Shown here piece by piece: positions 1-64,000 of a stretch of DNA of 64,000 nt. The notes beneath the pieces are model-generated. The model saw nothing but the letters and a program-made list of their open reading frames with translations, did not search any database and had not been told where the DNA came from. Made by a program: the position numbers and the translations under genes. Position 1 is the stretch's first letter. Every line of letters starts with the position of its first letter. This stretch comes from Martelella endophytica (GTDB lineage: Bacteria; Pseudomonadota; Alphaproteobacteria; Rhizobiales; Rhizobiaceae), in contig NZ_CP010803.1 in NCBI RefSeq assembly GCF_000960975.1, positions 4,681,818-4,745,817 on the forward strand, in the 5' to 3' direction.

Positions 1-11
1 TCTTTACCATC

Positions 12-209
12 ATGGACGATCTCGCGCGGCTGCTGCGCCGGCTATTCAGCCGCTTCATCGGCACCCGCGACCCGAACGATGTCGTCTACACGACCGAGAC
101 CGTGGCGTATCTCGGCGAAGCCAACAAAGCGAAAATTGCCAAACTCGAAGAACGTCTCGACGACATCGAGCACAAGGGCGACGGCTACGGCCGACACGGC
201 ATGGCCTGA
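12..209 (+). CDS. small hypothetical protein, possibly 5'-truncated
   Basis: A 65-residue frame from the first ATG; the frame stays open to the left edge and no clear Shine-Dalgarno lies before this ATG, so it may be the C-terminal part of a longer protein. The N-terminus is basic and amphipathic (LARLLRRLFSRF). Residues about 36-54 (ANKAKIAKLEERLDDIEHK) look like a short coiled coil. It has no signal peptide or membrane segment. Two hairpins with T-rich tails follow the stop, which supports a real 3' end here. I do not recognise the family. Confidence 0.45.
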   Translation: MDDLARLLRRLFSRFIGTRDPNDVVYTTETVAYLGEANKAKIAKLEERLDDIEHKGDGYGRHGMA

Positions 210-222
210 GGCGAGCAAAAGC

Positions 223-305
223 CCCGGCCTGCCACGCCCTGTGGAAAGGCCGGGTTTCTTTAAACCGATTTGCGCGAAGGGCCGGTGTCGAACCGGCCCT
301 TTTGC
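223..305 (+). terminator. tandem hairpins after the first gene
   Basis: Hairpin one pairs CCCGGCCT (223-230) with AGGCCGGG (247-254), followed by TTTCTTT. Hairpin two pairs AAGGGCCGGT (277-286) with ACCGGCCCTT (292-301), followed by TTGCC. Both sit just past the stop at 209. The second could also act on the minus strand. Confidence 0.6.
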
Positions 306-361
306 CATTTGCAACACTGCCTCTGCAAGAAAAGCGCAAATATCAAAAAAACTTACTTCCA

Positions 362-375
362 TTGATTGAAATCAA
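362..375 (+). promoter_or_regulatory. FNR/FixK/Dnr-type box
   Basis: TTGAT-TGAA-ATCAA is a perfect match to the Crp/Fnr-family anaerobic box TTGAT-N4-ATCAA. A weak -10 candidate, TACAAC, lies at 392-397. It is the only such box seen in the upstream regions inspected. It probably drives the Crp/Fnr gene at 623, whose recognition helix carries the ExxSR signature expected for a TTGAT half-site; autoregulation or control by another FNR/FixK protein is inferred. Confidence 0.7.
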
Positions 376-506
376 TCCTCCCGCGGCCCGCTACAACTAA
401 CGTCTGTCACAAGCGAAAGGGCGATATTCTCGATGCAAGGCAAGGAAAACCGCCCCGCTGACCAGCCCGGAAACGGAAACTGGGAATTTGAACGGCAGGG
501 CAATGC

Positions 507-626
507 GTGCCCAAGCGCAAACCGCCCTGCATCGCCACCGGCGACATTGCGGCGTGCACCGGTCCGGCAGTTGAGGCAGCTGAATGTCCGGTCGCCGCGG
601 GGCTGGGCGAGGAGATGGAACAGTGA
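507..626 (+). CDS. candidate small leader ORF overlapping the Crp/Fnr start
   Basis: A 39-codon frame opens at GTG 507, with GGCAGGG about 6 bases upstream, and its stop TGA overlaps the GTG of the next gene (GTGA, 623-626), as in translationally coupled pairs. It has three Cys and an acidic tail (GLGEEMEQ). Third codon positions are about three quarters G or C, in line with neighbouring genes. No family is recognised. A competing frame starts at ATG 433 behind AAGGGCGA; a single frameshift would join the two. Low confidence. Confidence 0.2.
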   Translation: MPKRKPPCIATGDIAACTGPAVEAAECPVAAGLGEEMEQ

Positions 627-1309
627 ACAGGACCCTTTTGCTGAACGAACGCAAGAAGACACTGTTTGTGGAAACCAGGCTGACTTCTTCCATGGACATG
701 GCAACGATGAACCGGCTGATGGAGTGCGCAACCTTCGCCAATTGCTATCCGCGCGACGTGGTATTCCGCCAAGGCGATCCGGCGACGCATTTTTACAGCG
801 TGCTTTCCGGCTACGTCCGGCTTTACCGCCAGAACAGCGAAGGCCGCGAAGCCGATATCCGGGTCTGCGGACCGGGCGAGAGCTTTGCCGACGACCTCGT
901 CTTCGGCGGCGACACCTACGAGTATCACGCCCAGGCTGCCGACAAGGCAATGCTGGCACGCTACGACCTTTCCAAGGTGCGCCATGTGGCGAACTCGGAT
1001 GGCGGGCTTCTGGCACGGGCGATTGCCGGTTCACTCTCCGGCCAGCTTCAGGAAACAATGGACTGCATCGCCAACGACCGGCTGAACACCGCCGTGCAGC
1101 GCGTTGCGCTCTATCTTCTCGAACAGTGCGAAGGTCAGGAATCCTCCGGTTCCTTCCGCCTCGCCTTCCAGAAGAGCCTTCTTGCCGGAAAGCTGGGGCT
1201 TGCCCCCGAAGCGCTTTCCCGCGCATTCGCGACGCTGAAGGAACTCGGCGTCCAGGTACACGGCCGTATCATCGAGATTGAGGATATGGATGCGCTGAGA
1301 CGTCTGTAA
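623..1309 (+). CDS. Crp/Fnr-family transcription regulator (Dnr/NnrR/FixK-like)
   Basis: About 228 residues from GTG 623, chosen because GGCGAGGAGATGG lies just upstream; a frame-compatible ATG at 584 has no such site. Residues about 15-130 form a cyclic-nucleotide-binding-type sensor domain (VFRQGDPATHFYSVLSGYVRL). The C-terminal part is a winged helix with AGKLGLAPEALSRAF; the E..SR of the recognition helix is the pattern that reads TTGAT half-sites. The N-terminal Cys cluster of FNR is missing, so this is not an oxygen-sensing Fe-S FNR but resembles the Dnr/NnrR or FixK branches. An FNR-type box lies at 362-375 upstream. A strong terminator follows. The signal it senses cannot be told from sequence. 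Confidence 0.85.
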   Translation: MNRTLLLNERKKTLFVETRLTSSMDMATMNRLMECATFANCYPRDVVFRQGDPATHFYSVLSGYVRLYRQNSEGREADIRVCGPGESFADDLVFGGDTYEYHAQAADKAMLARYDLSKVRHVANSDGGLLARAIAGSLSGQLQETMDCIANDRLNTAVQRVALYLLEQCEGQESSGSFRLAFQKSLLAGKLGLAPEALSRAFATLKELGVQVHGRIIEIEDMDALRRL

Positions 1310-1370
1310 CTACAGACGGACTTTCGAGCGCGCCGATCATACGGCCGACCCTATCAATGCAAGCAGAGAG

Positions 1371-1401
1371 CCGGCGGGACAAACGTCCCGCCGGTGTTTT
1401 A
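1371..1401 (+). terminator. intrinsic terminator of the Crp/Fnr gene
   Basis: A perfect 10-base stem, CCGGCGGGAC (1371-1380) with GTCCCGCCGG (1385-1394), has a 4-base loop AAAC and is followed by TGTTTTATTT. It lies 62 bases after the stop codon. Confidence 0.85.
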
Positions 1402-1486
1402 TTTGTTGAGCTTCTTGGCTGACGCTATAACCTCGCAGGCACTAGGAAATCCCAGCTTGACGAAATCGCGCAAAATGCCGCCAACC

Positions 1487-1626
1487 AATCTCCCCCCTTG
1501 AGGGGGAGATGTCGCGAACGCGACAGAGAGGGGTACCGGACACAAGGCGCAGACTCCGAATTCGCAGCGAGGGTTCACCCCTCTCTGCCCCTGTCGGGGC
1601 ATCTCTCCCTCAAGGGGAGAGATCGA
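1487..1626. repeat. palindromic intergenic mosaic repeat, copy A
   Basis: About 140 bases in the gap between convergent genes. The left end contains CTCCCCC-CTTGA-GGGGGAG, followed by GTCGCGAACGCGAC. The right end contains GCCCCTGTCGGGGC followed by TCTCCCTCAAGGGGAGA. The inner parts pair as AGAGGGGT with ACCCCTCT. A second copy (15011-15146) shares the ends but differs in the middle. This resembles the RIME-type intergenic mosaic elements of rhizobia; it carries no gene. Confidence 0.75.
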
Positions 1627-1657
1627 TTTGGCTATCAGGGCAGCAACGGCCGAATGC

Positions 1658-2269
1658 TCACAACCCGCCGGTTTCCTTCAGAAACGAAACGATCGCCTCG
1701 ACGCCTTCGCCGCGCTTCAGGTCCGTGAACACGGTGGCCCCCCCGGCGCGCATGCGGTCGGCGTCCGATGCCATGACATCGAGATTGACCTCGACATAGG
1801 GCGCCAGATCCTTCTTGTTGACGATCAGGATATCCGAGCGGGTGATGCCCGGCCCACCCTTGCGGGGAATTTCCTCGCCCTGGCAGACGGAAATCACGTA
1901 GATGGTGATGTCGGCGAGGTCGGGCGAGAAAGTGGCAGCGAGGTTGTCGCCACCTGACTCGATGAAGATCACGTCGAGATCGGGAATGCGGCTGTTGAGC
2001 TCGGCGATCGCCTGCAGGTTGATGGTGGCGTCCTCGCGGATGGCGGTGTGCGGGCAACCGCCGGTCTCTACGCCGACGATGCGATCCGACGTCAGCGCCT
2101 GCATGCGCACCAGCGCGTCGGCATCCTCGCGGGTATAGATATCGTTGGTGACGACGGCGACCGAATAGTCGCGGCTCATCGCCTTGCAGAGCTTTTCCGT
2201 CAGCGCCGTCTTGCCGGAGCCGACCGGGCCACCGATGCCGACGCGAAGGGGGCCGTTTGCGGATTTCAT
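1658..2269 (-). CDS. ureG: urease accessory GTPase UreG
   Basis: 203 residues, the usual UreG length. UreG is the SIMIBI-class GTPase that couples GTP hydrolysis to nickel delivery into apo-urease, with UreF/UreD and UreE. Visible are the P-loop GPVGSGKT near residue 14, the metal-binding Cys-Pro-His ([12 protein letters not shown]) near residue 73, FIESGGDNL and the base-recognition motif NKKDL. It is the last gene of a ureE-ureF-ureG unit, 67 bases after ureF. Urease structural genes are not in the window. Confidence 0.97.
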
Positions 2270-2336
2270 GGTCTACCTCGTCTTTATCGCATCAGCCGAT
2301 GCGCATGTCCGATCGCCGCGGGCGATCACTTGAAGT

Positions 2337-3077
2337 TCAGGAGCGGAACAACCGAGAGTGCTGGGTTTCGTGACCCAGCACGGCGATATCGGCGCGGAAG
2401 GTGCACCCGCCCAAATCGTCAAGGCTGGAGGCGGCTGCCCGCGCCGTTGCCGCCAGAATGTTTGCCTCCAGCGCCGAGAGCACGCTCAACCCGGCGACCT
2501 GTCCGGCGAGCGACAGCCTGATCGCGGCGGAAATCGATTGCGAGACCTGGGCATGCAGGTACCCCTGACAGGCGGCCTCGAGACCAATGCCATGGGCGGC
2601 GGCAACCGCGCCGAAGGCAACGGGAAGCGCCGTCTCAGCCGGCAGCGCCTCCAGCACCGGAGACGGCCAGGCGCTGGCGGCGGTGATGAAGGCCGCGCCG
2701 AGCGCCAGGGTCTCGGCATGGCGTTCGCGCGAACCGGCAAGGGCCGCAGCAAGCGCGGCAATCGCGCCGATGTCGTCATCGCCGACCCGATGGCTCGCAG
2801 CGAGCAGCACGGCATCATTCCAAAGGAAGCCATGTTCGAGGCCGGTTGCGAGCCAAAGCTCGAGGTCGCCGGCATGCTTCAGCAGGCCATCATGCACGGC
2901 GCGTTCCAACCCGCCCGAATAGGAAAAGCCGCCAAGCGGAAAGGCTGGCGACAACCAGGCGAGCAGCCTCAGAAGCGGTGCGCCCGAGACGGCAGCGCCG
3001 TCAATCGTGGTGGTGGTGATGGCCGTGATGGTCGTGGTCTCCGTGGCCGTGGTCGTGATGATCGTGGTGATGATCAT
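2337..3077 (-). CDS. ureF: urease accessory protein UreF
   Basis: UreF acts in the UreDFG complex as a bridge and checkpoint for UreG during nickel insertion. The family core starts with [25 protein letters not shown] and runs to the end (SRLFRS). The start is unclear. ATG 3077 gives about 246 residues but lies inside the antiphase histidine-coding tail of ureE; family N-termini begin only 8-12 residues before the LLRLL block, near 3005, where only a rare ATT is available. The extra N-terminus would be an odd Thr/Ile-rich run. Neither start has a good Shine-Dalgarno, so translation is probably coupled to ureE. Confidence 0.92.
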
Positions 3078-3516
3078 GACCGCCATGGCTGTGATAGGCG
3101 CCGCGCACCGGCTGGAACGGCTCGACAACCTCGCCGACCGTGGCGCCGAGGCCGGCCAGCATCTGCCGGATCACGTGGTCGCGCAGGATCAGGATGCGAC
3201 CGCGCTCGATCTGCGCCGGCAGGTGACGGTTGCCGAGGTGCCAGGCGAGTTCGATCAGGTGCAGCGGATCGCGGGCGCGCACCTCGTAGAGTTCTTCGGG
3301 CGCCGCGACGATCTCGATCTTCGAGCCGTCTTCCAGCACCAGCCGATCACCGGTCGCAAACAGAACCGCCTCTTTCAGGTCGAGCATGACGCTGCCGCCA
3401 TCGGCAAGCTTCAGCGCCTTGCGGCGCAGGTGCCGGTCGTCATGGGTCAGCTCGATGCGCCCGGACAGCGAGCCGTCGTCCTCGCCTGCCGGAATATAGG
3501 TGGTCACACGTTGCAT
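3001..3516 (-). CDS. ureE: urease accessory nickel chaperone UreE
   Basis: 171 residues from ATG 3516, which has AGGGGAAAG just upstream; longer frames begin without a ribosome site. UreE is a homodimeric nickel chaperone that loads UreG. The N-terminal substrate-like domain ([20 protein letters not shown]) is followed by the metal-binding domain with [15 protein letters not shown], whose His residues form the dimer-interface nickel site. The C-terminus ends in a long His/Asp/Gly tail ([20 protein letters not shown]), typical of nickel-storing UreE variants. It overlaps ureF in another frame. Confidence 0.95.
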
Positions 3517-3617
3517 TCTTTCCCCTAACGCGTCCGCCTGAAACGATACCGGACGCATGTGCATTCATAACAAGATTGCGACGGTTGGCAAGCGCGTGCC
3601 GCCGGGCGAGCCTGGCC

Positions 3618-3647
3618 ACAAAAAAGGCGGCCGGTGAACGGCCGCCT
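3618..3647 (-). terminator. intrinsic terminator of the peroxiredoxin gene
   Basis: On the minus strand AGGCGGCC (3647-3640) pairs with GGCCGCCT (3632-3625) and is followed by a run of seven T. It lies about 25 bases after the peroxiredoxin stop and separates it from ureEFG, so the two units are transcribed apart. Confidence 0.85.
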
Positions 3648-3671
3648 GAAATTCATCGAGAAGAAGGGGCC

Positions 3672-4211
3672 TCAGGCCGCCTTCGCTTCCTCGCGGATGT
3701 TTTCGAGAATGTTCTGCGGCGAGGAGACGCCGTAGGGGTCGGTCTCGCACAAGTCGGAGAAGCCCTCTTCCTCGAACCACTTCTCGACGACGCCGTCGTT
3801 GATGACGGCCGCATAACGCCAGGAGCGCATACCGAAACCGAGATTGTCCTTGTTGACGAGCATGCCCATCTTGCGGGTGAACTCACCCGAACCGTCCGGG
3901 ATCACCTTGACGTTCTGAAGGTTCTGGCCCTTCGCCCAGGCGTTCATGACGAAGGCATCGTTGACCGACATGCAGTAGATGTCGTCGACGCCGGCCGCCT
4001 GGAAATCAGGGAAAAGCTTTTCGAAATCGGGAAGCTGGTATGTCGAGCAGGTCGGGGTAAAGGCGCCCGGCAGCGAGAACAGCACGACGCGCTTGCCCTT
4101 GAAGTAGTCGTCCGAGGTCATGTCCTGCCAGCGGAACGGGTTCGGGCCCTCGATGCTTTCGTCGCGGACGCGGGTGCGAAAGGTCACGTTCGGAACTTTA
4201 CGGCCGATCAT
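3672..4211 (-). CDS. Prx5-type (glutaredoxin/thiol-dependent) peroxiredoxin
   Basis: 179 residues starting MIGRKVPNVTF; ATG 4211 is preferred over ATGs at 4217, 4223 and 4232 because the overlapping GGAGATGAGA serves as its ribosome site. It reduces hydrogen peroxide and organic hydroperoxides. The active-site motif PGAFTPTCST holds the peroxidatic Cys, with a conserved Arg later (FGMRSWRYA). A second Cys in DDIYCMSVND and one near the C-terminus (FSDLCETDP) could resolve it. It is cytoplasmic and stands alone between ureE and a GNAT gene, with its own terminator. A palindrome 60 bases upstream may be regulatory. Confidence 0.93.
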   Translation of the reverse strand: MIGRKVPNVTFRTRVRDESIEGPNPFRWQDMTSDDYFKGKRVVLFSLPGAFTPTCSTYQLPDFEKLFPDFQAAGVDDIYCMSVNDAFVMNAWAKGQNLQNVKVIPDGSGEFTRKMGMLVNKDNLGFGMRSWRYAAVINDGVVEKWFEEEGFSDLCETDPYGVSSPQNILENIREEAKAA

Positions 4212-4268
4212 TCTCATCTCCATGTAATTCAAGCTTGGGAAGGTTAGTCGATGGTGACTGAAATCTGG

Positions 4269-4283
4269 CTTGATTTTATCAAG
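4269..4283. promoter_or_regulatory. palindrome upstream of the peroxiredoxin gene
   Basis: CTTGAT-TTT-ATCAAG is a perfect 6-base inverted repeat about 60 bases before the peroxiredoxin start. It resembles an FNR box but has a 3-base instead of a 4-base spacer, so the regulator is uncertain. Confidence 0.35.
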
Positions 4284-4418
4284 ATTCGAGTGGGAATAAA
4301 GGCATTAACCTGGAATAATTCTAAGGTAATGGCTCATATGCAGCAGGCGCATAGCTACGCCACCCGCAATTTTCGCAGGTCCGCCCCGGTTTCGGCGCGG
4401 CAGCGCCGGCTATGTCAG

Positions 4419-5282
4419 TCAATGCAAACTTACCGGCGCCTTCAAAATCGCCAGTCGGTAATCGCCACAGGGCTCGAAGCCAACGGCACGGTAGGCCCGG
4501 TCACCCGCCGGGTTCGAGGTAAACAGCACAGCTTTCGTCGCTCCCTCGGCGAAGGCCTTTTCGAGGATGAGCGCCAGCAGCAGGCGGGCATAGCCGCGCC
4601 CGCGATTTTCCGGCGGCGTCCAGACCGGGCCGACCTGCACCAGACGGTCCACCCTGGCATTGAAGCCGGCGAGCGCGACCGGGGCTCCATTCACCTCGAG
4701 CACCCAGCGATCCAAACCGGCCGCCATCGCCACGGCGGCGGCCATTTCCTGGTCGAGCTTTTCGCCCGGCTCGGCGCCGAGCGTCTCGAGGTTGTAGTCG
4801 CGCAGCCATCGCCGCATCAGCGCCGGGTCACCTTCCTTCCAGTGATAGACGCTGACGGTACCCTTTGGCGCGGGCATGAGCAGCGCCGTGGCCGGCAGCG
4901 CAAAGAGCTGTTCGCGAAGATCGGCGGCGAAATCCGCATCGCTCAGCGCGAGCCGCGACAGGCCATCGGCGACCTGATCATCCGGACCGAGAATGCCGGC
5001 GACCGGTCGCGTCAGGGATTTGCGCACTTCGGCGAAAAGCGCCACGCGCGCCGCCGCATCCGGGACCTGGAGAATGACGTTGTGGTTCCAGAAATGGCCA
5101 AGCACGCCGACAAGGCGGCCGTCGAAGGCGCCCCAGTAGTCGCCGCCATAGCGCAGGTTCGGATTGCCGATGCCGGCGGCTGCGATATTCGACAGCAGGA
5201 ACATGCTGCTCTCGGCGCGAGCCTCAAGGAAGGCGCGCACCGCTTCTGCCTCTCCCGCCTGCAGTTTTCTCACTTCATACAT
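4419..5282 (-). CDS. GNAT-family N-acetyltransferase
   Basis: 287 residues from MYEVRKLQAGEAEAV (ATG 5282; an ATG four codons earlier is possible). The C-terminal half carries the acetyl-CoA binding motif: VGPVWTPPENRGRGYARLLLALILEKAF (about residues 220-247; the R-G-R-G-Y turn is the pyrophosphate loop), followed by LFTSNPAGDRAYRAVGFEP. The N-terminal half resembles a divergent second GNAT-like fold. The acceptor substrate is unknown; such proteins acetylate amines in small molecules, peptides or drugs. It is monocistronic and diverges from the importer operon at 5547. Confidence 0.85.
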   Translation of the reverse strand: MYEVRKLQAGEAEAVRAFLEARAESSMFLLSNIAAAGIGNPNLRYGGDYWGAFDGRLVGVLGHFWNHNVILQVPDAAARVALFAEVRKSLTRPVAGILGPDDQVADGLSRLALSDADFAADLREQLFALPATALLMPAPKGTVSVYHWKEGDPALMRRWLRDYNLETLGAEPGEKLDQEMAAAVAMAAGLDRWVLEVNGAPVALAGFNARVDRLVQVGPVWTPPENRGRGYARLLLALILEKAFAEGATKAVLFTSNPAGDRAYRAVGFEPCGDYRLAILKAPVSLH

Positions 5283-5483
5283 AACGTCACCCACCGTTTT
5301 GGAGGTCGCCAGTTTGGCGGCCGCAGACGAGGTGGTAAACGGGCAAAAAAGGCCGTTCTGATGAAATCTGGTGATGTCGGCAGAACGAAAATGAATACCT
5401 CATCCACCGCCAGTATTCCGGAAGCACCGCCTGCATCAGCGCAACGGTTTCAGCAACACACGACTGAGTTTCCCATTAAATTG

Positions 5484-5513
5484 TTTACACTCTTTCCTCC
5501 GCCTCGTTATAGA
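5484..5513 (+). promoter_or_regulatory. candidate sigma-70-type promoter of the 5.5-10.4 kb importer
   Basis: TTTACA (5484-5489) and TATAGA (5508-5513) are separated by 18 bases, about 34 bases before the ATG at 5547 in the divergent gap. The match to the housekeeping consensus is 5/6 and 4/6. Confidence 0.4.
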
Positions 5514-5546
5514 AGGCCCACCGAAACCGTTCGGCAGGGAGCCCCC

Positions 5547-7040
5547 ATGACCCGTCATTTCAGCACAGTCCTCGCAACCGCACTGTTCGGCGCGCTGCTT
5601 TGCGCAACAGGCACAATAGCCGCGCCGCGCACGGATGCCGTCATCGGCATGTCGATCGAGCCGACCGGGCTCGACCCGACCGCGGCGGCCCCGGTCGCGA
5701 TCGGCCAGGTGGTGTGGAAAAACCTGTTCGAGGGGCTGGTGACAATCGATGAAAACGGCAAGATCGCGCCCGCGCTGGCCAGCGATTGGGCAGTCTCCGA
5801 TGACGGGCTCACCTACACCTTCAATCTGCGCGAGGGCGTCAGCTTCCAGAACGGCGAGCCCTTCAACGCCACGACGGCGAAGTTCACGCTCGAGCGGATT
5901 ATCGCCGACGACTCGGTCAATCCACAGAAGGCGCTCTACAGCGCCATCGAAAGCGTTGCCGCCCCGGACGAGAAGACGCTGGTGCTGACGCTGTCGCATC
6001 CGTCCTACGATCTTCTCTACTGGCTCGGCTTTCCGGCCGCCGTGATGGTCGAGCCGAACAGCATCGCCGACGAGGCGACCCATCCGGTCGGCACCGGACC
6101 ATTTCAGTTCGAGGCGTGGAAGAAGGGCAACGAGGTGACGCTTTCAGCCTTTGACGGCTACTGGGGCGACAAGCCGAAACTGGACAAACTCACCTTCCGC
6201 TTCATCGCCGACCCACAGGCCCAGGCCGCCGCGCTTGCCTCCGGCGGCGTCGATGCGATGCCGGAATTCGGCGCGCCCGAACTCGTCAACCAGTTCGAGG
6301 ACAAGGCCGGTTTCGATGTCGTCATCGGCTCCACGGGCATGGAGGTTGTCGCCGGCATGAACAGCACCCGCGAGACCTTCAGCGACAAACGCGTGCGACA
6401 GGCGCTGATGATGGCGATCGACCGGCAGGCCATCGTCGACGCGACGAATTCGGGTTACGGCACGCCGATCGGCAGCCATTTTTCGCCCTCCGATGCCGGC
6501 TATGAAGACCTGACCGGCGTGCTGCCTTACGATCCAGCCAAGGCAAAGGCGCTGCTGGCCGAGGCCGGCTATCCGAACGGCTTCTCATTCACCATGAAAG
6601 TGCCGAACCGCGCCTATGCGGAGCGCGCCGCCGAAATCATGCAGGCCTATTTCATCCAGATCGGCGTGACCGCAACGATCGAATCCTCGGAATTTCCGGC
6701 GACCTGGATCAAGGATGTGTTCAAGGACACCAATTACGACATGACCATCATCGGCCATGCCGAGCCGCTCGACATCGGCATCTATGCCCGCCATCCCTAT
6801 TACTTCAACTATGACAACCCGGATTTCGACGCGGCGATGACCGCGATCGCCGACGCCACCAGCCCCGACGAGCGGCTCGAGGGCTACCGCAAGGCACAGG
6901 AAATTCTGGCAGAAGACGTGCCGGCATTGTTTCTCTATGCTTGGCCGAAAATCGGGATCTGGAATGCCGGGCTCAAGGGCCTTTGGACGAACGAGCCGGT
7001 GCCCTCGAACGACATGACGGAAGCCTACTGGAGCAATTGA
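5547..7040 (+). CDS. ABC importer periplasmic binding protein, peptide/nickel family (SBP_bac_5)
   Basis: 497 residues from ATG 5547 (GGCAGGGAG upstream). The same frame is open from 4251, but that part is antisense to the acetyltransferase and the signal peptide begins at 5547. A Sec signal peptide (MTRHFSTVLATALFGALLCATGTIAA) is followed by the family signature: IEPTGLDPTAAAP, WKNLFEGLVTI, VSDDGLTYTFNLREGVSFQNG and VGTGPFQFEAWKKG. It binds the substrate in the periplasm for the two permeases and two ATPases encoded directly downstream. The ligand could be a peptide, an opine-like compound or a metal chelate; sequence alone does not decide. Confidence 0.9.
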   Translation: MTRHFSTVLATALFGALLCATGTIAAPRTDAVIGMSIEPTGLDPTAAAPVAIGQVVWKNLFEGLVTIDENGKIAPALASDWAVSDDGLTYTFNLREGVSFQNGEPFNATTAKFTLERIIADDSVNPQKALYSAIESVAAPDEKTLVLTLSHPSYDLLYWLGFPAAVMVEPNSIADEATHPVGTGPFQFEAWKKGNEVTLSAFDGYWGDKPKLDKLTFRFIADPQAQAAALASGGVDAMPEFGAPELVNQFEDKAGFDVVIGSTGMEVVAGMNSTRETFSDKRVRQALMMAIDRQAIVDATNSGYGTPIGSHFSPSDAGYEDLTGVLPYDPAKAKALLAEAGYPNGFSFTMKVPNRAYAERAAEIMQAYFIQIGVTATIESSEFPATWIKDVFKDTNYDMTIIGHAEPLDIGIYARHPYYFNYDNPDFDAAMTAIADATSPDERLEGYRKAQEILAEDVPALFLYAWPKIGIWNAGLKGLWTNEPVPSNDMTEAYWSN

Positions 7041-8018
7041 GTGAATGATGACAGGCGCGCCGCCGGCGGCACGATCGGCCGCATTTTTGGGCGCTTCGCC
7101 ATTCTGGTCGCAAGCCTGCTGGCCATCTCGCTCGTCATCTTCCTGATGATCTCGGCCGTGCCGGGCGATCCGGCCGAGATCATGCTCGGCACCTCGGCAG
7201 CGCCGGACACGCTCGCGGGGCTGCGCCATCAGCTCGGCCTCGATCAGCCGCTGATGTGGCGCTATCTCGCCTGGCTCTCCGGCCTCGCCCATGGTGACCT
7301 CGGCATGTCCTATACCTATTCGACGCCGGTCGCGACACTGATGGGCGAACGGCTGGCGGTGACGCTGCCGCTTGCGGGGCTGGCCGTGACGCTTTCGCTG
7401 GCGATCGCGCTGCCGCTCGGCACCTTCGCCGGCGCCCGGCCGAACGGGGCCGTTGACCTTGTTGCCACCGCCTTCAGCGAACTCGGCATTGCCGTGCCGA
7501 ATTTCTGGATCGGGCTGCTGCTGATCCTCGGCATCGCGCTCGCCACCGGCTGGTTTCCGACCGGGGGCTTTCCCGGCTGGGATGCGGGGCTTCTGCCGGC
7601 GCTCACGGCGCTCACCCTGCCGGCCGTGGCGCTCGCCATCCCGCAAGCGGCGGTGCTGACACGGGTGACACGCGCGGCCGTCATCGACATCACAGGCGAG
7701 GATTTCGTCCGCACCGCCCGCGCCAAGGGGGCAAGCCGCACCCATGCGCTCATCCGGCATGTTCTGCCGAATGCGCTGATACCCGTCGTCACCATGCTCG
7801 GCTTGCAGGTCTCGGTGCTGATTGCCGGCACGGTGCTGATCGAAAATGTCTTCACACTGCCCGGCATGGGCACGCTTGCCTATCAGGCGCTGGCGCAGCG
7901 CGACCTGATCGTCATCCAGAACGTGGCGCTGTTCTTCGCCATGATCGTCATGGGGCTGAACTTCATCGTCGACGCGCTCTATACGATCATCGACCCGCGC
8001 CTGAGGGTGCGCCGATGA
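7041..8018 (+). CDS. ABC importer permease, DppB/NikB type
   Basis: 325 residues from GTG 7041, directly after the TGA of the binding-protein gene. Six membrane segments are expected: an N-terminal anchor (FAILVASLLAISLVIFLMIS), then the family motif PGDPAEIMLG, a periplasmic loop and the permease core. The EAA loop that docks on the ATPase is seen as EDFVRTARAKGASRTHALIRHVLPNA (about residues 222-247). It ends LYTIIDPRLRVRR and overlaps the next permease by four bases. It forms the channel with the 8015-8833 product. Confidence 0.92.
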   Translation: MNDDRRAAGGTIGRIFGRFAILVASLLAISLVIFLMISAVPGDPAEIMLGTSAAPDTLAGLRHQLGLDQPLMWRYLAWLSGLAHGDLGMSYTYSTPVATLMGERLAVTLPLAGLAVTLSLAIALPLGTFAGARPNGAVDLVATAFSELGIAVPNFWIGLLLILGIALATGWFPTGGFPGWDAGLLPALTALTLPAVALAIPQAAVLTRVTRAAVIDITGEDFVRTARAKGASRTHALIRHVLPNALIPVVTMLGLQVSVLIAGTVLIENVFTLPGMGTLAYQALAQRDLIVIQNVALFFAMIVMGLNFIVDALYTIIDPRLRVRR

Positions 8019-8833
8019 AACGGCTTCCCGGACGGCTTTTGATCGGCGGCGTCATCACCATGCTCCTGATCGGGGCGGCGGTCGTGAGCCGCTTCTGGAC
8101 GCCGGCCGATCCGGCCGCCATCAATATCGTCAACCGGCTGAAGGGCCCGGGACCCGGGGGCCTGCTCGGCGCCGACCAGCTTGGCCGTGACGAATTCTCG
8201 ATGATCATGGCCGGAGCATGGACCTCGCTCTCGATCGCCATCACCGGGGTGGCGCTCGGTGCCATTCTCGGGGTCGCCATCGGCGCGGAGGCCGCCGCAC
8301 GCCGCGGGCGCTTCGAAGCCGTGACGATGCGGATTGCCGATGTGCTGTTCTCGTTTCCGCCGGTGCTTTCGGCGCTGCTCATTGCCGCCGTTCTCGGCGG
8401 CGGGCCGCAGACGACCATCGTCGCGATCGCGCTGTTCATGGTGCCGGTCTTCGCCAGGGTGACGCGCGGGGCCGCCCTGCAGGCGCGCGCCCGCGACTAT
8501 GTCCTGGCCGCCCGCATGGCGGGCCTCAGCGATTTCCGGATCACGCTTGGCCATGTGCTGCCGGATATCGCCGGGCAGATCATCGTCCAGCTTGCGATCC
8601 AGACCGGGCTCGCAATCCTGACGGAGGCCGGCCTTTCCTTTCTCGGCCTTGGCGTGCCGCCACCGACGCCGAGCTGGGGGCGGATGCTTGCCGATGCCCG
8701 GACCTATCTTTCCGCCGCCCCGCATCTGGTGCTGGCGCCCGGCCTCGCCATCACGCTCGCCGTGCTCGGCTTCAATCTTCTCGGCGACGGCCTCAGCCGG
8801 GCGCTCGATCCACGCCGGCGGGAGGGCGAATGA
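8015..8833 (+). CDS. ABC importer permease, DppC/NikC type
   Basis: 272 residues, starting with an ATGA overlap on the preceding permease. The first membrane segment (LLIGGVITMLLIGAAVVSRFW) is followed by the signature LLGADQLGRDEFSMIMAGAWTSL of DppC-type permeases and by the EAA loop DYVLAARMAGLSDFRITLGHVLPD. It pairs with the 7041-8018 permease. The family usually has about 280-300 residues; this one is slightly short at the N-terminus but otherwise intact. Confidence 0.92.
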   Translation: MKRLPGRLLIGGVITMLLIGAAVVSRFWTPADPAAINIVNRLKGPGPGGLLGADQLGRDEFSMIMAGAWTSLSIAITGVALGAILGVAIGAEAAARRGRFEAVTMRIADVLFSFPPVLSALLIAAVLGGGPQTTIVAIALFMVPVFARVTRGAALQARARDYVLAARMAGLSDFRITLGHVLPDIAGQIIVQLAIQTGLAILTEAGLSFLGLGVPPPTPSWGRMLADARTYLSAAPHLVLAPGLAITLAVLGFNLLGDGLSRALDPRRREGE

Positions 8834-9633
8834 TGCTCGACATTCGCGACCTCAGCATCGGTTTCACCGGACGGAACAGCCCTGTCGAAGTCGTCCACGG
8901 CATCAGCCTGTCGCTCGGCCGCGGCGAAACGCTCGGCATCGTCGGCGAGAGCGGGGCCGGCAAGTCGATGCTGGCGCTTGCGATCATCGGCCTGCTTCCC
9001 GCCAATGCCAGGGCGAGCGGAACCATCGACTTCAACGGCGAAAACCTGCTCGCCCTGCCGGAACGACGGCTCGACCGGCTGCGGGGCGCCGAGATCGGCA
9101 TGATCTTCCAGGAGCCGATGACGGCGCTAAACCCGGCCATGACCGTCGGCCACCAGATCGCCGAGGCTCTGCTGCTGCACACGACAATCTCCCGTGCCGA
9201 CGCCCATGCCCGGGCGCTGCAGCTGATGGACATGGTCCGCATCGCCCGCGCCGAAAGCAGGATTAGCGCCTATCCGCACGAACTCTCCGGCGGCGAACGC
9301 CAGCGCATCGGCATCGCCATTGCGCTCGCCCTTAAACCGGCACTTCTGCTCGCCGACGAGCCGACCACCGCGCTCGACGTCACGGTGCAGGCCGAAATCC
9401 TCGACATTCTCGACGATCTCGTAACCGAAATGGGGATCGGGCTGATCCTGATCTCGCATGATCTCGGCGTCGTCGCCCGCATGGCCGACCGGGTGCTTGT
9501 GATGCAGGACGGAAACACGATGGAGGAAGGTCCGACCGCGGTCGTGCTCCGCAGCCCCCAAAGCCCCTATACCCGCCGCCTGATCGCCGCCCTTCCTCGC
9601 CGGGTTCGCGCCGGGCTGGAGACGGCGCCATGA
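8830..9633 (+). CDS. ABC importer ATPase, DppD/NikD type
   Basis: 267 residues from ATG 8830 (ATGATG; GGAGGGCG upstream), overlapping the permease stop. Walker A GESGAGKS is near residue 44, the Q-loop is FQEPMTALNPAM, the signature is LSGGERQRIGIAIAL, Walker B is [13 protein letters not shown] and the switch His is ISHDLGVVARMADR. It powers import with its partner ATPase at 9630. The C-terminus is short and ends before a full DppD Cys-rich Fe-S extension. Confidence 0.93.
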   Translation: MMLDIRDLSIGFTGRNSPVEVVHGISLSLGRGETLGIVGESGAGKSMLALAIIGLLPANARASGTIDFNGENLLALPERRLDRLRGAEIGMIFQEPMTALNPAMTVGHQIAEALLLHTTISRADAHARALQLMDMVRIARAESRISAYPHELSGGERQRIGIAIALALKPALLLADEPTTALDVTVQAEILDILDDLVTEMGIGLILISHDLGVVARMADRVLVMQDGNTMEEGPTAVVLRSPQSPYTRRLIAALPRRVRAGLETAP

Positions 9634-10442
9634 CCACGCTCCTCAAGGTCGAAAACCTCTCGCGGCGCTATCAGGGCACAACGGCGCTCGACGGCGTTTC
9701 GCTGCAGGTTGCGCCGGGCGAAATCCTCGGCATCGTCGGCGAGAGCGGTTCCGGCAAATCGACGCTCGCGCGGCTCGTCATGGCGCTCGACCGGCCGACA
9801 TCGGGCCGGGTGCTGTTTGAGGGCGACGACATCTTCGCCCTGTCCGAGCGCCGCCTGCGGCCGCTCCGGCGCCATTTCCAGATGGTGTTTCAGGACCCTT
9901 ACGGATCGCTCGATCCACGGCTGAGCGTCGGCCACATCGTCGCCGAACCGCTGGCGCTCGTTGCCGAAGCGCCGAAGGGCCGGCAGCGGCGGGAGCGCGT
10001 CGCGACCCTTCTCGAAGAGGTGGGCCTGGCGGCGACAGACATCGACAAATATCCGCACCAGTTTTCCGGCGGCCAGCGTCAGCGCATCGCCATCGCCCGC
10101 GCGCTGATCACCCGGCCAAAACTGATCGTCGCCGACGAACCGACCTCCGCGCTTGACGTGACCGTGCAGGCGCAGGTGCTGAAGCTGATCCTCGGCATGC
10201 GCGAAAGCCACGGGCTGGCGGTCCTGCTGATCACCCACAATATCGGCATCGTCGATGAAATCTGCGACCGTGTGGCCGTGATGCAGGCTGGGCAGGTCGT
10301 CGAGGAGGGAACGGTGCGGGCCGTGCTCGACAGCCCTGAGCAGGCCTATACCCGCCGCCTGATCGCCGCCGAGCCGACGCTTTCGGCGATCGGTCGGAGG
10401 CGAAAACAGGAGCGGCCAGGCGCGGCAAAAAGCCCGACCTGA
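9630..10442 (+). CDS. ABC importer ATPase, DppF/NikE type
   Basis: 270 residues with an ATGA overlap on the preceding gene. Walker A is GESGSGKS, the Q-loop is VFQDPYGSLDPRLSVGHI, the signature is [16 protein letters not shown], Walker B is [13 protein letters not shown], and the switch is ITHNIGIVDEICDR (the switch His is followed by Asn instead of the usual Asp). It is the last gene of a five-gene importer (binding protein, two permeases, two separate ATPases), closed by a terminator at 10427-10462. The layout matches both nickel and dipeptide systems. Confidence 0.93.
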   Translation: MTTLLKVENLSRRYQGTTALDGVSLQVAPGEILGIVGESGSGKSTLARLVMALDRPTSGRVLFEGDDIFALSERRLRPLRRHFQMVFQDPYGSLDPRLSVGHIVAEPLALVAEAPKGRQRRERVATLLEEVGLAATDIDKYPHQFSGGQRQRIAIARALITRPKLIVADEPTSALDVTVQAQVLKLILGMRESHGLAVLLITHNIGIVDEICDRVAVMQAGQVVEEGTVRAVLDSPEQAYTRRLIAAEPTLSAIGRRRKQERPGAAKSPT

Positions 10443-10462
10443 CGATGCAGATCGGGCTTTTC
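10427..10462 (+). terminator. terminator ending the importer operon
   Basis: AAAAGCCCGAcCT (10427-10439) pairs with AGATCGGGCTTTT across the stop codon, and the stem ends in a T-run. The A-run on the left means it may also stop minus-strand transcripts from the dehydrogenase gene at 10513. Confidence 0.75.
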
Positions 10463-10512
10463 TCACGGTTCTGACAAAACCGCGGGAGAGACTTTCAATA
10501 AGGCTTTCGGCG

Positions 10513-11277
10513 TCAATCGGCCGTCATGCCGCCATCGACGGGCAGGCGAACGCCGGTGACGAATTTCGCCTGGTCGCTCGTCAGATAGACGACGGCGTCG
10601 GCGATCTCGTCTGGCTCGGCATAGCGCTGCAGCGGGATGCTGGTGGCAAAGCCCTTCTTCGCCTCCGCCGCCTTGCCAGGAGCAAACCCCTCCTCGAGCG
10701 AACGCATCATCCGCGTCTCTACCGGTGAAGGATGGATCGAATTGACCCGAACGCCATCGCGGGCGCCTTCGAGCGCAGCGGTGCGCATCAGGCCGACGAG
10801 TGCGTGCTTGGAGGTGATATAGGCCGAAACATCCGGGGTGCCACCGAGACCGGCGACCGATGACATGATGACGACATTGCCCTTCGTCTTCTTCAGTTCC
10901 GGCATCGCGTATTTGATGCCGAGGAAGACGCCGCGGACATTCACGGCCATCACCTTGTCGAACATGTCGAGCGGATATTCGCTGATCGGCTTGACCACAC
11001 CTTCGATGCCGGCATTGGCAACGACAATATCGAGCTTTCCGAACGTGTCGACGGCGGCGGCGACATAGGCCTTCGTCTGGACCGGATCGGTGACATCGGC
11101 CTTGGCATATGCGGCCTTGTCGAGGCCGAGTTCGGCGACCGCATCCTTCAGCGCATTTTCATCGAGATCGACCAGCAGCACCTTGGCCCCTTCGGCGGTC
11201 ATGCGCTTGGCAGTGGCGATGCCTATACCGCCCGAACCGCCCGTGATGATGGCAACTTTTTCCTTCAGCATGGTCAT
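10513..11277 (-). CDS. short-chain dehydrogenase/reductase (SDR)
   Basis: 254 residues from MTMLKEKVAIITGG; ATG 11277 is chosen because GGGAGGAAACG lies right before it. This classical SDR has the NAD(P) motif TGGSGGIG, the NAG motif VVANAGIEG, catalytic Ser in IMSSVAG and YITSK (Tyr, Lys). The Asp at LLVDLDE after strand beta-2 suggests a preference for NAD(H). The substrate is unknown. The LysR gene upstream on the same strand (83-base gap) may be its regulator. Confidence 0.88.
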   Translation of the reverse strand: MTMLKEKVAIITGGSGGIGIATAKRMTAEGAKVLLVDLDENALKDAVAELGLDKAAYAKADVTDPVQTKAYVAAAVDTFGKLDIVVANAGIEGVVKPISEYPLDMFDKVMAVNVRGVFLGIKYAMPELKKTKGNVVIMSSVAGLGGTPDVSAYITSKHALVGLMRTAALEGARDGVRVNSIHPSPVETRMMRSLEEGFAPGKAAEAKKGFATSIPLQRYAEPDEIADAVVYLTSDQAKFVTGVRLPVDGGMTAD

Positions 11278-11360
11278 CGTTTCCTCCCATGATTGCCTTA
11301 CCTTCATGTGGGGGTTGGCAGGGTCCAAGACAAGCAAGATGAACCAAATGTCATGCGGCC

Positions 11361-12254
11361 TCAGAGCGCGCTTCCGGCGAAGATGTCGCCGACCCAGTCG
11401 AGAAATACCCTGAGCCGCGACGAGGTCTGGCGGTTCTGCGGATAGACGGCCGAAAGCGGCGTCGGCGGTGGGGGGAAATCGGGCAGGACCTCCACCATGC
11501 GGCCGGCCTTGAGGTCTGCCTCGAAATGATAGCGCGGCGCCTGCACCAGCCCGAGACCAAGCCGCGCCAGTTCCAGCGCCGTGCCGGAATCATTCGCCGT
11601 GACCCGACACTCCAGCCCGACAAAACGCGTCTTGCCGCCTTCCAGCAGTTCGAGCGGCATCACTTCGCCGGTGCGCGAAGAGATGAAGCCGACTCCCAGG
11701 TGGCCCGCAAGATCGTCGGGCGTCATCGGCGTGCCGTGTTCGGCGAGATAGGCCGGGCTCGCAGCGGTGATCTCGCGCAGCGCCCCGAGCCGGCGGGCGA
11801 TCATGCCACTATCATCCAGCTCGCCGGCCCGTATGGCGCAATCAACGCCCTCGCGCACGAGATCGACGTAGCGATCGCCCTGACCGAAGTGAATTTTCAA
11901 CCCCGGATAACGCGCCAGAAACGCCGGCAGCCGTGGCAGCAGGAAGGTGCGGGTGAGATGCGGGTGGGCATCGATACGCAACAGCCCGCCGGGATTGCCG
12001 CCGCGAAACGCGCTCTCGGCCTCCTCGATATCGGCAAGGATGGAAATCGTGCGGCGATAATAGGCCTCGCCATCGAGCGTCGTGGTCACATGGCGCGTTG
12101 TGCGTTCGAGCAGCCGGATGCCGAGATCGGCCTCCAGCGTCTTGATTGCCGCCGTTGCGGTCGAACGGGCAAGCCCCAGGTCCTGCGCCGCCGCAGAGAA
12201 ACTGCCGCGTTCGACAACCCGGGTGTAAAGCAGCATGCGATCAAGCCTGTCCAT
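11361..12254 (-). CDS. LysR-family transcription regulator
   Basis: 297 residues. The N-terminal winged helix (MDRLDRMLLYTRVVERGSFSAAAQDLGLARSTATAAIKTLE) is followed by a LysR substrate-binding domain. It diverges from the dehydrogenase at 12360, and a 7-base inverted repeat lies in the shared 105-base gap, the normal arrangement for a LysR regulator of its divergent neighbour. It also lies upstream of the dehydrogenase at 10513 on the same strand. Confidence 0.9.
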   Translation of the reverse strand: MDRLDRMLLYTRVVERGSFSAAAQDLGLARSTATAAIKTLEADLGIRLLERTTRHVTTTLDGEAYYRRTISILADIEEAESAFRGGNPGGLLRIDAHPHLTRTFLLPRLPAFLARYPGLKIHFGQGDRYVDLVREGVDCAIRAGELDDSGMIARRLGALREITAASPAYLAEHGTPMTPDDLAGHLGVGFISSRTGEVMPLELLEGGKTRFVGLECRVTANDSGTALELARLGLGLVQAPRYHFEADLKAGRMVEVLPDFPPPPTPLSAVYPQNRQTSSRLRVFLDWVGDIFAGSAL

Positions 12255-12286
12255 GGCTATTGTTCACCATACGCGAATTATGATGT

Positions 12287-12303
12287 CAATTGCTGGGCAA
12301 TTG
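12287..12303. promoter_or_regulatory. candidate LysR operator in the divergent gap
   Basis: CAATTGC-TGG-GCAATTG is a perfect 7-base inverted repeat 33 bases beyond the LysR start and 57 bases before the dehydrogenase ATG. It contains the T-N11-A pattern of LysR sites. Confidence 0.55.
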
Positions 12304-12359
12304 TTTCTCCTGCACAGGCGATTATCTTCCACCCATCGCTTCAAACACAGGAGATCAAC

Positions 12360-13088
12360 ATGACCCGAACAGCCATCGTCACCGGCGCATCGCGCGGGAT
12401 CGGCGCCGAAATCGCCAAGCGTCTCGCAGCCGAGAACATCAATGTCATCGTCAACTATGCCGCAAACAGTAAAGCCGCTGACGCGGTTGTCGCCGCGATC
12501 ACCGAAAAGGGCGGCAAGGCCGTCGCGGTTCAGGCCGACATCGCCGACGCCAACGGCATGAAAACACTCTTCGACGCCGCCGAGCAGCACTTCGGCAAGG
12601 CCGACATCCTTGTCAACAATGGCGGCATGATGAAGCTCGCGCCGCTCTCGGCCTTTTCCGACGCCGATTTCGAACGACAGGTCGCCGTCAATTTCGGCGG
12701 CACCTTCCGCGCTATCCGCGAAGGCGGAAACAGGCTTGCCGACGGCGGCCGGATCATCAACTTCTCGACCAGCGTGGTGGGCACCAAGTTCCCGACCTAC
12801 GGCGTCTATGCCGCAACCAAGGCAGCCGTCGAGACAATGACGCAGATCGCCGCCAAGGAGCTTGCCGCCCGTGGCATCACCGTCAATGCGGTCGCCCCCG
12901 GCCCGGTCGCAACCGAGCTTTTCCTCGGCGACAAGAGCGACGAACAGGTCGCCGGCATCACCCGGATGATCCCCGCCGGCCGTCTTGGCGAGCCTGCCGA
13001 CATCGCAGAAGTCGTCGCTTTCCTCGCCGGCCCGGCCAGTGCCTATGTCAGCGGCCAGGTAATCCGCGTCAATGGCGGCATGGTCTGA
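12360..13088 (+). CDS. short-chain dehydrogenase/reductase (SDR)
   Basis: 242 residues from ATG 12360 (ACAGGAGATCAAC upstream); the frame is open much further upstream, but that part is antisense to the LysR gene. It shows TGASRGIGAEIAKRL, DILVNNGGMM, the catalytic Ser in NFSTSVVG, YAATK, and the C-terminal VNGGMV. It resembles the FabG-like 3-oxoacyl/aldehyde reductases. Its tail is followed 18 bases later by a tautomerase gene, so the pair is probably one unit under the divergent LysR regulator. Confidence 0.9.
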   Translation: MTRTAIVTGASRGIGAEIAKRLAAENINVIVNYAANSKAADAVVAAITEKGGKAVAVQADIADANGMKTLFDAAEQHFGKADILVNNGGMMKLAPLSAFSDADFERQVAVNFGGTFRAIREGGNRLADGGRIINFSTSVVGTKFPTYGVYAATKAAVETMTQIAAKELAARGITVNAVAPGPVATELFLGDKSDEQVAGITRMIPAGRLGEPADIAEVVAFLAGPASAYVSGQVIRVNGGMV

Positions 13089-13106
13089 CCAGAGGAGAAC
13101 GCAAAG

Positions 13107-13322
13107 ATGCCCTTCGTCAATATCAAGACCCCTGAAGCCGCGCTGACGGCGGCACAGAAGGAAGAGATCATCCACCGCACCACGGATATGCTCGCCGAAT
13201 ATTTCAGCGAGGCGGCCCGGCCGCACACCATGGTGCTGATCGAGGAAGTGAAGGATGGCGGCTATGGTCGCGCCGACGAGGTGTTCGTCCTGCCGCCGGA
13301 ATACCGCGCGCAACAGGGCTAG
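13107..13322 (+). CDS. 4-oxalocrotonate-tautomerase-family protein
   Basis: 71 residues; a ribosome site (GAGGAGAACGC) lies upstream. After Met removal the N-terminus is Pro (MPFVNIKTPEAALT), the catalytic base of the tautomerase superfamily. The rest (KEEIIHRTTDMLAEYF...MVLIEEVKDGGYGRADE) follows the 4-OT fold of about 60-80 residues. It is likely to tautomerise a 2-hydroxydienoate or related enol. It is co-transcribed with the dehydrogenase. Its stop overlaps the convergent LysR stop by three bases (CTAG). Confidence 0.88.
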   Translation: MPFVNIKTPEAALTAAQKEEIIHRTTDMLAEYFSEAARPHTMVLIEEVKDGGYGRADEVFVLPPEYRAQQG

Positions 13323-14215
13323 CCCTGCTGCGGAAACGCCGCGACGAGCGCCTCCACGAACCGGATGATCTTGGCGCTCGGCTTGCGGCCGGCGGCATAA
13401 AGCGCCTCCATGGGGCGCTTCGGCGACCGATAGTCGGAAAGAAGGCGGACCAGACGGCCCGCCTTCAAATCTTCACCGACGATCACCTCCGCTCCAAGCG
13501 CAATCCCATGCCCCTCGACCGCGGCCTTCAGCAGAACCCGCCAGTCGTTGCTGAACAGGCGCCCCCGCACCTGCACGTCCGTCACGTCGTCTCCCTCGCC
13601 AAAGCTCCATCGGCATGGCGAGTGCCCCGCGCGCTCTCCGAAGATAAGGCACTCGTGGCCCGCAAGCTCCTGCGGCGTTTCCGGCGTCCCGTGGCGCGCG
13701 AGATAGGCCGGCGCCGCGCTGACGATCAACTGGTAGGGCGCGAGCGGCACGCTGACCAGCGCCGGATTGTCGGTCGCACCGATACGGATGGTGATGTCGA
13801 CCCCCTCCTCCAGCGGATCGATGAACCGGTCTTCCAGCGTCAGCTCGACCTGTACTTCCGGATGAAGCGCCAGAAAACGCGTCACGAAAGGCGCCAGCAC
13901 CAGCCCGCCAAAGCTGCGCGGCGCGTTGACACGCAACAGCCCCTTGGGGTGGCGGTGCATATCCGAGGCGAGACTTTCCGCTGCCTCCGCCTCACTCAGC
14001 ACAATCTTGCAGCGCTCGTAGAAGGCCCGGCCGATATCGGTCAGGCTCTGCCGCCGGGTGGTGCGCGACAGAAGCGTTGCGCCCAGCCGGTCTTCCAGGA
14101 ACACGATGTGCTTCGAGACCATTTGCGGCGATATCTGCATTGCTTCGGCGGCGGCCACGAAGGACCCCAGGTCAACGACCTTCAGATAGACGGCCATGCT
14201 CGTGAGTCTGTCCAA
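13319..14215 (-). CDS. LysR-family transcription regulator
   Basis: 298 residues. The N-terminal helix-turn-helix (MDRLTSMAVYLKVVDLGSFVAAAEAMQISPQMVSKHIVFLE) precedes a LysR effector domain. It diverges from the NADP-type oxidoreductase at 14321 across a 105-base gap and probably controls it. It is related to the other LysR protein here (both start MDRL), suggesting that two related regulator-oxidoreductase units lie side by side. Confidence 0.9.
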   Translation of the reverse strand: MDRLTSMAVYLKVVDLGSFVAAAEAMQISPQMVSKHIVFLEDRLGATLLSRTTRRQSLTDIGRAFYERCKIVLSEAEAAESLASDMHRHPKGLLRVNAPRSFGGLVLAPFVTRFLALHPEVQVELTLEDRFIDPLEEGVDITIRIGATDNPALVSVPLAPYQLIVSAAPAYLARHGTPETPQELAGHECLIFGERAGHSPCRWSFGEGDDVTDVQVRGRLFSNDWRVLLKAAVEGHGIALGAEVIVGEDLKAGRLVRLLSDYRSPKRPMEALYAAGRKPSAKIIRFVEALVAAFPQQG

Positions 14216-14320
14216 AGATTACCCCCTTAGAGTTGTTTCTGAATGCCAATATTGAAACTTTATTCCCCTGTAGTGGATATTTAAACCAGAGGCCATTCAC
14301 AAATCCGAATGGAGAAACAC

Positions 14321-14965
14321 ATGAAGATCGGGATCATAGGGGCGGGTTATGTCGGGCGCGCTGTCGGCAAGAAGGCCGTGGAGACCGGCCACGACGTGAT
14401 GCTCAGCAATTCGCGCGGGCCGCAGACGCTGATGAGCACCATCGGCGCCATCGGCTGCAAGGTGGGAACCATGGACGAGGCTATCGCCTTCGGCGATGTC
14501 ATCGTCATCGCGATCCCGCTATTGGCCTACGAAGCGCTGCCCGCCGAAAGCCTTGCCGGCAAGATCGTCATCGACGCGGCCAACTACTATTTCGAGCGCG
14601 ACGGCCATATCGAGGCGCTGGACAAGGGCGAAACCACGACCAGCGAGATGATGGCGGCCCACCTCAAGGAGGCACGCCTCGTCAAGGCGTTCAATTCGAT
14701 CCGCATGATCGACCTCGACGATGCGGCCCGGCCGAAAGGTTCACCGGAACGCGTCGCCCTGCCGCTCGCCGGAGAGGATGCCGACGCCAAGGCAGTGGTC
14801 AGCGACCTGTACGATCAGTTCGGCTACGACACCGTCGATGCCGGTCCGCTTTCGGAAGGCTGGCGCTTCGAACGCAACCGTCCCACCTATTGCGTTCTGA
14901 TGCCGAAGGAAAAGCTCGCGGAAGCGCTCGCCGCTACCACGCGGTCGTCCTGGCAGGGGCAGTAG
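14321..14965 (+). CDS. F420/NADP-oxidoreductase-type reductase
   Basis: 214 residues from MKIGIIGAGYVG (ATG 14321, GGAGAAACAC upstream). A Rossmann fold with GAGYVGRAV is followed by LSNSRGPQTL after strand beta-2, where Ser-Arg would favour NADPH. The family (NPD-type, like archaeal F420:NADP oxidoreductase) also has many members in bacteria without F420, where they reduce unknown substrates. The motifs IVIAIPLLAYEALP and VKAFNSI match. It is probably under the divergent LysR regulator. Confidence 0.85.
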   Translation: MKIGIIGAGYVGRAVGKKAVETGHDVMLSNSRGPQTLMSTIGAIGCKVGTMDEAIAFGDVIVIAIPLLAYEALPAESLAGKIVIDAANYYFERDGHIEALDKGETTTSEMMAAHLKEARLVKAFNSIRMIDLDDAARPKGSPERVALPLAGEDADAKAVVSDLYDQFGYDTVDAGPLSEGWRFERNRPTYCVLMPKEKLAEALAATTRSSWQGQ

Positions 14966-15010
14966 AGCTCGGGCGCCACAGAATTACCTAAGACGCATTT
15001 TGCCGAAAAC

Positions 15011-15146
15011 AATCTCCCCCCTTGAGGGGGAGATGTCGCGAAAGCGACAGAGGGGGGTGAACCCTCTCAATCCGCTCAGAGTTAGGGGGTGCGCTGCACC
15101 CCTCTCTGCCCCTGTCGGGGCATCTCTCCTTCAAGGGGAGAGATTG
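15011..15146. repeat. palindromic intergenic mosaic repeat, copy B
   Basis: About 136 bases sharing with copy A (1487-1626) the left arm (CTCCCCC-CTTGA-GGGGGAG, GTCGCGAAAGCGAC) and the right arm (GCCCCTGTCGGGGC, then TCTCCTTCAAGGGGAGA). The middle differs and includes GGGGTGCGCTGCACCCC. It sits in a gene-free gap between convergent genes, like copy A. Confidence 0.75.
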
Positions 15147-15218
15147 AATGGTGCGACGCTTTCGGTGCTCTCCACGACCAGAAGCAGACTGAAGGACCGC
15201 AGTGCAAAGCGGATTTGC

Positions 15219-15989
15219 TCACACCGCGTTCAACGCCTCGAGCGATTCGGGCAGGATCTGGCCGCCATCGACGACGATCTGTTGGCCGGTGATGTAGCCC
15301 GCTTCCTCGGAGGCGAAGAACAAGGCGGCGTTGGCGATGTCGGTGACCGTGCCGAGGCGCTTCAGCGGGATCGAGGCTTCCATGGTGGCGATATAGTCCG
15401 CGCCCATGCCGTCAAGGCCCTCGGTGGCGATATTGCCCGGCATCACGGCGTTGATGGTGATACCCTTGCCGGCGAGCTCGATCGCCGCCGTGCGCATGAA
15501 GCCGAGCTGGCCGGCCTTGCTTGCCCCGTAATGCGACCAGCCGGGAAATCCGGTGATCGGGCCGGTGATCGACGAGGTGACGATGATCCGGCCACCGCCG
15601 ATCTTCGTCATCTCCGGCAGCACGGCGGTGACGGAGAGGAAGGTGCTCTTCAGATTGGTGGAGATGACATGGTCGAAATCTTCCGCCGTCATCTCGCCGA
15701 GCTTGGCAGAGGGGAAGATGCCGGCATTGGCGCAGAGAATGTCGACGGCGCCATAAAGCGAGATCGCCGCCTTCACCATGGCGTCGCAATCGCTGCCCCT
15801 GGAGACGTCGGCAGCGAAGCCGGTGGCGTTCGGACCGATCTCTTCGGCAACCTTCTGCGCATCCGCGAGGCTGCGCGACACCACCAGCACATTGCAGCCG
15901 ACCTCGCCGAACCGCATGGCGATGCCCTTGCCGATGCCGCGGCTGGCGCCGGTGACGATGACGGTCTTTCCCTGTAGTGACTTCAACAT
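15219..15989 (-). CDS. short-chain dehydrogenase/reductase, FabG-like
   Basis: 256 residues from MLKSLQGKTVIVTGASRGIG (ATG 15989; AGAGGACC upstream). It shows TGASRGIGKG, LCANAGIFP, catalytic Ser in VTSSITG, YGASK, and the end VDGGQILPES. The VVSRSL after beta-2 suggests NADPH. The family includes 3-oxoacyl reductases and sugar or polyol dehydrogenases. The gene diverges from the polyamine-type importer at 16280 and may share its regulation. Confidence 0.88.
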   Translation of the reverse strand: MLKSLQGKTVIVTGASRGIGKGIAMRFGEVGCNVLVVSRSLADAQKVAEEIGPNATGFAADVSRGSDCDAMVKAAISLYGAVDILCANAGIFPSAKLGEMTAEDFDHVISTNLKSTFLSVTAVLPEMTKIGGGRIIVTSSITGPITGFPGWSHYGASKAGQLGFMRTAAIELAGKGITINAVMPGNIATEGLDGMGADYIATMEASIPLKRLGTVTDIANAALFFASEEAGYITGQQIVVDGGQILPESLEALNAV

Positions 15990-16206
15990 TTCATGGTCCT
16001 CTCTGGATCGTTTCGGCGGCTTCGCACACGCGGAAGTCAGAAGCTTCCGCCCTGTACGAGCTGCCTGTTTTTTAGCGCCCTGCACAAAAGAAATGCATCT
16101 ATAATGCCTTATTTTAGGCGATTTACCGCTGTTTTGCGAAGTTCACGGAATCTGCCAACATCGGACATTCGCCTCATCTGCGTCGCAACATAGTCATGCA
16201 GAAAAA

Positions 16207-16220
16207 TGTTGTAAACAACA
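16207..16220. promoter_or_regulatory. candidate operator before the polyamine-type importer
   Basis: TGTTG-TAAA-CAACA is a perfect inverted repeat within an AT-rich stretch (AAAAATG on the left, CATTTTT on the right), 60 bases before the binding-protein ATG. The DeoR gene at 21197 is a plausible but unproven binder. Confidence 0.4.
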
Positions 16221-16279
16221 CATTTTTGCGACACACTTCCCACATCGTCACAACAAATTTCCAACAAGGGGAACCGCAG

Positions 16280-17410
16280 ATGCAGAATTTTTCCAGGCGC
16301 AATGTGCTGCAAATGATGGGCGCGGCAGCGCTTGCCGGCCCGATGATGAGTGCCGGCAAGGCCTTCGCCGCCCGCGAAAACGAACTGAACATTCTCTGCT
16401 GGGAAGGCTATAACTCGGCGCAGGTGCTGGACCCCTTCCGCAGCGATTTCAGCGCCAATATCCACGCCGAAAGCCTCACCAACGATCCGACCATGATCAA
16501 CCGGCTGCGCGCCGGCGAGACCAATGTCTGGGACCTCATCAACGTCAACAATCCATGGGCCCGCAAGGTCATGTATCCGGCAGGCCTCATCAAGCCGCTG
16601 CCGAAGGAAGAATTCGAGCCCTATTTCGACAGCATGATGCCGGCGTTCAAGCCGCCTTATAAGTGGGCAATGAGCGATGACGGCTCCGAGCTTCTCGGCA
16701 TGGCCCAGCGTTTCGGGCCCTACAGCTTTGTCGTCAACACCGATGTCGTTTCGCGCTCCATGGCCGAAGAGCAGGGTTGGGATCTGTTCAATGATCCGGG
16801 CCTCGAAGGCCGCTACGGCATTCTCGAATCCGACGACTGGAACGTCTTCAACATCTTCCTGATCGCCGGCATCAATCCCTTCATCGAGCACTCCGACGAC
16901 GACATGAAGAAGTTCGAGGAAACGGCGGTTCGCGTGTTCAAGGGTGCCAAGCTTGTCGGCGACATCGCGGCGATGAACCAGGCGCTCATTTCCGGCGAAA
17001 TCGACCTGCACATGACCGGCGGCACCTATTCGGTTTCGCCCGCGCGCGCCGATGGCTTCACCAACCTGCGCGCCGTGACCCCGCTGAAGGGCCCGATCGA
17101 CGGCAAGGGAGGCGTCGCCTGGATCGAGATCACCTCGACCGTCAACAATCCCCAGCTTTCGCCGCTTGCGACCGAGTTCCTGAAATATGTCCAGGACCCT
17201 GAAGTCGCCCACACCGTGGCGTTCGCCGAGGGCACGTTCAACCCGGTCTCGCAGATGGGCAACAAGGCCTGCTTCGACCTCTTCACCAAGGATGAGCTCG
17301 ACGCCATCCAGTGGGACAGCCTCGAAGAGGAAATGGACCGCTCCGCCGAGTACGACATCGTGCCCGACTACGACAAGGCGCTGGAAATCATGACCGCCGC
17401 CAAGCGGTGA
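16280..17410 (+). CDS. polyamine-type ABC importer binding protein with Tat signal
   Basis: 376 residues from ATG 16280 (AAGGGGAACCGC upstream). A twin-arginine signal (SRRNVLQMMGAAALAGPMMSAGKAFA) leads into an extracellular solute-binding fold of the PotD/PotF group (LNILCWEGYNSAQVLDPF, DPTMINRLRAGETNVWDLINVN). It delivers a cation such as a polyamine, or a related small compound, to the permeases at 18755 and 19628. Export by Tat means that it folds in the cytoplasm. It heads a five-gene unit with a cysteine hydrolase. Confidence 0.88.
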   Translation: MQNFSRRNVLQMMGAAALAGPMMSAGKAFAARENELNILCWEGYNSAQVLDPFRSDFSANIHAESLTNDPTMINRLRAGETNVWDLINVNNPWARKVMYPAGLIKPLPKEEFEPYFDSMMPAFKPPYKWAMSDDGSELLGMAQRFGPYSFVVNTDVVSRSMAEEQGWDLFNDPGLEGRYGILESDDWNVFNIFLIAGINPFIEHSDDDMKKFEETAVRVFKGAKLVGDIAAMNQALISGEIDLHMTGGTYSVSPARADGFTNLRAVTPLKGPIDGKGGVAWIEITSTVNNPQLSPLATEFLKYVQDPEVAHTVAFAEGTFNPVSQMGNKACFDLFTKDELDAIQWDSLEEEMDRSAEYDIVPDYDKALEIMTAAKR

Positions 17411-17418
17411 TGGATTCG

Positions 17419-17444
17419 CATCCCGGCACCACAATGCCGGGATG
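17419..17444 (+). terminator. hairpin between importer genes
   Basis: A perfect 10-base stem CATCCCGGCA/TGCCGGGATG with a 6-base loop starts 9 bases after the binding-protein stop. There is no T-run, so it more likely stabilises the binding-protein transcript or attenuates read-through than fully stops it. Confidence 0.5.
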
Positions 17445-17463
17445 ACCTCGTCCCAAACACGGC

Positions 17464-17548
17464 GTCATGCTCGGGCTTGACCCGAGCATCCAGGCGCAGA
17501 TGCCGCAGCAGGAAAAAGGCGGATCCTCGGGTCAAGCCCGAGGATGAC
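17464..17548. repeat. inverted pair of REP-like palindromes
   Basis: One unit (17464-17491) contains GCTCGGG-CTTGA-CCCGAGC and the other (17521-17548) contains CCTCGGG-TCAAG-CCCGAGG; they are near-mirror copies bounded by GTCAT and ATGAC and separated by 29 bases. The sequence belongs to a palindrome type common between genes of Rhizobiales. Here it lies inside an operon. Confidence 0.7.
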
Positions 17549-17597
17549 GCAGCGGAAGACAGCAAAGCTCCAACTTCTCCGCAAGAGAGGTGTTCCT

Positions 17598-18752
17598 GTG
17601 AGCGTTTCTGCAGCGGACAAGAACCAAAGTGTTCCTACACATACAGAGAACAACAGCATGACCGACGTGACCACCGCTCCGAAAACCACCGCGAAGCCCA
17701 TTCTCCAGCTTGTGGGCGTCAAGAAGGTGTTCGGCGACTTTGCCGCTGTCGATGGCATCAACCTCGATATCCGCGAGGGCGAGTTCGTCACCATCGTCGG
17801 CCCGTCGGGCTCCGGCAAGACGACCCTGCTGCGCATGCTGGCCGGTCTTGAGGCGCCGACATCGGGCAATATCTCGCTTCACGGCGAACTGATGAACAAC
17901 GTGCCGCCGAACAAGCGGCCGACATGCCTCGTTTTCCAGTCTCTGGCACTGTTCCCGCACAAGACCGTCGGCGACAACATCGAGTTTCCGCTGAAGGTGA
18001 AGAAGATCGATCCCGCCGCCCGCAAGGCCCGCGCGCTGGAACTGCTGCGCATGGTCCGCCTGCCGGAGAGCTACTACGGCAAGAATGTCATGCAGTGCTC
18101 CGGCGGCGAACGCCAGCGCGTGGCGCTCGCCCGCGCCTTCGCCTATGACCCGGAGGTGCTGTTCTTCGACGAGCCGTTGTCTGCCCTCGACTACAAGCTG
18201 AAGAAGTTGCTCGAGAAGGAATTCAAGGACCTTCACCGCCAGACCGGAAAGACCTTCGTCTACATCACCCATTCGCTGGAAGAGGCGATGGTGATGTCCG
18301 ACCGGATCGGCGTCATGCGCGCCGGCAAAGTGGTGCAGATCGGCACGCCGGAGGAGATCTACGGACGACCGGTCGACCGCTTCGTCGCCGAGTTCTTCGG
18401 CGAGGTGAACAGCTTTGCCATTACCCGCGATGGCTTCGGCAAATGGAATGCGCCCGAGCTTGCATCCCCGGTGACGATAGCACCCGGTCGCGAGCCGGCC
18501 GAAGGCAAGGCGACCGTGATCATCCGTCCGGAGAACATGCGTTTCGCCAGCCACGAGGGCGACGCCGAAAACATCCTTTCCGGCATCCTGTTCAACGAAT
18601 ACGCATTGGGCTCGCGCGTCCAGTATCAGGTGCGCGCCGGCAAGAAGACCTATCTCCTCGAACTGCCGCGCGGCGCCGCGGTCTCTCCCGGCCCCAACGG
18701 CGAAGTCATGATCGGCTGGGATGCCGCCGACGCCATTGTCGTGGAGGCGTAA
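17598..18752 (+). CDS. polyamine-type ABC importer ATPase (PotA/PotG-like)
   Basis: 384 residues from GTG 17598, chosen for GAGAGGTGTTCC just upstream; ATG 17658 (20 codons later) lacks a good ribosome site. The ATPase domain has Walker A GPSGSGKT, Q-loop FQSLALFPHKTV, signature CSGGERQRVALARAF, Walker B VLFFDEPLSALD and switch ITHSLEEAMVMSDR. A C-terminal TOBE/OB regulatory domain follows. The signature Ser is preceded by Cys instead of Leu. It energises the permeases encoded next. Confidence 0.9.
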   Translation: MSVSAADKNQSVPTHTENNSMTDVTTAPKTTAKPILQLVGVKKVFGDFAAVDGINLDIREGEFVTIVGPSGSGKTTLLRMLAGLEAPTSGNISLHGELMNNVPPNKRPTCLVFQSLALFPHKTVGDNIEFPLKVKKIDPAARKARALELLRMVRLPESYYGKNVMQCSGGERQRVALARAFAYDPEVLFFDEPLSALDYKLKKLLEKEFKDLHRQTGKTFVYITHSLEEAMVMSDRIGVMRAGKVVQIGTPEEIYGRPVDRFVAEFFGEVNSFAITRDGFGKWNAPELASPVTIAPGREPAEGKATVIIRPENMRFASHEGDAENILSGILFNEYALGSRVQYQVRAGKKTYLLELPRGAAVSPGPNGEVMIGWDAADAIVVEA

Positions 18753-18754
18753 GG

Positions 18755-19624
18755 ATGAGCACCGACAAGCGCCGCTTCAGGCTCTCGGCGGGTTCGGCTT
18801 CGGCCGTGCCGGTCGGCGTGCTTCTGGTTCTCGGTTTTCTCGCGCCGCTGATCACGGTCGCGGCCTATGCCTTCGCCACGCCAAAGAGTTTTGACGTCTT
18901 CCGCTCATTCACCTTCGCCAATTTCGCGTCGATCTTCGATCCATCCAACACCGTCTGGCAATCCTTCGCATGGTCGCTGTTCTTTGCAGCGCTGACCGTC
19001 ATCCTGCTCGCTGTCATCGCCTATCCGATCGCCTACGGCCTCAACAAGGTCTTCGGCAAATGGTCGGGCCTCGTCAGCGTGCTGTTTGTCTTCCCGCTGT
19101 TCGTGTCGGAAAACGTGAGGCTTTACGGCTGGGTGCTGTTCTTCATCAAGAACGGCGTGCTCGACGGCGCGATGAAATGGCTGGGCCTGCCGGGTGGGCT
19201 CGACCTGCTCTATACGCCGGCCATGATCCTGTTCGGCATGGTCTATGTCTACCTGCCCTTCATGCTCTTCCCGATGACGCTCGGCCTCGCCATGGTGCCG
19301 AAGGATCTGGCAGACGCCGCGCGCGATCTCGGCGCCGGGCGGATGATGATCTGGCGCGAGATCGAGTTGCCGCTCGCCATGCCCGGCATCCTGATCGGCA
19401 TGCTTTTGACCTTCGTGCTCGCCGCCGGCGCGCTGACGGAATCTAAGATCCTCGGCGGCCAGTCGATCATCACCATCGCCCAGGATATCGAGGTGGCCTT
19501 CACCTATGCCCAGAACTGGCCGCTCGGCTCGGCTCTGGCGCTCATTCTGGTGGTCATCGTCAGCGGCCTGTCGCTGCTGATCCTGTCCAAGCTCGACCTC
19601 GACCGCATTCTCGGAAGGCGCTGA
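18755..19624 (+). CDS. polyamine-type ABC importer permease (PotB/PotH-like)
   Basis: 289 residues; ATG 18755 lies two bases after the ATPase stop, with GGAGGCGTAAGG upstream. The N-terminal membrane segment VPVGVLLVLGFLAPLITVAAYAF is followed by five more. The EAA docking loop is DLADAARDLGAGRMMIWREIELPLAMPG (about residues 182-209). It forms a heterodimeric channel with the 19628 permease. Confidence 0.9.
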   Translation: MSTDKRRFRLSAGSASAVPVGVLLVLGFLAPLITVAAYAFATPKSFDVFRSFTFANFASIFDPSNTVWQSFAWSLFFAALTVILLAVIAYPIAYGLNKVFGKWSGLVSVLFVFPLFVSENVRLYGWVLFFIKNGVLDGAMKWLGLPGGLDLLYTPAMILFGMVYVYLPFMLFPMTLGLAMVPKDLADAARDLGAGRMMIWREIELPLAMPGILIGMLLTFVLAAGALTESKILGGQSIITIAQDIEVAFTYAQNWPLGSALALILVVIVSGLSLLILSKLDLDRILGRR

Positions 19625-19627
19625 TCC

Positions 19628-20437
19628 ATGGAAACCAGCCAACGCTCCAAGCTCCTCATCCGTGTGTGGACCGCGATCGTCGTCCTGTTCATCTACATGC
19701 CGATCCTCTGCGGCGCACTCTCGGGCCTGTCGAAGAGCCGCTATTTCATGTTTCCGGTGCGGAAATGGTCGTTCGAATGGTGGCAGAAGACCTTCGATTC
19801 CTTCGAGATCCAGGTGCTGCTGCAGAACTCGCTGCTGATCGCCTTCATCGTCACGCTGATTTCAGTGGTGATCGGCTTCTTCGGCGCGCTCGCCTTCGCC
19901 CGCTACGACTGGAAGGGGCGCAGGCTTTATCAGAAACTGCTGCTGCTCCCGGTATTCTTCCCGCAGCCGGTGCTGGGGCTGGCGCTGCTGCTCTGGTTCA
20001 ACGCGCTCGGCATCAATGCCAGCTGGCAGACCGCCGTCGTCGCCCATCTCGTCTGGATCGTGCCGGTGGTGACGCTGGTGATCGCAATCCAGGTCTACGG
20101 CTTCGATCCGACGCTGGAAGAGGCCGCACGCGATCTCGGCGCCTCCAACCTCACCATCCTGCGCGAGGTGACGCTGCCGATCCTCTGGCCCGGCATCTGG
20201 TCCGGCGCCCTTTTCGCCTTCCTGCTCTCCTGGGGCAACTTCCCGCTGTCGCTCTATACGACCGGCGTCGACTCGACGATCCCGAAATGGCTTTATGCCA
20301 AGATGGTCGCCGGCTATACGCCGATGGTGACGGCACTCGGCACGATGAGCACGCTCGGCGCGGCGGCCATACTGCTGATTGCCGGCCTGATCGCCATGAT
20401 GGCGCGGCGGGCGCGGGAGAAGGGAAGAGAGGCATGA
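19628..20437 (+). CDS. polyamine-type ABC importer permease (PotC/PotI-like)
   Basis: 269 residues. The first membrane segment (LLIRVWTAIVVLFIYMPILCGALSGL) is followed by the usual PotC topology, with the EAA loop PTLEEAARDLGASNLTILREVTLPILWPG. The start lies three bases after the preceding stop. It overlaps the hydrolase start at 20434 (ATGA), which ties the hydrolase to the importer. Confidence 0.9.
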   Translation: METSQRSKLLIRVWTAIVVLFIYMPILCGALSGLSKSRYFMFPVRKWSFEWWQKTFDSFEIQVLLQNSLLIAFIVTLISVVIGFFGALAFARYDWKGRRLYQKLLLLPVFFPQPVLGLALLLWFNALGINASWQTAVVAHLVWIVPVVTLVIAIQVYGFDPTLEEAARDLGASNLTILREVTLPILWPGIWSGALFAFLLSWGNFPLSLYTTGVDSTIPKWLYAKMVAGYTPMVTALGTMSTLGAAAILLIAGLIAMMARRAREKGREA

Positions 20438-21126
20438 ACTGGAAGACCAACTGGCGCTCGTTCTACTATCAGGGCGCACCCGAACCGGTGGACCCGGTGC
20501 TCGAAGCCGGCAAGGTCGCGCTGCTCGTGATCGACGTGCAGAATACCTATCTCGAGCGCCCCGATCCGGCGACGCTGTCGGGCGAGGACCTCGACCGCTA
20601 CCATGCCTGGACGCCGTTTCACGAGCGCATGCACGAGAAGGTCATTCCGAATACGCAGAAACTGATGGCGACCTTCCGCGCAAAGGGCCTCGATGTGCTT
20701 TTCGCCCGCATCGCCTGCCTGCGCCAGGATGGCCGCGACCGGTCGCTGAGCCAGAAGAAGCCCGGCTGGAACAATCTGCTTCTGCCGAAGGATGATTGGG
20801 ACTCCCAGATCGTCGACGCGCTGAAGCCCGAGGGCGACGAGATCGTCGTCACCAAGACCACCGACAGCGCGCTGACCGGCACGAACCTGCGCCTCGTGCT
20901 TGCCAATCTCGGCATCACCCACGTGGTCTGCGCCGGCATCTTCACCGATCAGTGCGTCTCCTCGACCGTGCGCTCGCTCGCCGACGAGAGTTTCGACGTG
21001 ATCGTCGCCGAGGATGCCTGTGCCGCCGGGAGCGACGAACTGCATGATCGCGAGATCGAGATCATCAACATGATCTATGCGAGCGTGATGTCCACGGACG
21101 AGGTGCTGGGCTACCTGCCAGGCTGA
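20434..21126 (+). CDS. isochorismatase-fold cysteine hydrolase
   Basis: 230 residues from ATG 20434 (GGGAAGAGAGGC upstream). The catalytic triad of the family is visible: Asp in LLVIDVQNTY, Lys in VVTKTTDSAL and Cys in AGIFTDQCVSST. Relatives hydrolyse C-N bonds in ureido compounds, biuret, nicotinamide or N-carbamoyl amines. Co-transcription with a polyamine-type importer suggests that it attacks the imported compound in the cytoplasm. The exact substrate is not predictable. It is the last gene of the unit. Confidence 0.87.
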   Translation: MNWKTNWRSFYYQGAPEPVDPVLEAGKVALLVIDVQNTYLERPDPATLSGEDLDRYHAWTPFHERMHEKVIPNTQKLMATFRAKGLDVLFARIACLRQDGRDRSLSQKKPGWNNLLLPKDDWDSQIVDALKPEGDEIVVTKTTDSALTGTNLRLVLANLGITHVVCAGIFTDQCVSSTVRSLADESFDVIVAEDACAAGSDELHDREIEIINMIYASVMSTDEVLGYLPG

Positions 21127-21196
21127 GGGTTCGTCTTGCGCGACACTGTTGAAACTGCCACAACCAGGTCTGCGAGGTCACACAATCGGAGGAAAC

Positions 21197-21961
21197 ATGA
21201 AGCTCAGCAAGGCGGAACGGCAGGCCAAGATCCTGAACGAACTCAGCGGCACTGCGAGCCTGCGCGTTGCTGAACTCGCCGGCCGCATGGGTGTTTCCAC
21301 GGAGACCATCCGCCGTGACCTGGATGAGCTGACCGACAAGGGGCTCCTCAACCGAACCTATGGCGGCGCCACCCGATCGCTTTCGAGCGAGCCCTCCGTT
21401 TCCGAGCGCCACACACTCCACGTGACCGAGCGCGAACGGATCGCCAAGGCGACCATTCCGCTCCTCAAGGATGCCCGCATTCTGATGATCGGCTCCGGCT
21501 CGACCACGGTCCACGTCGCCCGCCGCATCGCCTCGGAAATGCGCGACATCACCGTGCTCACCCACGCCTTCGGGGTGGCGACCGTGCTGTCGATGAACCC
21601 CACCATCCGCGTGCTGATGCTGCCCGGCGAGTATCACGCCGAGGAAGGCGCCACCATCGGCGTCCACACTGTGTCCTTCCTCGACAACTACTTTGCCGAT
21701 GCCGCCATTCTTGGTGCGAGCGGCCTTTCCGAGGAAGGCCCGTCCGATGCGCTGATCGAAGCCGCCGCGATCTATTCCGCCATGGTACGCCGCGCCGCCA
21801 GCACCATCGTCGTCGCCGACCATTCCAAGCACAACCGGATATTCCCGGCCCGCTACGCCCGCTGGCGCGAGGTGACCCATCTGGTGACCGATACAGCGCC
21901 CGACGGCGATGTCGCACGGACGACCAAGAAATACGACGTCAAGGTCCGCATCAGCGGCTGA
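21197..21961 (+). CDS. DeoR-family transcription regulator
   Basis: 254 residues from MKLSKAERQAKILNEL (ATG 21197, GGAGGAAAC upstream). The N-terminal DeoR helix-turn-helix contains LRVAELAGRMGVSTETIRRDLDEL and is followed by TYGGA. The C-terminal sugar-phosphate-isomerase-like sensor domain has GSGSTTVHVARRI and ends DHSKHNR...VTD. It lies after the importer-hydrolase unit and before two Gfo/Idh oxidoreductases, so it could control either. DeoR proteins normally respond to phosphorylated sugars. Confidence 0.9.
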   Translation: MKLSKAERQAKILNELSGTASLRVAELAGRMGVSTETIRRDLDELTDKGLLNRTYGGATRSLSSEPSVSERHTLHVTERERIAKATIPLLKDARILMIGSGSTTVHVARRIASEMRDITVLTHAFGVATVLSMNPTIRVLMLPGEYHAEEGATIGVHTVSFLDNYFADAAILGASGLSEEGPSDALIEAAAIYSAMVRRAASTIVVADHSKHNRIFPARYARWREVTHLVTDTAPDGDVARTTKKYDVKVRISG

Positions 21962-22084
21962 ACCCGTTTCGGCAGCAGAAGAACAGCGGCCGCCTTTTTC
22001 CCGGAATGATCACCGGCTCGCTTCGGCGATTTCATGACCTCAAAAAAAATCTCGAATACCCCTCCGCGTTGGGCCTGTTTTGAT

Positions 22085-22100
22085 GCTACTGATTGGTAGC
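22085..22100. promoter_or_regulatory. inverted repeat before the Gfo/Idh operon
   Basis: GCTAC-TGATTG-GTAGC is a perfect 5-base inverted repeat about 110 bases before the ATG at 22208, in a gap otherwise holding an A-rich tract (near 22043). It is a possible operator for the DeoR protein encoded next door. Confidence 0.3.
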
Positions 22101-22207
22101 TAAGCCGAACGGCGACCAGGGGCGCCGGCTTGGGAGACCTGATATCCAGGTGGAGTGGAATTCGAGGACGTGGCCGGCAGGGACCGGCCCGGAATGAGGA
22201 GTGAGAA

Positions 22208-23215
22208 ATGTTGAGGTTTGCAGCCGTCGGTCTCGACCACGGCCATATTTTCGATCATGTGAAGGGGCTTCTGGCGGCCGGCGCCGAATTTGTCGGCTAC
22301 TGCCCGGAAACCACCGCGCCCGGTGTCGTCACGGCGATCGAGGAAAGCTATCCGGACGTCCCCAAGCTCGATCGCGACAGGATATTCGATGATCCGACGA
22401 TCGACGTCATCTGCATCGCTGCCATCCCCGCCGACCGCGCCGGGCTCGCGGTCCGTGCCATGAAGGCCGGCAAGGACGTGATGGTCGACAAGCCGGGTCT
22501 GACGACCTTCGAGCAACTGGCCGAGGTTCGCAAGACCCAGGAAGAGACCGGCAGGATCTTCTCGATCTGCTTTACCGAGCGCCACAGCGTCCGCTCCGCC
22601 GTCAAGGCCGGCAGGCTGGTGCAGGAGGGCGCGATCGGCCGCGTCATCCAGACCATCGGCACCGGGCCGCACAAGCTGCAGCTTCCCACCCGGCCCGACT
22701 GGTTCTTCGACCCCGAGCGCTTCGGCGGCATCATCGTCGACATCGCCTCGCACCAGATCGACCAGTTCCTGTTCTATACCGGCTCGACCAGCGGCGAGGT
22801 CGTGGCCAGCAGCGTCGGCAACTTCTCCATGCCGGAAAAGCCCGCCTTCCAGGATTTCGGCGACCTGCTGCTGCGCTCCGACAAGGCCACCGGCTATGTC
22901 CGCGTCGACTGGTTCACGCCGGACGCGCTCGGCACCTGGGGCGACGGCCGACTGACCATCCTCGGCACCGAGGGCTATATCGAACTGCGCAAGTATATCG
23001 ACATCTGCGGCCGGCCCGGCAAGGATCACCTGTTCCTCGTCAACGGTGAGGAAAAGACCTACATCGATTGCAGCGGCGAGGAGCTCATCTATTTCCGCGC
23101 CTTTGTCGATGATGTCGGTGAGCGCACCCAAACGGCAATGTCGCAGGCGCATGTCTATGAAGTCTGCCGCCTCTCGCTCGAGGCGCAGGCAAATGCCGCC
23201 CGGATCGGCGGCTAG
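22208..23215 (+). CDS. Gfo/Idh/MocA-family oxidoreductase
   Basis: 335 residues. The N-terminal Rossmann domain starts LRFAAVGLDHGHIFDHVKGLL; the conserved Gly-rich turn is unusual (GLDHGH instead of GxGxxG). DKPGLTTFEQL corresponds to the EKP motif, with Asp replacing Glu. The C-terminal domain contains GGIIVDIASHQIDQFLFYTG, with the conserved Asp-x3-His pair. Such enzymes oxidise or reduce sugars, inositols or their derivatives with NAD(P). It is 14 bases from a second family member and shares its operon. Confidence 0.85.
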   Translation: MLRFAAVGLDHGHIFDHVKGLLAAGAEFVGYCPETTAPGVVTAIEESYPDVPKLDRDRIFDDPTIDVICIAAIPADRAGLAVRAMKAGKDVMVDKPGLTTFEQLAEVRKTQEETGRIFSICFTERHSVRSAVKAGRLVQEGAIGRVIQTIGTGPHKLQLPTRPDWFFDPERFGGIIVDIASHQIDQFLFYTGSTSGEVVASSVGNFSMPEKPAFQDFGDLLLRSDKATGYVRVDWFTPDALGTWGDGRLTILGTEGYIELRKYIDICGRPGKDHLFLVNGEEKTYIDCSGEELIYFRAFVDDVGERTQTAMSQAHVYEVCRLSLEAQANAARIGG

Positions 23216-23229
23216 GGAGGAAATCTGCA

Positions 23230-24309
23230 ATGACCAGGAAATTTCGCGTCGGCGTGATCGGCGCCGGCATCGCCGCACGGCATCTTTCGGGCTTCGGCTG
23301 GAACCCGGACCTGTTCGAGGTCGCCGTGCTGTGCTCGCTCGATGAGGAGCGCGGCCGCGCGCTCTGCGCCGAGCACAAGATTGCCGACTATACCCAGGAT
23401 GTGGACACGCTGCTTGCCCGCGACGACCTCGACATCATCGACATCTGCACCCCGCCGGATTCGCATTTCGAACTCTGCAAGCGCGCCATCGAGGCCGGCA
23501 AGCATGTGATCTGCGAGAAGCCGCTCTTCGGCTCGATCGCCGATGTCGACGCAATGATGAAGATCGTCGGCGCCACCGATCGTGTGGTGATGCCGATCTT
23601 CCAGTATCGTTATGGCACCGGCCTGCAGAAGCTCAAATATCTCATCGAGCACGGGCTGACGGGCCGGGCCTATCTCACCACCATCGAGACCCACTGGTGG
23701 CGCGGGCCGGATTACTACGCGGTTCCGTGGCGCGGCAAGTGGAAGAGCGAACTCGGCGGCGGCCTGCTTGGCCACGCAATCCATGCCCACGACATGCTCA
23801 ACTATGTCCAGGGCGCTTGCGCTGAAGTCTTCAGCCACGGCACGACGCTGGTAAACCCGATCGAGGTCGAGGACACCGCGACACTGTCGGTGAAGATGGA
23901 GAACGGCTCGCTCGCAGCACTTTCGATGACGCTCGGCTCCCGCAAGGAGATCTCGCGCCTGCGCTTCTGCTTTGCCGATCTCGTCGCAGAAAGCGTGCTG
24001 GAGCCCTACACGATGGGCCGCGATCCCTGGACCTTCACGGCCGGCACTGAAGAACATCAGGCACGCATCAATGAAGCGCTTTCGGGCTACAAGGAGGAGG
24101 AGGACGGCTATACCCGCCAGTTCCAGCTCCTCCACAAGGCGCTCGTCGACGGCACCGAACCTCCGGTGACACTCGAGGACGCCCGCCGTTCGCTGGAGCT
24201 TGTGACCGCCGCCTATCACTCCCAGCGCACCGGCATGCCGACGCCAATGCCGATCAAGGCCGACCACCCGCTCTACCGCTCCTGGCTGCCGGAAGCCGCG
24301 CTGGTCTGA
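23230..24309 (+). CDS. Gfo/Idh/MocA-family oxidoreductase
   Basis: 359 residues. It has the canonical Rossmann GVIGAGIAARHLSGF, ICEKPLF (the EKP catalytic Lys), and GGGLLGHAIHAHDMLNYV with the His pair in the substrate domain. It probably acts with the preceding paralogue on a sugar or cyclitol, one oxidising and the other reducing, as in paired Gfo/Idh pathways; this is inferred from adjacency. A terminator follows at 24333. Confidence 0.88.
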   Translation: MTRKFRVGVIGAGIAARHLSGFGWNPDLFEVAVLCSLDEERGRALCAEHKIADYTQDVDTLLARDDLDIIDICTPPDSHFELCKRAIEAGKHVICEKPLFGSIADVDAMMKIVGATDRVVMPIFQYRYGTGLQKLKYLIEHGLTGRAYLTTIETHWWRGPDYYAVPWRGKWKSELGGGLLGHAIHAHDMLNYVQGACAEVFSHGTTLVNPIEVEDTATLSVKMENGSLAALSMTLGSRKEISRLRFCFADLVAESVLEPYTMGRDPWTFTAGTEEHQARINEALSGYKEEEDGYTRQFQLLHKALVDGTEPPVTLEDARRSLELVTAAYHSQRTGMPTPMPIKADHPLYRSWLPEAALV

Positions 24310-24332
24310 AACATATCGCCGAAGACGACCAG

Positions 24333-24362
24333 AGGCCGCGTCCATCCGAGCGCGGCCTTTTT
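24333..24362 (+). terminator. terminator of the Gfo/Idh operon
   Basis: AGGCCGCG (24333-24340) pairs with CGCGGCCT (24351-24358) and is followed by TTTTTC. It lies 24 bases past the stop. Confidence 0.85.
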
Positions 24363-24472
24363 CGTTCGACACCCGCTTGCGGCCTCGCCTCTTGCAAATC
24401 CTCGAACGCTCGGGAACCGAAACGGCCCGGAAACGGTTTGAAGAGGAGGAAACAAGCGGGAGACGTAAGGAT

Positions 24473-25249
24473 ATGGCGGAGAAAGTGGCATTGGTCACCG
24501 GAGCAGGCTCCGGCATTGGTCGCGCCGCCGCCCTCAAACTGGCGGAGGACGGCTTTGCCGTCGGTGTTCTCGGCCACACGCCGGAGGAAAATCACGAAAC
24601 CGCCAAAGCGATCCGCGAGAATGGCGGCACGGCTCTGGAACTGGTCGCCGACGTCACCAGCGACGATGAACTTCAAGCCGCATTCGACACGCTCTCAGCC
24701 GAGCATGGCCGACTGGACGTTGTCGTTGCCAATGCGGGCATCAACGGCGTCTGGGCGCCGATCGATGAACTCGCTCCTGACGAATTCGACAAGACCATCA
24801 CCGTCAACCTTCGGGGCACCTTTCTGACGATCCGTGCCGCGGTCCCGCATCTGAAACGCGCGGGCGGCGGCTCGATCGTGGTCATCTCCTCGATCAACGG
24901 CACCCGGACCTTCACCTCGCCCGGAGCCACCGCCTATTCGGCCACCAAGGCCGCGCAACTGGCAATCGTCCAGCAGCTGGCGGCGGAACTCGGGCAGCAC
25001 CGCATCAGGATCAATGCGATCTGCCCCGGCACCATCGACACCGAGATCGACGACAATACCGATATCCGCCACCCCGAAAAGAGCGGCGTGCGCGCCGAAT
25101 GGCCGAATGGAAGCGTGCCGCTGACGGACGGAAAGCCGGGCACCAGTGTCCAGGTCGCCAACGTCATCGCCTTCCTGGCCTCAAACCAATCCGACCACAT
25201 CACCGGCTCGCCAATCTGGGTTGATGGCGGTCAGAGCCTCTTGCGCTGA
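24473..25249 (+). CDS. short-chain dehydrogenase/reductase (SDR)
   Basis: 258 residues from [16 protein letters not shown] (ATG 24473). It shows [11 protein letters not shown], catalytic Ser in VISSING, AYSATK and VDGGQSLLR at the end. VLGHTP after beta-2 gives no clear NAD/NADP preference. It has an internal extension ([32 protein letters not shown]) longer than the usual substrate loop. It is separated from the Gfo/Idh pair by a terminator, so it has its own promoter. The substrate is unknown. Confidence 0.88.
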
Positions 25250-25271
25250 AACGACTGAAAAGGAGACTGAC

Positions 25272-25445
25272 ATGCTGAAATGGGCACTTATCTTTCTGGT
25301 GATTTCGCTGGTAACCGGCTTTCTCGGCTTTTCCGGCATCTCTGCCGCGACCGCCGGCATCGCGAAGATTCTGTTCTTCATCGCGATCGTGATCTTCGCC
25401 CTGTTCGTGATCCTCGCCCTCGTCGGCGTCGGCATTGCCACCTGA
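25272..25445 (+). CDS. DUF1328 small membrane protein
   Basis: 57 residues from ATG 25272 (AGGAGACTGAC upstream), the usual length of the DUF1328/UPF0391 family (YtjA-like). It has two hydrophobic helices ([20 protein letters not shown] and [21 protein letters not shown]) joined by GISAATAG, which is the family pattern. It is an inner-membrane peptide of unknown role, often induced under stress. It follows the dehydrogenase by 22 bases and is convergent with the importer ATPase at 25473. Confidence 0.9.
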
Positions 25446-25472
25446 CAATCGCAGCGTGCCGGCCGCCACTCT

Positions 25473-26459
25473 TCAGGCGGCCGGATAGCGGTACTCGCGC
25501 CCCTCCATCGGGCTGGCATAGACCGTGTCGCCTTGGGCAAGGTTTGTGTCACCTGCGGCGCGCGCGACCAGCGGCCCCACCCCTTCGGCCTCCAGGTGCA
25601 CGATCGTGTCGGCGCCGAGGCGTTCGAGGTGGCGCACCGTGCCTTTCCACAGACCCGCATCCCGCTCGAGGACGATATGTTCGGGGCGGACCCCATAGGT
25701 GCCGCATCCCATCCTTTCGGCCACCTCGCCCTCGAACAGGTTCATCCGAGGACTGCCGATGAACCCGGCGACGAAGGGCGTTGCCGGGCTGTCGTAAAGC
25801 TCCATCGGCGTGCCGACCTGCTCGACGCGGCCACCGTTCAGAACCACGATCCTGTCTGCCATCGTCATCGCCTCGACCTGGTCGTGGGTCACGTAGATCA
25901 TCGTGTTGCCGAGCTTGGCATGCAGGTCGGTCAACTCGATGCGCATCTGGGCTCTCAGCGCCGCATCCAGGTTGGAAAGCGGCTCGTCGAACAGGAAGAC
26001 ATGCGGATCGCGGATGATGGCACGGCCGATGGCGACGCGCTGACGCTGACCGCCTGAGAGCGCCTTCGGCTTGCGCTCCAGCAGCGCCTCGAGCTGCAGC
26101 ACCTTCGCAACCGCCTCCACCCGACGCTTGATCTCCGCTTTCGGCGTATGCGCCAGCGAAAGGCCGAAGCCGATGTTTTCGGCGACCGTCAGATGCGGGT
26201 AAAGCGCATAGGACTGGAACACCATGGCGATGCCGCGCTTCGACGGCTCGGCATAGGTCACATCCTCGCCGGCGATCTCGATGGTACCGGAAGTCACCTC
26301 CTCAAGGCCGGCGATCATCCTGAGAAGCGTGGACTTGCCGCAGCCGGACGGGCCGACGAAGACGCAAAACTCGCCCGCCTCGATGGTGAGGTTCACGCCC
26401 TTGATCACTTCGAGCGCGCCAAAGGACTTGCGCACGTCTTTGAGAATGACATCGGCCAT
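25473..26459 (-). CDS. CUT1 sugar importer ATPase (UgpC/MsmK-like)
   Basis: 328 residues. Walker A is GPSGCGKS, the Q-loop is [12 protein letters not shown], the signature is [16 protein letters not shown], Walker B is [12 protein letters not shown] and the switch is [14 protein letters not shown]. The C-terminal regulatory domain includes GVRPEHIVL. It is the last gene of the rhamnoside importer operon, three bases after the permease. ATPases of this type can serve several CUT1 importers; the one at 60486-63640 has no ATPase in this window. Confidence 0.92.
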
Positions 26460-26462
26460 GGT

Positions 26463-27302
26463 CTACCCTTTCACAGCGCCGGCGGTCATGCCGGCGACGA
26501 TCTGGCGATTGAAGAAGATGAAGACGAGGAGCGGCGGCACCGTCACCAGAAGAATGTTCATGAACAGAAGATTCATCTGGCTGACGAACTGGCTCTGGAA
26601 ATTGTAGAGCGTGATCTGGACGGTGACGTTCTCGCTGCCCGGCAGGTAATAGAGCGGATGGGTGAAGTCGTTGAAGATCGAGATCGACTGCACCACGATC
26701 ACGGTGACGGTGACCGGCTTCAGCAACGGCAGAACGACGCGGAAGAAGATCTGCCACGGCTTGGCGCCATCGATCAGCGCGGCCTCGTCGAGATCGCGCG
26801 GGATCGTCGAGATGAAGGCCCGGTAGAGAAGCACGGTGAAGGACAGGCCATAGGCGACCTGGATCAGGATCATGCCGTGCAGCGTCTTGAACAGGCCCAG
26901 CCCCTGCAGCACCCAGATCGTCGGCACCACCGCGGGCGGGATCATCAGCCCGGCCAGAACGAAACCGTAGATGACGCGGTTGAATTTCGAAGGCCGGCGC
27001 TGCAGCACATAGCCGACCATGGCCCCGAAGATGACCAGCAGGACAATCGCCCCGACGGTGATGACCGTCGAGTTGAAATAGGCAAGCAGCAGCATGTAGT
27101 CGCGAGCCTGAACCACGGCGACGAGGTTCTGCCATAGCTGCCAGTTTGCCGGCATGGCAAAGCTCGGGCTTGCCGCCTCCGGCCCCGCCTTGCCGGCATT
27201 GATCAGGACGAACAGAAACGGGATGACGAAGATGACGAAGGCAGCCGCGAGCGCGATGAGGCCGTGGATCAGCTTTCGGCGTCTTTTGGTTCTCAGGCTC
27301 AC
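26463..27302 (-). CDS. CUT1 sugar importer permease (MalG/UgpE-like)
   Basis: 279 residues from GTG 27302, which overlaps the preceding stop (GTGA) and has AAGGAG upstream; an in-frame ATG nine codons earlier lies inside the previous gene. A long N-terminal membrane segment (LIHGLIALAAAFVIFVIPFLFVLINAG) is followed by the core. The EAA loop is RDLDEAALIDGAKPWQIFFRVVLPLLKP, and it ends QIVAGMTAGAVKG, typical of MalG-like permeases. It pairs with the 27299-28159 permease. Confidence 0.91.
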   Translation of the reverse strand: MSLRTKRRRKLIHGLIALAAAFVIFVIPFLFVLINAGKAGPEAASPSFAMPANWQLWQNLVAVVQARDYMLLLAYFNSTVITVGAIVLLVIFGAMVGYVLQRRPSKFNRVIYGFVLAGLMIPPAVVPTIWVLQGLGLFKTLHGMILIQVAYGLSFTVLLYRAFISTIPRDLDEAALIDGAKPWQIFFRVVLPLLKPVTVTVIVVQSISIFNDFTHPLYYLPGSENVTVQITLYNFQSQFVSQMNLLFMNILLVTVPPLLVFIFFNRQIVAGMTAGAVKG

Positions 27303-28159
27303 AGGTCCAGCTCCTTGCGGTTGAACCACCAGGCAAGCGGCGCGATGATGAGCGCGATCAAGGCGAAAAGAATGACATTGCCCGCCGTGGAAAGGCCGTA
27401 GAAGCCGGCCTGGTACTGCTTGTAGATGACCGAGGCCAGCACATCCGAGGAAAAGCCCGGCCCGCCGCGCGTCATCGCCCAGATGAGATCGAACAGGCGG
27501 AGACCGCCGATCAGCGACAGGATCACCACCGTCGTCGTCGCCGGACGCACCAGCGGCACGGTAACGCGCCAGAACAGCTGCAGCCGCGTCGCGCCGTCAA
27601 TGCGCGCCGCCTCGTAATATTCGTTGCCGATGGCGGCGAGGCCGGCGATATAGATCAGCGTCGCAAGCCCGACGCCGCGCCAGATATCGACGAGTGCGAT
27701 CGAATAGAGCGCGAGCTTCGGGTTGGTGAGCCAGCCGGGGCCGTCGATTCCGATATAGCCGAGCGCGACATTGATGGCGCCGTGTGTTGGGTGCATCATC
27801 TCGGCAAACAGGATGCCAACGCCGATGGTCGACACCAGCACCGGAAAGAAGACGATCGAGCGCAACAGCCCCTGCCCGAAGAGGCCGGAGGTCAAAAGCA
27901 CGGCCAGCAGCAGACCCAGCACCGTCTTGGCGCCGGAGGTGAGCACCGCGAAAATGATCGTGTTGGTCAGTCCCTTGATCAGAAACGGCTCGCTGAAGAA
28001 GTCGATGAAGTTCTCAAGGCCGATGAACTGAAAGCCGAACAGGTCCCAGTTCGTCAGGCTGAACCAGAAGGATGCCGCCGTCGGCACCAAGAACAGCACT
28101 GTAAAGATCACGGCCGCTGGAGCCACGAACCAGTATGGATAGGGTGATTTCATCTGCAT
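27299..28159 (-). CDS. CUT1 sugar importer permease (MalF/UgpA-like)
   Basis: 286 residues from MQMKSPYPYWFVAPAAVIFTVLFLVPTAASF (ATG 28159; an ATG two codons later is possible). Six membrane segments are expected, with the EAA loop NEYYEAARIDGATRLQLFWRVTVPLVRP and IWAMTRGGPGFSSDVLASVIYKQ, as in MalF/UgpA. It lies downstream of the binding-protein gene with a 116-base gap and translates into the next permease. Confidence 0.91.
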   Translation of the reverse strand: MQMKSPYPYWFVAPAAVIFTVLFLVPTAASFWFSLTNWDLFGFQFIGLENFIDFFSEPFLIKGLTNTIIFAVLTSGAKTVLGLLLAVLLTSGLFGQGLLRSIVFFPVLVSTIGVGILFAEMMHPTHGAINVALGYIGIDGPGWLTNPKLALYSIALVDIWRGVGLATLIYIAGLAAIGNEYYEAARIDGATRLQLFWRVTVPLVRPATTTVVILSLIGGLRLFDLIWAMTRGGPGFSSDVLASVIYKQYQAGFYGLSTAGNVILFALIALIIAPLAWWFNRKELDL

Positions 28160-28275
28160 TGATGCCGGGCTCCGTTGCGCTGGAAAGCAGGGAGAACACG
28201 GACCCGCCCTGCGGCGGATCCGTCTAGGGTCTGGCATTGAGGTGAAGCCGAGGTGATCGCGGCCACCGCGCCGTT

Positions 28276-29556
28276 TCACCAGTTCGGCAGACGCAGCTGC
28301 TTGGCCTGCTTCTCGACATCGCGGTCGTAGAGCTCGGCGGCACTGTCGGCGTCGCGGATACCGCTGCCGACCTCGACCGTGATCTGTTCAAGACCCGGCC
28401 CCTTGACCGGCGACAGGAACTCGAGTGCCGGAGCATTGCGGCCATCGCCCTCGAAGTAAGGGAGCATGTCGGCAACCGATGGCGGCACATCGTCCGGCAG
28501 GGTGCAACCCTTGATCAGATAGGGCCCGGACGCGCCGACGGCTTCCGTCATGATCTCGCAGGCCTCAGGCGTTGCGACGAAATTGACGAAATCCAGGGCG
28601 ATATCGGTGTGGTCGCCGCCTTTCGGAACATAATAGGCCGCCGGCATCCAGACCGTCAGGCCGTTTTCATCGGCATTGTCACCGGGCTGGGCGAAAAAGC
28701 CGACGTCCTTCAGTTGCTCCGGATGGTTCTGCTGGATCGCGGCGATCGCGAAGGTCAGCATCGGATAGTGTACGCCTTCGCCGGTCGCGACCATACGCAG
28801 GCCGTCATTATAGGTCGCGGCACCGAAGTCCTCGTTGAAGTAGCCGGACTCATAAGCTGCCTGCAGACGCTCGAAGCCCTTCTTTGCGGCGGGCGTGTCG
28901 GCATATTTCGCCTCGTTGGCGGTGTACTTCTCGGCAAAGTCGGGCTCTGCCATCTGGACATTGTAGTAATCGGCCAGAACGAAGAGCTGCGACGTCCATG
29001 TCTCGCGATAGGTCTGGATGATCGGCGCCTTGTCGGTCTTTTCGGCGATGATGGCGTTGTTCGCCATGAACGCGTCCCAGGTCTTGGGAATTTCGAGCCC
29101 GAGTTCCTCATAGGTCGGAATATGATAGAGAATACCCCCGCCCATGGCCGCCTGCACCGGAACGCCGTAGATATTGCCGTCGTCGTCGGAGACAGTGCTG
29201 GTGAAGCTCTCCATCACATTGCCGATGTTCGGCAGATCGTTGAGCGGTTCAAGCGTCCGCGACGGGCGCAGCGCCTGAAGCAGCGAACCGGAATTGTAGA
29301 GAAACACATCCGTCATCTCGCCGGTGGTAAGCCGGGTCTTGACGATGTTGTCGCCTTCGCTGCCGCCCGGCCGCGCTTCCACGGTGAAGGTGACATCCGG
29401 GTTGCTCTGCGTATAGGCCGCCGTCAGCGCTTCGGCGATTGCGACCGTGTCCGGACTGTTGTCGACGAGCAGGGTGAGTTCTTCGGCGTAAGCCTGGCCG
29501 CCTGCGGTTGCCAGGCAGACGGTCATCGCAGTCGTGGCAAAAAATCGCATTCTCAT
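28276..29556 (-). CDS. CUT1 sugar-binding protein (SBP_bac_1)
   Basis: 426 residues from MRMRFFATTAMTVCLATAGGQAYA (ATG 29556, GGGAGGAGAAATC upstream), a Sec signal peptide. The mature protein has the extracellular solute-binding family 1 fold (ELTLLVDNSPDTVAIAEALTAAYTQSNPDVTF, GEMTDVFLYNSGSL). Its position between an alpha-L-rhamnosidase and CUT1 permeases suggests that it binds rhamnosides or rhamnose-containing oligosaccharides. Confidence 0.9.
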   Translation of the reverse strand: MRMRFFATTAMTVCLATAGGQAYAEELTLLVDNSPDTVAIAEALTAAYTQSNPDVTFTVEARPGGSEGDNIVKTRLTTGEMTDVFLYNSGSLLQALRPSRTLEPLNDLPNIGNVMESFTSTVSDDDGNIYGVPVQAAMGGGILYHIPTYEELGLEIPKTWDAFMANNAIIAEKTDKAPIIQTYRETWTSQLFVLADYYNVQMAEPDFAEKYTANEAKYADTPAAKKGFERLQAAYESGYFNEDFGAATYNDGLRMVATGEGVHYPMLTFAIAAIQQNHPEQLKDVGFFAQPGDNADENGLTVWMPAAYYVPKGGDHTDIALDFVNFVATPEACEIMTEAVGASGPYLIKGCTLPDDVPPSVADMLPYFEGDGRNAPALEFLSPVKGPGLEQITVEVGSGIRDADSAAELYDRDVEKQAKQLRLPNW

Positions 29557-29610
29557 GATTTCTCCTCCCAATGGCCCGGCCTCCTCTGCCGGGAGCGAAA
29601 ATGCGGAGAC

Positions 29611-31941
29611 CTATTCCCCGCGGATATCGAAACCGATTTCGTGGCGACCGGAGCGCAGCACAATCTCCTCTTGCCTGCCGTCGGCCGGCTTTCCGTCGAT
29701 TTCGAGATTTGCCTGTCCGGCGGCGGGCCAGATGGCCTCGATGCCTTCCGGAAGGGTGACGACATAGGATACGCGACCGTCCTCGATGCCCCAGCCAGCC
29801 TCAATGCGCCCGTGCCCGGTTTCGTGCCACATGGACACATGACCGAGCGCCGGCAGGATGGAAGGCTCCAGCATGACGCGCGCAAAGCCCGGTGCACTGG
29901 CCAAAGGCCTGACGCCTGCAACATCCTCGAACAGCCACTGACAAACGGCACCATAGGCATAGTGGTTATAGCTGTTCATTTCAGGATCGTAGATCGTTCC
30001 GTCCGGGCCGAGCGCGTCCCAGCGCTCCCAGATCGTCGTCGCGCCCTGCTCCACCTGATAGAGCCAGCCCGGCACCTTGCGGTTCAGAAAGACCTTTTCG
30101 GCAACATCGTCCATGCCGAGCCTGGTGAGCGCCGGCAGCAGTGCCGGCGTGCCGATGAAGCCCGTGCCGATCAGGTAATCCGCGTCTTCGATGACCTTGC
30201 GGAAATAGGCCTTGGCCGCCTCGAAATGTTCTGCGGGGACAAGGTCATGGAGGAAGGCCAGCGCGTAGGATGTCTGGTCGTTATGCGCCAGACGCCCGGT
30301 CGCACTGAAATACTCGCGGGCGAAAGCCCCGCGGATGTCGGCGGCACGCGCTTCAAGCCTTTTCTGCTCCGCGTCGTTTCCAAGAATGCCGGCGATCGTT
30401 GCAGCGAGCTCAGTCGAGATGAAGTGATAGAGCGTTGCCGCGCAGTCATCGCCGATTGTCGGGCGCGGCTTGCGATTGTCGCCCACCGGCTGCAGCCAGT
30501 CGCCGAAGGTGAAGCCGTCGCTGCCCCAGACCGAATTCGGGCGAATGATCGGCCCATCCGAGATCGACCAGAGATAATCAAGCCAGCGCAACATGGCGGG
30601 GAAGCATTCCTCCAGCGCCGCGCGGTCGCCGTAATGCAGGTAGAGCTGCCACGGTATGGTGACGATCGCATCGCCCCAGCCGGTGGAACCCGCCCAGTCG
30701 CCTTCGACGGCTTCCGGATGCAGGCGGGTCGGGTCCGGCGAGAAATGCGGCACGGCGCCGTTGTCGCGCTGATCATGCATCACGTCGCGCAGGTATTTCT
30801 TCAGGAAAGCTTGGCAATCGCCGAGCCAGCACGCCGTGCCGGCAAAGACCTGGGCGTCGCCGGTCCAGCCGAGACGTTCGTCGCGTTGCGGGCAATCGGT
30901 CGGTATCTCGATGAAGTTGGCGCGCTGCGACCAGAGTGTGTTCAGCACCAGCCGGTTGACCGTCTCGTCGCCGCAGGTGAAACCGCCAGTGGCCTGCGGG
31001 ATCGAGGAAATCGGCACCAGCTCGATCGACAGGACCTCCGCTTCGCCCTCGATCGCCACACGGGCATAGCGAAAGCCGGTAAAGGTGAAGACCGGCGCAT
31101 AGACCTCGTCCCCCTCGCCCTTCAGCGTATAGCCGAGCGCGGCGCGAGCGCTGCGATAGTTGCGGTTGTCAAAGGCCTTCTCCGGGCCCAGCACCTCGGC
31201 ATGGTCGACGTAAAGCCGCGCCCCGGCCGCGCCCCTGACGGTGAAACGCACATAGCCGCCGGCATTCTGGCCGAAATCGTAGATATGCCGGCCCTCGGCA
31301 TCGTCCCAGGCCTCGACGGGCCGCAACGGCTCCAGTTCGCGCACCGGCGGTGCCTCGTGAGCAACGAGCTTCGCCGTTTCGAACCCGACAAGCGACACAC
31401 TGCCCGTGTCCTCAAGCCTTTCGAGCCGCGCGTCATAGTCCTCGCCGTAATAGATACCGGAGCGGGTGATCGGCAGCAGCCCGCTCGTCCAGTTCCCATC
31501 CGACTTGAGCACCAGCGCGTCGCGATCGACGATCTCGGCAATCGCCGCGATGCGATCGCCCCAGCAATTCACGATCATCTGGTGGCGCCACATCATCTGC
31601 GAACGATACCAGCCATCGCCGAGCCAGATTTCGATGCGGTTTTCGCCCTCGTGGACAAGGTCGGAAATGTCGTAACTCTGATAGGCGATGCGGTCGTCAT
31701 AGCAGGTCCAGCCGGGCGTCAGCAGGTCATTGCCGACACGCCGGCCGTTGACGAAGGCGCGATAGAGGCCGAGCGCGGATATGAACAGCATCGGGCGCGA
31801 GCCGGCCGGGAGCGTGAAAGGCGCGGCGACGAAACTCTGCCGTGTGCCCTGCCCCGCATCGACCGACGGCGCGATCATTTCCGCCGTCCACTCACGTCGC
31901 TGGACGGCACCGAGCGGCCGCGCACGGGTTGCGATATTCAT
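29611..31941 (-). CDS. alpha-L-rhamnosidase, GH78
   Basis: 776 residues. The N-terminal beta domains (GLYRAFVNGRRVGNDLLTPGWTCYDDRI, GDGWYRS) precede the (alpha/alpha)6 catalytic domain. CPQRDERLGWTGDAQ at about residues 348-362 carries the Asp/Arg/Asp-Glu group with the GH78 general acid, and IWERWDALGPDG near residue 637 holds the other catalytic Glu. There is no signal peptide, so terminal rhamnose is released in the cytoplasm after import. It is the first gene of the rhamnoside operon and diverges from the LacI gene. Confidence 0.93.
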   Translation of the reverse strand: MNIATRARPLGAVQRREWTAEMIAPSVDAGQGTRQSFVAAPFTLPAGSRPMLFISALGLYRAFVNGRRVGNDLLTPGWTCYDDRIAYQSYDISDLVHEGENRIEIWLGDGWYRSQMMWRHQMIVNCWGDRIAAIAEIVDRDALVLKSDGNWTSGLLPITRSGIYYGEDYDARLERLEDTGSVSLVGFETAKLVAHEAPPVRELEPLRPVEAWDDAEGRHIYDFGQNAGGYVRFTVRGAAGARLYVDHAEVLGPEKAFDNRNYRSARAALGYTLKGEGDEVYAPVFTFTGFRYARVAIEGEAEVLSIELVPISSIPQATGGFTCGDETVNRLVLNTLWSQRANFIEIPTDCPQRDERLGWTGDAQVFAGTACWLGDCQAFLKKYLRDVMHDQRDNGAVPHFSPDPTRLHPEAVEGDWAGSTGWGDAIVTIPWQLYLHYGDRAALEECFPAMLRWLDYLWSISDGPIIRPNSVWGSDGFTFGDWLQPVGDNRKPRPTIGDDCAATLYHFISTELAATIAGILGNDAEQKRLEARAADIRGAFAREYFSATGRLAHNDQTSYALAFLHDLVPAEHFEAAKAYFRKVIEDADYLIGTGFIGTPALLPALTRLGMDDVAEKVFLNRKVPGWLYQVEQGATTIWERWDALGPDGTIYDPEMNSYNHYAYGAVCQWLFEDVAGVRPLASAPGFARVMLEPSILPALGHVSMWHETGHGRIEAGWGIEDGRVSYVVTLPEGIEAIWPAAGQANLEIDGKPADGRQEEIVLRSGRHEIGFDIRGE

Positions 31942-31960
31942 GCTGTTCCTCCCTCTGGCA

Positions 31961-32008
31961 GGTCTACAGCTCCTCGCTCTGTAGACCGTTATACGTAGAC
32001 TGTTCTAC
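31961..32008. promoter_or_regulatory. operator array of the rhamnoside locus
   Basis: GGTCTACAG (31961-31969) and CTGTAGACC (31979-31987) form a perfect 9-base inverted repeat. Then GTAGA-CTGT-TCTAC (31995-32008) repeats the same TCTAC/GTAGA half-site. All lie in the 135-base gap between the rhamnosidase and LacI genes, as expected for a LacI-family repressor that controls both. Confidence 0.65.
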
Positions 32009-32076
32009 AAAAGCGTTTGCTATGCAAGGGCAAACTGGTCTATTTTTCATTGCAGACTGATTTCGAAGGGAAATTC

Positions 32077-33093
32077 ATGGACAAGCCGGTTCGCCCGAGC
32101 CGCGTCACGATCCGCACGGTGGCCGCTGATGCCGGAGTTTCGGTCGCCGCTGTCTCCAAGGTCCTGCGCAATGCCTATGGTGTCAGCGAGGCGCTGCGCG
32201 AAAACGTGATGCAGTCGATCGAAAAGCTCGGTTACCGGCCGAGCACGGCTGCGCGCGGCATGCGTGGGCGGACCTTCACTGTCGGCGTGCTGCTTGTCGG
32301 CATGGACAATCCGTTCCTGCCGCCGCTCGTCGGCGGCTTCAAGCGGACCATGGCAAAGGCCGGCTACAACACGCTGATCGGTGTCGGCGAGGCCCGCACC
32401 CATGTCGAAAGCGCGCTGATCGAATCCATGATCGACATGCGGATCGATGGTCTTCTGCTGATTGCGCCGCGCATCGGCGGCGAGGTGCTCGAACGCTATG
32501 CAAGCCAGGTCCCGGTTTCTGTGATCGGCCATCACGAGCACACCGTCACCACCTTCGACACAGCCAATATCGACGATTGCATGGGCGGCAGGATCGCCAC
32601 CGAGGCGCTGCTTGCCAAGGGCTATCGCGATATCGCCATGCTGTCCCTGATCTACAACAGGCGCAAGGAAGGCCAGGTCTGGTACGAGCGCGAGAGGGGC
32701 TATCGCGCGGCCATGACCGATGCTGGTCTGGAGACATCCATCGAGATCGTGCGTATCGCGGAGCGGCCGGAGGAGATGCAGCCTCAGCTCCATGAACTGC
32801 TGGCGCGGCCGGACCGGCCTGAAGCCTTCTTCTGCTGGAGCGACATTCACGGCGTACCGCTCATCAACCTGGCGCGCCGGGAGAATAACAGCGTTCCCGG
32901 CGATCTCGGCCTCGTCAGCTTCGACAACACGGCCCCCGCCGCCCTGCCGCTGGTCGATCTCGCCAGCATCGATCAGAGCCCCGATCGCCTCGGCGCGCTC
33001 GCCGCCGATCAGCTCATCTCGCGCATCAAGGGCAGAACCGATGCCCGCCACGACCTCATCGAGCCGAGCCTCGCCTTACGGCCGAGCTACTAG
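32077..33093 (+). CDS. LacI-family transcription regulator
   Basis: 338 residues from MDKPVRPSRVTIRTVAADAGVSVAAVSKVL (ATG 32077, GAAGGGAAATTC upstream). The LacI helix-turn-helix and hinge helix (GYRPSTAARGMRGR) precede a periplasmic-binding-like effector domain (TVGVLLVGMDNPFLPPLVGGFK...FFCWSDIHGVPLINLARR). It diverges from the rhamnosidase gene across an operator array and so probably represses the rhamnoside operon and itself until a rhamnose-derived ligand is present. Confidence 0.92.
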   Translation: MDKPVRPSRVTIRTVAADAGVSVAAVSKVLRNAYGVSEALRENVMQSIEKLGYRPSTAARGMRGRTFTVGVLLVGMDNPFLPPLVGGFKRTMAKAGYNTLIGVGEARTHVESALIESMIDMRIDGLLLIAPRIGGEVLERYASQVPVSVIGHHEHTVTTFDTANIDDCMGGRIATEALLAKGYRDIAMLSLIYNRRKEGQVWYERERGYRAAMTDAGLETSIEIVRIAERPEEMQPQLHELLARPDRPEAFFCWSDIHGVPLINLARRENNSVPGDLGLVSFDNTAPAALPLVDLASIDQSPDRLGALAADQLISRIKGRTDARHDLIEPSLALRPSY

Positions 33094-33392
33094 CGCGGCT
33101 CAGCCCTCACCGCTTCCGCTCCAACTGACGATTGCCCGCGACCGCCGTGTTGGCAGGCCGATCCGCAATGGTCGGCTTCGGGGGCGGATGACGCGCCGCA
33201 CAAAATTACCCATGAAAGCACAATCCCTCCCTGTCTTCCCGACAAGTCCTCTGCATAATGCAGATCGGGAGTTGAAAATGACTGCAAGAATGGGAAAGGC
33301 ACAGCGCCTCCGGTGCGTTTGACGACGTATTCCGGACCGGTCTTTTCGTATTCGATTTTACCCTACCTGCACAATGAATATGGGAGGCCACC
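33094..33392. promoter_or_regulatory. 299-base gap upstream of melA with a palindrome
   Basis: No gene is supported here; the only short frame (33278-33322) has 14 codons. The gap contains TCTGCAT-A-ATGCAGA, a perfect 7-base inverted repeat (33250-33264), about 130 bases before the melA start, a possible operator. No regulator gene for the alpha-galactoside locus is present beside it. Confidence 0.4.
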
Positions 33393-34859
33393 GTGAGCGC
33401 TTTCAAGATTGCCATTATCGGAGCCGGCAGCGTCGGCTTTACCAAGACACTTTTCAAGGACATCCTCTGCGTTCCGGAATTCGCCGAGATCGAGGTGGCG
33501 CTGACCGATGTCAGCGAAAAGAACCTGACGATGGTGAAGACCATCCTTGAGCGGATCGTCGAAGCCAATGGCCTGCCGACGAAAATCACCGCCACCACCG
33601 ACCGCCGCAAGGCGATCGAAGGCGCGCGCTACGTCATTTCCTGCGTGCGTGTCGGCGGGCTCGAAGCCTATGCCGATGACATCCGCATCCCGCTGAAATA
33701 CGGCGTCGACCAGTGCGTCGGTGACACGATTTGCGCCGGCGGCATTCTCTATGGCCAGCGCAACATTCCGGTGATCCTCGATTTCTGCAAGGACATCCGC
33801 GAGGTGGCGGAGCCCGGCGCCCGCTTCCTCAACTATGCGAACCCGATGGCGATGAACACCTGGGCCGCGACCGAATACGGCAAGGTCGACACGATCGGGC
33901 TTTGCCACGGCGTCCAGCACGGCGCCGAGCAGATCACCGAGGTGCTGGGTGCCAAGCCCGGCGAACTCGATTACATCTGCTCCGGCATCAACCACCAGAC
34001 CTGGTTCCTCGACCTGCGCGTCAACGGCCGCAAGATCGGCAAGGACGAGCTGATCGCCGCCTTCGAGGCGCATCCGGTCTATTCGAAACAGGAGAAGGTG
34101 CGGATCGATGTGCTGAAACGCTTCGGCATCTATTCGACCGAGAGCAACGGTCATCTTTCCGAATACCTGCCCTGGTACCGCAAGCGGCCGGACGAGATTT
34201 CCCGCTGGATCGACATGTCTGACTGGATCCACGGCGAAACCGGCGGCTATCTGCGCCACACGGCGGAAAACCGCAACTGGTTCGAGACCGAGTATGACAG
34301 CTTCCTCGCCGATGCGGCAAAGCCGATCGATCCGGCAAAGCGCTCCAGCGAGCATGCGAGCTACATTCTCGAAGGCCTCGAAACCGGCCGTGTCTATCGC
34401 GGGCATTTTAACCGCAAGAACAACGGCGTGATCACCAACCTGCCCGCCGACGCCATCATCGAGTCGCCCGGCTTCGTCGATCGCTTCGGCCTCAACATGG
34501 TCGCCGGCATCACGCTGCCGGAGGCTTGTGCTGCGACCTGCCTTTCATCAATCAACGTTCAGCGCATGTCGGTTCACGCCGCCGTTTCCGGCGATATCGA
34601 GCTCCTGAAGCTCGCCATGTTGCACGATCCGCTGGTCGGCGCCGTCTGCACGCCGGAGGAGGTGTGGCAGATGGTGGACGAAATGGTCGTCGCCCAGGCC
34701 AAATGGCTGCCCCAGTATGCCGGCGCCATAGAGGGCGCGAAGGAGCGGCTTTCAAAGGCCACCGTCAAGACCCGCGACTGGGAGGGTGCGGCGCGCCGTC
34801 CGGTGCGTTCGGTCGAGGAGATGCGCGCGGACAAGGAGCGCGCAACGGCCAACGCCTGA
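33393..34859 (+). CDS. melA: alpha-galactosidase, GH4 (MelA)
   Basis: 488 residues from GTG 33393 (GGGAGGCCACC upstream). GH4 enzymes cleave glycosides through an NAD- and divalent-metal-dependent redox-elimination route. Visible are the N-terminal Rossmann motif IAIIGAGSVGFTKTLFKDIL, the core FLNYANPMAMNTWA, GLCHGVQHG and the metal ligands in ICSGINHQTW (Cys, Asn-His). There is no signal peptide, so it is cytoplasmic. It is followed by an importer whose binding protein resembles Sinorhizobium AgpA, which with MelA serves melibiose and raffinose use. Confidence 0.92.
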   Translation: MSAFKIAIIGAGSVGFTKTLFKDILCVPEFAEIEVALTDVSEKNLTMVKTILERIVEANGLPTKITATTDRRKAIEGARYVISCVRVGGLEAYADDIRIPLKYGVDQCVGDTICAGGILYGQRNIPVILDFCKDIREVAEPGARFLNYANPMAMNTWAATEYGKVDTIGLCHGVQHGAEQITEVLGAKPGELDYICSGINHQTWFLDLRVNGRKIGKDELIAAFEAHPVYSKQEKVRIDVLKRFGIYSTESNGHLSEYLPWYRKRPDEISRWIDMSDWIHGETGGYLRHTAENRNWFETEYDSFLADAAKPIDPAKRSSEHASYILEGLETGRVYRGHFNRKNNGVITNLPADAIIESPGFVDRFGLNMVAGITLPEACAATCLSSINVQRMSVHAAVSGDIELLKLAMLHDPLVGAVCTPEEVWQMVDEMVVAQAKWLPQYAGAIEGAKERLSKATVKTRDWEGAARRPVRSVEEMRADKERATANA

Positions 34860-34869
34860 GCTTTTATGC

Positions 34870-34893
34870 GGGACCGGTCTCATCACCGGTCCC
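34870..34893 (+). other. hairpin between melA and agpA-like gene
   Basis: GGGACCGGT (34870-34878) and ACCGGTCCC (34885-34893) form a perfect 9-base stem with a 6-base loop, 10 bases after melA. It has no T-run. It may tune the melA to binding-protein transcript ratio. Confidence 0.5.
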
Positions 34894-34990
34894 GGCTTCA
34901 GCACGTTCCGCCGGGAAGGGGTAGGAGCCTTTTGGGCGGGGCAGACGGGCCGGGGCAGACCGGCCGATCATCCTTGAGGGAGGAAGACAG

Positions 34991-37102
34991 ATGACATCTC
35001 ACCATGCCTCTTTATTTTCGGGCAGGTCCGAACGGATTGCCGGCCTTCTGGCGGCCGGCATATCGGCGCTGGCACTGACCGCAGGGGCGCATGCCTCTGA
35101 AATGACCGTCGTGCCCGAACAGCCGGACTTTCCGGCGCAAACCAAGATCACCTATGTCCCGCGCGATGCGATCGAGGAATTCAAATCGCTGCCATCCTAT
35201 TCCGAGCCGGAATGGGTGACGGAGAAGTTCGTCGACACCGGCGAGCTGCCGCCGCTTGAAGAGCGCCTGCCGAAGGAGCCTCTGGTGTTCAAGACCGGCA
35301 ACATGCCGGATGGCATCGGCGTCTATGGTGGCACGCTTCGGCATGTGATCGGCGGCCGTCCCGAGGGCTGGAACTATCCGGCCGGCCAGACCCAGGGCTG
35401 GGGCGGCATCGATATCGGCCTCTTCGAGTGCCTGACCCGCACGGCCCCGCTCTACCAGGTCGAGGCCGACGACATGGAGCCGCTGCCGAACCTTGCCAAA
35501 AGCTGGGAGTGGTCGGAGGATGGCCACACGCTGACCATGCACCTGATCGAGGGCGCCAAATGGTCCGATGGCGTGCCGTTTACATCCGAGGACGTGATGT
35601 TCATGTGGGAAGACAATATCGTCGATCCCAACATCACGCCGCTGAACGGCGCCAGCAAGGAGACCTTCGGTTCGGATACCTCCCTGAAGGCGATCGACGA
35701 CTACACCGTCGAGTGGACCTTCGCGGAAGCCTTTCCGCGTCAGTACCTGTTCAACATGGCCTACGGCAATTTCTGCCCCGGCCCCGCGCATATCCTGAAG
35801 ACCAAGCATCCGAAATATGCCGACACCACCTATGAGCAGTACAAGAACGCCTTCCCGCCGGAAATGATGAACTGGCCGGTGATGGGCGCCTGGGTGCCGG
35901 TCGAGTACCGGCCGGACGACATCATCGTCATGCGCCGCAACCCCTATTACTGGAAGGTCGACGAAGAAGGCCACCAGCTGCCCTATATCGACGAGCTGCA
36001 ATACAAGCTTTCGACCTGGGCCGACCGCGACGTGCAGACGATTGCCGGCTCCGCCGACTTCTCCAACCTCGAACAGCCGGAAAACTTCGTCGTGGCGCTC
36101 CGGCGCTCCGCCGAGGAGACGGCCCCTGCCCGCCTTGCCTTCGGCCCACGCCTGATCGGTTACAACATGCGGCTGAACCTCTCCGGCAACGGCTGGGGCG
36201 ATCCGGACGAACGCGCGCAGGCGGTCAGGGAACTCAACCGCAACCCGGACTTCCGCAAGGCCGTGACCATGGCGCTCGACCGGCAGGCGATCGGCGATTC
36301 CCTGGTGCGCGGCCCGTTCACCGCGATCTATCCCGGCGGCCTTGCCTCCGGCACCAGCTTCTATGATCGGGAATCGACCTACTACTATCCCTATGACCCG
36401 GACGGCGCCAAGGAACTGCTGAAGTCGATCGGGCTCGAGGACACCGACGGCAACGGCTTCGTCAACTGGCCGGCTGACACGCTCGGCGGCGAGGATGTCG
36501 ACATCGTCCTGCTCGTCGGCTCCAACTACACGACCGACATGAACCTGTCGGAGGCCGTCATCGGCCAGCTGCAGCAGGTCGGCCTCCGGGTGATCCAGAA
36601 TGCTGTCGAGAACAATCAGCACGATGCCATGCGCTATGCGGGCGATTTCGACTGGATGATCATGCGCAACCCGCCGGCGCTCGCCTCCGTCGTGCAGGGC
36701 ACGACCAGCCTTGCGCCCGTCGGCCCGCGCACCAGCGATCATCACCGCGCCGGACCGGATGGCACGCTCGATCTGCTGCCCTATGAGGAGCAGATGATCG
36801 ACATCGTCGACCAGTTCATCGCGACCGATGACAATGCCGAGCGCACCGAGCTGATGAAACAGTATCAGACGGTTGCAACCCAGAATGTCGACACGATCGG
36901 CCTTACCGAATATCCGGGCGCGCTGATCATCAACAAGCGCTTCGACAATGTTGCGGCGGGCGCCCCGATCTTCATGTTCAACTGGGCGGAAGACGCGGTG
37001 ATCCGCGAGCGCATGTTCGTGCCGGCGGATGACCAGCAGAACCATGAGCTGCATCCCGAGACGCTTCCCGGCGAGCCGGGCGGCGACGGTCCCACCGGCT
37101 GA
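34991..37102 (+). CDS. agpA: periplasmic binding protein, SBP_bac_5 type, AgpA-like
   Basis: 703 residues, larger than usual peptide-binding proteins (about 500-540) but similar in size to AgpA, the alpha-galactoside-binding protein of Sinorhizobium. The signal peptide is ERIAGLLAAGISALALTAGA plus HAS-EM. Domain motifs include GGTLRHVIGGRPEGWN, LAKSWEWSEDGHTLTMHLIEGAKWSDGVPF and FRKAVTMALDRQAIGDSLV. It is a sugar-binding member of a peptide-binding family; the assignment rests on length and the adjacent melA. GAGGGAGGAAGAC is the ribosome site. Confidence 0.8.
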   Translation: MTSHHASLFSGRSERIAGLLAAGISALALTAGAHASEMTVVPEQPDFPAQTKITYVPRDAIEEFKSLPSYSEPEWVTEKFVDTGELPPLEERLPKEPLVFKTGNMPDGIGVYGGTLRHVIGGRPEGWNYPAGQTQGWGGIDIGLFECLTRTAPLYQVEADDMEPLPNLAKSWEWSEDGHTLTMHLIEGAKWSDGVPFTSEDVMFMWEDNIVDPNITPLNGASKETFGSDTSLKAIDDYTVEWTFAEAFPRQYLFNMAYGNFCPGPAHILKTKHPKYADTTYEQYKNAFPPEMMNWPVMGAWVPVEYRPDDIIVMRRNPYYWKVDEEGHQLPYIDELQYKLSTWADRDVQTIAGSADFSNLEQPENFVVALRRSAEETAPARLAFGPRLIGYNMRLNLSGNGWGDPDERAQAVRELNRNPDFRKAVTMALDRQAIGDSLVRGPFTAIYPGGLASGTSFYDRESTYYYPYDPDGAKELLKSIGLEDTDGNGFVNWPADTLGGEDVDIVLLVGSNYTTDMNLSEAVIGQLQQVGLRVIQNAVENNQHDAMRYAGDFDWMIMRNPPALASVVQGTTSLAPVGPRTSDHHRAGPDGTLDLLPYEEQMIDIVDQFIATDDNAERTELMKQYQTVATQNVDTIGLTEYPGALIINKRFDNVAAGAPIFMFNWAEDAVIRERMFVPADDQQNHELHPETLPGEPGGDGPTG

Positions 37103-37159
37103 TCGCCGGACACACTCAGGCGTCGCGACGGCCTTCGGGCCGCCGCCAACCAGTCAAAG

Positions 37160-37189
37160 CCGGAGCGGAGGCATCCTCCCGCTCCGGCA
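37160..37189 (+). other. hairpin between binding-protein and permease genes
   Basis: GCCGGAGCGG and CCGCTCCGGC form a 10-base stem ending about 15 bases before the permease ATG. It has no T-run; it may protect the upstream transcript end or dampen permease expression. Confidence 0.45.
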
Positions 37190-37204
37190 CACAAGGGACG
37201 CAAG

Positions 37205-38218
37205 ATGATACGGTTTCTCATTGCGCGGATAATGTCGGGTATCGTGCTGATCTTCCTGCTCAGCATTGTCACCTTCGCGATCATCCAGGCACCGCCGGGT
37301 GACTACAGCGACTATATCCGCTCGCAGGCCATCAACCAGGGCGGCGCATCCTACGAGCAGGCGGAAGCGCAGGCGCAGGCCTATCGCAAATCGCATGGCC
37401 TCGACGATCCGATGCCGGTCCAGTATTTCAACTGGGTCAGCGGCATCATCCTCCACGGTGATTTCGGCCAGAGCCTCTACTACAACAAGCCGGTCGGCAC
37501 GGTGGTCGCGGAGAGGCTGCCGCGCACGCTGGCGCTGGCGCTTGTCTGCCACATCCTCGCCTCCATCCTCGGCATCAGTTTCGGCATCCTGGCGGCGACG
37601 CGGCAATATTCCTGGGTGGATACGCTGCTCTCCGGCGTGTCCTTCCTCGGGATGACCGTGCCGCGCTTCCTGATGGCGCTGATCATCGTCTACATCCTCG
37701 TCTTCCACTTCGAGGTTTCGGAGGTCGGCAGTTTCTTCTCGCCGCAATATGGCGGCGCGCCCTGGTCCTGGGCGAAGTTCGTCAATCTCATCCAGCATGT
37801 CTGGCCGGTGATCGCGATCGCCACCTTCGGCGGGCTCGCCTACAACATGCGGGTGATGCGCGGAAACCTGCTCGACACACTCAACATGCAATACGTCGAA
37901 ACCGCCCGCGCCAAGGGGCTCAGCGAACGCCGGGTGATCATGCGCCATGCCGTGCCCAACGCGCTGCATCCGCTGATCATGTACCAGGGCGTGGTGCTTC
38001 CCTACATGCTGACCGGCGAAATCGAGACCGCGATCATCTTCGCGCTGCCGACCGTCGGCCCGGCCATCGTCGGCTCGATGCAGGTCGGCGACGTCTACGT
38101 GACGGCAACCTTCATGCTGCTGCTTTCGGCCATGCTGATCATCGGCAACATCATCGCCGACCTGCTTCTGGCCGCCCTTGATCCGCGCGTCCGGCAGGCG
38201 GGAGGGGCTGCAGTATGA
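37205..38218 (+). CDS. ABC importer permease, DppB type (alpha-galactoside locus)
   Basis: 337 residues. The N-terminal segment FLIARIMSGIVLIFLLSIVTFAIIQ is followed by PPGDYSDYIRSQAINQGG, a longer periplasmic entry than in DppB. The EAA loop is QYVETARAKGLSERRVIMRHAVPNA, and it ends LLLAALDPRVRQAG. It overlaps the next permease by four bases. With the neighbours it transports the ligand of the AgpA-like protein. Confidence 0.92.
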   Translation: MIRFLIARIMSGIVLIFLLSIVTFAIIQAPPGDYSDYIRSQAINQGGASYEQAEAQAQAYRKSHGLDDPMPVQYFNWVSGIILHGDFGQSLYYNKPVGTVVAERLPRTLALALVCHILASILGISFGILAATRQYSWVDTLLSGVSFLGMTVPRFLMALIIVYILVFHFEVSEVGSFFSPQYGGAPWSWAKFVNLIQHVWPVIAIATFGGLAYNMRVMRGNLLDTLNMQYVETARAKGLSERRVIMRHAVPNALHPLIMYQGVVLPYMLTGEIETAIIFALPTVGPAIVGSMQVGDVYVTATFMLLLSAMLIIGNIIADLLLAALDPRVRQAGGAAV

Positions 38219-39336
38219 CCAACATTCTCGAAACCGTTGACACCGTCAAGGAACCCGAGGTCAGCAAGAACGAGACCTATCTGGCGCTCGTCTGGCGCCG
38301 GTTGAAGCGCTCGCTGAGTGGCATGATCGGCCTCTATTTGGTGATCTTCCTGCTGCTCGTCGCCGTCTTCGCCGATTTCCTGTCGCCCGCCGATCCGCGG
38401 GTGACCGGGCAGGCCTATCTGCCCCCACAGGCGATCTCGGTGACCGATCAGGACGGCAATTTCGTGTTTCCGCCGCGGGTCTATCCGCAGGGCGATACCG
38501 GCGAGCTCGACCCGATCACCTTCCAGCCGATCGTCGGCCTCGACTACGACAATCCGCAGATCATCGGCCTGTTCGTGAAGGGCTCGACCCACAAGCTTCT
38601 CGGGCTGATCCCGACCGACCGGCATCTGATCGGCGCGACGGACGGCACGGTGATCAACTTCCTCGGCACCGACAAGCTTGGCCGCGACGTGCTGTCGCGC
38701 ATCCTTTACGGATCGCGCATATCGCTGATGATCGCCCTCGTCGTGGTCTCGATCATCACCGTTATCGGCACCTCGGTCGGCATGATCTCCGGCTATATGG
38801 GCGGCGCGATCGACACCTGGCTGCAACGCTTCGTCGAGCTGGTACTCGCCTTCCCGCAATTGCCGCTCTACCTGGCGCTTGCGACCCTCATTCCCGTCAC
38901 CGCCTCGACCAAGCTGTTCCTCGGCTTCGTCATCATCGTCATGTCGGCGCTCGGCTGGGCGCAGATGTCGCGCGAGGTGCGCGGCAAGACGCTGGGTCTC
39001 GTGAAGATGGACTATGTGCGCGCGGCCGTTGCCGTCGGTGCCACCGACAAGCGCATCATCTTCCGCCATATCCTGCCCAACGTGATGAGCCACGTGATCG
39101 TTGCCGTCACGCTGGCGATCCCGACCGTCGTGCTGCTCGAGGCCTTTCTCGGCTTCCTCGGCTTTGCGGTGAAGCCGCCGATGATCTCCTGGGGGCTGAT
39201 GCTGCGCGACACCTCCAACTATTCCGTCATCGGCGAATATCCCTGGCTGATGTCGCCCGTTGCCTTCGTGCTGCTCACCGTCTTCGCCTTCAACGCTTTC
39301 GGCGACGGCCTGCGCGACGCTATAGACCCCTATTGA
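38215..39336 (+). CDS. ABC importer permease, DppC type (alpha-galactoside locus)
   Basis: 373 residues, about 80 more than the usual DppC. The extra part is a periplasmic insert after the first membrane segment (LIGLYLVIFLLLVAVFADFLSPADP, then about residues 65-150), which is common in permeases that partner AgpA-like binding proteins. The core begins FLGTDKLGRDVLSRILYGSRISL, and the EAA loop is DYVRAAVAVGATDKRIIFRHILPN. It ends 13 bases before the ATPase gene. Confidence 0.92.
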   Translation: MTNILETVDTVKEPEVSKNETYLALVWRRLKRSLSGMIGLYLVIFLLLVAVFADFLSPADPRVTGQAYLPPQAISVTDQDGNFVFPPRVYPQGDTGELDPITFQPIVGLDYDNPQIIGLFVKGSTHKLLGLIPTDRHLIGATDGTVINFLGTDKLGRDVLSRILYGSRISLMIALVVVSIITVIGTSVGMISGYMGGAIDTWLQRFVELVLAFPQLPLYLALATLIPVTASTKLFLGFVIIVMSALGWAQMSREVRGKTLGLVKMDYVRAAVAVGATDKRIIFRHILPNVMSHVIVAVTLAIPTVVLLEAFLGFLGFAVKPPMISWGLMLRDTSNYSVIGEYPWLMSPVAFVLLTVFAFNAFGDGLRDAIDPY

Positions 39337-39349
39337 GGAGACGCACTCC

Positions 39350-41014
39350 ATGTCCGAGGACATCGAACTGAGAACCGCGCCCCCGGAGCGTCGCGATGCT
39401 AAAACCGGCGATCCGATCATCGACGCCCGCAATGTCGCGGTCGACATCGCCGTCGAGGATGGCGTGGTGAATGCCGTCCGCGATGTGTCCTTCCAGCTCT
39501 ATCGCGGCGAGACCATCGCCATCGTCGGGGAAAGCGGCTCCGGCAAATCCGTCACCGCGCGCACCGTAATGGGACTGTTGCCGAAGCGGGCGACGGTCGG
39601 CAAGGATGCGACCATCACCTATGACGGCGAGGATGTGCTGAAATTCTCCGACAAAAGGCGTCGGATGATGCGCGGCGCGCGCATCTCGATGATTTTCCAG
39701 GAGCCGATGAGCTCGCTGAACCCGGTCTACACCATCGGCACCCAGATCATCGAGGCGATCCAGACCCACCGGCGGATGAGCCGCAGACAGGCCGAGAAGG
39801 AGACGATCGAACTGCTGCGGCAGGTCCATATCCCCGAACCCGAGGCACGGCTCCGGCAGTATCCGCACCAGCTCTCCGGCGGCCAGCGCCAGCGCGTGAT
39901 GATCGCCATGGCGCTCGCCAACAAGCCGGACGTGCTGATCGCCGACGAACCGACCACCGCGCTCGACGTGACGGTGCAGGCGCAGATCCTGTCGCTGATC
40001 CGCGAGCTTCAGACCGAGCTCGGCATGGCAGTGATCCTGATCACCCACGACCTGACCGTGGTGCGCCACTTCTCCGACTATGTTTACGTGATGAGCGAGG
40101 GCGTGGTGCGCGAGCACAACGCCACCGAGGCGCTGTTCGAAAACCCGGAACACGCCTACACCCAGAAGCTTCTCGCCTCCGAACCCTCCGGCCACGCCAA
40201 TCCGATGCCGGAAGGTTCGGCGCCGATCCTGGAAGGCAAGGACGTGAAGGTTGCCTTCACGCTCCGCTCCGGTGGCTTCATGAAGGCCACCTACAGCGAG
40301 CTCGTCGCCGTCGACAGCCTCTCGATCCGTCTGCACAAGCAGGAAACGCTCGGCATCGTCGGCGAGAGCGGCTCCGGCAAGACCACCTTTGGCCAGGCGC
40401 TGATCCGGCTGATCGACGCCGATGGCGGTGCGGTGCTGTTCGATGACAGAAACATCGAGGAAATGAGCCGCGAGCAGCTCCGGCCGCTGAGATCGCGCAT
40501 GCAGGTGGTGTTCCAGGACCCGTTCTCGTCGCTGAACCCGCGCATGACCGTCGGCCAGATCATCGAGGAAGGGCTGATCGTCAACGGCATCGGGAAGACA
40601 GCGAAGGAGCGGGATGAACGGGTGCGCGACGCCCTCGTCAGTTCGGGCCTACCCGGCAGCATCACCGCCCGCTTCCCGCACGAATTCTCCGGCGGCCAGC
40701 GCCAACGGATCGCGATTGCCCGCGCCATCGCGCTGGAGCCGGAGTTCATCCTGCTCGATGAACCGACCTCTGCGCTCGACCTGTCGGTGCAGGCGCAGAT
40801 CATCGATCTGTTGCGCCGGCTGCAGAGCGAGCGCGGCCTCAGCTACCTGTTCATCTCTCACGACCTGAAGGTGGTGCGCGCGCTCTGCCATCGCGTCTGC
40901 GTGATGCAGAGGGGAAAGATCGTGGAACAGGGGCCGGTGGAAGACGTGCTCGAAAACCCGCAGACCGAATATACCCAACGCCTGGTCAAGGCCGCATTCG
41001 AGGTTGCAGCCTGA
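39350..41014 (+). CDS. ABC importer double ATPase (DppD-DppF fusion)
   Basis: 554 residues with two full ATPase domains in one chain. The first has [35 protein letters not shown] and [11 protein letters not shown]; the second has [36 protein letters not shown] and [13 protein letters not shown]. Both have switch His (ITHDLT, ISHDLK). A linker of about 25 residues joins them. It energises the importer encoded by 34991-39336 and ends the operon. Confidence 0.93.
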
Positions 41015-41044
41015 GACCGGTCGCGGGGCGGCCGGTTCCACAAT

Positions 41045-41062
41045 CTGTTACACACTGAAAAC
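41045..41062 (+). promoter_or_regulatory. candidate response-regulator site 1
   Basis: CTGTTACA-CA-CTGAAAAC: two half-sites with a 10-base period, 95 bases before the SH3-type gene at 41157. It matches in order and spacing sites 2 (42313-42330, opposite strand) and 3 (44433-44450). Confidence 0.55.
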
Positions 41063-41110
41063 TTTCCGCAATAGCAGCATCAACAAGTGCCTCTAGCCTC
41101 ACAACGGAAA

Positions 41111-41130
41111 GGCCCGACGATTGTCGGGCC
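41111..41130 (+). other. leader hairpin before the SH3-type gene
   Basis: GGCCCGAC-GATT-GTCGGGCC is a perfect 8-base stem ending 26 bases before the ATG and 10 bases before the ribosome site. It may affect translation or transcript stability. Confidence 0.4.
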
Positions 41131-41156
41131 CGAGGTCAGAAGGAGAACACCTGGAC

Positions 41157-41864
41157 ATGCTGAAGCGATTGATGACACCTCTTGCCGTTGCGGCGGCCCT
41201 GAACGGAATGCAGCCGGCCGCCGCCGACGCGGCGACGATCGTGAACGCTGTGGCGACAGCGAACGTGAACCTGCGCGCCGGCCCCTCGACGGCCTATCCT
41301 GTCGTTACGGTCGTGCCGGCGGGCGGCAGCGTGGTCAACCATGGCTGCAATGCCTCCTACAGCTGGTGCGATGTCACATTCGCATCCTATCGGGGCTGGA
41401 TGTCGGCGCACTACATGCAGGTATTCTACCAGGGCAGCACCGTGGTGCTGACGCCCGCGGTGGCAGCAGCGGCCAGCGTTGCCGTGGTCACGTTCTCGCG
41501 CGCCTATTGGGACAGCTACTATCATGCCTATCCCTGGTATGGCCGATGGTCCTACTACGCCCCGCCACCACCGGCCTACGCCCCGCCACCACCCGGCCGC
41601 GTGACCTCGCACAGCGTTTACGGCGGATGCAACGGCGAAAGCTGCACCGTCAACCGTTCTACGACCGGGATCTATGGCGGCTCGACGGCGCAGACCCGAA
41701 CCTGCGCCGATGGGACATGCTCCTCGACCCGCAACACGACCGGCGCCTATGGCGGGACGGCGACGCGGACCCGAAGCTGCACCAATGTCGGCGATCCCGG
41801 CTGCACCACCACCCGGACCGGTCCCGCCGGCGGAACGCGCACACGGCATGTGGAGCGCTACTGA
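41157..41864 (+). CDS. exported bacterial SH3-domain protein with Cys/Thr repeats
   Basis: 235 residues from MLKRLMTPLAVAAALNGMQPAAADA (AAGGAG upstream), a signal peptide. Residues about 25-90 form an SH3_3-type domain (ATANVNLRAGPSTAYPVVTVVPAGGSV...SWCDVTFASYRGWMSAHYMQ), usually linked to cell-wall binding. A hydrophobic stretch and a Tyr/Pro-rich linker (YYAPPPPAYAPPPPG) lead to three repeats of about 25 residues with YGG....R.C..G.C...R.TTG. The repeats could form disulfides in the periplasm. Function is unknown; the shared promoter motif ties it to the two-component system. Confidence 0.8.
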   Translation: MLKRLMTPLAVAAALNGMQPAAADAATIVNAVATANVNLRAGPSTAYPVVTVVPAGGSVVNHGCNASYSWCDVTFASYRGWMSAHYMQVFYQGSTVVLTPAVAAAASVAVVTFSRAYWDSYYHAYPWYGRWSYYAPPPPAYAPPPPGRVTSHSVYGGCNGESCTVNRSTTGIYGGSTAQTRTCADGTCSSTRNTTGAYGGTATRTRSCTNVGDPGCTTTRTGPAGGTRTRHVERY

Positions 41865-41880
41865 GGTTCGCGCTGAAACC

Positions 41881-41909
41881 AGACCCGGCAGGATCGTCCT
41901 GCCGGGTCT
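41881..41909. terminator. long hairpin between convergent genes
   Basis: AGACCCGGCAGGA (41881-41893) and TCCTGCCGGGTCT (41897-41909) pair perfectly around TCG. It sits 16 bases after the SH3-type gene and before the end of the minus-strand gene, and can serve both strands. It lacks a T-run. Confidence 0.6.
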
Positions 41910-41974
41910 GTCGCATCAAGGTATCACAAGGCCGATGCCGGACAGGGCCTGCCCGGCATCGATCGTTGCCGTCG

Positions 41975-42229
41975 TTACGGATTGCGCTCGGCGCGCGCGG
42001 CAAGGATTGCATCCTGGCATGGCTTGCTGAAGTTTTCGAAGTTCTCCTGCACGCATTGCTGCATCGAGCCATCGCCGGGGCTGACCTTGCCGCATGTGGC
42101 CTGTATGTCGGCCTTGCAGGCGTTCTTCAGCGCCCTCAGCATCTGCCGGTCGGGCTGCTGGGCCGAAACAATCCCGGCGGTGAGAAGGACAAAGGAAACG
42201 CCGAAAGCAAATGTTTTTGCGAAAGTCAT
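41975..42229 (-). CDS. small exported Cys-rich (GLG1-repeat-like) protein
   Basis: 84 residues from MTFAKTFAFGVSFVLLTAGIVSA (ATG 42229, AAGGAG upstream), a signal peptide. The mature part is a single four-Cys unit, ACKADIQATCGKV...MQQCVQENFENFSKPCQDAI, similar to the Cys-rich repeat of eukaryotic GLG1 that also occurs in small secreted proteobacterial proteins. Two disulfides are likely. Its function is unknown. It diverges from the response regulator, and the direct repeat at 42313 lies in their shared gap. Confidence 0.8.
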   Translation of the reverse strand: MTFAKTFAFGVSFVLLTAGIVSAQQPDRQMLRALKNACKADIQATCGKVSPGDGSMQQCVQENFENFSKPCQDAILAARAERNP

Positions 42230-42312
42230 CGTAAGATACTCCTTGGGTGTTTTCGAAACGAAGCCACTCTTACCCTCCGCCTTTGCCCGCATGTTGCGAT
42301 CGGGCTGCGGTG

Positions 42313-42330
42313 TGTAACAGTTTGTAACAG
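42313..42330. promoter_or_regulatory. candidate response-regulator site 2
   Basis: TGTAACAG-TT-TGTAACAG: a perfect 8-base direct repeat with a 10-base period, as expected for an OmpR-family dimer. It lies between the divergent Cys-rich gene and the response regulator, so it could serve both and give autoregulation. Confidence 0.65.
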
Positions 42331-42369
42331 CTGCCGGAGTTCGCTTGCGCGACAAGGAGACAGGCGGCA

Positions 42370-43110
42370 ATGGTCGAGGCCATGGACAAGACAAGACTGC
42401 TGATCGTCGAGGACGACAACGATATCCGCGCACTGCTCGTCGAATTCCTGACGGCGGAAGACTACGCCGTCAGCACCCTGGCCAGCGGCCGGAATATCGA
42501 TGATGCGCTGAGAACCGAAGCCCCCGATCTCGTCATCCTCGACATCATGCTGCCGGGAGAGGACGGCTTCTCGATCTGCCGCCGCCTGCGCACGAAGAGC
42601 GATGTTCCCGTGCTGATGCTGACAGCCAAGCGCGACGACGTCGACCGTATCGTCGGGCTGGAAATCGGTGCGGACGACTATCTGGTGAAGCCGTTCAACC
42701 CGCGCGAACTGCTGGCGCGTATCCGCGCCATATTGCGCCGTACCGCCGACCACGTGCCGGATGGCGCTCCCGGCGAGCGCCATATCCTCAGTTTCAGCAA
42801 TATTCTCATCGATCTCGATGCCCGCTCCGTGCGGGACGCCGATGGCATGCAGATCGAATTGACCACAGCGGAATTCGATCTTCTGGCCTGCTTTGCGGAG
42901 CGGCCCCGACGGGTGCTGTCGCGCGATCAGCTGCTTGACTGGACCCGTGGCCGCACGCATGCCGATCCCTTTGATCGGACCATCGACGTGACCGTCTCGA
43001 GACTGCGCGCACGGCTCGCCCCTTACCTCCCCGAGGGGCTTGAACCGATCACGACCGTGCGCAACGCCGGCTATCTCTTCGCCCTCGATGTCCGGAAAAG
43101 CACGGCATGA
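42370..43110 (+). CDS. OmpR-family response regulator
   Basis: 246 residues from ATG 42370 (AAGGAG at 42354; an ATG four codons later is possible). The receiver domain has the acidic pair EDDN, phospho-acceptor Asp in LVILDIMLPGEDG, Thr in LMLTAKRDD with the conserved Lys, and VKPFNPRELLARI. The C-terminal winged helix contains ELTTAEFDLLACFAERPRRVLSRDQLLDWTRG. It overlaps the sensor kinase gene by four bases. Three copies of a direct-repeat motif around it are its likely targets. Confidence 0.95.
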   Translation: MVEAMDKTRLLIVEDDNDIRALLVEFLTAEDYAVSTLASGRNIDDALRTEAPDLVILDIMLPGEDGFSICRRLRTKSDVPVLMLTAKRDDVDRIVGLEIGADDYLVKPFNPRELLARIRAILRRTADHVPDGAPGERHILSFSNILIDLDARSVRDADGMQIELTTAEFDLLACFAERPRRVLSRDQLLDWTRGRTHADPFDRTIDVTVSRLRARLAPYLPEGLEPITTVRNAGYLFALDVRKSTA

Positions 43111-44426
43111 TGCGGCTCGGAATCCTTGCCCGCGTCGTGCTGATCCTCGGCCTCGCCTTCTTCGTCATCCAGTCGATCGCCTTCGGTGTCTACTACCTGA
43201 CACGCGACAGTCGGCCGGGCGAACTGATGACGCGGGCGCCAGATCGAATTGTCGCCCTGGTCGAGCTGTTCGACAACGCTCCACCCGATATGCGCGCGCC
43301 GGCACTGAACGCGATCAATGCGCCGGACCTGTCGGCACGGATCGTCTCCGGACTGGAGGAACGCGACGCCGAAGGGCGGCCAATGCCCCGCGCCGAAAAT
43401 CTGATTGCCAGCCGGTTTGAAGCAGCCGGACTTGATGACCGCGCCCTTCAGGTGTTCCTGGTTCCAACCGGCCTGCTCGGAAGCCGAGGCGCCGTGCAGG
43501 TCTATGCCGAGCTCGCCTCCGGCGAATTCCTGTCGCTGACGCTGAGCGACCGGATCACCGTGAGGCTGCTCGGCGTACCCGTCGGGTTTCTTTTCGGCCT
43601 GGCCGGCCTCATCGTCGCCGGAGCGGCGCTGTTCGCGATCGCCAAGCAGGTTCGTCCGCTGATCGACCTTGCCAACACGGTCGACGAAGTCGGCAGGCGC
43701 CAGACCGTCATTCCCCTGAAGGAAAGGGGAGCACGGGAAATCCGGCAACTCATTGCGGCGGTTAATGCCATGCAGCACCGGATCGACCAGTTGATCCGCG
43801 GCCGCACGCAGATGCTCGCGGCAATCTCGCACGACCTTGGTACCTATCTGACACGCCTTCGGCTGCGCGTCGAAATGCTACCGGCCGGTCCGGCGCGCGA
43901 AAGCGTCGTCGCCGACGTCGAGTCGATGCGGCTCCTGCTCGATGAGACGCTCGATTTTGCGCTGGCGGCAACATCGGTGATTGACGATGCGGGCTGCGAC
44001 CTCGCCACCGTGCTCGAAGGCTGGCAGAATGCCCCCGACAGTGCCGGCCGCCTGACGATCCGGCAGCCGAAGGCTACGGTGCATGTGGCCCTGTCGCAAA
44101 CGGCGATGGCGCGCGTCATCGGCAATCTCATCGCCAATGCGCTGCGCTATGCGGACAGCGCCGAAGTGACCATCGAACGCGCCGGCGCGGAAGCGGTGAT
44201 CCACGTGCGCGACAATGGCCCGGGCATTCCGGCCGATGCGCGGGAACGCGTTTTCGAGCCTTTCTACAGGCTGGAGAACTCGCGCAATCGCGAATCCGGC
44301 GGCACAGGGCTGGGTCTCACCATCGTCAAGCAAATTATCGAAGCCGGCAATGGCACGATCGCGCTCGATGACGCCGCCGGCGGCGGGCTATGGGTTACGG
44401 TCACCGTTCCTGCGCTGAAACGATGA
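43107..44426 (+). CDS. membrane sensor histidine kinase with variant H-box
   Basis: 439 residues. Membrane helix one (LARVVLILGLAFFVIQSIAFGVYYL), a periplasmic sensor of about 120 residues, and helix two (VPVGFLFGLAGLIVAGAALFAIA) are followed by a HAMP domain. The H-box is AAISHDLGTYLTRLRLRVE: His is present, but the usual HDLRTPLTR reads HDLGTYLTR, so the conserved Arg and Pro are lost. N-box NLIANALRYA, G1 DNGPGIP, F-box FEPFYR and G2 GGTGLGLTI are intact. It belongs to the EnvZ-like class. Confidence 0.93.
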   Translation: MMRLGILARVVLILGLAFFVIQSIAFGVYYLTRDSRPGELMTRAPDRIVALVELFDNAPPDMRAPALNAINAPDLSARIVSGLEERDAEGRPMPRAENLIASRFEAAGLDDRALQVFLVPTGLLGSRGAVQVYAELASGEFLSLTLSDRITVRLLGVPVGFLFGLAGLIVAGAALFAIAKQVRPLIDLANTVDEVGRRQTVIPLKERGAREIRQLIAAVNAMQHRIDQLIRGRTQMLAAISHDLGTYLTRLRLRVEMLPAGPARESVVADVESMRLLLDETLDFALAATSVIDDAGCDLATVLEGWQNAPDSAGRLTIRQPKATVHVALSQTAMARVIGNLIANALRYADSAEVTIERAGAEAVIHVRDNGPGIPADARERVFEPFYRLENSRNRESGGTGLGLTIVKQIIEAGNGTIALDDAAGGGLWVTVTVPALKR

Positions 44427-44432
44427 AAACAT

Positions 44433-44450
44433 CGCTTACAAACTGAAACA
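44433..44450 (+). promoter_or_regulatory. candidate response-regulator site 3
   Basis: CGCTTACA-AA-CTGAAACA: it matches site 1 (CTGTTACA-CA-CTGAAAAC) at most positions with the same spacing, six bases after the kinase stop and about 67 bases before the ATG at 44517. Confidence 0.5.
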
Positions 44451-44516
44451 CAAGGCGCACACCGTCGCAACAAGGTTCGGGCAGTCTTTCGGCAGTTGAA
44501 ACGAAGGAGTATTTCC

Positions 44517-44999
44517 ATGAAGACTGCCCGCAGATCCGTGCTTTTCGCCGGCGCCGTCATGCTGACCCTGCCCGCCCCTTTCGCGATTGCCGCACCCTAT
44601 GAACTGGACCCGCACGGTATGACGGTGATGCCGGAGGTGGCACCCCTCTATCCGGATACGCACCGCATGCGCCTGATTGCCGGCGCATTCTTTGCCTCCC
44701 AGGCGGCGGCGATCGGCATACGCTCCGACCAGCAGGCCGCCTGGACCGATTTCACCACGGCAGCGATAAAGATGCTTCCGACCGATGAGGACATGGAAAG
44801 GCTACGCGCTCTGCAAAAGGGCAATCCGACAAGCTTCGATGTCGCGGAAAAGGTTGCCGAAGCCGTGATCGCCCGGAGCGCGGCTGCGAAGCAGTTGAAG
44901 GCGGCGACAGAGGCCTTGCTCGATATCCTGACACCCGAGCAGATCGACCGGGCCGAACTCCCCGAGGGCCGTTTCATGATGGGCTCGGCCTGGGAGTAA
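44517..44999 (+). CDS. periplasmic LTXXQ-type (Spy/CpxP-like) protein
   Basis: 160 residues from MKTARRSVLFAGAVMLTLPAPFAIAAP (ATG 44517, GAAGGAG upstream), a signal peptide. The mature protein is helical; SDQQAAWTDFTTAAIKML and LLDILTPEQIDRAELPEG have the spacing of the paired LTxxQ motifs of Spy/CpxP-like periplasmic chaperones and stress sensors. It follows the kinase by 90 bases with its own copy of the regulator motif, as CpxP relates to CpxRA. The identification is by motif and context only. Confidence 0.7.
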   Translation: MKTARRSVLFAGAVMLTLPAPFAIAAPYELDPHGMTVMPEVAPLYPDTHRMRLIAGAFFASQAAAIGIRSDQQAAWTDFTTAAIKMLPTDEDMERLRALQKGNPTSFDVAEKVAEAVIARSAAAKQLKAATEALLDILTPEQIDRAELPEGRFMMGSAWE

Positions 45000-45034
45000 C
45001 GCGCCGGCCCGCGAAAAAGCCAAGGCCACGAAAG

Positions 45035-45066
45035 CCATGCCGCCTCAGGAAAGGGACGGCATGGTT
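45035..45066. terminator. weak hairpin between convergent genes
   Basis: CCATGCCG pairs with CGGCATGG across a 14-base loop in the 73-base gap between the LTXXQ gene and the importer ATPase. There is no clear T-run on either strand. Confidence 0.4.
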
Positions 45067-45072
45067 GCGTCT

Positions 45073-46902
<1,830 letters not shown>

Positions 46903-46923
46903 TTGCTGTCCCTTCGCGATGTC

Positions 46924-48120
46924 TCAGTCCGGCCACTTCAGCAGGCCGTCGAAACGGTGGCGGCTCAGATCCTCGATCGGCGTGGCGATGATCTCGTTGG
47001 AACGACGGGCCTTGTCGAGTTCCTCGCCGAGACGGCGTGCCACAATATGCTCCTGCCCTGGGTGCAGGTTGCAGGGATCGAGGTAGAAATACTGATGCTC
47101 GGCCTCATGGTCGCGCACGATGATCGGCGGGTCACCGGCCGCAAGGGCTGCCGAAAGATCCCATGCCGTGATCCGGGCCTCGGCAGGATCAATCATCACC
47201 TTGAGACGGTCGAGCGGATTGTTGGTCGGGTCCGGGTCGATGACGGCGGTAATGCCGGGTCGGCCATCCAGCGTCGCCTTCCAGAGATCGAGATAGCTCT
47301 GTTCCCTGGCGCGGATGCCTTCATGATCGCGGGTCTCCCAGGCTTCGAGCGCGGCCATGACGCCGAAGATGCTCTCCTTGCCGACCTTCATGCCGCGGCC
47401 GATGCCGTAGTTTTGGATATAGGCATTGCGGACCATATCCTTGGCCCCGGCCACGATGCCCGAGGTCGGGCCGCCGAGGAACTTGTGGCCCGAGTAGAGA
47501 ACCACATCGGCGCCGGTCGCGAGAAAGCCACGGAGGTCATATTCGGACGCCGCATCGACGATCACCGGAACGCCGCGCGCATGCGCGATCTCGACGAATT
47601 CGGAAAGATGCAGCAGCCCGTAATCGACGACATGGTGGGAAACGACATAGACGGCAGCCGCCGTGTTCTCGGTAATCGCATTCTCCAGATGGAAGCGATG
47701 GGTCGACGTCGCCTGGCCGATGGAAACGACCGTGCCGCCGGCGATGCGGATCGCCTGATCGACCGGGGCGCCGTAATTGACGATGTGGCCGGCCTGAACG
47801 ATGACTTCCTTCTTCGCGGTCCGTGTCTCCGGCAATTGTTCGACAGCGAGAAGATCAGGACCGGTGATGGCGCCGGCAACGGCAAGGCTGATGCCGGACG
47901 CGCAGGAGGCGGTCACAAAACCGGCTTCGGCGCCCGTCAGTCGCGCGATGATCTTGCTTGCCTGGCGCTGCAGGTCATTCATCTCGACGAACTGCGTCAT
48001 GATCTTCGGCACTGCCGCAACCGCCTCGGGAACGGCAATGGACGCACCAAGGCTCGTCATCGTGCCCGAAACATTGATGACGGGTCGCAGGCCAAGCGAC
48101 TGCCGGATATCTTCACTCAT
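46924..48120 (-). CDS. SelA-like PLP enzyme (DgaE-type ammonia-lyase family)
   Basis: 398 residues from [25 protein letters not shown] (ATG 48120). It is a fold-type-I PLP enzyme related to selenocysteine synthase SelA; the cofactor Lys is in [15 protein letters not shown], and [18 protein letters not shown] binds phosphate. The branch includes D-glucosaminate-6-phosphate ammonia-lyase (DgaE) and partners of the amidohydrolase family found here at 49561. It most likely eliminates ammonia from a 2-amino acid sugar or similar compound in the cytoplasm, with RidA helping to clear the enamine or imine. Selenium metabolism is unlikely. Confidence 0.85.
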
Positions 48121-48212
48121 TGATAGTCTCCGTGGAATTGCCGGGCGCGCCGCGGCGCAACTCGACACATGTAGCATAATAATGTAATAGGGCCCCAGAC
48201 TGAGGAACAATC
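48121..48212. promoter_or_regulatory. divergent control region of IclR and SelA-like genes
   Basis: The 92-base gap contains an AT-rich block, GTAGCATAATAATGTAATAG (48171-48190), next to the IclR start. Its core CATAATAAT recurs in the promoter of the importer operon (55667-55675, other strand). This is a candidate IclR operator. Confidence 0.4.
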
Positions 48213-49013
48213 ATGACCGATACGAACGACGTCGCGACCAAGCCCGAAAAAAAGAAGAGAACGCGTGTCAGCGGTATAGATCGCGTTCTTCAGATCATTG
48301 ATTATCTTTACGAAACCGGCGAGCCGGCGGGTGGATATGCGATTGCCAAGGCGATCGGCGCACCGCTGTCGACGATCTACACGATCACCGAGGACCTGGT
48401 CGAAAAGACCGTTCTGACGCGCGCCCATGACGGTACGCTCTGGCTCGGTCCCCGCCTCTACAACTACGGCATCGCCTATGCCCGTTCCGTCGATTTCATG
48501 CGGGTCGCGACGCAGGAGATGCACGATCTCTGCCGCCGTGCCGGAGAGACCGTTCAGGTCTGCGGCCGCGACGGTCATCACATGCTGGTCATGGCGATGG
48601 CCGACGGGCCGAGCCATTTCCAGGTCATGTCGCGCGTCGGTTCGCGCATTCCGCTGAACTGGACCGCTTCCGGCCGGCTTCTTGTCGGCCATATGCCCGA
48701 AAAGGACCGGATCGAGCTGTTCAAGCGTGGTGCTCGCGCTTCGCCGACCGGACGGGCGACCATCGACCCCAAGGAACTCTCCAAGGCTGCGGCCGAAGCG
48801 TTCAAGGACCGGCTCTCGGTGCAGGTCGGCGAATCCGACTATTCGGTCGCCTGTATCGCTTCGCCCATCCGCAACGCCGAAGGCGAGTGCACCGCGACCA
48901 TATCCATCGTGCTGCCCGAGCAGAAGGCGACCGCGGGCGATGTGCCCTACGGCGACTATGTCCGCAATTCGGCGGAGCATATCGAGCGGTTGATGGGATG
49001 GCGCGAACACTAG
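48213..49013 (+). CDS. IclR-family transcription regulator
   Basis: 266 residues. After a basic, low-complexity N-terminus, a winged helix (VSGIDRVLQIIDYLYETGEPAGGYAIAKAIGAPLSTIYTITEDLVEKTVL) precedes the IclR effector domain (MRVATQEMHDLCRRAGETVQVC...ASPIRNAEGECTATISI). It is the only plus-strand gene within a run of minus-strand catabolic genes, diverges from the SelA-like gene and converges on ridA with three bases between stops. It is the probable regulator of both flanking units. Confidence 0.92.
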   Translation: MTDTNDVATKPEKKKRTRVSGIDRVLQIIDYLYETGEPAGGYAIAKAIGAPLSTIYTITEDLVEKTVLTRAHDGTLWLGPRLYNYGIAYARSVDFMRVATQEMHDLCRRAGETVQVCGRDGHHMLVMAMADGPSHFQVMSRVGSRIPLNWTASGRLLVGHMPEKDRIELFKRGARASPTGRATIDPKELSKAAAEAFKDRLSVQVGESDYSVACIASPIRNAEGECTATISIVLPEQKATAGDVPYGDYVRNSAEHIERLMGWREH

Positions 49014-49016
49014 TCT

Positions 49017-49514
49017 TCAGTCCTTCAGTGCGACGATCGCTTCGATTTCTACGGTGATGTTGTTCGGCAGCGAGCCGAAGCCAACGGCGGAGCGGGCATG
49101 CACGCCGGCTTCGCCGAAGACTTCAATGAACAGGTCCGAACAACCGTTGATGACACTCGGATGCTGGGTGAAGTCGGGCGTGGCATTCACCATGCCAAGG
49201 ATCTTGATCACATGCTTGACGCGATCGAGATCGCCGAGCGCCTCCTGCAGCACCGCCAGCAGATTGAGGCCGGTCAGTCGTGCGTGGCTGTAGGCGTCCT
49301 CGACGCTGACATCGCCGCCAACCTTGCCGTAATGCTGCGACCCGTCCTTCTCGCTCGGGCCCTGACCGGAAAGATAGAGAATATTGCCCTCCTGCTTGTA
49401 GGCGGCAAAATTCGCGATCGGCGGCTGAGCGGGCGGGATCTCGATGCCGAGCGCCGCAAGGCGCTCCGCCACCGACTGAGGTCCGTCCTTCTTGATCGCA
49501 TATGTCTGGGACAC
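49017..49514 (-). CDS. RidA-family enamine/imine deaminase
   Basis: 165 residues from GTG 49514 (TAGGAGTTTCC upstream); earlier ATGs in frame lack a site. It belongs to the YjgF/RidA family, longer than classical RidA (about 128) because of an N-terminal extension (SVAERLAALGIEIPPAQPP), as in one family branch. The core has NILYLSGQGP, DAYSHARLTGLNLLAVLQEALG and VNATPDFTQHPSVING, but RSAVGFGSLPNNITVEIEAI shows Ser-Leu-Pro where RidA has its catalytic Arg segment (RxxVxxxxLPxx). It probably hydrolyses an imine made by the PLP enzyme. Confidence 0.88.
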   Translation of the reverse strand: MSQTYAIKKDGPQSVAERLAALGIEIPPAQPPIANFAAYKQEGNILYLSGQGPSEKDGSQHYGKVGGDVSVEDAYSHARLTGLNLLAVLQEALGDLDRVKHVIKILGMVNATPDFTQHPSVINGCSDLFIEVFGEAGVHARSAVGFGSLPNNITVEIEAIVALKD

Positions 49515-49560
49515 GGAAACTCCTATACTTTCGAAATGGGAGGGCTGACCGGCCTTGCGG

Positions 49561-50769
49561 TCAGCGAAATGCATAGTTCTGGCCGTTGTAGCCGGCCCGC
49601 CATGTGCCGGGCACGTGACGCGACGCCTTGACGGCGTTCGTTCCGATGACCGCATAGACGGGATCGAAAAGCCGGGTCATGTGCGCCTTGTCGCCGTTGG
49701 AATCGACGACCTCGATCTCTTCGTCGATCAGGTTGAACACGGTGAATTCCGCCCGCGCGCCGGGGGCGAGAAGGTTGTCCATCGGCAGGCCGATGACGGC
49801 GGCCGGCGCATGGGTCACGGCGGCGATCACCTTTTCGAACGGCATACCGACCGACAGCAGCTTCGACATGGTGGTCGCCATGTCCCAGACTGCGCCGTTC
49901 AGCGAATGGCCGTGAAGGTCGGTGGAGATCGAGAAGGGCATCAGGCCGCGTTCGATCGCCGCTTCGGCGACCTTGAACGAGAAGGAGGCACCGCCATGGC
50001 CGATATCGAGCCGCACGCCTTCGCCGGCGCAGCGTTCTGCGAGGTTGAAGAGGTCTTCATCCTCCATGATCGACGAACCGAGCTTGCCGTTGAAGCAATG
50101 GGTGATGATGTCGCCGGGGCCGAGAACCTCGAGAACCTCCTCGTAGAGCGAGGGCGGCTCGCCAACATGGACCATCATCGGAACCTTCAGGATCTTGGCG
50201 ATCTTCTTGCCGAGCTTGACCGGCGTGACGCCCCAGGAGCCGGTGATGACGTGGCTGGCGCGGACCTTGATGCCGACGATGTGCTCGCGGTTCTCCTCAT
50301 AGCACTGCAGGATACGGTCGAAATCGATGTCCTTGATGTCACGCAGTTCCGGCACCCGGTTGCAGGCTACAAGGCCAATCGAGCCGAGATTGAGGAAGGC
50401 TTTCACCCGTTCGATCGAGGGCTCGATGATGTACTCGCGGAAGCCATGGAAATTGGCTTCACCCGCCGATCCGGCATCCACCAGCGTCGTCACGCCACGC
50501 TCTGCGCCGCATTGCGACGGGCGGATCGAGATGTCCGTGCCGCCATGCCAGATGTGGACATGCAGATCGGTCCATCCCGGCGAGATCCAGGCACCGGCAG
50601 CATCGATGACCTGAACGCCCTCGCCTGCCGGCAACCCCTTGCCGGTAGCTGCAACCTTGCCATCGGCGCCGACGGCAATATCGATGAGGCCATCCGGCGT
50701 GCCGGGGCCGAATTCGATCGGCCTGACATTGCGGATCAGCAGGGGTGAACCATTCTGTTCGACGGGCAT
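49561..50769 (-). CDS. amidohydrolase/deacetylase, dihydroorotase-like (EF_0837-type family)
   Basis: 402 residues. It has the binuclear amidohydrolase ligands: HxH in TDLHVHIWHG (near residue 70), Lys in HIVGIKVRAS, His in MMVHVGEPP, His in DIITHCFNG and Asp in FSISTDLHGHS. The family (COG3964) includes an Enterococcus protein encoded beside a SelA-like enzyme, the same pair as here, and members reported to remove acyl groups. It likely deacylates the imported compound before the SelA-like enzyme acts. It is four bases after the permease gene and 46 before ridA. Confidence 0.87.
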   Translation of the reverse strand: MPVEQNGSPLLIRNVRPIEFGPGTPDGLIDIAVGADGKVAATGKGLPAGEGVQVIDAAGAWISPGWTDLHVHIWHGGTDISIRPSQCGAERGVTTLVDAGSAGEANFHGFREYIIEPSIERVKAFLNLGSIGLVACNRVPELRDIKDIDFDRILQCYEENREHIVGIKVRASHVITGSWGVTPVKLGKKIAKILKVPMMVHVGEPPSLYEEVLEVLGPGDIITHCFNGKLGSSIMEDEDLFNLAERCAGEGVRLDIGHGGASFSFKVAEAAIERGLMPFSISTDLHGHSLNGAVWDMATTMSKLLSVGMPFEKVIAAVTHAPAAVIGLPMDNLLAPGARAEFTVFNLIDEEIEVVDSNGDKAHMTRLFDPVYAVIGTNAVKASRHVPGTWRAGYNGQNYAFR

Positions 50770-50773
50770 TTTC

Positions 50774-51646
50774 TTATAGGTCCTTTTTCAGGCGGGGATC
50801 CAGCATGTCGCGCAAACCGTCGCCGACAATCTGGAGAGATAGAACGGCAAGGATGATTGCCAGGCCAGGGAAAAGTGTCATCCAGTCGGCCGAACCGAGA
50901 TACTGACGGCCCGCGGCAATCATCGTGCCCCAGGTCGGCACTTCGGGGCTGACGCCAAGGCCGAGAAAGGAGAGGCCGGCTTCGGCCAGGATGGCGTTGG
51001 CGAACAGGAAGGTCGCCTGCACCAGGATCGGCGAGACCAGATTGCGCAACACATGCCGGGTCATGATGTGCCCGGTGGAAATGCCCATGGACTGCGCCGC
51101 CTCGACGAACGGCAGCTCGCGGATGACCAGCGTGGAGGCGCGGACAATACGGGCGAGCCGCGGCGCATAGACGATCGACAGTGCAACGATCACCGTCATC
51201 AGTGACGGCCCGAGAGCTGCCACCAGCGCAATCGCCAACAGGATGTCGGGAAACGCCATCATCGCATCGATCAGCCGCGCGATGATCGTATCGAGACTTT
51301 TGAAGAAGCCGGCAAGAAGGCCGAGCACGATGCCGATGACGGCTGAAAGCACCACGACCGACGCGCCGACGAGAAGCGACAGGCGCCCGGCAAAAAGCGT
51401 GCGGGCGAAGACATCCCGACCGAACTCGTCCGTGCCGAACCAGTATTCGGCACCCGGCGGAGTCAGGCGGTGGGCGATCGAAAGCTTGTAGGCCGAATGC
51501 GGCGTGATCCAAGGCGCGAAAGCAGCGAGCAGGACGAAGACCACCAGCACGAAAAGGCCGAAGGCAACGCTCTTGCGCTTCAGAAGCTGCCGGATGAATT
51601 TTGCTCCTTCACGCCCGGAGCTGTCGGCGGTTTGCGTATCAGCCAT
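50774..51646 (-). CDS. ABC importer permease, DppC type
   Basis: 290 residues. After the first membrane segment (SVAFGLFVLVVFVLLAAFAPWI) comes YWFGTDEFGRDVFARTLFAGRLSL, the DppC signature. The EAA loop is LPFVEAAQSMGISTGHIMTRHVLRN. It ends QIVGDGLRDMLDPRLKKDL. Its start overlaps the stop of the DppB-type gene by one base, so the pair is translationally coupled. Confidence 0.92.
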   Translation of the reverse strand: MADTQTADSSGREGAKFIRQLLKRKSVAFGLFVLVVFVLLAAFAPWITPHSAYKLSIAHRLTPPGAEYWFGTDEFGRDVFARTLFAGRLSLLVGASVVVLSAVIGIVLGLLAGFFKSLDTIIARLIDAMMAFPDILLAIALVAALGPSLMTVIVALSIVYAPRLARIVRASTLVIRELPFVEAAQSMGISTGHIMTRHVLRNLVSPILVQATFLFANAILAEAGLSFLGLGVSPEVPTWGTMIAAGRQYLGSADWMTLFPGLAIILAVLSLQIVGDGLRDMLDPRLKKDL

Positions 51647-52620
51647 CAGTAGCGGACCCTCGGGTCGACAAGCAGGTAAAGCATGTCGATTGCAAAGTTG
51701 ATGAGAACATAAAGACCGGCGATCACCAGCAGCGCGCCCTGAATGACCGGATAGTCACGCCGCAGAACGGCCGAGACGACCAGGCTGCCGACGCCGGGAA
51801 GCGCGAACACGGTTTCCGTCACCACCGCGCCGGCGACCAGCACGGCGGCGGTCAGGCCAAGAACGGTCAGGATCGGGATCAACGCGTTCTTCAGCGCGTG
51901 CTTCAGGACGACGCGTCCCTCCGCCAGCCCCTTGGCGCGGGCGGTGCGGATATAATCGTCATTGAAGACATCCAGCATGGCAGCGCGGGTGAACCGCAGG
52001 ATGAGCGCGGAGGACACGACACCGAGCGACACCGCCGGCAGCACGAGATGCTGCAGCCGGACCCAGAAGCTCGCGCCGGGCCCGCCATAGCCAGACACCG
52101 GAAAGATGCCGAAACGGACGGCAAAGACCTGAATAAGGATGAGGCCAAGCCAGAAACTCGGCACGCTCGCCGCCGTCATGGCCACCACGGTGGAGGCCTG
52201 GTCGATGAAGGAGCCGCGCCGATAGGCCGCATAAATGCCGACCGGAAGGGCGATGACGGCCGCCAGAATCAACGAAAACATCGTCAGGAAGAAGGTCGGC
52301 TCGGCCCGCTGGGCAAGCGCCGTCGTCACCGGAATGTTCAGGAAGATGGACTGCCCGAGATTGCCCTGCAGCATCTGCCCGATATAGAGCACATATTGCT
52401 GGAGGATCGACTGGTCGAGGCCAAGCCTGGACCTCAGATCGGCGATGTCCTGCGGCGTCGCATCCGGTCCGAGCATCACCGCGGCCGGATCGCCAGGGGT
52501 CACGCGGACGATCACGAAGACGATCGTGACCACCAGAAACATCACGATGATCATTCCAAACAGGCGTTTGAGAATATACCGGATCATGAATTCGTTTTCC
52601 TGTTTCGGCGGCCCGGACAT
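51646..52620 (-). CDS. ABC importer permease, DppB type
   Basis: 324 residues. After a basic start, the segment LFGMIIVMFLVVTIVFVIVRVTPGDPAAVMLG is the DppB signature. The EAA loop is DYIRTARAKGLAEGRVVLKHALKNA, and it ends MLYLLVDPRVRY. It lies 24 bases after the beta-glucosidase gene. It forms the channel with the 50774-51646 product. Confidence 0.92.
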   Translation of the reverse strand: MSGPPKQENEFMIRYILKRLFGMIIVMFLVVTIVFVIVRVTPGDPAAVMLGPDATPQDIADLRSRLGLDQSILQQYVLYIGQMLQGNLGQSIFLNIPVTTALAQRAEPTFFLTMFSLILAAVIALPVGIYAAYRRGSFIDQASTVVAMTAASVPSFWLGLILIQVFAVRFGIFPVSGYGGPGASFWVRLQHLVLPAVSLGVVSSALILRFTRAAMLDVFNDDYIRTARAKGLAEGRVVLKHALKNALIPILTVLGLTAAVLVAGAVVTETVFALPGVGSLVVSAVLRRDYPVIQGALLVIAGLYVLINFAIDMLYLLVDPRVRY

Positions 52621-52644
52621 GCCGGGCCAGCGCTCTTGGCAAGC

Positions 52645-53973
52645 TCAGAGGGCATTCTTGGCGATCACGCCCTTCAGCCAGTGATAGGAGGCCTTCGGAA
52701 TGCGCTGCAGCGTCGGATAATCGACATAAACGAGGCCGAAGCGCTTGGAATAGCCGCGCCCCCACTCGAAATTGTCCATCAGCGACCAGGCGAAATAGCC
52801 GCGGATGTCGTGGCCTTCATCGATCGCGTCGAGGAGCGCGCCGAGATACTGGTTGAAATAGCTGATGCGCTGGGGATCGACGACCGTGCGGTCCGGTCGC
52901 AACATGTCGGGATAGGAGGCGCCGTTTTCGGTGATGTAGATGACGGGCTTGCCGTAGCGGTCGCTTGTGTCGCGGATCTGTTCCAGGAAGGCGCCCGGAT
53001 CGACAAGCCAGTTGACATCCGTGAGCGGCCCCATGCCGGACGGCGGCATGACTTCGGAATAGCCAAGCGTGGCGTTCGGATTGGGCGCGACGAAGACCGG
53101 GTTGTAGTGATTGAGACCGAAGAAATCGAGCTTCTGGCTGATCTCCTCCATATCGCCGGGTTGGATCAGCGGTTCGATCTTCTCGGCAATCGGCTCGGGA
53201 TATTTGCCGAGCCAGAGCGGATCGACCATGACACGCCGCCACATGCAGTCGCCGAAGATGCGCGCCTCTTCATGCGCAGCGTCGTCATAGTGCGGGCGCA
53301 CAGGTCCGAGCGAAACGATGTTGCCGATCTCGGCATCCGGCGCCTCGGCGCGAACGGCGGTGACCGTCTTGCCATGGGCGAGATTGAGATTGTGGATGGC
53401 CTGAAGGCAGGCGTCGTAGCTCTGCTTGCCCGGCGCATGACGGCCGAGATTATAGGCGACCCACGGTATCACGTTTGGCTCGTTGATCGGGGCAAAGCGC
53501 TTCACCCGGTCGCCGAAGCGGCGGATGACCTCGGCGACATAATCACCGAAGATCTTGGCGGTTTCGCGCGAACGCCAGCCGCCGGCCTCCTCGATCGGCA
53601 CGGGCATGTCCCAGTGATGCAGGCAGATCCAGGGCTCAATCCCCTCGTGCAGCATCAGATCGATCAGCCGGTCGTAGAAGTCGACACCGAGCTGGTTCAC
53701 CTGCCCCTTGCCCTCGGGGAAGATGCGCGGCCAGGCCGTCGACAGCCGGAAGGCCTTGACGCCAAGCCCGCGCATCAGCGCGATGTCTTCGGGATAGCGG
53801 TGATAGTGGTCACAGGAGACGTCGGCGGTATCGCCGTTCACGATATTGCCCGGCACCTTCGCATAGGCATCCCAGACGCTCGGACCGCGACCGTCGGTTT
53901 CGGTCGCCCCTTCGGTCTGGTAGGCGGAGGCAGCAGCCCCCCAAAGAAAATCGGGTGGAAAGTTACGAGCCAT
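52645..53973 (-). CDS. beta-glucosidase/beta-glycosidase, GH1
   Basis: 442 residues, full length for bacterial GH1. It shows the N-terminal FPPDFLWGAAASAYQTEGA, the acid/base Glu in PINEPNV (near residue 162; usually TLNEP), the nucleophile Glu in YITENGAS (near residue 346) and the aglycone-side WSLMDNFEWGRGYSKRFGLVYVDY. There is no signal peptide, so the glycoside is cut in the cytoplasm after import. Its place between the binding protein and permeases implies that the transported compound carries a beta-linked sugar. Confidence 0.95.
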   Translation of the reverse strand: MARNFPPDFLWGAAASAYQTEGATETDGRGPSVWDAYAKVPGNIVNGDTADVSCDHYHRYPEDIALMRGLGVKAFRLSTAWPRIFPEGKGQVNQLGVDFYDRLIDLMLHEGIEPWICLHHWDMPVPIEEAGGWRSRETAKIFGDYVAEVIRRFGDRVKRFAPINEPNVIPWVAYNLGRHAPGKQSYDACLQAIHNLNLAHGKTVTAVRAEAPDAEIGNIVSLGPVRPHYDDAAHEEARIFGDCMWRRVMVDPLWLGKYPEPIAEKIEPLIQPGDMEEISQKLDFFGLNHYNPVFVAPNPNATLGYSEVMPPSGMGPLTDVNWLVDPGAFLEQIRDTSDRYGKPVIYITENGASYPDMLRPDRTVVDPQRISYFNQYLGALLDAIDEGHDIRGYFAWSLMDNFEWGRGYSKRFGLVYVDYPTLQRIPKASYHWLKGVIAKNAL

Positions 53974-54098
53974 CGATGCGCTTTCAGAAAATGGTACAAG
54001 CCGTTTGCGGACGAGATCGCGCGCCAGCTCAGGGCGAGAACTGGGCGAGGTGTTCCCGGCAGCGCTGCCGCCGGAAACACTGTCTTTTCAGCGAAGGA

Positions 54099-55622
54099 TT
54101 ACTTGCCGTTTTCCGTGCTGACGTTCCAGAAATAAGGCCACGGCGACGGCTGGAAGTCTTCCAGCGTCTTGGCTTCGGCGCTCAGCGAGTTGAAATCGCC
54201 GACCTTGAACACCGGAGCCTCTTCATAGAAGGCGGCCTGCACGTCACCGAACAGTTCCTTGCGCTTTTCCGGATCCGCTTCGGCGAGGAAGGGGTCGGTC
54301 ACGGCATGCTTTTCAGCCGAAGCCCACCAGCCCGGATAGTCATCGGACATCCAGCCATTCAGAGCCGGTTCGGCCGGGAATGGACCGTGGGTGATGAAGA
54401 TGTCCCAGAGGCCAGGATCCGCACGGCGCTGGGTCAGCGTTGCCCAGTCGTAGACTTCAAGCTCGACCGGGAAGCCCGCCATCTTCAGATATTCGGCGGC
54501 GACCTGCGCCATCTTGTAGTGGAACTCATACTGGCGGCTCGTGAGGATGCGCAGCGGGCTGCCGTCATATCCGGCTTCCTCAAGCATCTTCTTGGCCGCT
54601 TCCGGATCACCATCGCCGTAGCGCTCGACGCCCTGATCGGTGTGCCAGACATAGCCTTCGGGGTAGAGAGAACCGTCGACGGCAAAGAAGCGCGGATCGC
54701 CAAAGGCTGCAAGCAGCATGTCTTCGGGGTTCAGCGCTTCCTGAACGGCGTGGCGGATACCCTTGTTGGTCATCATGCCTTCCTTCGTGTTCATCACGAA
54801 GACCGGCGCGCCATAGGGCTCGAGGATCACCGGAAGCGCATTGTCCGAGCTCTCGAGCCGATCATAGCTCTCGGTCGGCAGACTGTCGGCATAATCGAAC
54901 TGGCCCGAGGCAATGCCTTCGAGGCGGGTATTGGCATCAGCAACCGGAACGAAGCGGATCTCGTCCAGGACCGCTTCGCGCTTACCGCCGAAACCGCTGG
55001 CCGCTTCGCTGCGGGCGGCATAATCGTCGAAGCGGACAAGCTGAATATACTGATCGGGCTTATGGTCCTTCAGCATATAGGGACCCGTGCCGATGAACTT
55101 GGTCAGAGGCTCGGCCAGGTTTTCCTTCGGCATGACGACGGCGGCTGAATTGTTGAAGGCGAGAAGCGAGAGCAGCGGCGCATAGGGCTTCTCGAGTTCG
55201 ATGCGGATCGTGTCGTCGCCGGTCGCGGTCACGCTCTTGATGTAGGGCGCGGCCTGCTTGCCGCGCGAGGCGATTTCCATCCAGCGGTCGATGCAGGCAA
55301 CGACGTCGCTCGAATCCATGATCGAACCATCATGGAACGGCACGTTGTCCCTGAGCTTGATGTCATAGACCGTTCCGTCCTCGGACACGTCCGGCATGGT
55401 CTCGGCCAGAAGCGGCACGACGTTCCATTCGTTGTCATAGGTGAACAGCGTTTCGAAAATGTGCTGGGTGGTCATGCCGACGACATCGGCCGTGGACGCC
55501 ATCGGATCGAGCGTCGGCGGCTCGCCGATGGTGGCGACATCAATGATGCCGTCAGCCAGGGCGGCGACAGGCGCAAGCGGCAGAACAGCACAGGTGGCAG
55601 CGAGCAGCATTCGTCTCAACAT
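54099..55622 (-). CDS. ABC importer binding protein, peptide family (SBP_bac_5)
   Basis: 507 residues from MLRRMLLAATCAVLPLAPVAALADG, a signal peptide (the ATG at 55610 is an alternative start). It shows IGEPPTLDPMAST, IFETLFTYDNEWNVVPLLAETMPDVSEDG and KFIGTGPYMLKDHKP. It is the first gene of the operon, so it names the substrate class of the system: a compound with a beta-glycosidic bond and an acylated amine by inference from its neighbours. An AT-rich region with inverted repeats precedes it. Confidence 0.9.
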   Translation of the reverse strand: MLRRMLLAATCAVLPLAPVAALADGIIDVATIGEPPTLDPMASTADVVGMTTQHIFETLFTYDNEWNVVPLLAETMPDVSEDGTVYDIKLRDNVPFHDGSIMDSSDVVACIDRWMEIASRGKQAAPYIKSVTATGDDTIRIELEKPYAPLLSLLAFNNSAAVVMPKENLAEPLTKFIGTGPYMLKDHKPDQYIQLVRFDDYAARSEAASGFGGKREAVLDEIRFVPVADANTRLEGIASGQFDYADSLPTESYDRLESSDNALPVILEPYGAPVFVMNTKEGMMTNKGIRHAVQEALNPEDMLLAAFGDPRFFAVDGSLYPEGYVWHTDQGVERYGDGDPEAAKKMLEEAGYDGSPLRILTSRQYEFHYKMAQVAAEYLKMAGFPVELEVYDWATLTQRRADPGLWDIFITHGPFPAEPALNGWMSDDYPGWWASAEKHAVTDPFLAEADPEKRKELFGDVQAAFYEEAPVFKVGDFNSLSAEAKTLEDFQPSPWPYFWNVSTENGK

Positions 55623-55652
55623 ACGGAAGTTCCCTTCGTTTATTCCGTTATA

Positions 55653-55681
55653 ATATAATAACAGCTATTATTATGATATTA
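55653..55681. promoter_or_regulatory. AT-rich operator/promoter region of the GH1 importer operon
   Basis: ATAATAA-CAGCTA-TTATTAT is a perfect 7-base inverted repeat within an exceptionally AT-rich stretch, about 35 bases before the start of the binding-protein gene. It contains ATTATTATG (55667-55675), the complement of the CATAATAAT found at the IclR promoter. Confidence 0.45.
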
Positions 55682-56068
55682 ATGGCCAGTTCCGCGAGCC
55701 TGTCAAGTGGCGGGTGCGGCTTTCCGCCGGCAATGCCGCCCCGCACCGTGGTGGCTGCGACAAAAAGCCCGACAGAGAAAGCCCTTGAGGGAGCCGGAGA
55801 CAGCCCGAAGTAGGTCCCTGGCGGATCGAACCGGGAGCCGGTTCTGCGTTGTTTTCGCTCTTAACCTGACGTGCTTCATCCGGCCCGCGCGACAAAGCCG
55901 CGGTGGCGATGGAGACAGAATCGTCAATGGGAGCCACTGGAACGGGTTCCAACTGAAGTCAGAAAAAGGGGAGCCGAGGCGGGCTTCACCACGCAGTAAT
56001 CGTGATCTCGGCTGCACGGCCGGCCAGCGCGAGCCGTGGCCGTGGCGCCGCTGCCGACACTCGCTTGC
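55682..56068. other. gap without a recognisable gene
   Basis: About 390 bases between the binding-protein promoter and the 3' end of the lactonase gene. Frames of about 95-135 codons are open on both strands, but they lack ribosome sites, signal peptides or family motifs and read as Arg/Pro-rich GC shadow. I see no RNA gene; a decayed gene remains possible. Confidence 0.5.
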
Positions 56069-56971
56069 TCAGCGCCCCGGCAATCCGCTGGTCAGCACGT
56101 CGATTGCGTAGAGCGATGTCGATGCTGTGATGAACAGCCTGTTTCGCTGCGGCCCACCGAAGGTGCAGTTCGCGACGATCTCCGGCACCAGTATCCTGCC
56201 CAGCCGTTCGCCCTCCGGCGTGTAGACCTGGATGCCGTCATGAGCCGAGGTGAAGATGTGTCCGTGAACATCGAGCCGGAACCCATCCGGCGCGCCGGGC
56301 AGAACTTCGGCGAAGATGCGGCCATTTCTGAGGTGCCGTCCGTCCGCCACCTCGAAGACGCGAATATGCGGCGGCCCGTCGGGCGCATCGGATCGCCCGG
56401 TATCGGAAATATAGAGAAGGCTCTCGTCCACCGAGAAGGCGAGCCCGTTCGGCCTGTCGAAATCGTCGGCGACGACGGTGAGCTCGCCGGTTTCCGGATC
56501 GAAGCGATAGACATAGCAGGCACCGATCTCGCTGTCCGCCTTGACGCCCTCGTGATCGGAGAGGATGCCATAGGGCGGATCCGTGAACCAGATCGTGCCA
56601 TCGGATTTCACCACCACGTCGTTCGGTGAATTCAGGCGCTTGCCATCGTAGCGGTCGACCAGCGTGACCACCGCGCCATCGGCCTCCGTGCGGCTCACCG
56701 CGCGGCCGGAGTGCTCGCAGGAGACGAGCCGCCCCTCGCGGTCGCGCGTGTGGCCATTGGTGTGTCTGGATGGCTGGCGGAACACCGAGCCGCCTTCTTC
56801 GGGATGCCAGCGCAGCATCCGGTTGTTGGGAATATCGCTCCAGGTGACGCTGCCGTCCTCCCACCAGACCGGCCCCTCGCTCCAGATCGCCCCGGTCCAG
56901 AGTTTCTCGAGCTTCGCATCCGGCGCCACCAGTGCGGCCATACGCGGATCCTCGACAATCACATCACCCAT
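56069..56971 (-). CDS. SMP-30/gluconolactonase-family lactonase
   Basis: 300 residues from MGDVIVEDPRMAALV (ATG 56971; GGGAGGAGATTGTT upstream). This six-bladed propeller hydrolase has the metal ligands of the family: Glu in WSEGPVWW, Asn in LNSPNDVVV and Asn/Asp in RPNGLAFSVDE. It opens sugar lactones such as gluconolactone or arabinolactone. There is no signal peptide. It lies downstream of the hydroxyproline genes with a 192-base gap and could belong to the L-arabinose branch suggested by GH127 nearby; that link is inferred. Confidence 0.88.
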   Translation of the reverse strand: MGDVIVEDPRMAALVAPDAKLEKLWTGAIWSEGPVWWEDGSVTWSDIPNNRMLRWHPEEGGSVFRQPSRHTNGHTRDREGRLVSCEHSGRAVSRTEADGAVVTLVDRYDGKRLNSPNDVVVKSDGTIWFTDPPYGILSDHEGVKADSEIGACYVYRFDPETGELTVVADDFDRPNGLAFSVDESLLYISDTGRSDAPDGPPHIRVFEVADGRHLRNGRIFAEVLPGAPDGFRLDVHGHIFTSAHDGIQVYTPEGERLGRILVPEIVANCTFGGPQRNRLFITASTSLYAIDVLTSGLPGR

Positions 56972-57163
56972 AACAATCTCCTCCCGGTCGCTGCGGATCC
57001 AAGCGCCCGCGCGCCTCGCCGGCGCGCAAATCTGAACCCGCGGCATGGTAGGCGGTGTCGCGGGCCACTGTACAGAGAGGAATTGACGGGCGCCTGCCCG
57101 GCTGCCGCAATGTCGCGAACTGTCTCGGATTGAAAGCCCGCCCCGCGGACGCCGGCCGATAGA

Positions 57164-58096
57164 TCAGATAACGATGCCGTTGCGGAAGGGGTCGGCGGGA
57201 TTGAAGATCAGTTCGGCGACCGCCATGACATAGGCTTGTCCCGTGATCGACGGGATCACGCCGCCGGTCGGCCCCGCCTTGTAGGATAATGTGTAGGTGG
57301 AGCCGATGATGCTCTCCTGCACGATCTGCTTGCCCTCCCCCATTCGCCCGGAGGCCGCAAGGCAGGCCAGTCGGGCCGAGGAGCCGGTGCCGCAGGGGGA
57401 GCGGTCATAGGCATCGTCCGGGCAGAGCACGAAGTTGCGGCTGTGCGCCGCCTCGTCATCGGCAGGGCCGTAGAAGATGACGTGGTCGACCGGCTCGCCA
57501 TTCTCGCCGCCGATCTTTTCTTCGTTGAGCGCGGTTCGAGTCGCAATGGCGAGATCGGTCAGCGCGCGGATATTGCTCGCCACCACCGGGATCGGGCTCG
57601 GATCGACCAGGAAGAACCAGTTGCCGCCATAGGCGACGTCGCCGGTCACGATACCAAAACCCGGCACATCGACCGAGGCGCCAGCCGCGACCCGACGGCT
57701 CTCGATATTGGTGACGGTGATCGTGTTTGCGTCCTTGACATCGACGGTGACGACGCCGGCGGGCGTCTCGATGCGGTGCTGCCCGGTGCCGATCAGGCCC
57801 ATGTGATAGAGCGTGACGGCAAGCCCGATGGTGCCGTGGCCACACATGCCCAGCACGGCGCCGACATCGAAGTAGATGACACCGGTGACGCAGGTCGGAT
57901 CCACCGGCGGCACCAGCAGCGCGCCGACCATGGCGACCTGGCCGCGCGGCTCGAGCACTACGGCGCGGTAGTCGTCGTAGTGACGGGTCGCAAGCCGTGC
58001 CGCGCGCTCAGAAAGCGGGCCGGAACCGAGATCGGGAAAGCCGTCGAGAATGACCCGCGTCGGCTCGCCTGCGGTGTGGCTATCAATCACATGCAT
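57164..58096 (-). CDS. hypRE: 4-hydroxyproline 2-epimerase (proline racemase family)
   Basis: 310 residues. It starts MHVIDSHTAGEPTRVI, as in hydroxyproline epimerases. Both catalytic Cys are present: GMCGHGTIG (near residue 88) and SPCGTGSSA (near residue 235). With Cys at both positions it is an epimerase and not the trans-3-hydroxyproline dehydratase, which has Thr at the second. It converts trans-4-hydroxy-L-proline to cis-4-hydroxy-D-proline, the first step of bacterial hydroxyproline breakdown. It follows the deaminase gene by 41 bases. The D-hydroxyproline oxidase is not in the window. Confidence 0.88.
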   Translation of the reverse strand: MHVIDSHTAGEPTRVILDGFPDLGSGPLSERAARLATRHYDDYRAVVLEPRGQVAMVGALLVPPVDPTCVTGVIYFDVGAVLGMCGHGTIGLAVTLYHMGLIGTGQHRIETPAGVVTVDVKDANTITVTNIESRRVAAGASVDVPGFGIVTGDVAYGGNWFFLVDPSPIPVVASNIRALTDLAIATRTALNEEKIGGENGEPVDHVIFYGPADDEAAHSRNFVLCPDDAYDRSPCGTGSSARLACLAASGRMGEGKQIVQESIIGSTYTLSYKAGPTGGVIPSITGQAYVMAVAELIFNPADPFRNGIVI

Positions 58097-58137
58097 CCGC
58101 TACTCCCCGGTCTGGCTCGGTTTCGGGTGGCCCGTGT

Positions 58138-59070
58138 TCAGGCCGCCCAGCTGGCGTACCAGGTCTTGAACTGGTTGTAATGCTCTTCGACGAAGGCCTT
58201 CTGCGGCGCCGTCAGGGCGTCGGTTTCGTTGAAGTGCAGGGTATATTCCGTGTCGCCGTTCAGCACCATCAGATATTTGTAGAACAGCACGAGATCGACC
58301 CCCTCGTCGAATTTCGACAGCACCATCAGCGCCTCTTCGAGCGCGCGCGCCTTGACGCGGGCTTCGCTGTCGCCACGGGCGGCGGCCTCGCAGAGCGAAA
58401 CGAGATGCAGCACCTCCTTGGGCAGCGCGTTGCCGATGCCGGTGATCGCCCCGGTGGCGCCGCATTTGACGAAGCCATGGAAGACCTGGGTATCGACGCC
58501 GACCATCAGGGTCAGTTCGTCATCGCCGGAAGTGATGTGTTCGGCGGCATAGGAAAGCGAGGCGGCGCCGCCGAATTCCTTGAAGCCGATCAGATTGGGG
58601 TGCTCGGCGCGCAGCGCGAAGAACAGGTCGGCGCGGGTCTCGAAGCCGTAATAGGGGCTGTTGTAAATGACCGCGGGCAGGCCGTTCGCAGCCGCGAGAA
58701 TGGCCGAGAAATGCGCCTTCTGCGCTGAGGCCGACGAGCCGCGCGACAGAACCCGCGGAATGACCATCAGCCCGGCGGCACCGACGCGGGCGGCATGGGC
58801 AGTGATCGCCACTGCGGATTTGGTGTTGATCGCACCGGTTCCGACGATCACCGGAACACCAGCCTCGACCAGCGCCTCGACGCCCTTCATCCGCTCCTCG
58901 TCGGTGAGAAGCGGCCAGTCCCCCATCGACCCGCAATAGACGACGGCCGACATGCCCGCGTCGACGAGTTCCCGACCCTTGCGCGCAAGTGCTGAAAAGT
59001 CCGGCGTGCGGTCGGGCTTGCAGGGTGTCATCAGCGCCGGAATGCAGCCGGTGAAAATCGTGTCGCTCAT
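58138..59070 (-). CDS. hypD: 1-pyrroline-4-hydroxy-2-carboxylate deaminase (DHDPS family)
   Basis: 310 residues of the dihydrodipicolinate-synthase aldolase superfamily. The Schiff-base Lys is in NLIGFKEFGG and the catalytic Tyr in AVIYNSPYYGF. VYCGSMGDWPLLTDEERMKGVE and MVIPRVLSRGSSA match what I recall of hydroxyproline-pathway deaminases and differ from DapA. It turns pyrroline-4-hydroxy-2-carboxylate into alpha-ketoglutarate semialdehyde and ammonia. It is the first gene of the unit with the epimerase. The palindrome TTGTCGACAA lies 124 bases upstream. Confidence 0.85.
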   Translation of the reverse strand: MSDTIFTGCIPALMTPCKPDRTPDFSALARKGRELVDAGMSAVVYCGSMGDWPLLTDEERMKGVEALVEAGVPVIVGTGAINTKSAVAITAHAARVGAAGLMVIPRVLSRGSSASAQKAHFSAILAAANGLPAVIYNSPYYGFETRADLFFALRAEHPNLIGFKEFGGAASLSYAAEHITSGDDELTLMVGVDTQVFHGFVKCGATGAITGIGNALPKEVLHLVSLCEAAARGDSEARVKARALEEALMVLSKFDEGVDLVLFYKYLMVLNGDTEYTLHFNETDALTAPQKAFVEEHYNQFKTWYASWAA

Positions 59071-59192
59071 CTGGGGACCTCTTCTTGGGCAGATGGAAGT
59101 GGAGCCGATGCGGAAGACTGCGAGCAGCCCTCGGCCCGCAGATCAAGGCCGCAGCCGACCAAGTTGAAAACTCAGTAACACTCAGAATACAG

Positions 59193-59204
59193 TTTGTCGA
59201 CAAA
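59193..59204. promoter_or_regulatory. palindromic operator upstream of the hydroxyproline genes
   Basis: TTTGTCGACAAA, a perfect 12-base palindrome. Its 10-base core recurs exactly at 60411-60420 before the arabinofuranoside importer. The form TTGT-N2-ACAA is typical for GntR/FadR-type regulators, the class that controls hydroxyproline genes in Sinorhizobium (HypR). No GntR gene is in the window. Confidence 0.6.
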
Positions 59205-59299
59205 TAAAACGATAACCGATCGGACGGGCGGTCCGGCGCGGCCGAACCTGCTCTGCCGACAAAGTGCGCGTCCGAAGACCGGCCGGCTCCTGCCCGAAA

Positions 59300-60328
59300 T
59301 CATCGCCGCTGTTCCGCGCCTGGTCGCTTCGCGACGCTCTCGCGGCGAACGAGCGAACATGGCAGGCGGGTTATACCCTTGTCGACCGGCTCGTTCCGGG
59401 TCAGCCGCAGCATCGCCAGGCCGGCGCGGTGGCCGATTTCCTTGAGCTCCATATCGATGGTCGTCAGCGGCGGACGGGTCTGGCGCGAGACGACTTCCCA
59501 GTTGTCGAAGCCGATCACCGAGATGTCATCCGGCACCGAGATGCCATGATCGCGCAATCCGTCGAGGACCCCGCGCGCAATCTCATCGCTGCCGCAAAAG
59601 ATGCCGTCGGGCAGCTTTTCGCGCGCGGCCAGCACCTGCTCGATCGCCGCGTGGCCCCACTCTTCCGACCATTCACCGAACATTACCGGAGATGCCGGCC
59701 GACATCTGTCGCGATAGGCCGCGGCGCGATTTCGGGCCGCAAGCCAGCCTTCCGGTCCGGTGATGTGGAGAATCTCGCGGCAGCCGGCCGCTTCAAGGCA
59801 GGCGATTGCCAGCATCGCACCGTGGGCGTCGTCGGGGACAAAACTGGTGCTGTGCGACGGTCCGGCGGCGAAGGCGTAAACGACGGGAATGTTGAGGGCG
59901 GTCAGATCGATGGGCGGGTCGACATCAAGGCGGGTCGCCGTGAAGATGATGCCGTCGACCTGCTTGTCGAGCAGCGCCTGGAGATGGAGCTCGGCGAGCC
60001 GCTTGTCGCCGCTCGTGGCGCAAAGAAACGCCGAGACGCCGTGATCGACCAGAACCTCCGAGACGCCGGAGCTGATCGGCAGGGTCAATCGGCCATAGGT
60101 GTCGTCGGTAATGATGCCGATGGTGAGGCTTCTGCGGCTCAAAAGGCTTCGGGCCAGCGCGTTCGGCCGGAAGCCGATTTCCTGCGCGATCCGGAGCACG
60201 CGTTCGCGGGTTTCCGCGTTCACCCGGCCGACACCGTTCAGTGCATTCGATGCAGTCGACAGGCTGACATCGGCCGCCTTTGCGACATCCCTGAGGGTGC
60301 ATCGGCGATGCAGAATGGGTTTCACCAT
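59300..60328 (-). CDS. LacI-family transcription regulator
   Basis: 342 residues. The helix-turn-helix CTLRDVAKAADVSLSTASNALNGVGRVNAETRERV and hinge GFRPNALARSLLSRRS precede a sugar-binding effector domain (TIGIITDDTYGRLTLPISSGV...GIFCGSDEIARGVLDGLRD). It diverges from the importer and GH127 genes, and two long perfect palindromes lie in the shared gap. It probably represses that operon and responds to an arabinose-type sugar. Confidence 0.92.
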   Translation of the reverse strand: MVKPILHRRCTLRDVAKAADVSLSTASNALNGVGRVNAETRERVLRIAQEIGFRPNALARSLLSRRSLTIGIITDDTYGRLTLPISSGVSEVLVDHGVSAFLCATSGDKRLAELHLQALLDKQVDGIIFTATRLDVDPPIDLTALNIPVVYAFAAGPSHSTSFVPDDAHGAMLAIACLEAAGCREILHITGPEGWLAARNRAAAYRDRCRPASPVMFGEWSEEWGHAAIEQVLAAREKLPDGIFCGSDEIARGVLDGLRDHGISVPDDISVIGFDNWEVVSRQTRPPLTTIDMELKEIGHRAGLAMLRLTRNEPVDKGITRLPCSLVRRESVAKRPGAEQRR

Positions 60329-60344
60329 GAAGCTCTAATCCTCG

Positions 60345-60394
60345 TTGATAAAACCTTTTATCAAACAAAACAAAGCTGCAAAAAGGTTTTTGCA
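60345..60394. promoter_or_regulatory. two LacI-type operators in the divergent gap
   Basis: TTGATAAAA-CC-TTTTATCAA (60345-60364, 9-base arms) and TGCAAAAA-GG-TTTTTGCA (60377-60394, 8-base arms) are perfect inverted repeats spaced 32 bases apart centre to centre, about three helical turns. A TTATCAA half-site follows at 60442-60448. This layout fits binding of LacI-type dimers. Confidence 0.65.
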
Positions 60395-60410
60395 CATTTG
60401 TGAACACAAC

Positions 60411-60420
60411 TTGTCGACAA
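60411..60420. promoter_or_regulatory. TTGTCGACAA palindrome before the arabinofuranoside importer
   Basis: An exact repeat of the core found at 59194-59203, 66 bases before the importer start and separate from the LacI operators. It suggests a second regulator shared with the hydroxyproline genes. Confidence 0.6.
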
Positions 60421-60485
60421 CGATTTTTTTCTCCCATACCGTTATCAAACGTCAAGAAGAAAGACGAAACGAGAAGGGGAATGAC

Positions 60486-61730
60486 ATGCTGAAAAACAAA
60501 CTCATGCTTGCTGCATTGACGCTGGCAGCATCCACCTCATGGGCCCAGGCCGAGGAGGTGAACCTCTGGGTTCGCACCTCATCCGCAGCCGTGCTGCAGG
60601 CATTGGCCGAGAAATACAATGCCGCCCACGACGACACCGTGAACGTCACCGCGGTCATCGCCGAACAGATGGTGCCGAAGCTTGGCGCGGCGATCGCCGG
60701 CGGCGCCCCGCCAGAGGGTGCAGTGCTCGACCTGATCTACCTTCCGACATTCGCCGCCAACGACACGCTGGAAGACATCACCGATTTCGTCGAGGGCCTG
60801 CCCTATGCCGACGCGTTGAGCCCATCCCATATCCGTCTGGCCACCTATGACGACCGGATCTATGGCGTTCCCGCCCTGCCTGACGCCTCGATCATCGCCT
60901 ACAATACCGATCTTTTCAAAGAAGCCGGACTTGACCCGGACAAGGCCCCGGCCTCGCTCGACGAGATCGTCGACGACGCCGAGAAGATCAGCGCGCTCGG
61001 TGACGACACCTACGGCTTCTACTTCGTTGCCAATTCCGGTAGCTGGCTGATCTACGACTTCCTGCCGCATATCTGGGCGGCCGACGCCGATCTCCTGACC
61101 GATGACGGTCGCGAAGCCACGATCGACACACCGGCCATGCGTGAAACGCTTGAAGATTACCGCACGATGTGGCAGGCGGGCGCCATTCATCCGACGTCGC
61201 GTTCCGGCAATGGCAACAATGCCGTCGAGGCCTTTGCCTCGGGCAAAGTCGGCATCTTGATGACCGGTTCCTACATCGTCAATCTGCTGACCAGCACCTA
61301 CCCCGACGTCAATTTCGAGGTTGCGCCCATTCCCGGCCCGACCGGCGGCCAGTCGAGCTTTGCCGGCGGCGACACGCTTGCCATGATCAAGGGCATCACG
61401 CCTGAAAAGAAGGCCGTGATCGAGGACTTCGTGACCTTCTACATGGAGCCCGAGCAACAGGTATTCATCACCCAGGAATCCGGCATGCCGTCGCGCACCG
61501 ATCTCGCGGAGGAAGCCTATTCCAATTTCGATCCGCGCAACCTCATCGCCTACGACATCCTGGCAAAGGCGCGCACGCCCTACACCTATGCCTCGGATGA
61601 GCTCTTCGTCAGCCGTACCGGACCGTTCCTGAACCTGATCCAGAGCGCGATCTTCGGCGATGATGTGGACGGCGCGATCGAAACCGCGCAGGAGGATTTC
61701 ACCAAGATCCTCGACCGCACCAATCCGTGA
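60486..61730 (+). CDS. CUT1 sugar-binding protein (SBP_bac_1)
   Basis: 414 residues from MLKNKLMLAALTLAASTSWAQA (ATG 60486, GAGAAGGGGAATGAC upstream), a Sec signal peptide; the frame is open from 60345, but that part covers the operators. It shows EVNLWVRTSSAAVLQALAEKYNAAHDD and VGILMTGSYIVNLL. It delivers an oligosaccharide to the permeases at 61851 and 62768. The GH127 gene downstream points to beta-L-arabinofuranosides as the ligand. Expression is expected to follow the LacI regulator at 59300. Confidence 0.9.
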   Translation: MLKNKLMLAALTLAASTSWAQAEEVNLWVRTSSAAVLQALAEKYNAAHDDTVNVTAVIAEQMVPKLGAAIAGGAPPEGAVLDLIYLPTFAANDTLEDITDFVEGLPYADALSPSHIRLATYDDRIYGVPALPDASIIAYNTDLFKEAGLDPDKAPASLDEIVDDAEKISALGDDTYGFYFVANSGSWLIYDFLPHIWAADADLLTDDGREATIDTPAMRETLEDYRTMWQAGAIHPTSRSGNGNNAVEAFASGKVGILMTGSYIVNLLTSTYPDVNFEVAPIPGPTGGQSSFAGGDTLAMIKGITPEKKAVIEDFVTFYMEPEQQVFITQESGMPSRTDLAEEAYSNFDPRNLIAYDILAKARTPYTYASDELFVSRTGPFLNLIQSAIFGDDVDGAIETAQEDFTKILDRTNP

Positions 61731-61850
61731 CGCTCGGCCGCGGGCGGCCCGCGCCGCCCGCGTCTCTCCCCCGCCGCAAGGGGATAGCAGAGCCTCGGAG
61801 AAGCCGCTGCGCGGCCCCGCAGACCTCACCAAACGCAGGGATTTGACGTC

Positions 61851-62771
61851 TTGTTTTTCAAGCGCGCGCTACAGAAACGCCGACAGGCGAGCGGCGATGA
61901 GCCACATGGTTGGCTGGGCCTCGCCTTCATTGCGCCGAGCATGGTGTTCATCATCGGCCTGTTCATCATTCCGCTCATCATGACGGTGTGGATGAGCTTC
62001 TTCCGCTGGCCGCTACTCGGCCGCCGCAAGTTCATCGGCATCGACAATTATGCTGAGCTTCTCGGCGATAGCCAGCTCTGGCAGTCTTTCGGTTTCACCC
62101 TGCTCTATACGGTGCTGGTCACCACTGCGATCATGGCCGTTGCCCTGCCGCTGGCGCTGCTGGTCGACCGGCCGCTGCGCAGCGTCGGCTTCTTCCGCAC
62201 GGTGTTCTTCATGCCGGTGGTCATCGGCTTCGGCGCGGCCTCGACGCTGTGGCTCTGGCTGCTCAATCCCGACAGCGGCGTATTCGCGCGACTTCTGACC
62301 GGGCTTGGGCTTTTCGATCACGCGCCGCGACCGCTCGAAAGCTTCTGGCCTGCGCTTGCCGTCATCATCCTGATGGTGGTCTGGAAAACCGCCGGTTTCA
62401 CCATGGTCATTCTGCTCACCGGCCTGCAGAGCATCCCCAATGATGTGATCGAGGCCGCCCGGATCGATGGCGCGAGCCCCTTCAGCCGCTTCCGCCGCAT
62501 CACCCTGCCGCTGATGCGCAATTCCGTACTCCTGGCGCTGATCCTCAACGTCACCTCCTCCATGCTCGCCTTCGACCAATTCTTCATCATCACCCAGGGC
62601 GGACCAAACAACAGCACGATCTCGGCCGTGTTCACCATCTATCTCGCCTCATTCTCGTCCTATCGGTTGGGCTACGGCTCCGCCCTTTCCTTCGCCCTCC
62701 TGGTCGTGCTCGTTGCCATCAGCTCGATCCAGCTTTCCTTCATGCGCCAGCGACCGGAGGACGGACGATGA
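61851..62771 (+). CDS. CUT1 sugar importer permease (MalF/UgpA-like)
   Basis: 306 residues if translation starts at TTG 61851 (CGCAGGGA upstream); no ATG lies earlier in frame without crossing the gap. The N-terminal segment GLAFIAPSMVFIIGLFIIPLIMTVWMSFF, the EAA loop NDVIEAARIDGASPFSRFRRITLPLMRN and FIITQGGPNNSTISAVFTIY identify the MalF-like partner. The 120-base gap from the binding-protein gene is GC-rich and could allow differential expression. Confidence 0.9.
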   Translation: MFFKRALQKRRQASGDEPHGWLGLAFIAPSMVFIIGLFIIPLIMTVWMSFFRWPLLGRRKFIGIDNYAELLGDSQLWQSFGFTLLYTVLVTTAIMAVALPLALLVDRPLRSVGFFRTVFFMPVVIGFGAASTLWLWLLNPDSGVFARLLTGLGLFDHAPRPLESFWPALAVIILMVVWKTAGFTMVILLTGLQSIPNDVIEAARIDGASPFSRFRRITLPLMRNSVLLALILNVTSSMLAFDQFFIITQGGPNNSTISAVFTIYLASFSSYRLGYGSALSFALLVVLVAISSIQLSFMRQRPEDGR

Positions 62772-63640
62772 AAGTCAGAGACCTGTTCATGGAAGCCGAC
62801 GAAGGCTACGGCGCCGTTGCCGGCCGTCTCCTCCTGCTCCTGGCAATGATCATTCTGGCTGTGTTCTTCCTGATGCCGATCGTCTGGTCGTTCGCCAATT
62901 CGTTCAAGCCGGCGGCCGAGGCACTGGCCCATCCGGTGGCACTGTTTTCGAAGGCGTTTTCGCTGGAAAACTACCGCCGTCTCGAAAATGTCGGCGCCGG
63001 CTGGTATGTCTATGCCACCAATTCCGTGCTGATCGCGCTCGGCACCATCGCCTTCACCGTCGCGGTCGCGGTGCCTGCCGGTTACGGCTTCTCCAAGTTC
63101 CGCTTTCCCGGCCAGACCGCGATCTTCGTCCTCGTCATGGCGACGATGATGATCCCGTTCCAGTCGATCCTGACGCCGCTGTTCCTGATCCTGAAATTCC
63201 TGCACCTGCAGAACAGCCTTCTGGGGCTGGTGCTGATCTACACCACGTTTCAGCTCCCCTTCTCGATCTTCATGATGCGCAATGCCTTCGATGCGATCCC
63301 GAAGGCGCTGGTGGAGGCGGCGCGCATCGATGGCGCGTCACAATGGACGCTGGTGCGGCGCATCCTGATGCCACTGGCGCTGCCCGGCGTCGCCACCGTC
63401 GTGATGTTCGCCTTCCTCAATTCCTGGAACGAGTTCCTGGCGGCGCTGATCTTCCTGTCGGACCAGAACAAGTTCACCCTGCCGATCATGCTGGTGAACG
63501 TCTCATCCGGCATTTACGGCATCATCGACTGGGGCGCGCTCCAGGCCGGCATTTCGCTCACCATGATCCCCTGCATCGTGATGTTCCTGGCGCTGCAGCG
63601 CTACTATGTGCGCGGACTGACCGCCGGGGCCGTCAAATGA
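62768..63640 (+). CDS. CUT1 sugar importer permease (MalG/UgpE-like)
   Basis: 290 residues with an ATGA overlap on the preceding gene. The first membrane segment is LLLLLAMIILAVFFLMPIVWSFANSF. The EAA loop is KALVEAARIDGASQWTLVRRILMPLALPG, and the protein ends YVRGLTAGAVK, as in MalG-like permeases. No ATPase follows before the GH127 gene, so the energising subunit lies outside the window or is shared with another CUT1 importer such as the one at 25473. Confidence 0.92.
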   Translation: MKVRDLFMEADEGYGAVAGRLLLLLAMIILAVFFLMPIVWSFANSFKPAAEALAHPVALFSKAFSLENYRRLENVGAGWYVYATNSVLIALGTIAFTVAVAVPAGYGFSKFRFPGQTAIFVLVMATMMIPFQSILTPLFLILKFLHLQNSLLGLVLIYTTFQLPFSIFMMRNAFDAIPKALVEAARIDGASQWTLVRRILMPLALPGVATVVMFAFLNSWNEFLAALIFLSDQNKFTLPIMLVNVSSGIYGIIDWGALQAGISLTMIPCIVMFLALQRYYVRGLTAGAVK

Positions 63641-63663
63641 ATAATGCTTCCCAAGGAGTTTCC

Positions 63664-64000
63664 ATGTCATCGTCCGCGTCGGAAAAGGCGGTTCCCGCGT
63701 CTGCGCACAGTTTTGAACGTTATGTGCCTGTCGATCACACCCGGGTCGCCTTTGATGGCGGCTTCTGGAAGAGCTGGCAGCAGACCGTCCGCGACGTCAC
63801 CATTCCCACCCAGCACCAGCGGTTGGAAGAAGAAGGCTTTCTCGAGGTTCTGGATTTCGACAGCCCGCCCGGCCCGCTAGCCAGGCCGATCCAGCCGAGC
63901 GGATTGTCGATGCAGCATTTCTTCGATTCCGATTTCGGCAAGTGGATCGAGGCGGCAAGCTATACGCTGAAGAACCATCCGAACCCGGATATCGAGGCGA
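63664..64000 (+). CDS. GH127 beta-L-arabinofuranosidase (DUF1680), N-terminal part
   Basis: About 112 codons, cut by the right edge. ATG 63664 follows AAGGAGTTTCC and is preferred over the ATG at 63637 that overlaps the permease stop. Recognisable family start: VAFDGGFWKSWQQTVRDVTIPTQ, then LARPIQPSGLSMQHFFDSDFGKWIEAASYTLKNHPNPDIEA, the DUF1680 pattern. GH127 enzymes release L-arabinose from beta-linked arabinofuranosides, including hydroxyproline-linked arabino-oligosaccharides of plant extensins. The catalytic Glu and Cys lie outside the window. No signal peptide is seen, so it should be cytoplasmic. Confidence 0.82.
   Translation, partial: MSSSASEKAVPASAHSFERYVPVDHTRVAFDGGFWKSWQQTVRDVTIPTQHQRLEEEGFLEVLDFDSPPGPLARPIQPSGLSMQHFFDSDFGKWIEAASYTLKNHPNPDIEA

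Follow-up and report, generated by a model that had tools for sequence, protein, structure and literature searches.

The right end of the 64,000-nucleotide stretch of Martelella endophytica DNA analysed here (the window) raises the question of whether a pair of hydroxyproline genes and a neighbouring sugar-import operon serve one and the same plant substrate. The first-pass annotation had proposed that they do, by importing hydroxyproline-arabinosides, removing the arabinose and breaking down the hydroxyproline under joint control. Plant walls and root surfaces commonly contain hydroxyproline-rich glycoproteins. In a literature search we found no account of root bacteria using them whole, and the work that was found deals with either the arabinose part (Bifidobacterium, Xanthomonas) or the hydroxyproline part (Sinorhizobium, Streptomyces).

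Predicted enzymes and importer of the locus

The open reading frames of the epimerase, the deaminase, the LacI regulator, the CUT1 importer and the start of the GH127 gene were all confirmed where they had been placed. On the minus strand, 57164..58096 codes for a 4-hydroxyproline 2-epimerase of the proline racemase superfamily, an assignment resting both on the equivalog cut-off of NCBIfam NF052296 (549 bits against 450) and on the Cys/Cys active-site pair, present in MCGHG and DRSPCGTG; its closest solved structure is 4juu. Separated from it by 41 bp, the gene at 58138..59070 (minus strand) codes for a predicted 1-pyrroline-4-hydroxy-2-carboxylate (Pyr4H2C) deaminase. It is of the HypD type and close to S. 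meliloti HypD, with 72.8-73.5% identity to the protein among the Sinorhizobium meliloti records listed, in one of which hyp genes surround the homologue. The closest solved structures are 2hmc, 4mpq and 5czj. Relatives of HypR, HypO, XPP (Xaa-Pro peptidase) and HypH are encoded in the same genome outside this locus, the HypR, HypO and HypH relatives showing 62%, 49% and 65% identity, respectively, to the S. meliloti proteins. As the locus itself yielded no HypR gene, control by HypR would act in trans.

The second operon is preceded by a gene for a LacI-family regulator (59300..60328, minus strand; PF00356 and PF13377), the proposed regulator of the GH127 operon. On the plus strand follow a CUT1 solute-binding protein (SBP; 60486..61730, start taken as the ATG at 60486), two permeases with PF00528 (61851..62771 and 62768..63640), whose nearest NCBIfam models, UgpA and GlcU, respectively, score under their cut-offs, and a GH127 beta-L-arabinofuranosidase (PF07944), of which only the start (63664..64000) lies before the window edge. 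Its start was taken as the ATG at 63664, which is preceded by AAGGAG. The complete protein has 647 amino acids and reaches 334.6 bits for the PF07944 catalytic domain (cut-off 24.9); the middle and C-terminal domains are also above cut-off, with 74.3 and 80.3 bits. By a hand-counted alignment, E329, E345, C347, C413 and C414 correspond to positions 322, 338, 340, 417 and 418 of 3wkw. The catalytic and zinc residues of HypBA1, which we take to be E322, E338, C340, C417 and C418, would thus be in place. Domain scores and aligned residues support a true GH127, predicted to be a beta-L-arabinofuranosidase. By inspection, the protein has no signal peptide. To the right of it, after a gap of 9 bp and outside the window, lies a gene for a UgpC-type ATPase. 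The oxidase and semialdehyde dehydrogenase genes that had also been looked for on this flank are located elsewhere in the genome.

An enzyme of this family could also act on pectin, on beta-L-arabinofuranose of arabinan tips or rhamnogalacturonan II, in which case the proximity of hydroxyproline genes would be accidental. In the available part of the literature, enzymes related to GH127 and GH146 include the aceric acid hydrolase BT1003; the window enzyme, however, scores 366 in the NCBIfam model for aceric acid hydrolase (NF049879), whose cut-off is 950. The best solved relative of the SBP is 6LCE/6LCF (E 6e-51, next best 1e-24), and 6LCE is the beta-arabinobiose-binding protein of Bifidobacterium longum which, according to the accessible part of its description, binds this disaccharide exclusively. 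A window SBP of the beta-arabinobiose type is thereby supported. A second GH127 locus in the same genome has a binding protein of a different type.

Neighbours of window-type GH127 genes in relatives

We surveyed the neighbours within 10 kb of 80 loci with a window-type GH127, 11 of them cut by contig ends, and compared them with 21 loci of other GH127 types. This control, with stretches of about 6-11 kb on each side, consisted of 20 loci plus one (G088) which had been fetched for the deaminase near its GH127 and was added as the one positive. Long-ORF picks in GC-rich loci included wrong frames and served for marker calls only. Since the markers PIP, XPP, DHDPS2 and GntRrl were picked after inspecting the Rhizobium johnstonii plasmid pRL10, Rhizobium leguminosarum relatives do not give independent counts, and the loci were also thinned to 34 clusters. 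Proline-peptidase genes were near GH127 in 48/80 loci and in 0/21 loci of other types (Fisher 1e-7; 7e-6 after thinning). For hydroxyproline genes the numbers were 12/80 and 1/21, a count which alone is not above the small control (Fisher 0.29), and three of the twelve loci (L113, L114 and L139) depend on a HypO match of just 38-40%. The commoner neighbours were Xaa-Pro peptidases (38 loci), proline-iminopeptidase-like hydrolases (33) and Opp importers (15), and a LacI with at least 55% identity was present in 60/80.

The linkage of GH127 with hydroxyproline genes thus recurs in relatives, but the direct adjacency seen in the window belongs to a minority, with the epimerase and the deaminase each adjoining the locus in 6/80. 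Among ten genomes of the family with a window-type GH127, a set which overlaps the 80 loci (G081 = L109, G161 = L064, G050 = L066), the deaminase was near it in two, the window genome and G081. Neither peptidase nor hydroxyproline genes were found nearby in 27/80 loci, and a Martelella with a 92% identical GH127 (L062) has none of these genes within 10 kb. At the other extreme, a Marinibacterium locus (L122) holds HypR, deaminase, epimerase, HypO, importer, GH127, ATPase and an iminopeptidase-like gene in a single run. That epimerase or deaminase is missing beside the operon in most relatives would fit a pectin substrate, as would the rhamnosidase and fucosidase genes nearby on pRL10. Against it stands the recurrence of peptidase neighbours, with none at the loci of other GH127 types.

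The rhizobial cluster is located on plasmids such as pRL10, where a GntR with 60% identity to S. meliloti HypR is encoded. A dihydrodipicolinate-synthase-family gene of pRL10 was ruled out as the same deaminase (31% identity); it may code for another deaminase or for a dehydratase of an arabinose route, and a relative in Kaistia (L128) sits between GH127 and HypO/HypRE. Genes of this type were left out of the twelve hydroxyproline-gene loci. Also rejected was the lactonase at 56069-57046, which had been suggested to take the arabinose branch: a relative (E up to 1e-20) occurs in L133 alone, that is, at 1/80 GH127 loci, and conservation of the locus does not extend to this gene.

GH127 lies beside an Opp importer without a CUT1 unit in four Devosia loci (L110, L111, L114 and L139), in the two Cohaesibacter loci and in Martelella 175.2, so that peptides have a separate entry route there. 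These loci, together with the binding specificity reported for the relative of the SBP, speak for an explanation which differs from our preferred one in the imported molecule and is thus a variant of it. CUT1 would take up free beta-arabinobiose or a similar sugar, to be split by GH127, hydroxyproline would enter as peptides or as the free amino acid, and both would be co-regulated only as products of the same glycoproteins. We give this variant a little less than an even chance, with none of the present observations opposed to it; it requires an outside enzyme that frees the disaccharide.

Two kinds of palindrome between and before the operons

The first-pass annotation had taken a shared palindrome, TTGTCGACAA, as a sign of joint control. 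One exact copy (59194..59203), the putative HypR-type operator of the deaminase-epimerase operon, lies about 124 bp upstream of the deaminase start, and the other (60411..60420), with the conserved core TGTCGACA, lies upstream of the SBP gene as the putative HypR-type operator of the GH127 importer operon. Genome-wide there are 15 exact copies, against 5 for a reversed-letter control. Twelve of the 13 other copies were uninformative (nine inside predicted genes, three between unrelated genes), and a copy at 2215409 heads a run which ends in relatives of HypR, HypO, XPP and HypY.

The core was present in 55/63 intergenic regions between LacI and SBP genes, the window's included (200 shuffles: mean 0.13, maximum 3). 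Within 250 bp upstream, it was found at 55/65 SBP genes of the GH127 operon (missing at 10/65), 26/28 XPP genes, 13/15 Opp importer genes (13/14 of one type, 0/1 of the other), 11/12 DHDPS2, 2/2 HypR and, scored by two markers, 5/6 deaminase genes, counts that are not independent where divergent gene pairs share one site. PIP (19/34) and XPA (3/10) carried it in part, while it was absent from the same distance upstream of the controls (other LacI 0/19, other ATPase 0/52, RHA 0/8, FUC 0/7). At other GH127 loci, it preceded the SBP gene within 400 bp in 1/20 cases. It was not found directly upstream of HypO (0/7), epimerase (0/3 and 0/3) or HypH (0/2). The 55/65 SBP promoters with a HypR-type core are further evidence against a pectin operon whose hydroxyproline neighbours are accidental, an explanation that we consider improbable.

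In other genomes of the family, the core preceded the deaminase gene in 26/40 promoters and was missing in 14/40. These promoters represent 40 of 71 deaminase genomes, picked by list position and blind to the promoters except for G161, whose deaminase promoter carries the site; some of the 40 genomes hold a GH127 elsewhere. In S. meliloti, TTGTCGACAA lies upstream of hypR and of hypD, as it does at both window promoters, and no LacI or GH127 is annotated within 10 kb of that region in its incomplete gene table.

Two further palindromes, absent from the first-pass annotation, were found in the window between the lacI and SBP genes: TGATAAAACCTTTTATCA (60346..60363), which carries the motif TGNNAAANNNNTTTNNCA, and TGCAAAAAGGTTTTTGCA (60377..60394), set at the characteristic pair spacing. 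The motif occurs in 58/63 of the LacI-SBP intergenic regions, again with the window's included (shuffles: mean 0.08), and in regions with two copies the start-to-start spacing is 31 or 32 bp in 33/35. The pair fits LacI as its own putative operators and is not in the deaminase promoter of the window. LacI could be thought to own TTGTCGACAA as well and to govern both operons, since the palindrome is in both window promoters and near lacI. We rejected this assignment and regard it as highly unlikely: the site also precedes deaminase genes without a GH127 nearby, it marks hypR and hypD of S. meliloti with no LacI or GH127 annotated close by, and LacI has its own pair. TTGTCGACAA is probably not a LacI operator and looks like a HypR/GntR-type site. 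Joint control by the palindrome therefore stands insofar as the site is common to both operons and widely conserved, but not with LacI as its owner.

A candidate HypR-type regulon and its known counterparts

Gene identities and the conservation of neighbourhoods and of the operator are established from the sequence; from these we infer the substrate, the enzyme activities and which regulator acts at which site. Taken together, we think it probable that both operons are parts of one HypR-type regulon for breaking down fragments of plant hydroxyproline-rich glycoproteins. The CUT1 transporter of the GH127 operon would bring in a beta-L-arabinofuranosyl compound, and GH127 would act intracellularly to cleave off arabinose. 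Hydroxyproline would be converted to alpha-ketoglutarate by the epimerase, the oxidase (HypO), the deaminase and the semialdehyde dehydrogenase (HypH). The Xaa-Pro peptidases and Opp importers of relatives, often joined by a proline-iminopeptidase-like hydrolase, have the same operator and would supply hydroxyproline from peptides. HypR would sense the hydroxyproline side, and LacI, with two operators of its own, would add a layer of sugar control to the GH127 operon only. The pathway originally suggested is thus supported in part, with corrections to the owner of the palindrome, the adjacency, the lactonase and the genes of the right flank.

Alpha-ketoglutarate semialdehyde is where the oxidative breakdown of L-arabinose and that of hydroxyproline both end. 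An arabinosyl-hydroxyproline or an arabinosylated peptide might even be imported whole and both halves be burned via this one intermediate, under a dedicated glycopeptide regulon. We see this as a long shot. If true, rhizobial substrates could include infection-thread extensin and the nodulation-limiting arabinosylated CLE peptides, and a plant signal could then be erased by the very bacterium that feeds on it.

On strong gene evidence, the window bacterium, which lives in soil and with plants, and many related rhizobia appear to carry one co-regulated hydroxyproline-arabinoside gene set. Across Rhizobiales, the conserved palindrome unites hydroxyproline catabolism and proline peptidases with the importer operon of the arabinosidase and makes the route testable. 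It also suggests a possible role for genes annotated as sugar ABC transporter, beta-L-arabinofuranosidase domain protein or dihydrodipicolinate synthase family protein.

Counterparts exist for each half. The system of B. longum for hydroxyproline-rich glycoproteins comprises, in the accessible part of its description, HypBA2 (GH121), a beta-arabinobiose ABC importer and HypBA1 (GH127). The window GH127 is of the same family with the same predicted catalytic residues, and the binding proteins of the ABC importers are related; unlike this system, of which the available text describes the sugar part only, the window system adds hydroxyproline catabolism, proline peptidases and a HypR-type operator. 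In Xanthomonas euvesicatoria, XeHypBA1 is an enzyme of a plant-associated bacterium that acts on arabinosylated hydroxyproline (PMC10850190), but it belongs to GH146, and the portion of the report available to us describes no linked hydroxyproline catabolism. HypR of Streptomyces coelicolor is, as far as its published description was accessible, a GntR-family repressor which ties hydroxyproline catabolism to a collagenase-type protease; its motif, CTNTGC(A/C)ATGTCAC, differs from the window site, and the regulon as described there includes no arabinosidase. The HypR regulon of S. meliloti (hypR, hypD, hypO, hypH and an epimerase) shares the palindrome and related deaminase, HypO, HypH and HypR proteins with the window bacterium. 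In contrast to it, the window epimerase fits NF052296, whereas the S. meliloti-like epimerase of Kaistia L128 fits NF010578, and the window operator extends to the GH127 operon with its sugar importer. The parts are therefore already known, and it is their combination in one operator-linked set that appears to be new.

Genes and enzymes of the GH127 operon and its neighbours

The genome is a single contig of 4,812,500 bases, of which the window covers 4681818-4745817. The epimerase, deaminase, LacI regulator, binding protein and two permeases, which the first-pass annotation had placed within 57164..64000 as one possible co-regulated route for plant hydroxyproline-arabinosides, were all found there as open reading frames with domain or model matches. 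The proposed extension to the right completed the GH127 gene (647 residues) and revealed an ATPase gene 9 bp downstream; since the next gene encodes a metal ABC transporter binding protein, the GH127 operon was taken to end at the ATPase.

The epimerase exceeded the cut-off of the NCBIfam 4-hydroxyproline epimerase model and contains the Cys/Cys pair. S. meliloti records contain a protein with about 73% identity to the deaminase; its gene comes after a GntR gene, in the neighbourhood of genes for a 4-hydroxyproline epimerase, a FAD oxidoreductase and an amino-acid importer. The GH127 protein, whose closest named relatives are from Martelella (Martelella mediterranea IOP_24 at 94%), aligned over nearly its full length with PDB GH127 entry 4qjy (E 6e-183), and five residues match HypBA1 positions 322, 338, 340, 417 and 418, which we take to serve in catalysis and the zinc site. 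A cysteine nucleophile and a zinc site are given for GH127 in PMC8106489. The protein stayed below the cut-off of the NCBIfam model for aceric acid hydrolase.

The best solved relative of the binding protein was 6LCE/6LCF (E 6e-51; runner-up E 1e-24). According to PMC8106489, 6LCE is the beta-arabinobiose-binding protein of B. longum, assigned in a reference cited there to a hydroxyproline-rich glycoprotein pathway. Beta-arabinobiose, Ara-Hyp and a glycopeptide are the candidate cargoes of the importer. At the second GH127 locus of the genome the best relative of the binding protein was 4qrz (E 4e-156), with 6LCE at 8e-16. This locus (L004, genome 573000-592000) encodes a GH127 about 49% identical and a CUT1 importer of another type, accompanied, by inspection, by GH3, isomerase-like, Gfo/Idh-type and LacI genes.

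Candidate HypR and LacI sites

The palindrome TTGTCGACAA lies upstream of deaminase genes in S. meliloti, Thioclava, Rhizobium ACO-34A, Martelella and Marinibacterium, and the S. meliloti stretch contains its core twice, 5' of hypR and between hypR and hypD. Among 40 deaminase promoters from other family genomes, 26 contained the core TGTCGACA, which in 24 of them lies 70 to 118 bp upstream of where the match begins, and 19 the full palindrome; the runner-up palindromic 8-mer occurred in five. The core was also present in 55 of 63 intergenic regions between LacI and the solute-binding protein gene (200 first-order shuffles: mean 0.13, maximum 3).

When cores within 250 bp upstream were counted by marker, divergent pairs sharing one site, they preceded the solute-binding protein in 55/65 cases (18 of 24 representatives in the thinned set), the Xaa-Pro peptidase XPP in 26/28, the dihydrodipicolinate-synthase-family gene of pRL10 type (DHDPS2) in 11/12, the GntR marker chosen on pRL10 in 14/18, HypR in 2/2, the peptide importer Opp in 13/14 (one type) and 0/1 (other type), and the deaminase in 4/4 and 1/2 by two markers. 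Counts were 19/34 for the iminopeptidase-like hydrolase, 3/10 for the Xaa-Pro peptidase XPA and 7/79 for GH127 itself. Within the same distance no core preceded HypO (0/7), the epimerase (0/3 and 0/3), HypH (0/2), or other LacI (0/19), ATPase (0/52), permease (0/17 and 0/11), rhamnosidase (0/8) and fucosidase (0/7) genes; inside the importer operon it preceded permeases in 1/66 and 0/66 cases and the ATPase in 0/65. For binding proteins of other GH127 loci the count was 1/20 within 400 bp. GH127 genes lacking the importer operon have a site of their own in Kaistia (3/3), Cohaesibacter (2/2) and Martelella 175.2, and none before GH127 in L110, L111, L113, L114 and L139.

On R. johnstonii pRL10, which carries LacI, importer, GH127, ATPase, DHDPS-family, GntR, iminopeptidase-like hydrolase, Xaa-Pro peptidase, fucosidase and Opp importer genes, the core lies upstream of the binding-protein gene, in the DHDPS2-GntR interval and in the interval that separates the iminopeptidase-like gene from the Xaa-Pro peptidase gene; two further copies are intragenic. 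Its GntR protein is 60% identical to HypR of S. meliloti and 74% to that of Martelella endophytica. The window palindrome fits TKGT/ACMA, the FadR-subfamily motif according to PMC6608401. TGTCGACA is absent from window positions 51646-55622, left of the lactonase, where a GH1-like gene, an Opp/Dpp-type permease and a binding protein were seen by inspection.

A second motif, TGNNAAANNNNTTTNNCA, occurred in 58 of the 63 LacI-binding protein intergenic regions; 35 regions have two copies, 33 of them with a spacing of 31 or 32 bp. Its centre lies 30 or 41 bp from that of the HypR-type core in 42 of 51 cases. Because TGNNAAANNNNTTTNNCA is absent from the deaminase promoter, even with up to two mismatches, LacI is the probable regulator of the GH127 operon only, and the site common to both operons would probably belong to HypR. 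The palindrome invoked for joint control is present at both operons, as a candidate HypR site.

Neighbourhoods of GH127 loci

We placed markers by tblastn in 80 GH127 loci from named genomes with flanks of up to 10 kb, 11 being cut by contig ends. The CUT1 unit was found in 66, a Xaa-Pro peptidase (XPP or XPA) in 38, the iminopeptidase-like hydrolase in 33, either peptidase in 48, Opp in 15 and DHDPS2 in 12. The deaminase occurred in six, the epimerase (at least 60%) in six, HypO (at least 38%) in seven and HypH in two, so that any of these four was present in 12 loci, three of them counted solely for a HypO match of 38-40%. In 53 loci a peptidase or hydroxyproline gene was present and in 27 neither, compared with presence in 0/20 loci of other GH127 types, or 1/21 with G088, a genome picked for its deaminase. 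The peptidase excess over controls was significant (1e-7) and remained so in a thinned set of 34 clusters formed at 85% identity (7e-6), 19 of which had a peptidase and nine a hydroxyproline gene, while the hydroxyproline-gene excess was not clear against the small control of 21 loci (0.29). The six deaminases in GH127 flanks are far above the chance expectation of 0.11 (family frequency, 5 Mb genomes). The comparison upholds a linkage to peptidases, while deaminase and epimerase stand near GH127 in six of 80 loci each.

In the 199 family genomes, GH127 was found in 32 at E 1e-100 or better and in 10, Martelella endophytica included, at 74% identity or more. The deaminase, present in 71, occurred in 8/10 of the latter versus 63/189 others (Fisher 0.0045, uncorrected for kinship), and near GH127 in 2/10. 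The iminopeptidase-like hydrolase was found in 11 genomes, four of them among the 10 (Fisher 0.0009, likewise uncorrected), and the epimerase of window type in four of 199.

Individual loci differed in content. Marinibacterium L122 has HypR, deaminase, epimerase, HypO, importer, GH127, ATPase and iminopeptidase-like hydrolase in a single run. Martelella L061 and L063 combine deaminase, epimerase, GH127 operon, HypH, Xaa-Pro peptidase and Opp; around GH127 in Martelella L062, L064 and L126, deaminase, epimerase, HypH, Xaa-Pro peptidase and Opp were absent from flanks of up to 10 kb. Three Kaistia loci have HypO and epimerase 3' of GH127 and no CUT1 unit. Opp adjoins GH127 in 5/6 Devosia and 2/2 Cohaesibacter loci; in Cohaesibacter L120 (7605-9484) a trans-sulphuration-like and another GntR gene lie between them, judged by inspection of the sequence. 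In Brucella endophytica L066, FAD-dependent oxidoreductase genes, identified by Pfam on the same genes in L044, adjoin the operon, with a small gene between them and a small RidA-looking protein (1155-5486); this set may resemble a multi-subunit D-hydroxyproline dehydrogenase. G088 (L041 13420-19900 and L042) has a GH127 operon of the other type with HypD upstream, 82% identical to that of S. meliloti, possibly an independent link of GH127 to hydroxyproline. The DHDPS-family gene that adjoins a HypR-type site or separates GH127 from HypO (L054 18101-19012, L128 11942-12943) may encode either another hydroxyproline deaminase or a dehydratase of the arabinose route.

The remaining pathway and known systems

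Relatives of HypR, HypO and Xaa-Pro peptidase are encoded at genome 2203773-2206892, at the end of a one-strand run opened by a gamma-glutamyltransferase-like gene (below model cut-off) and, at 2215409, TTGTCGACAA; the run includes Opp-type genes, judged by inspection and weak tblastn matches. The same run, at 2.2027-2.2155 Mb (L179 9674-19901 and L167 1-6031), also has a BASS-like transporter, by inspection, and a HypY-like gene, and a second, divergent GntR gene stands with TTGTCGACAA at its head. HypH (65% to S. meliloti) lies at 2024394 and the iminopeptidase-like gene at 1828619. The latter name is a guess, since the nearest solved relative is Arabidopsis At3g61540, proline iminopeptidases are only weakly similar and no NCBIfam model matched at 1e-20. 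With these loci, predicted relatives for every step are therefore encoded in the genome, two of them within the window. The arabinose and hydroxyproline routes would both end in alpha-ketoglutarate semialdehyde.

Among the matches listed in open PubMed Central, no title or abstract opening joined GH127 with hydroxyproline catabolism. As far as the available text of PMC4454575 goes, extensin use in Latescibacteria was deduced from GH127 and the account stops at arabinose; the portion of PMC4113996 at hand treats the genomic context of proline racemase family members and contains no arabin-, glycos- or extensin. Unlike the HypR regulons with hypE, hypO, hypD and hypH of PMC5343134, in whose accessible part no glycosidase is named, the candidate HypR site described here also precedes the operon of a glycosidase.
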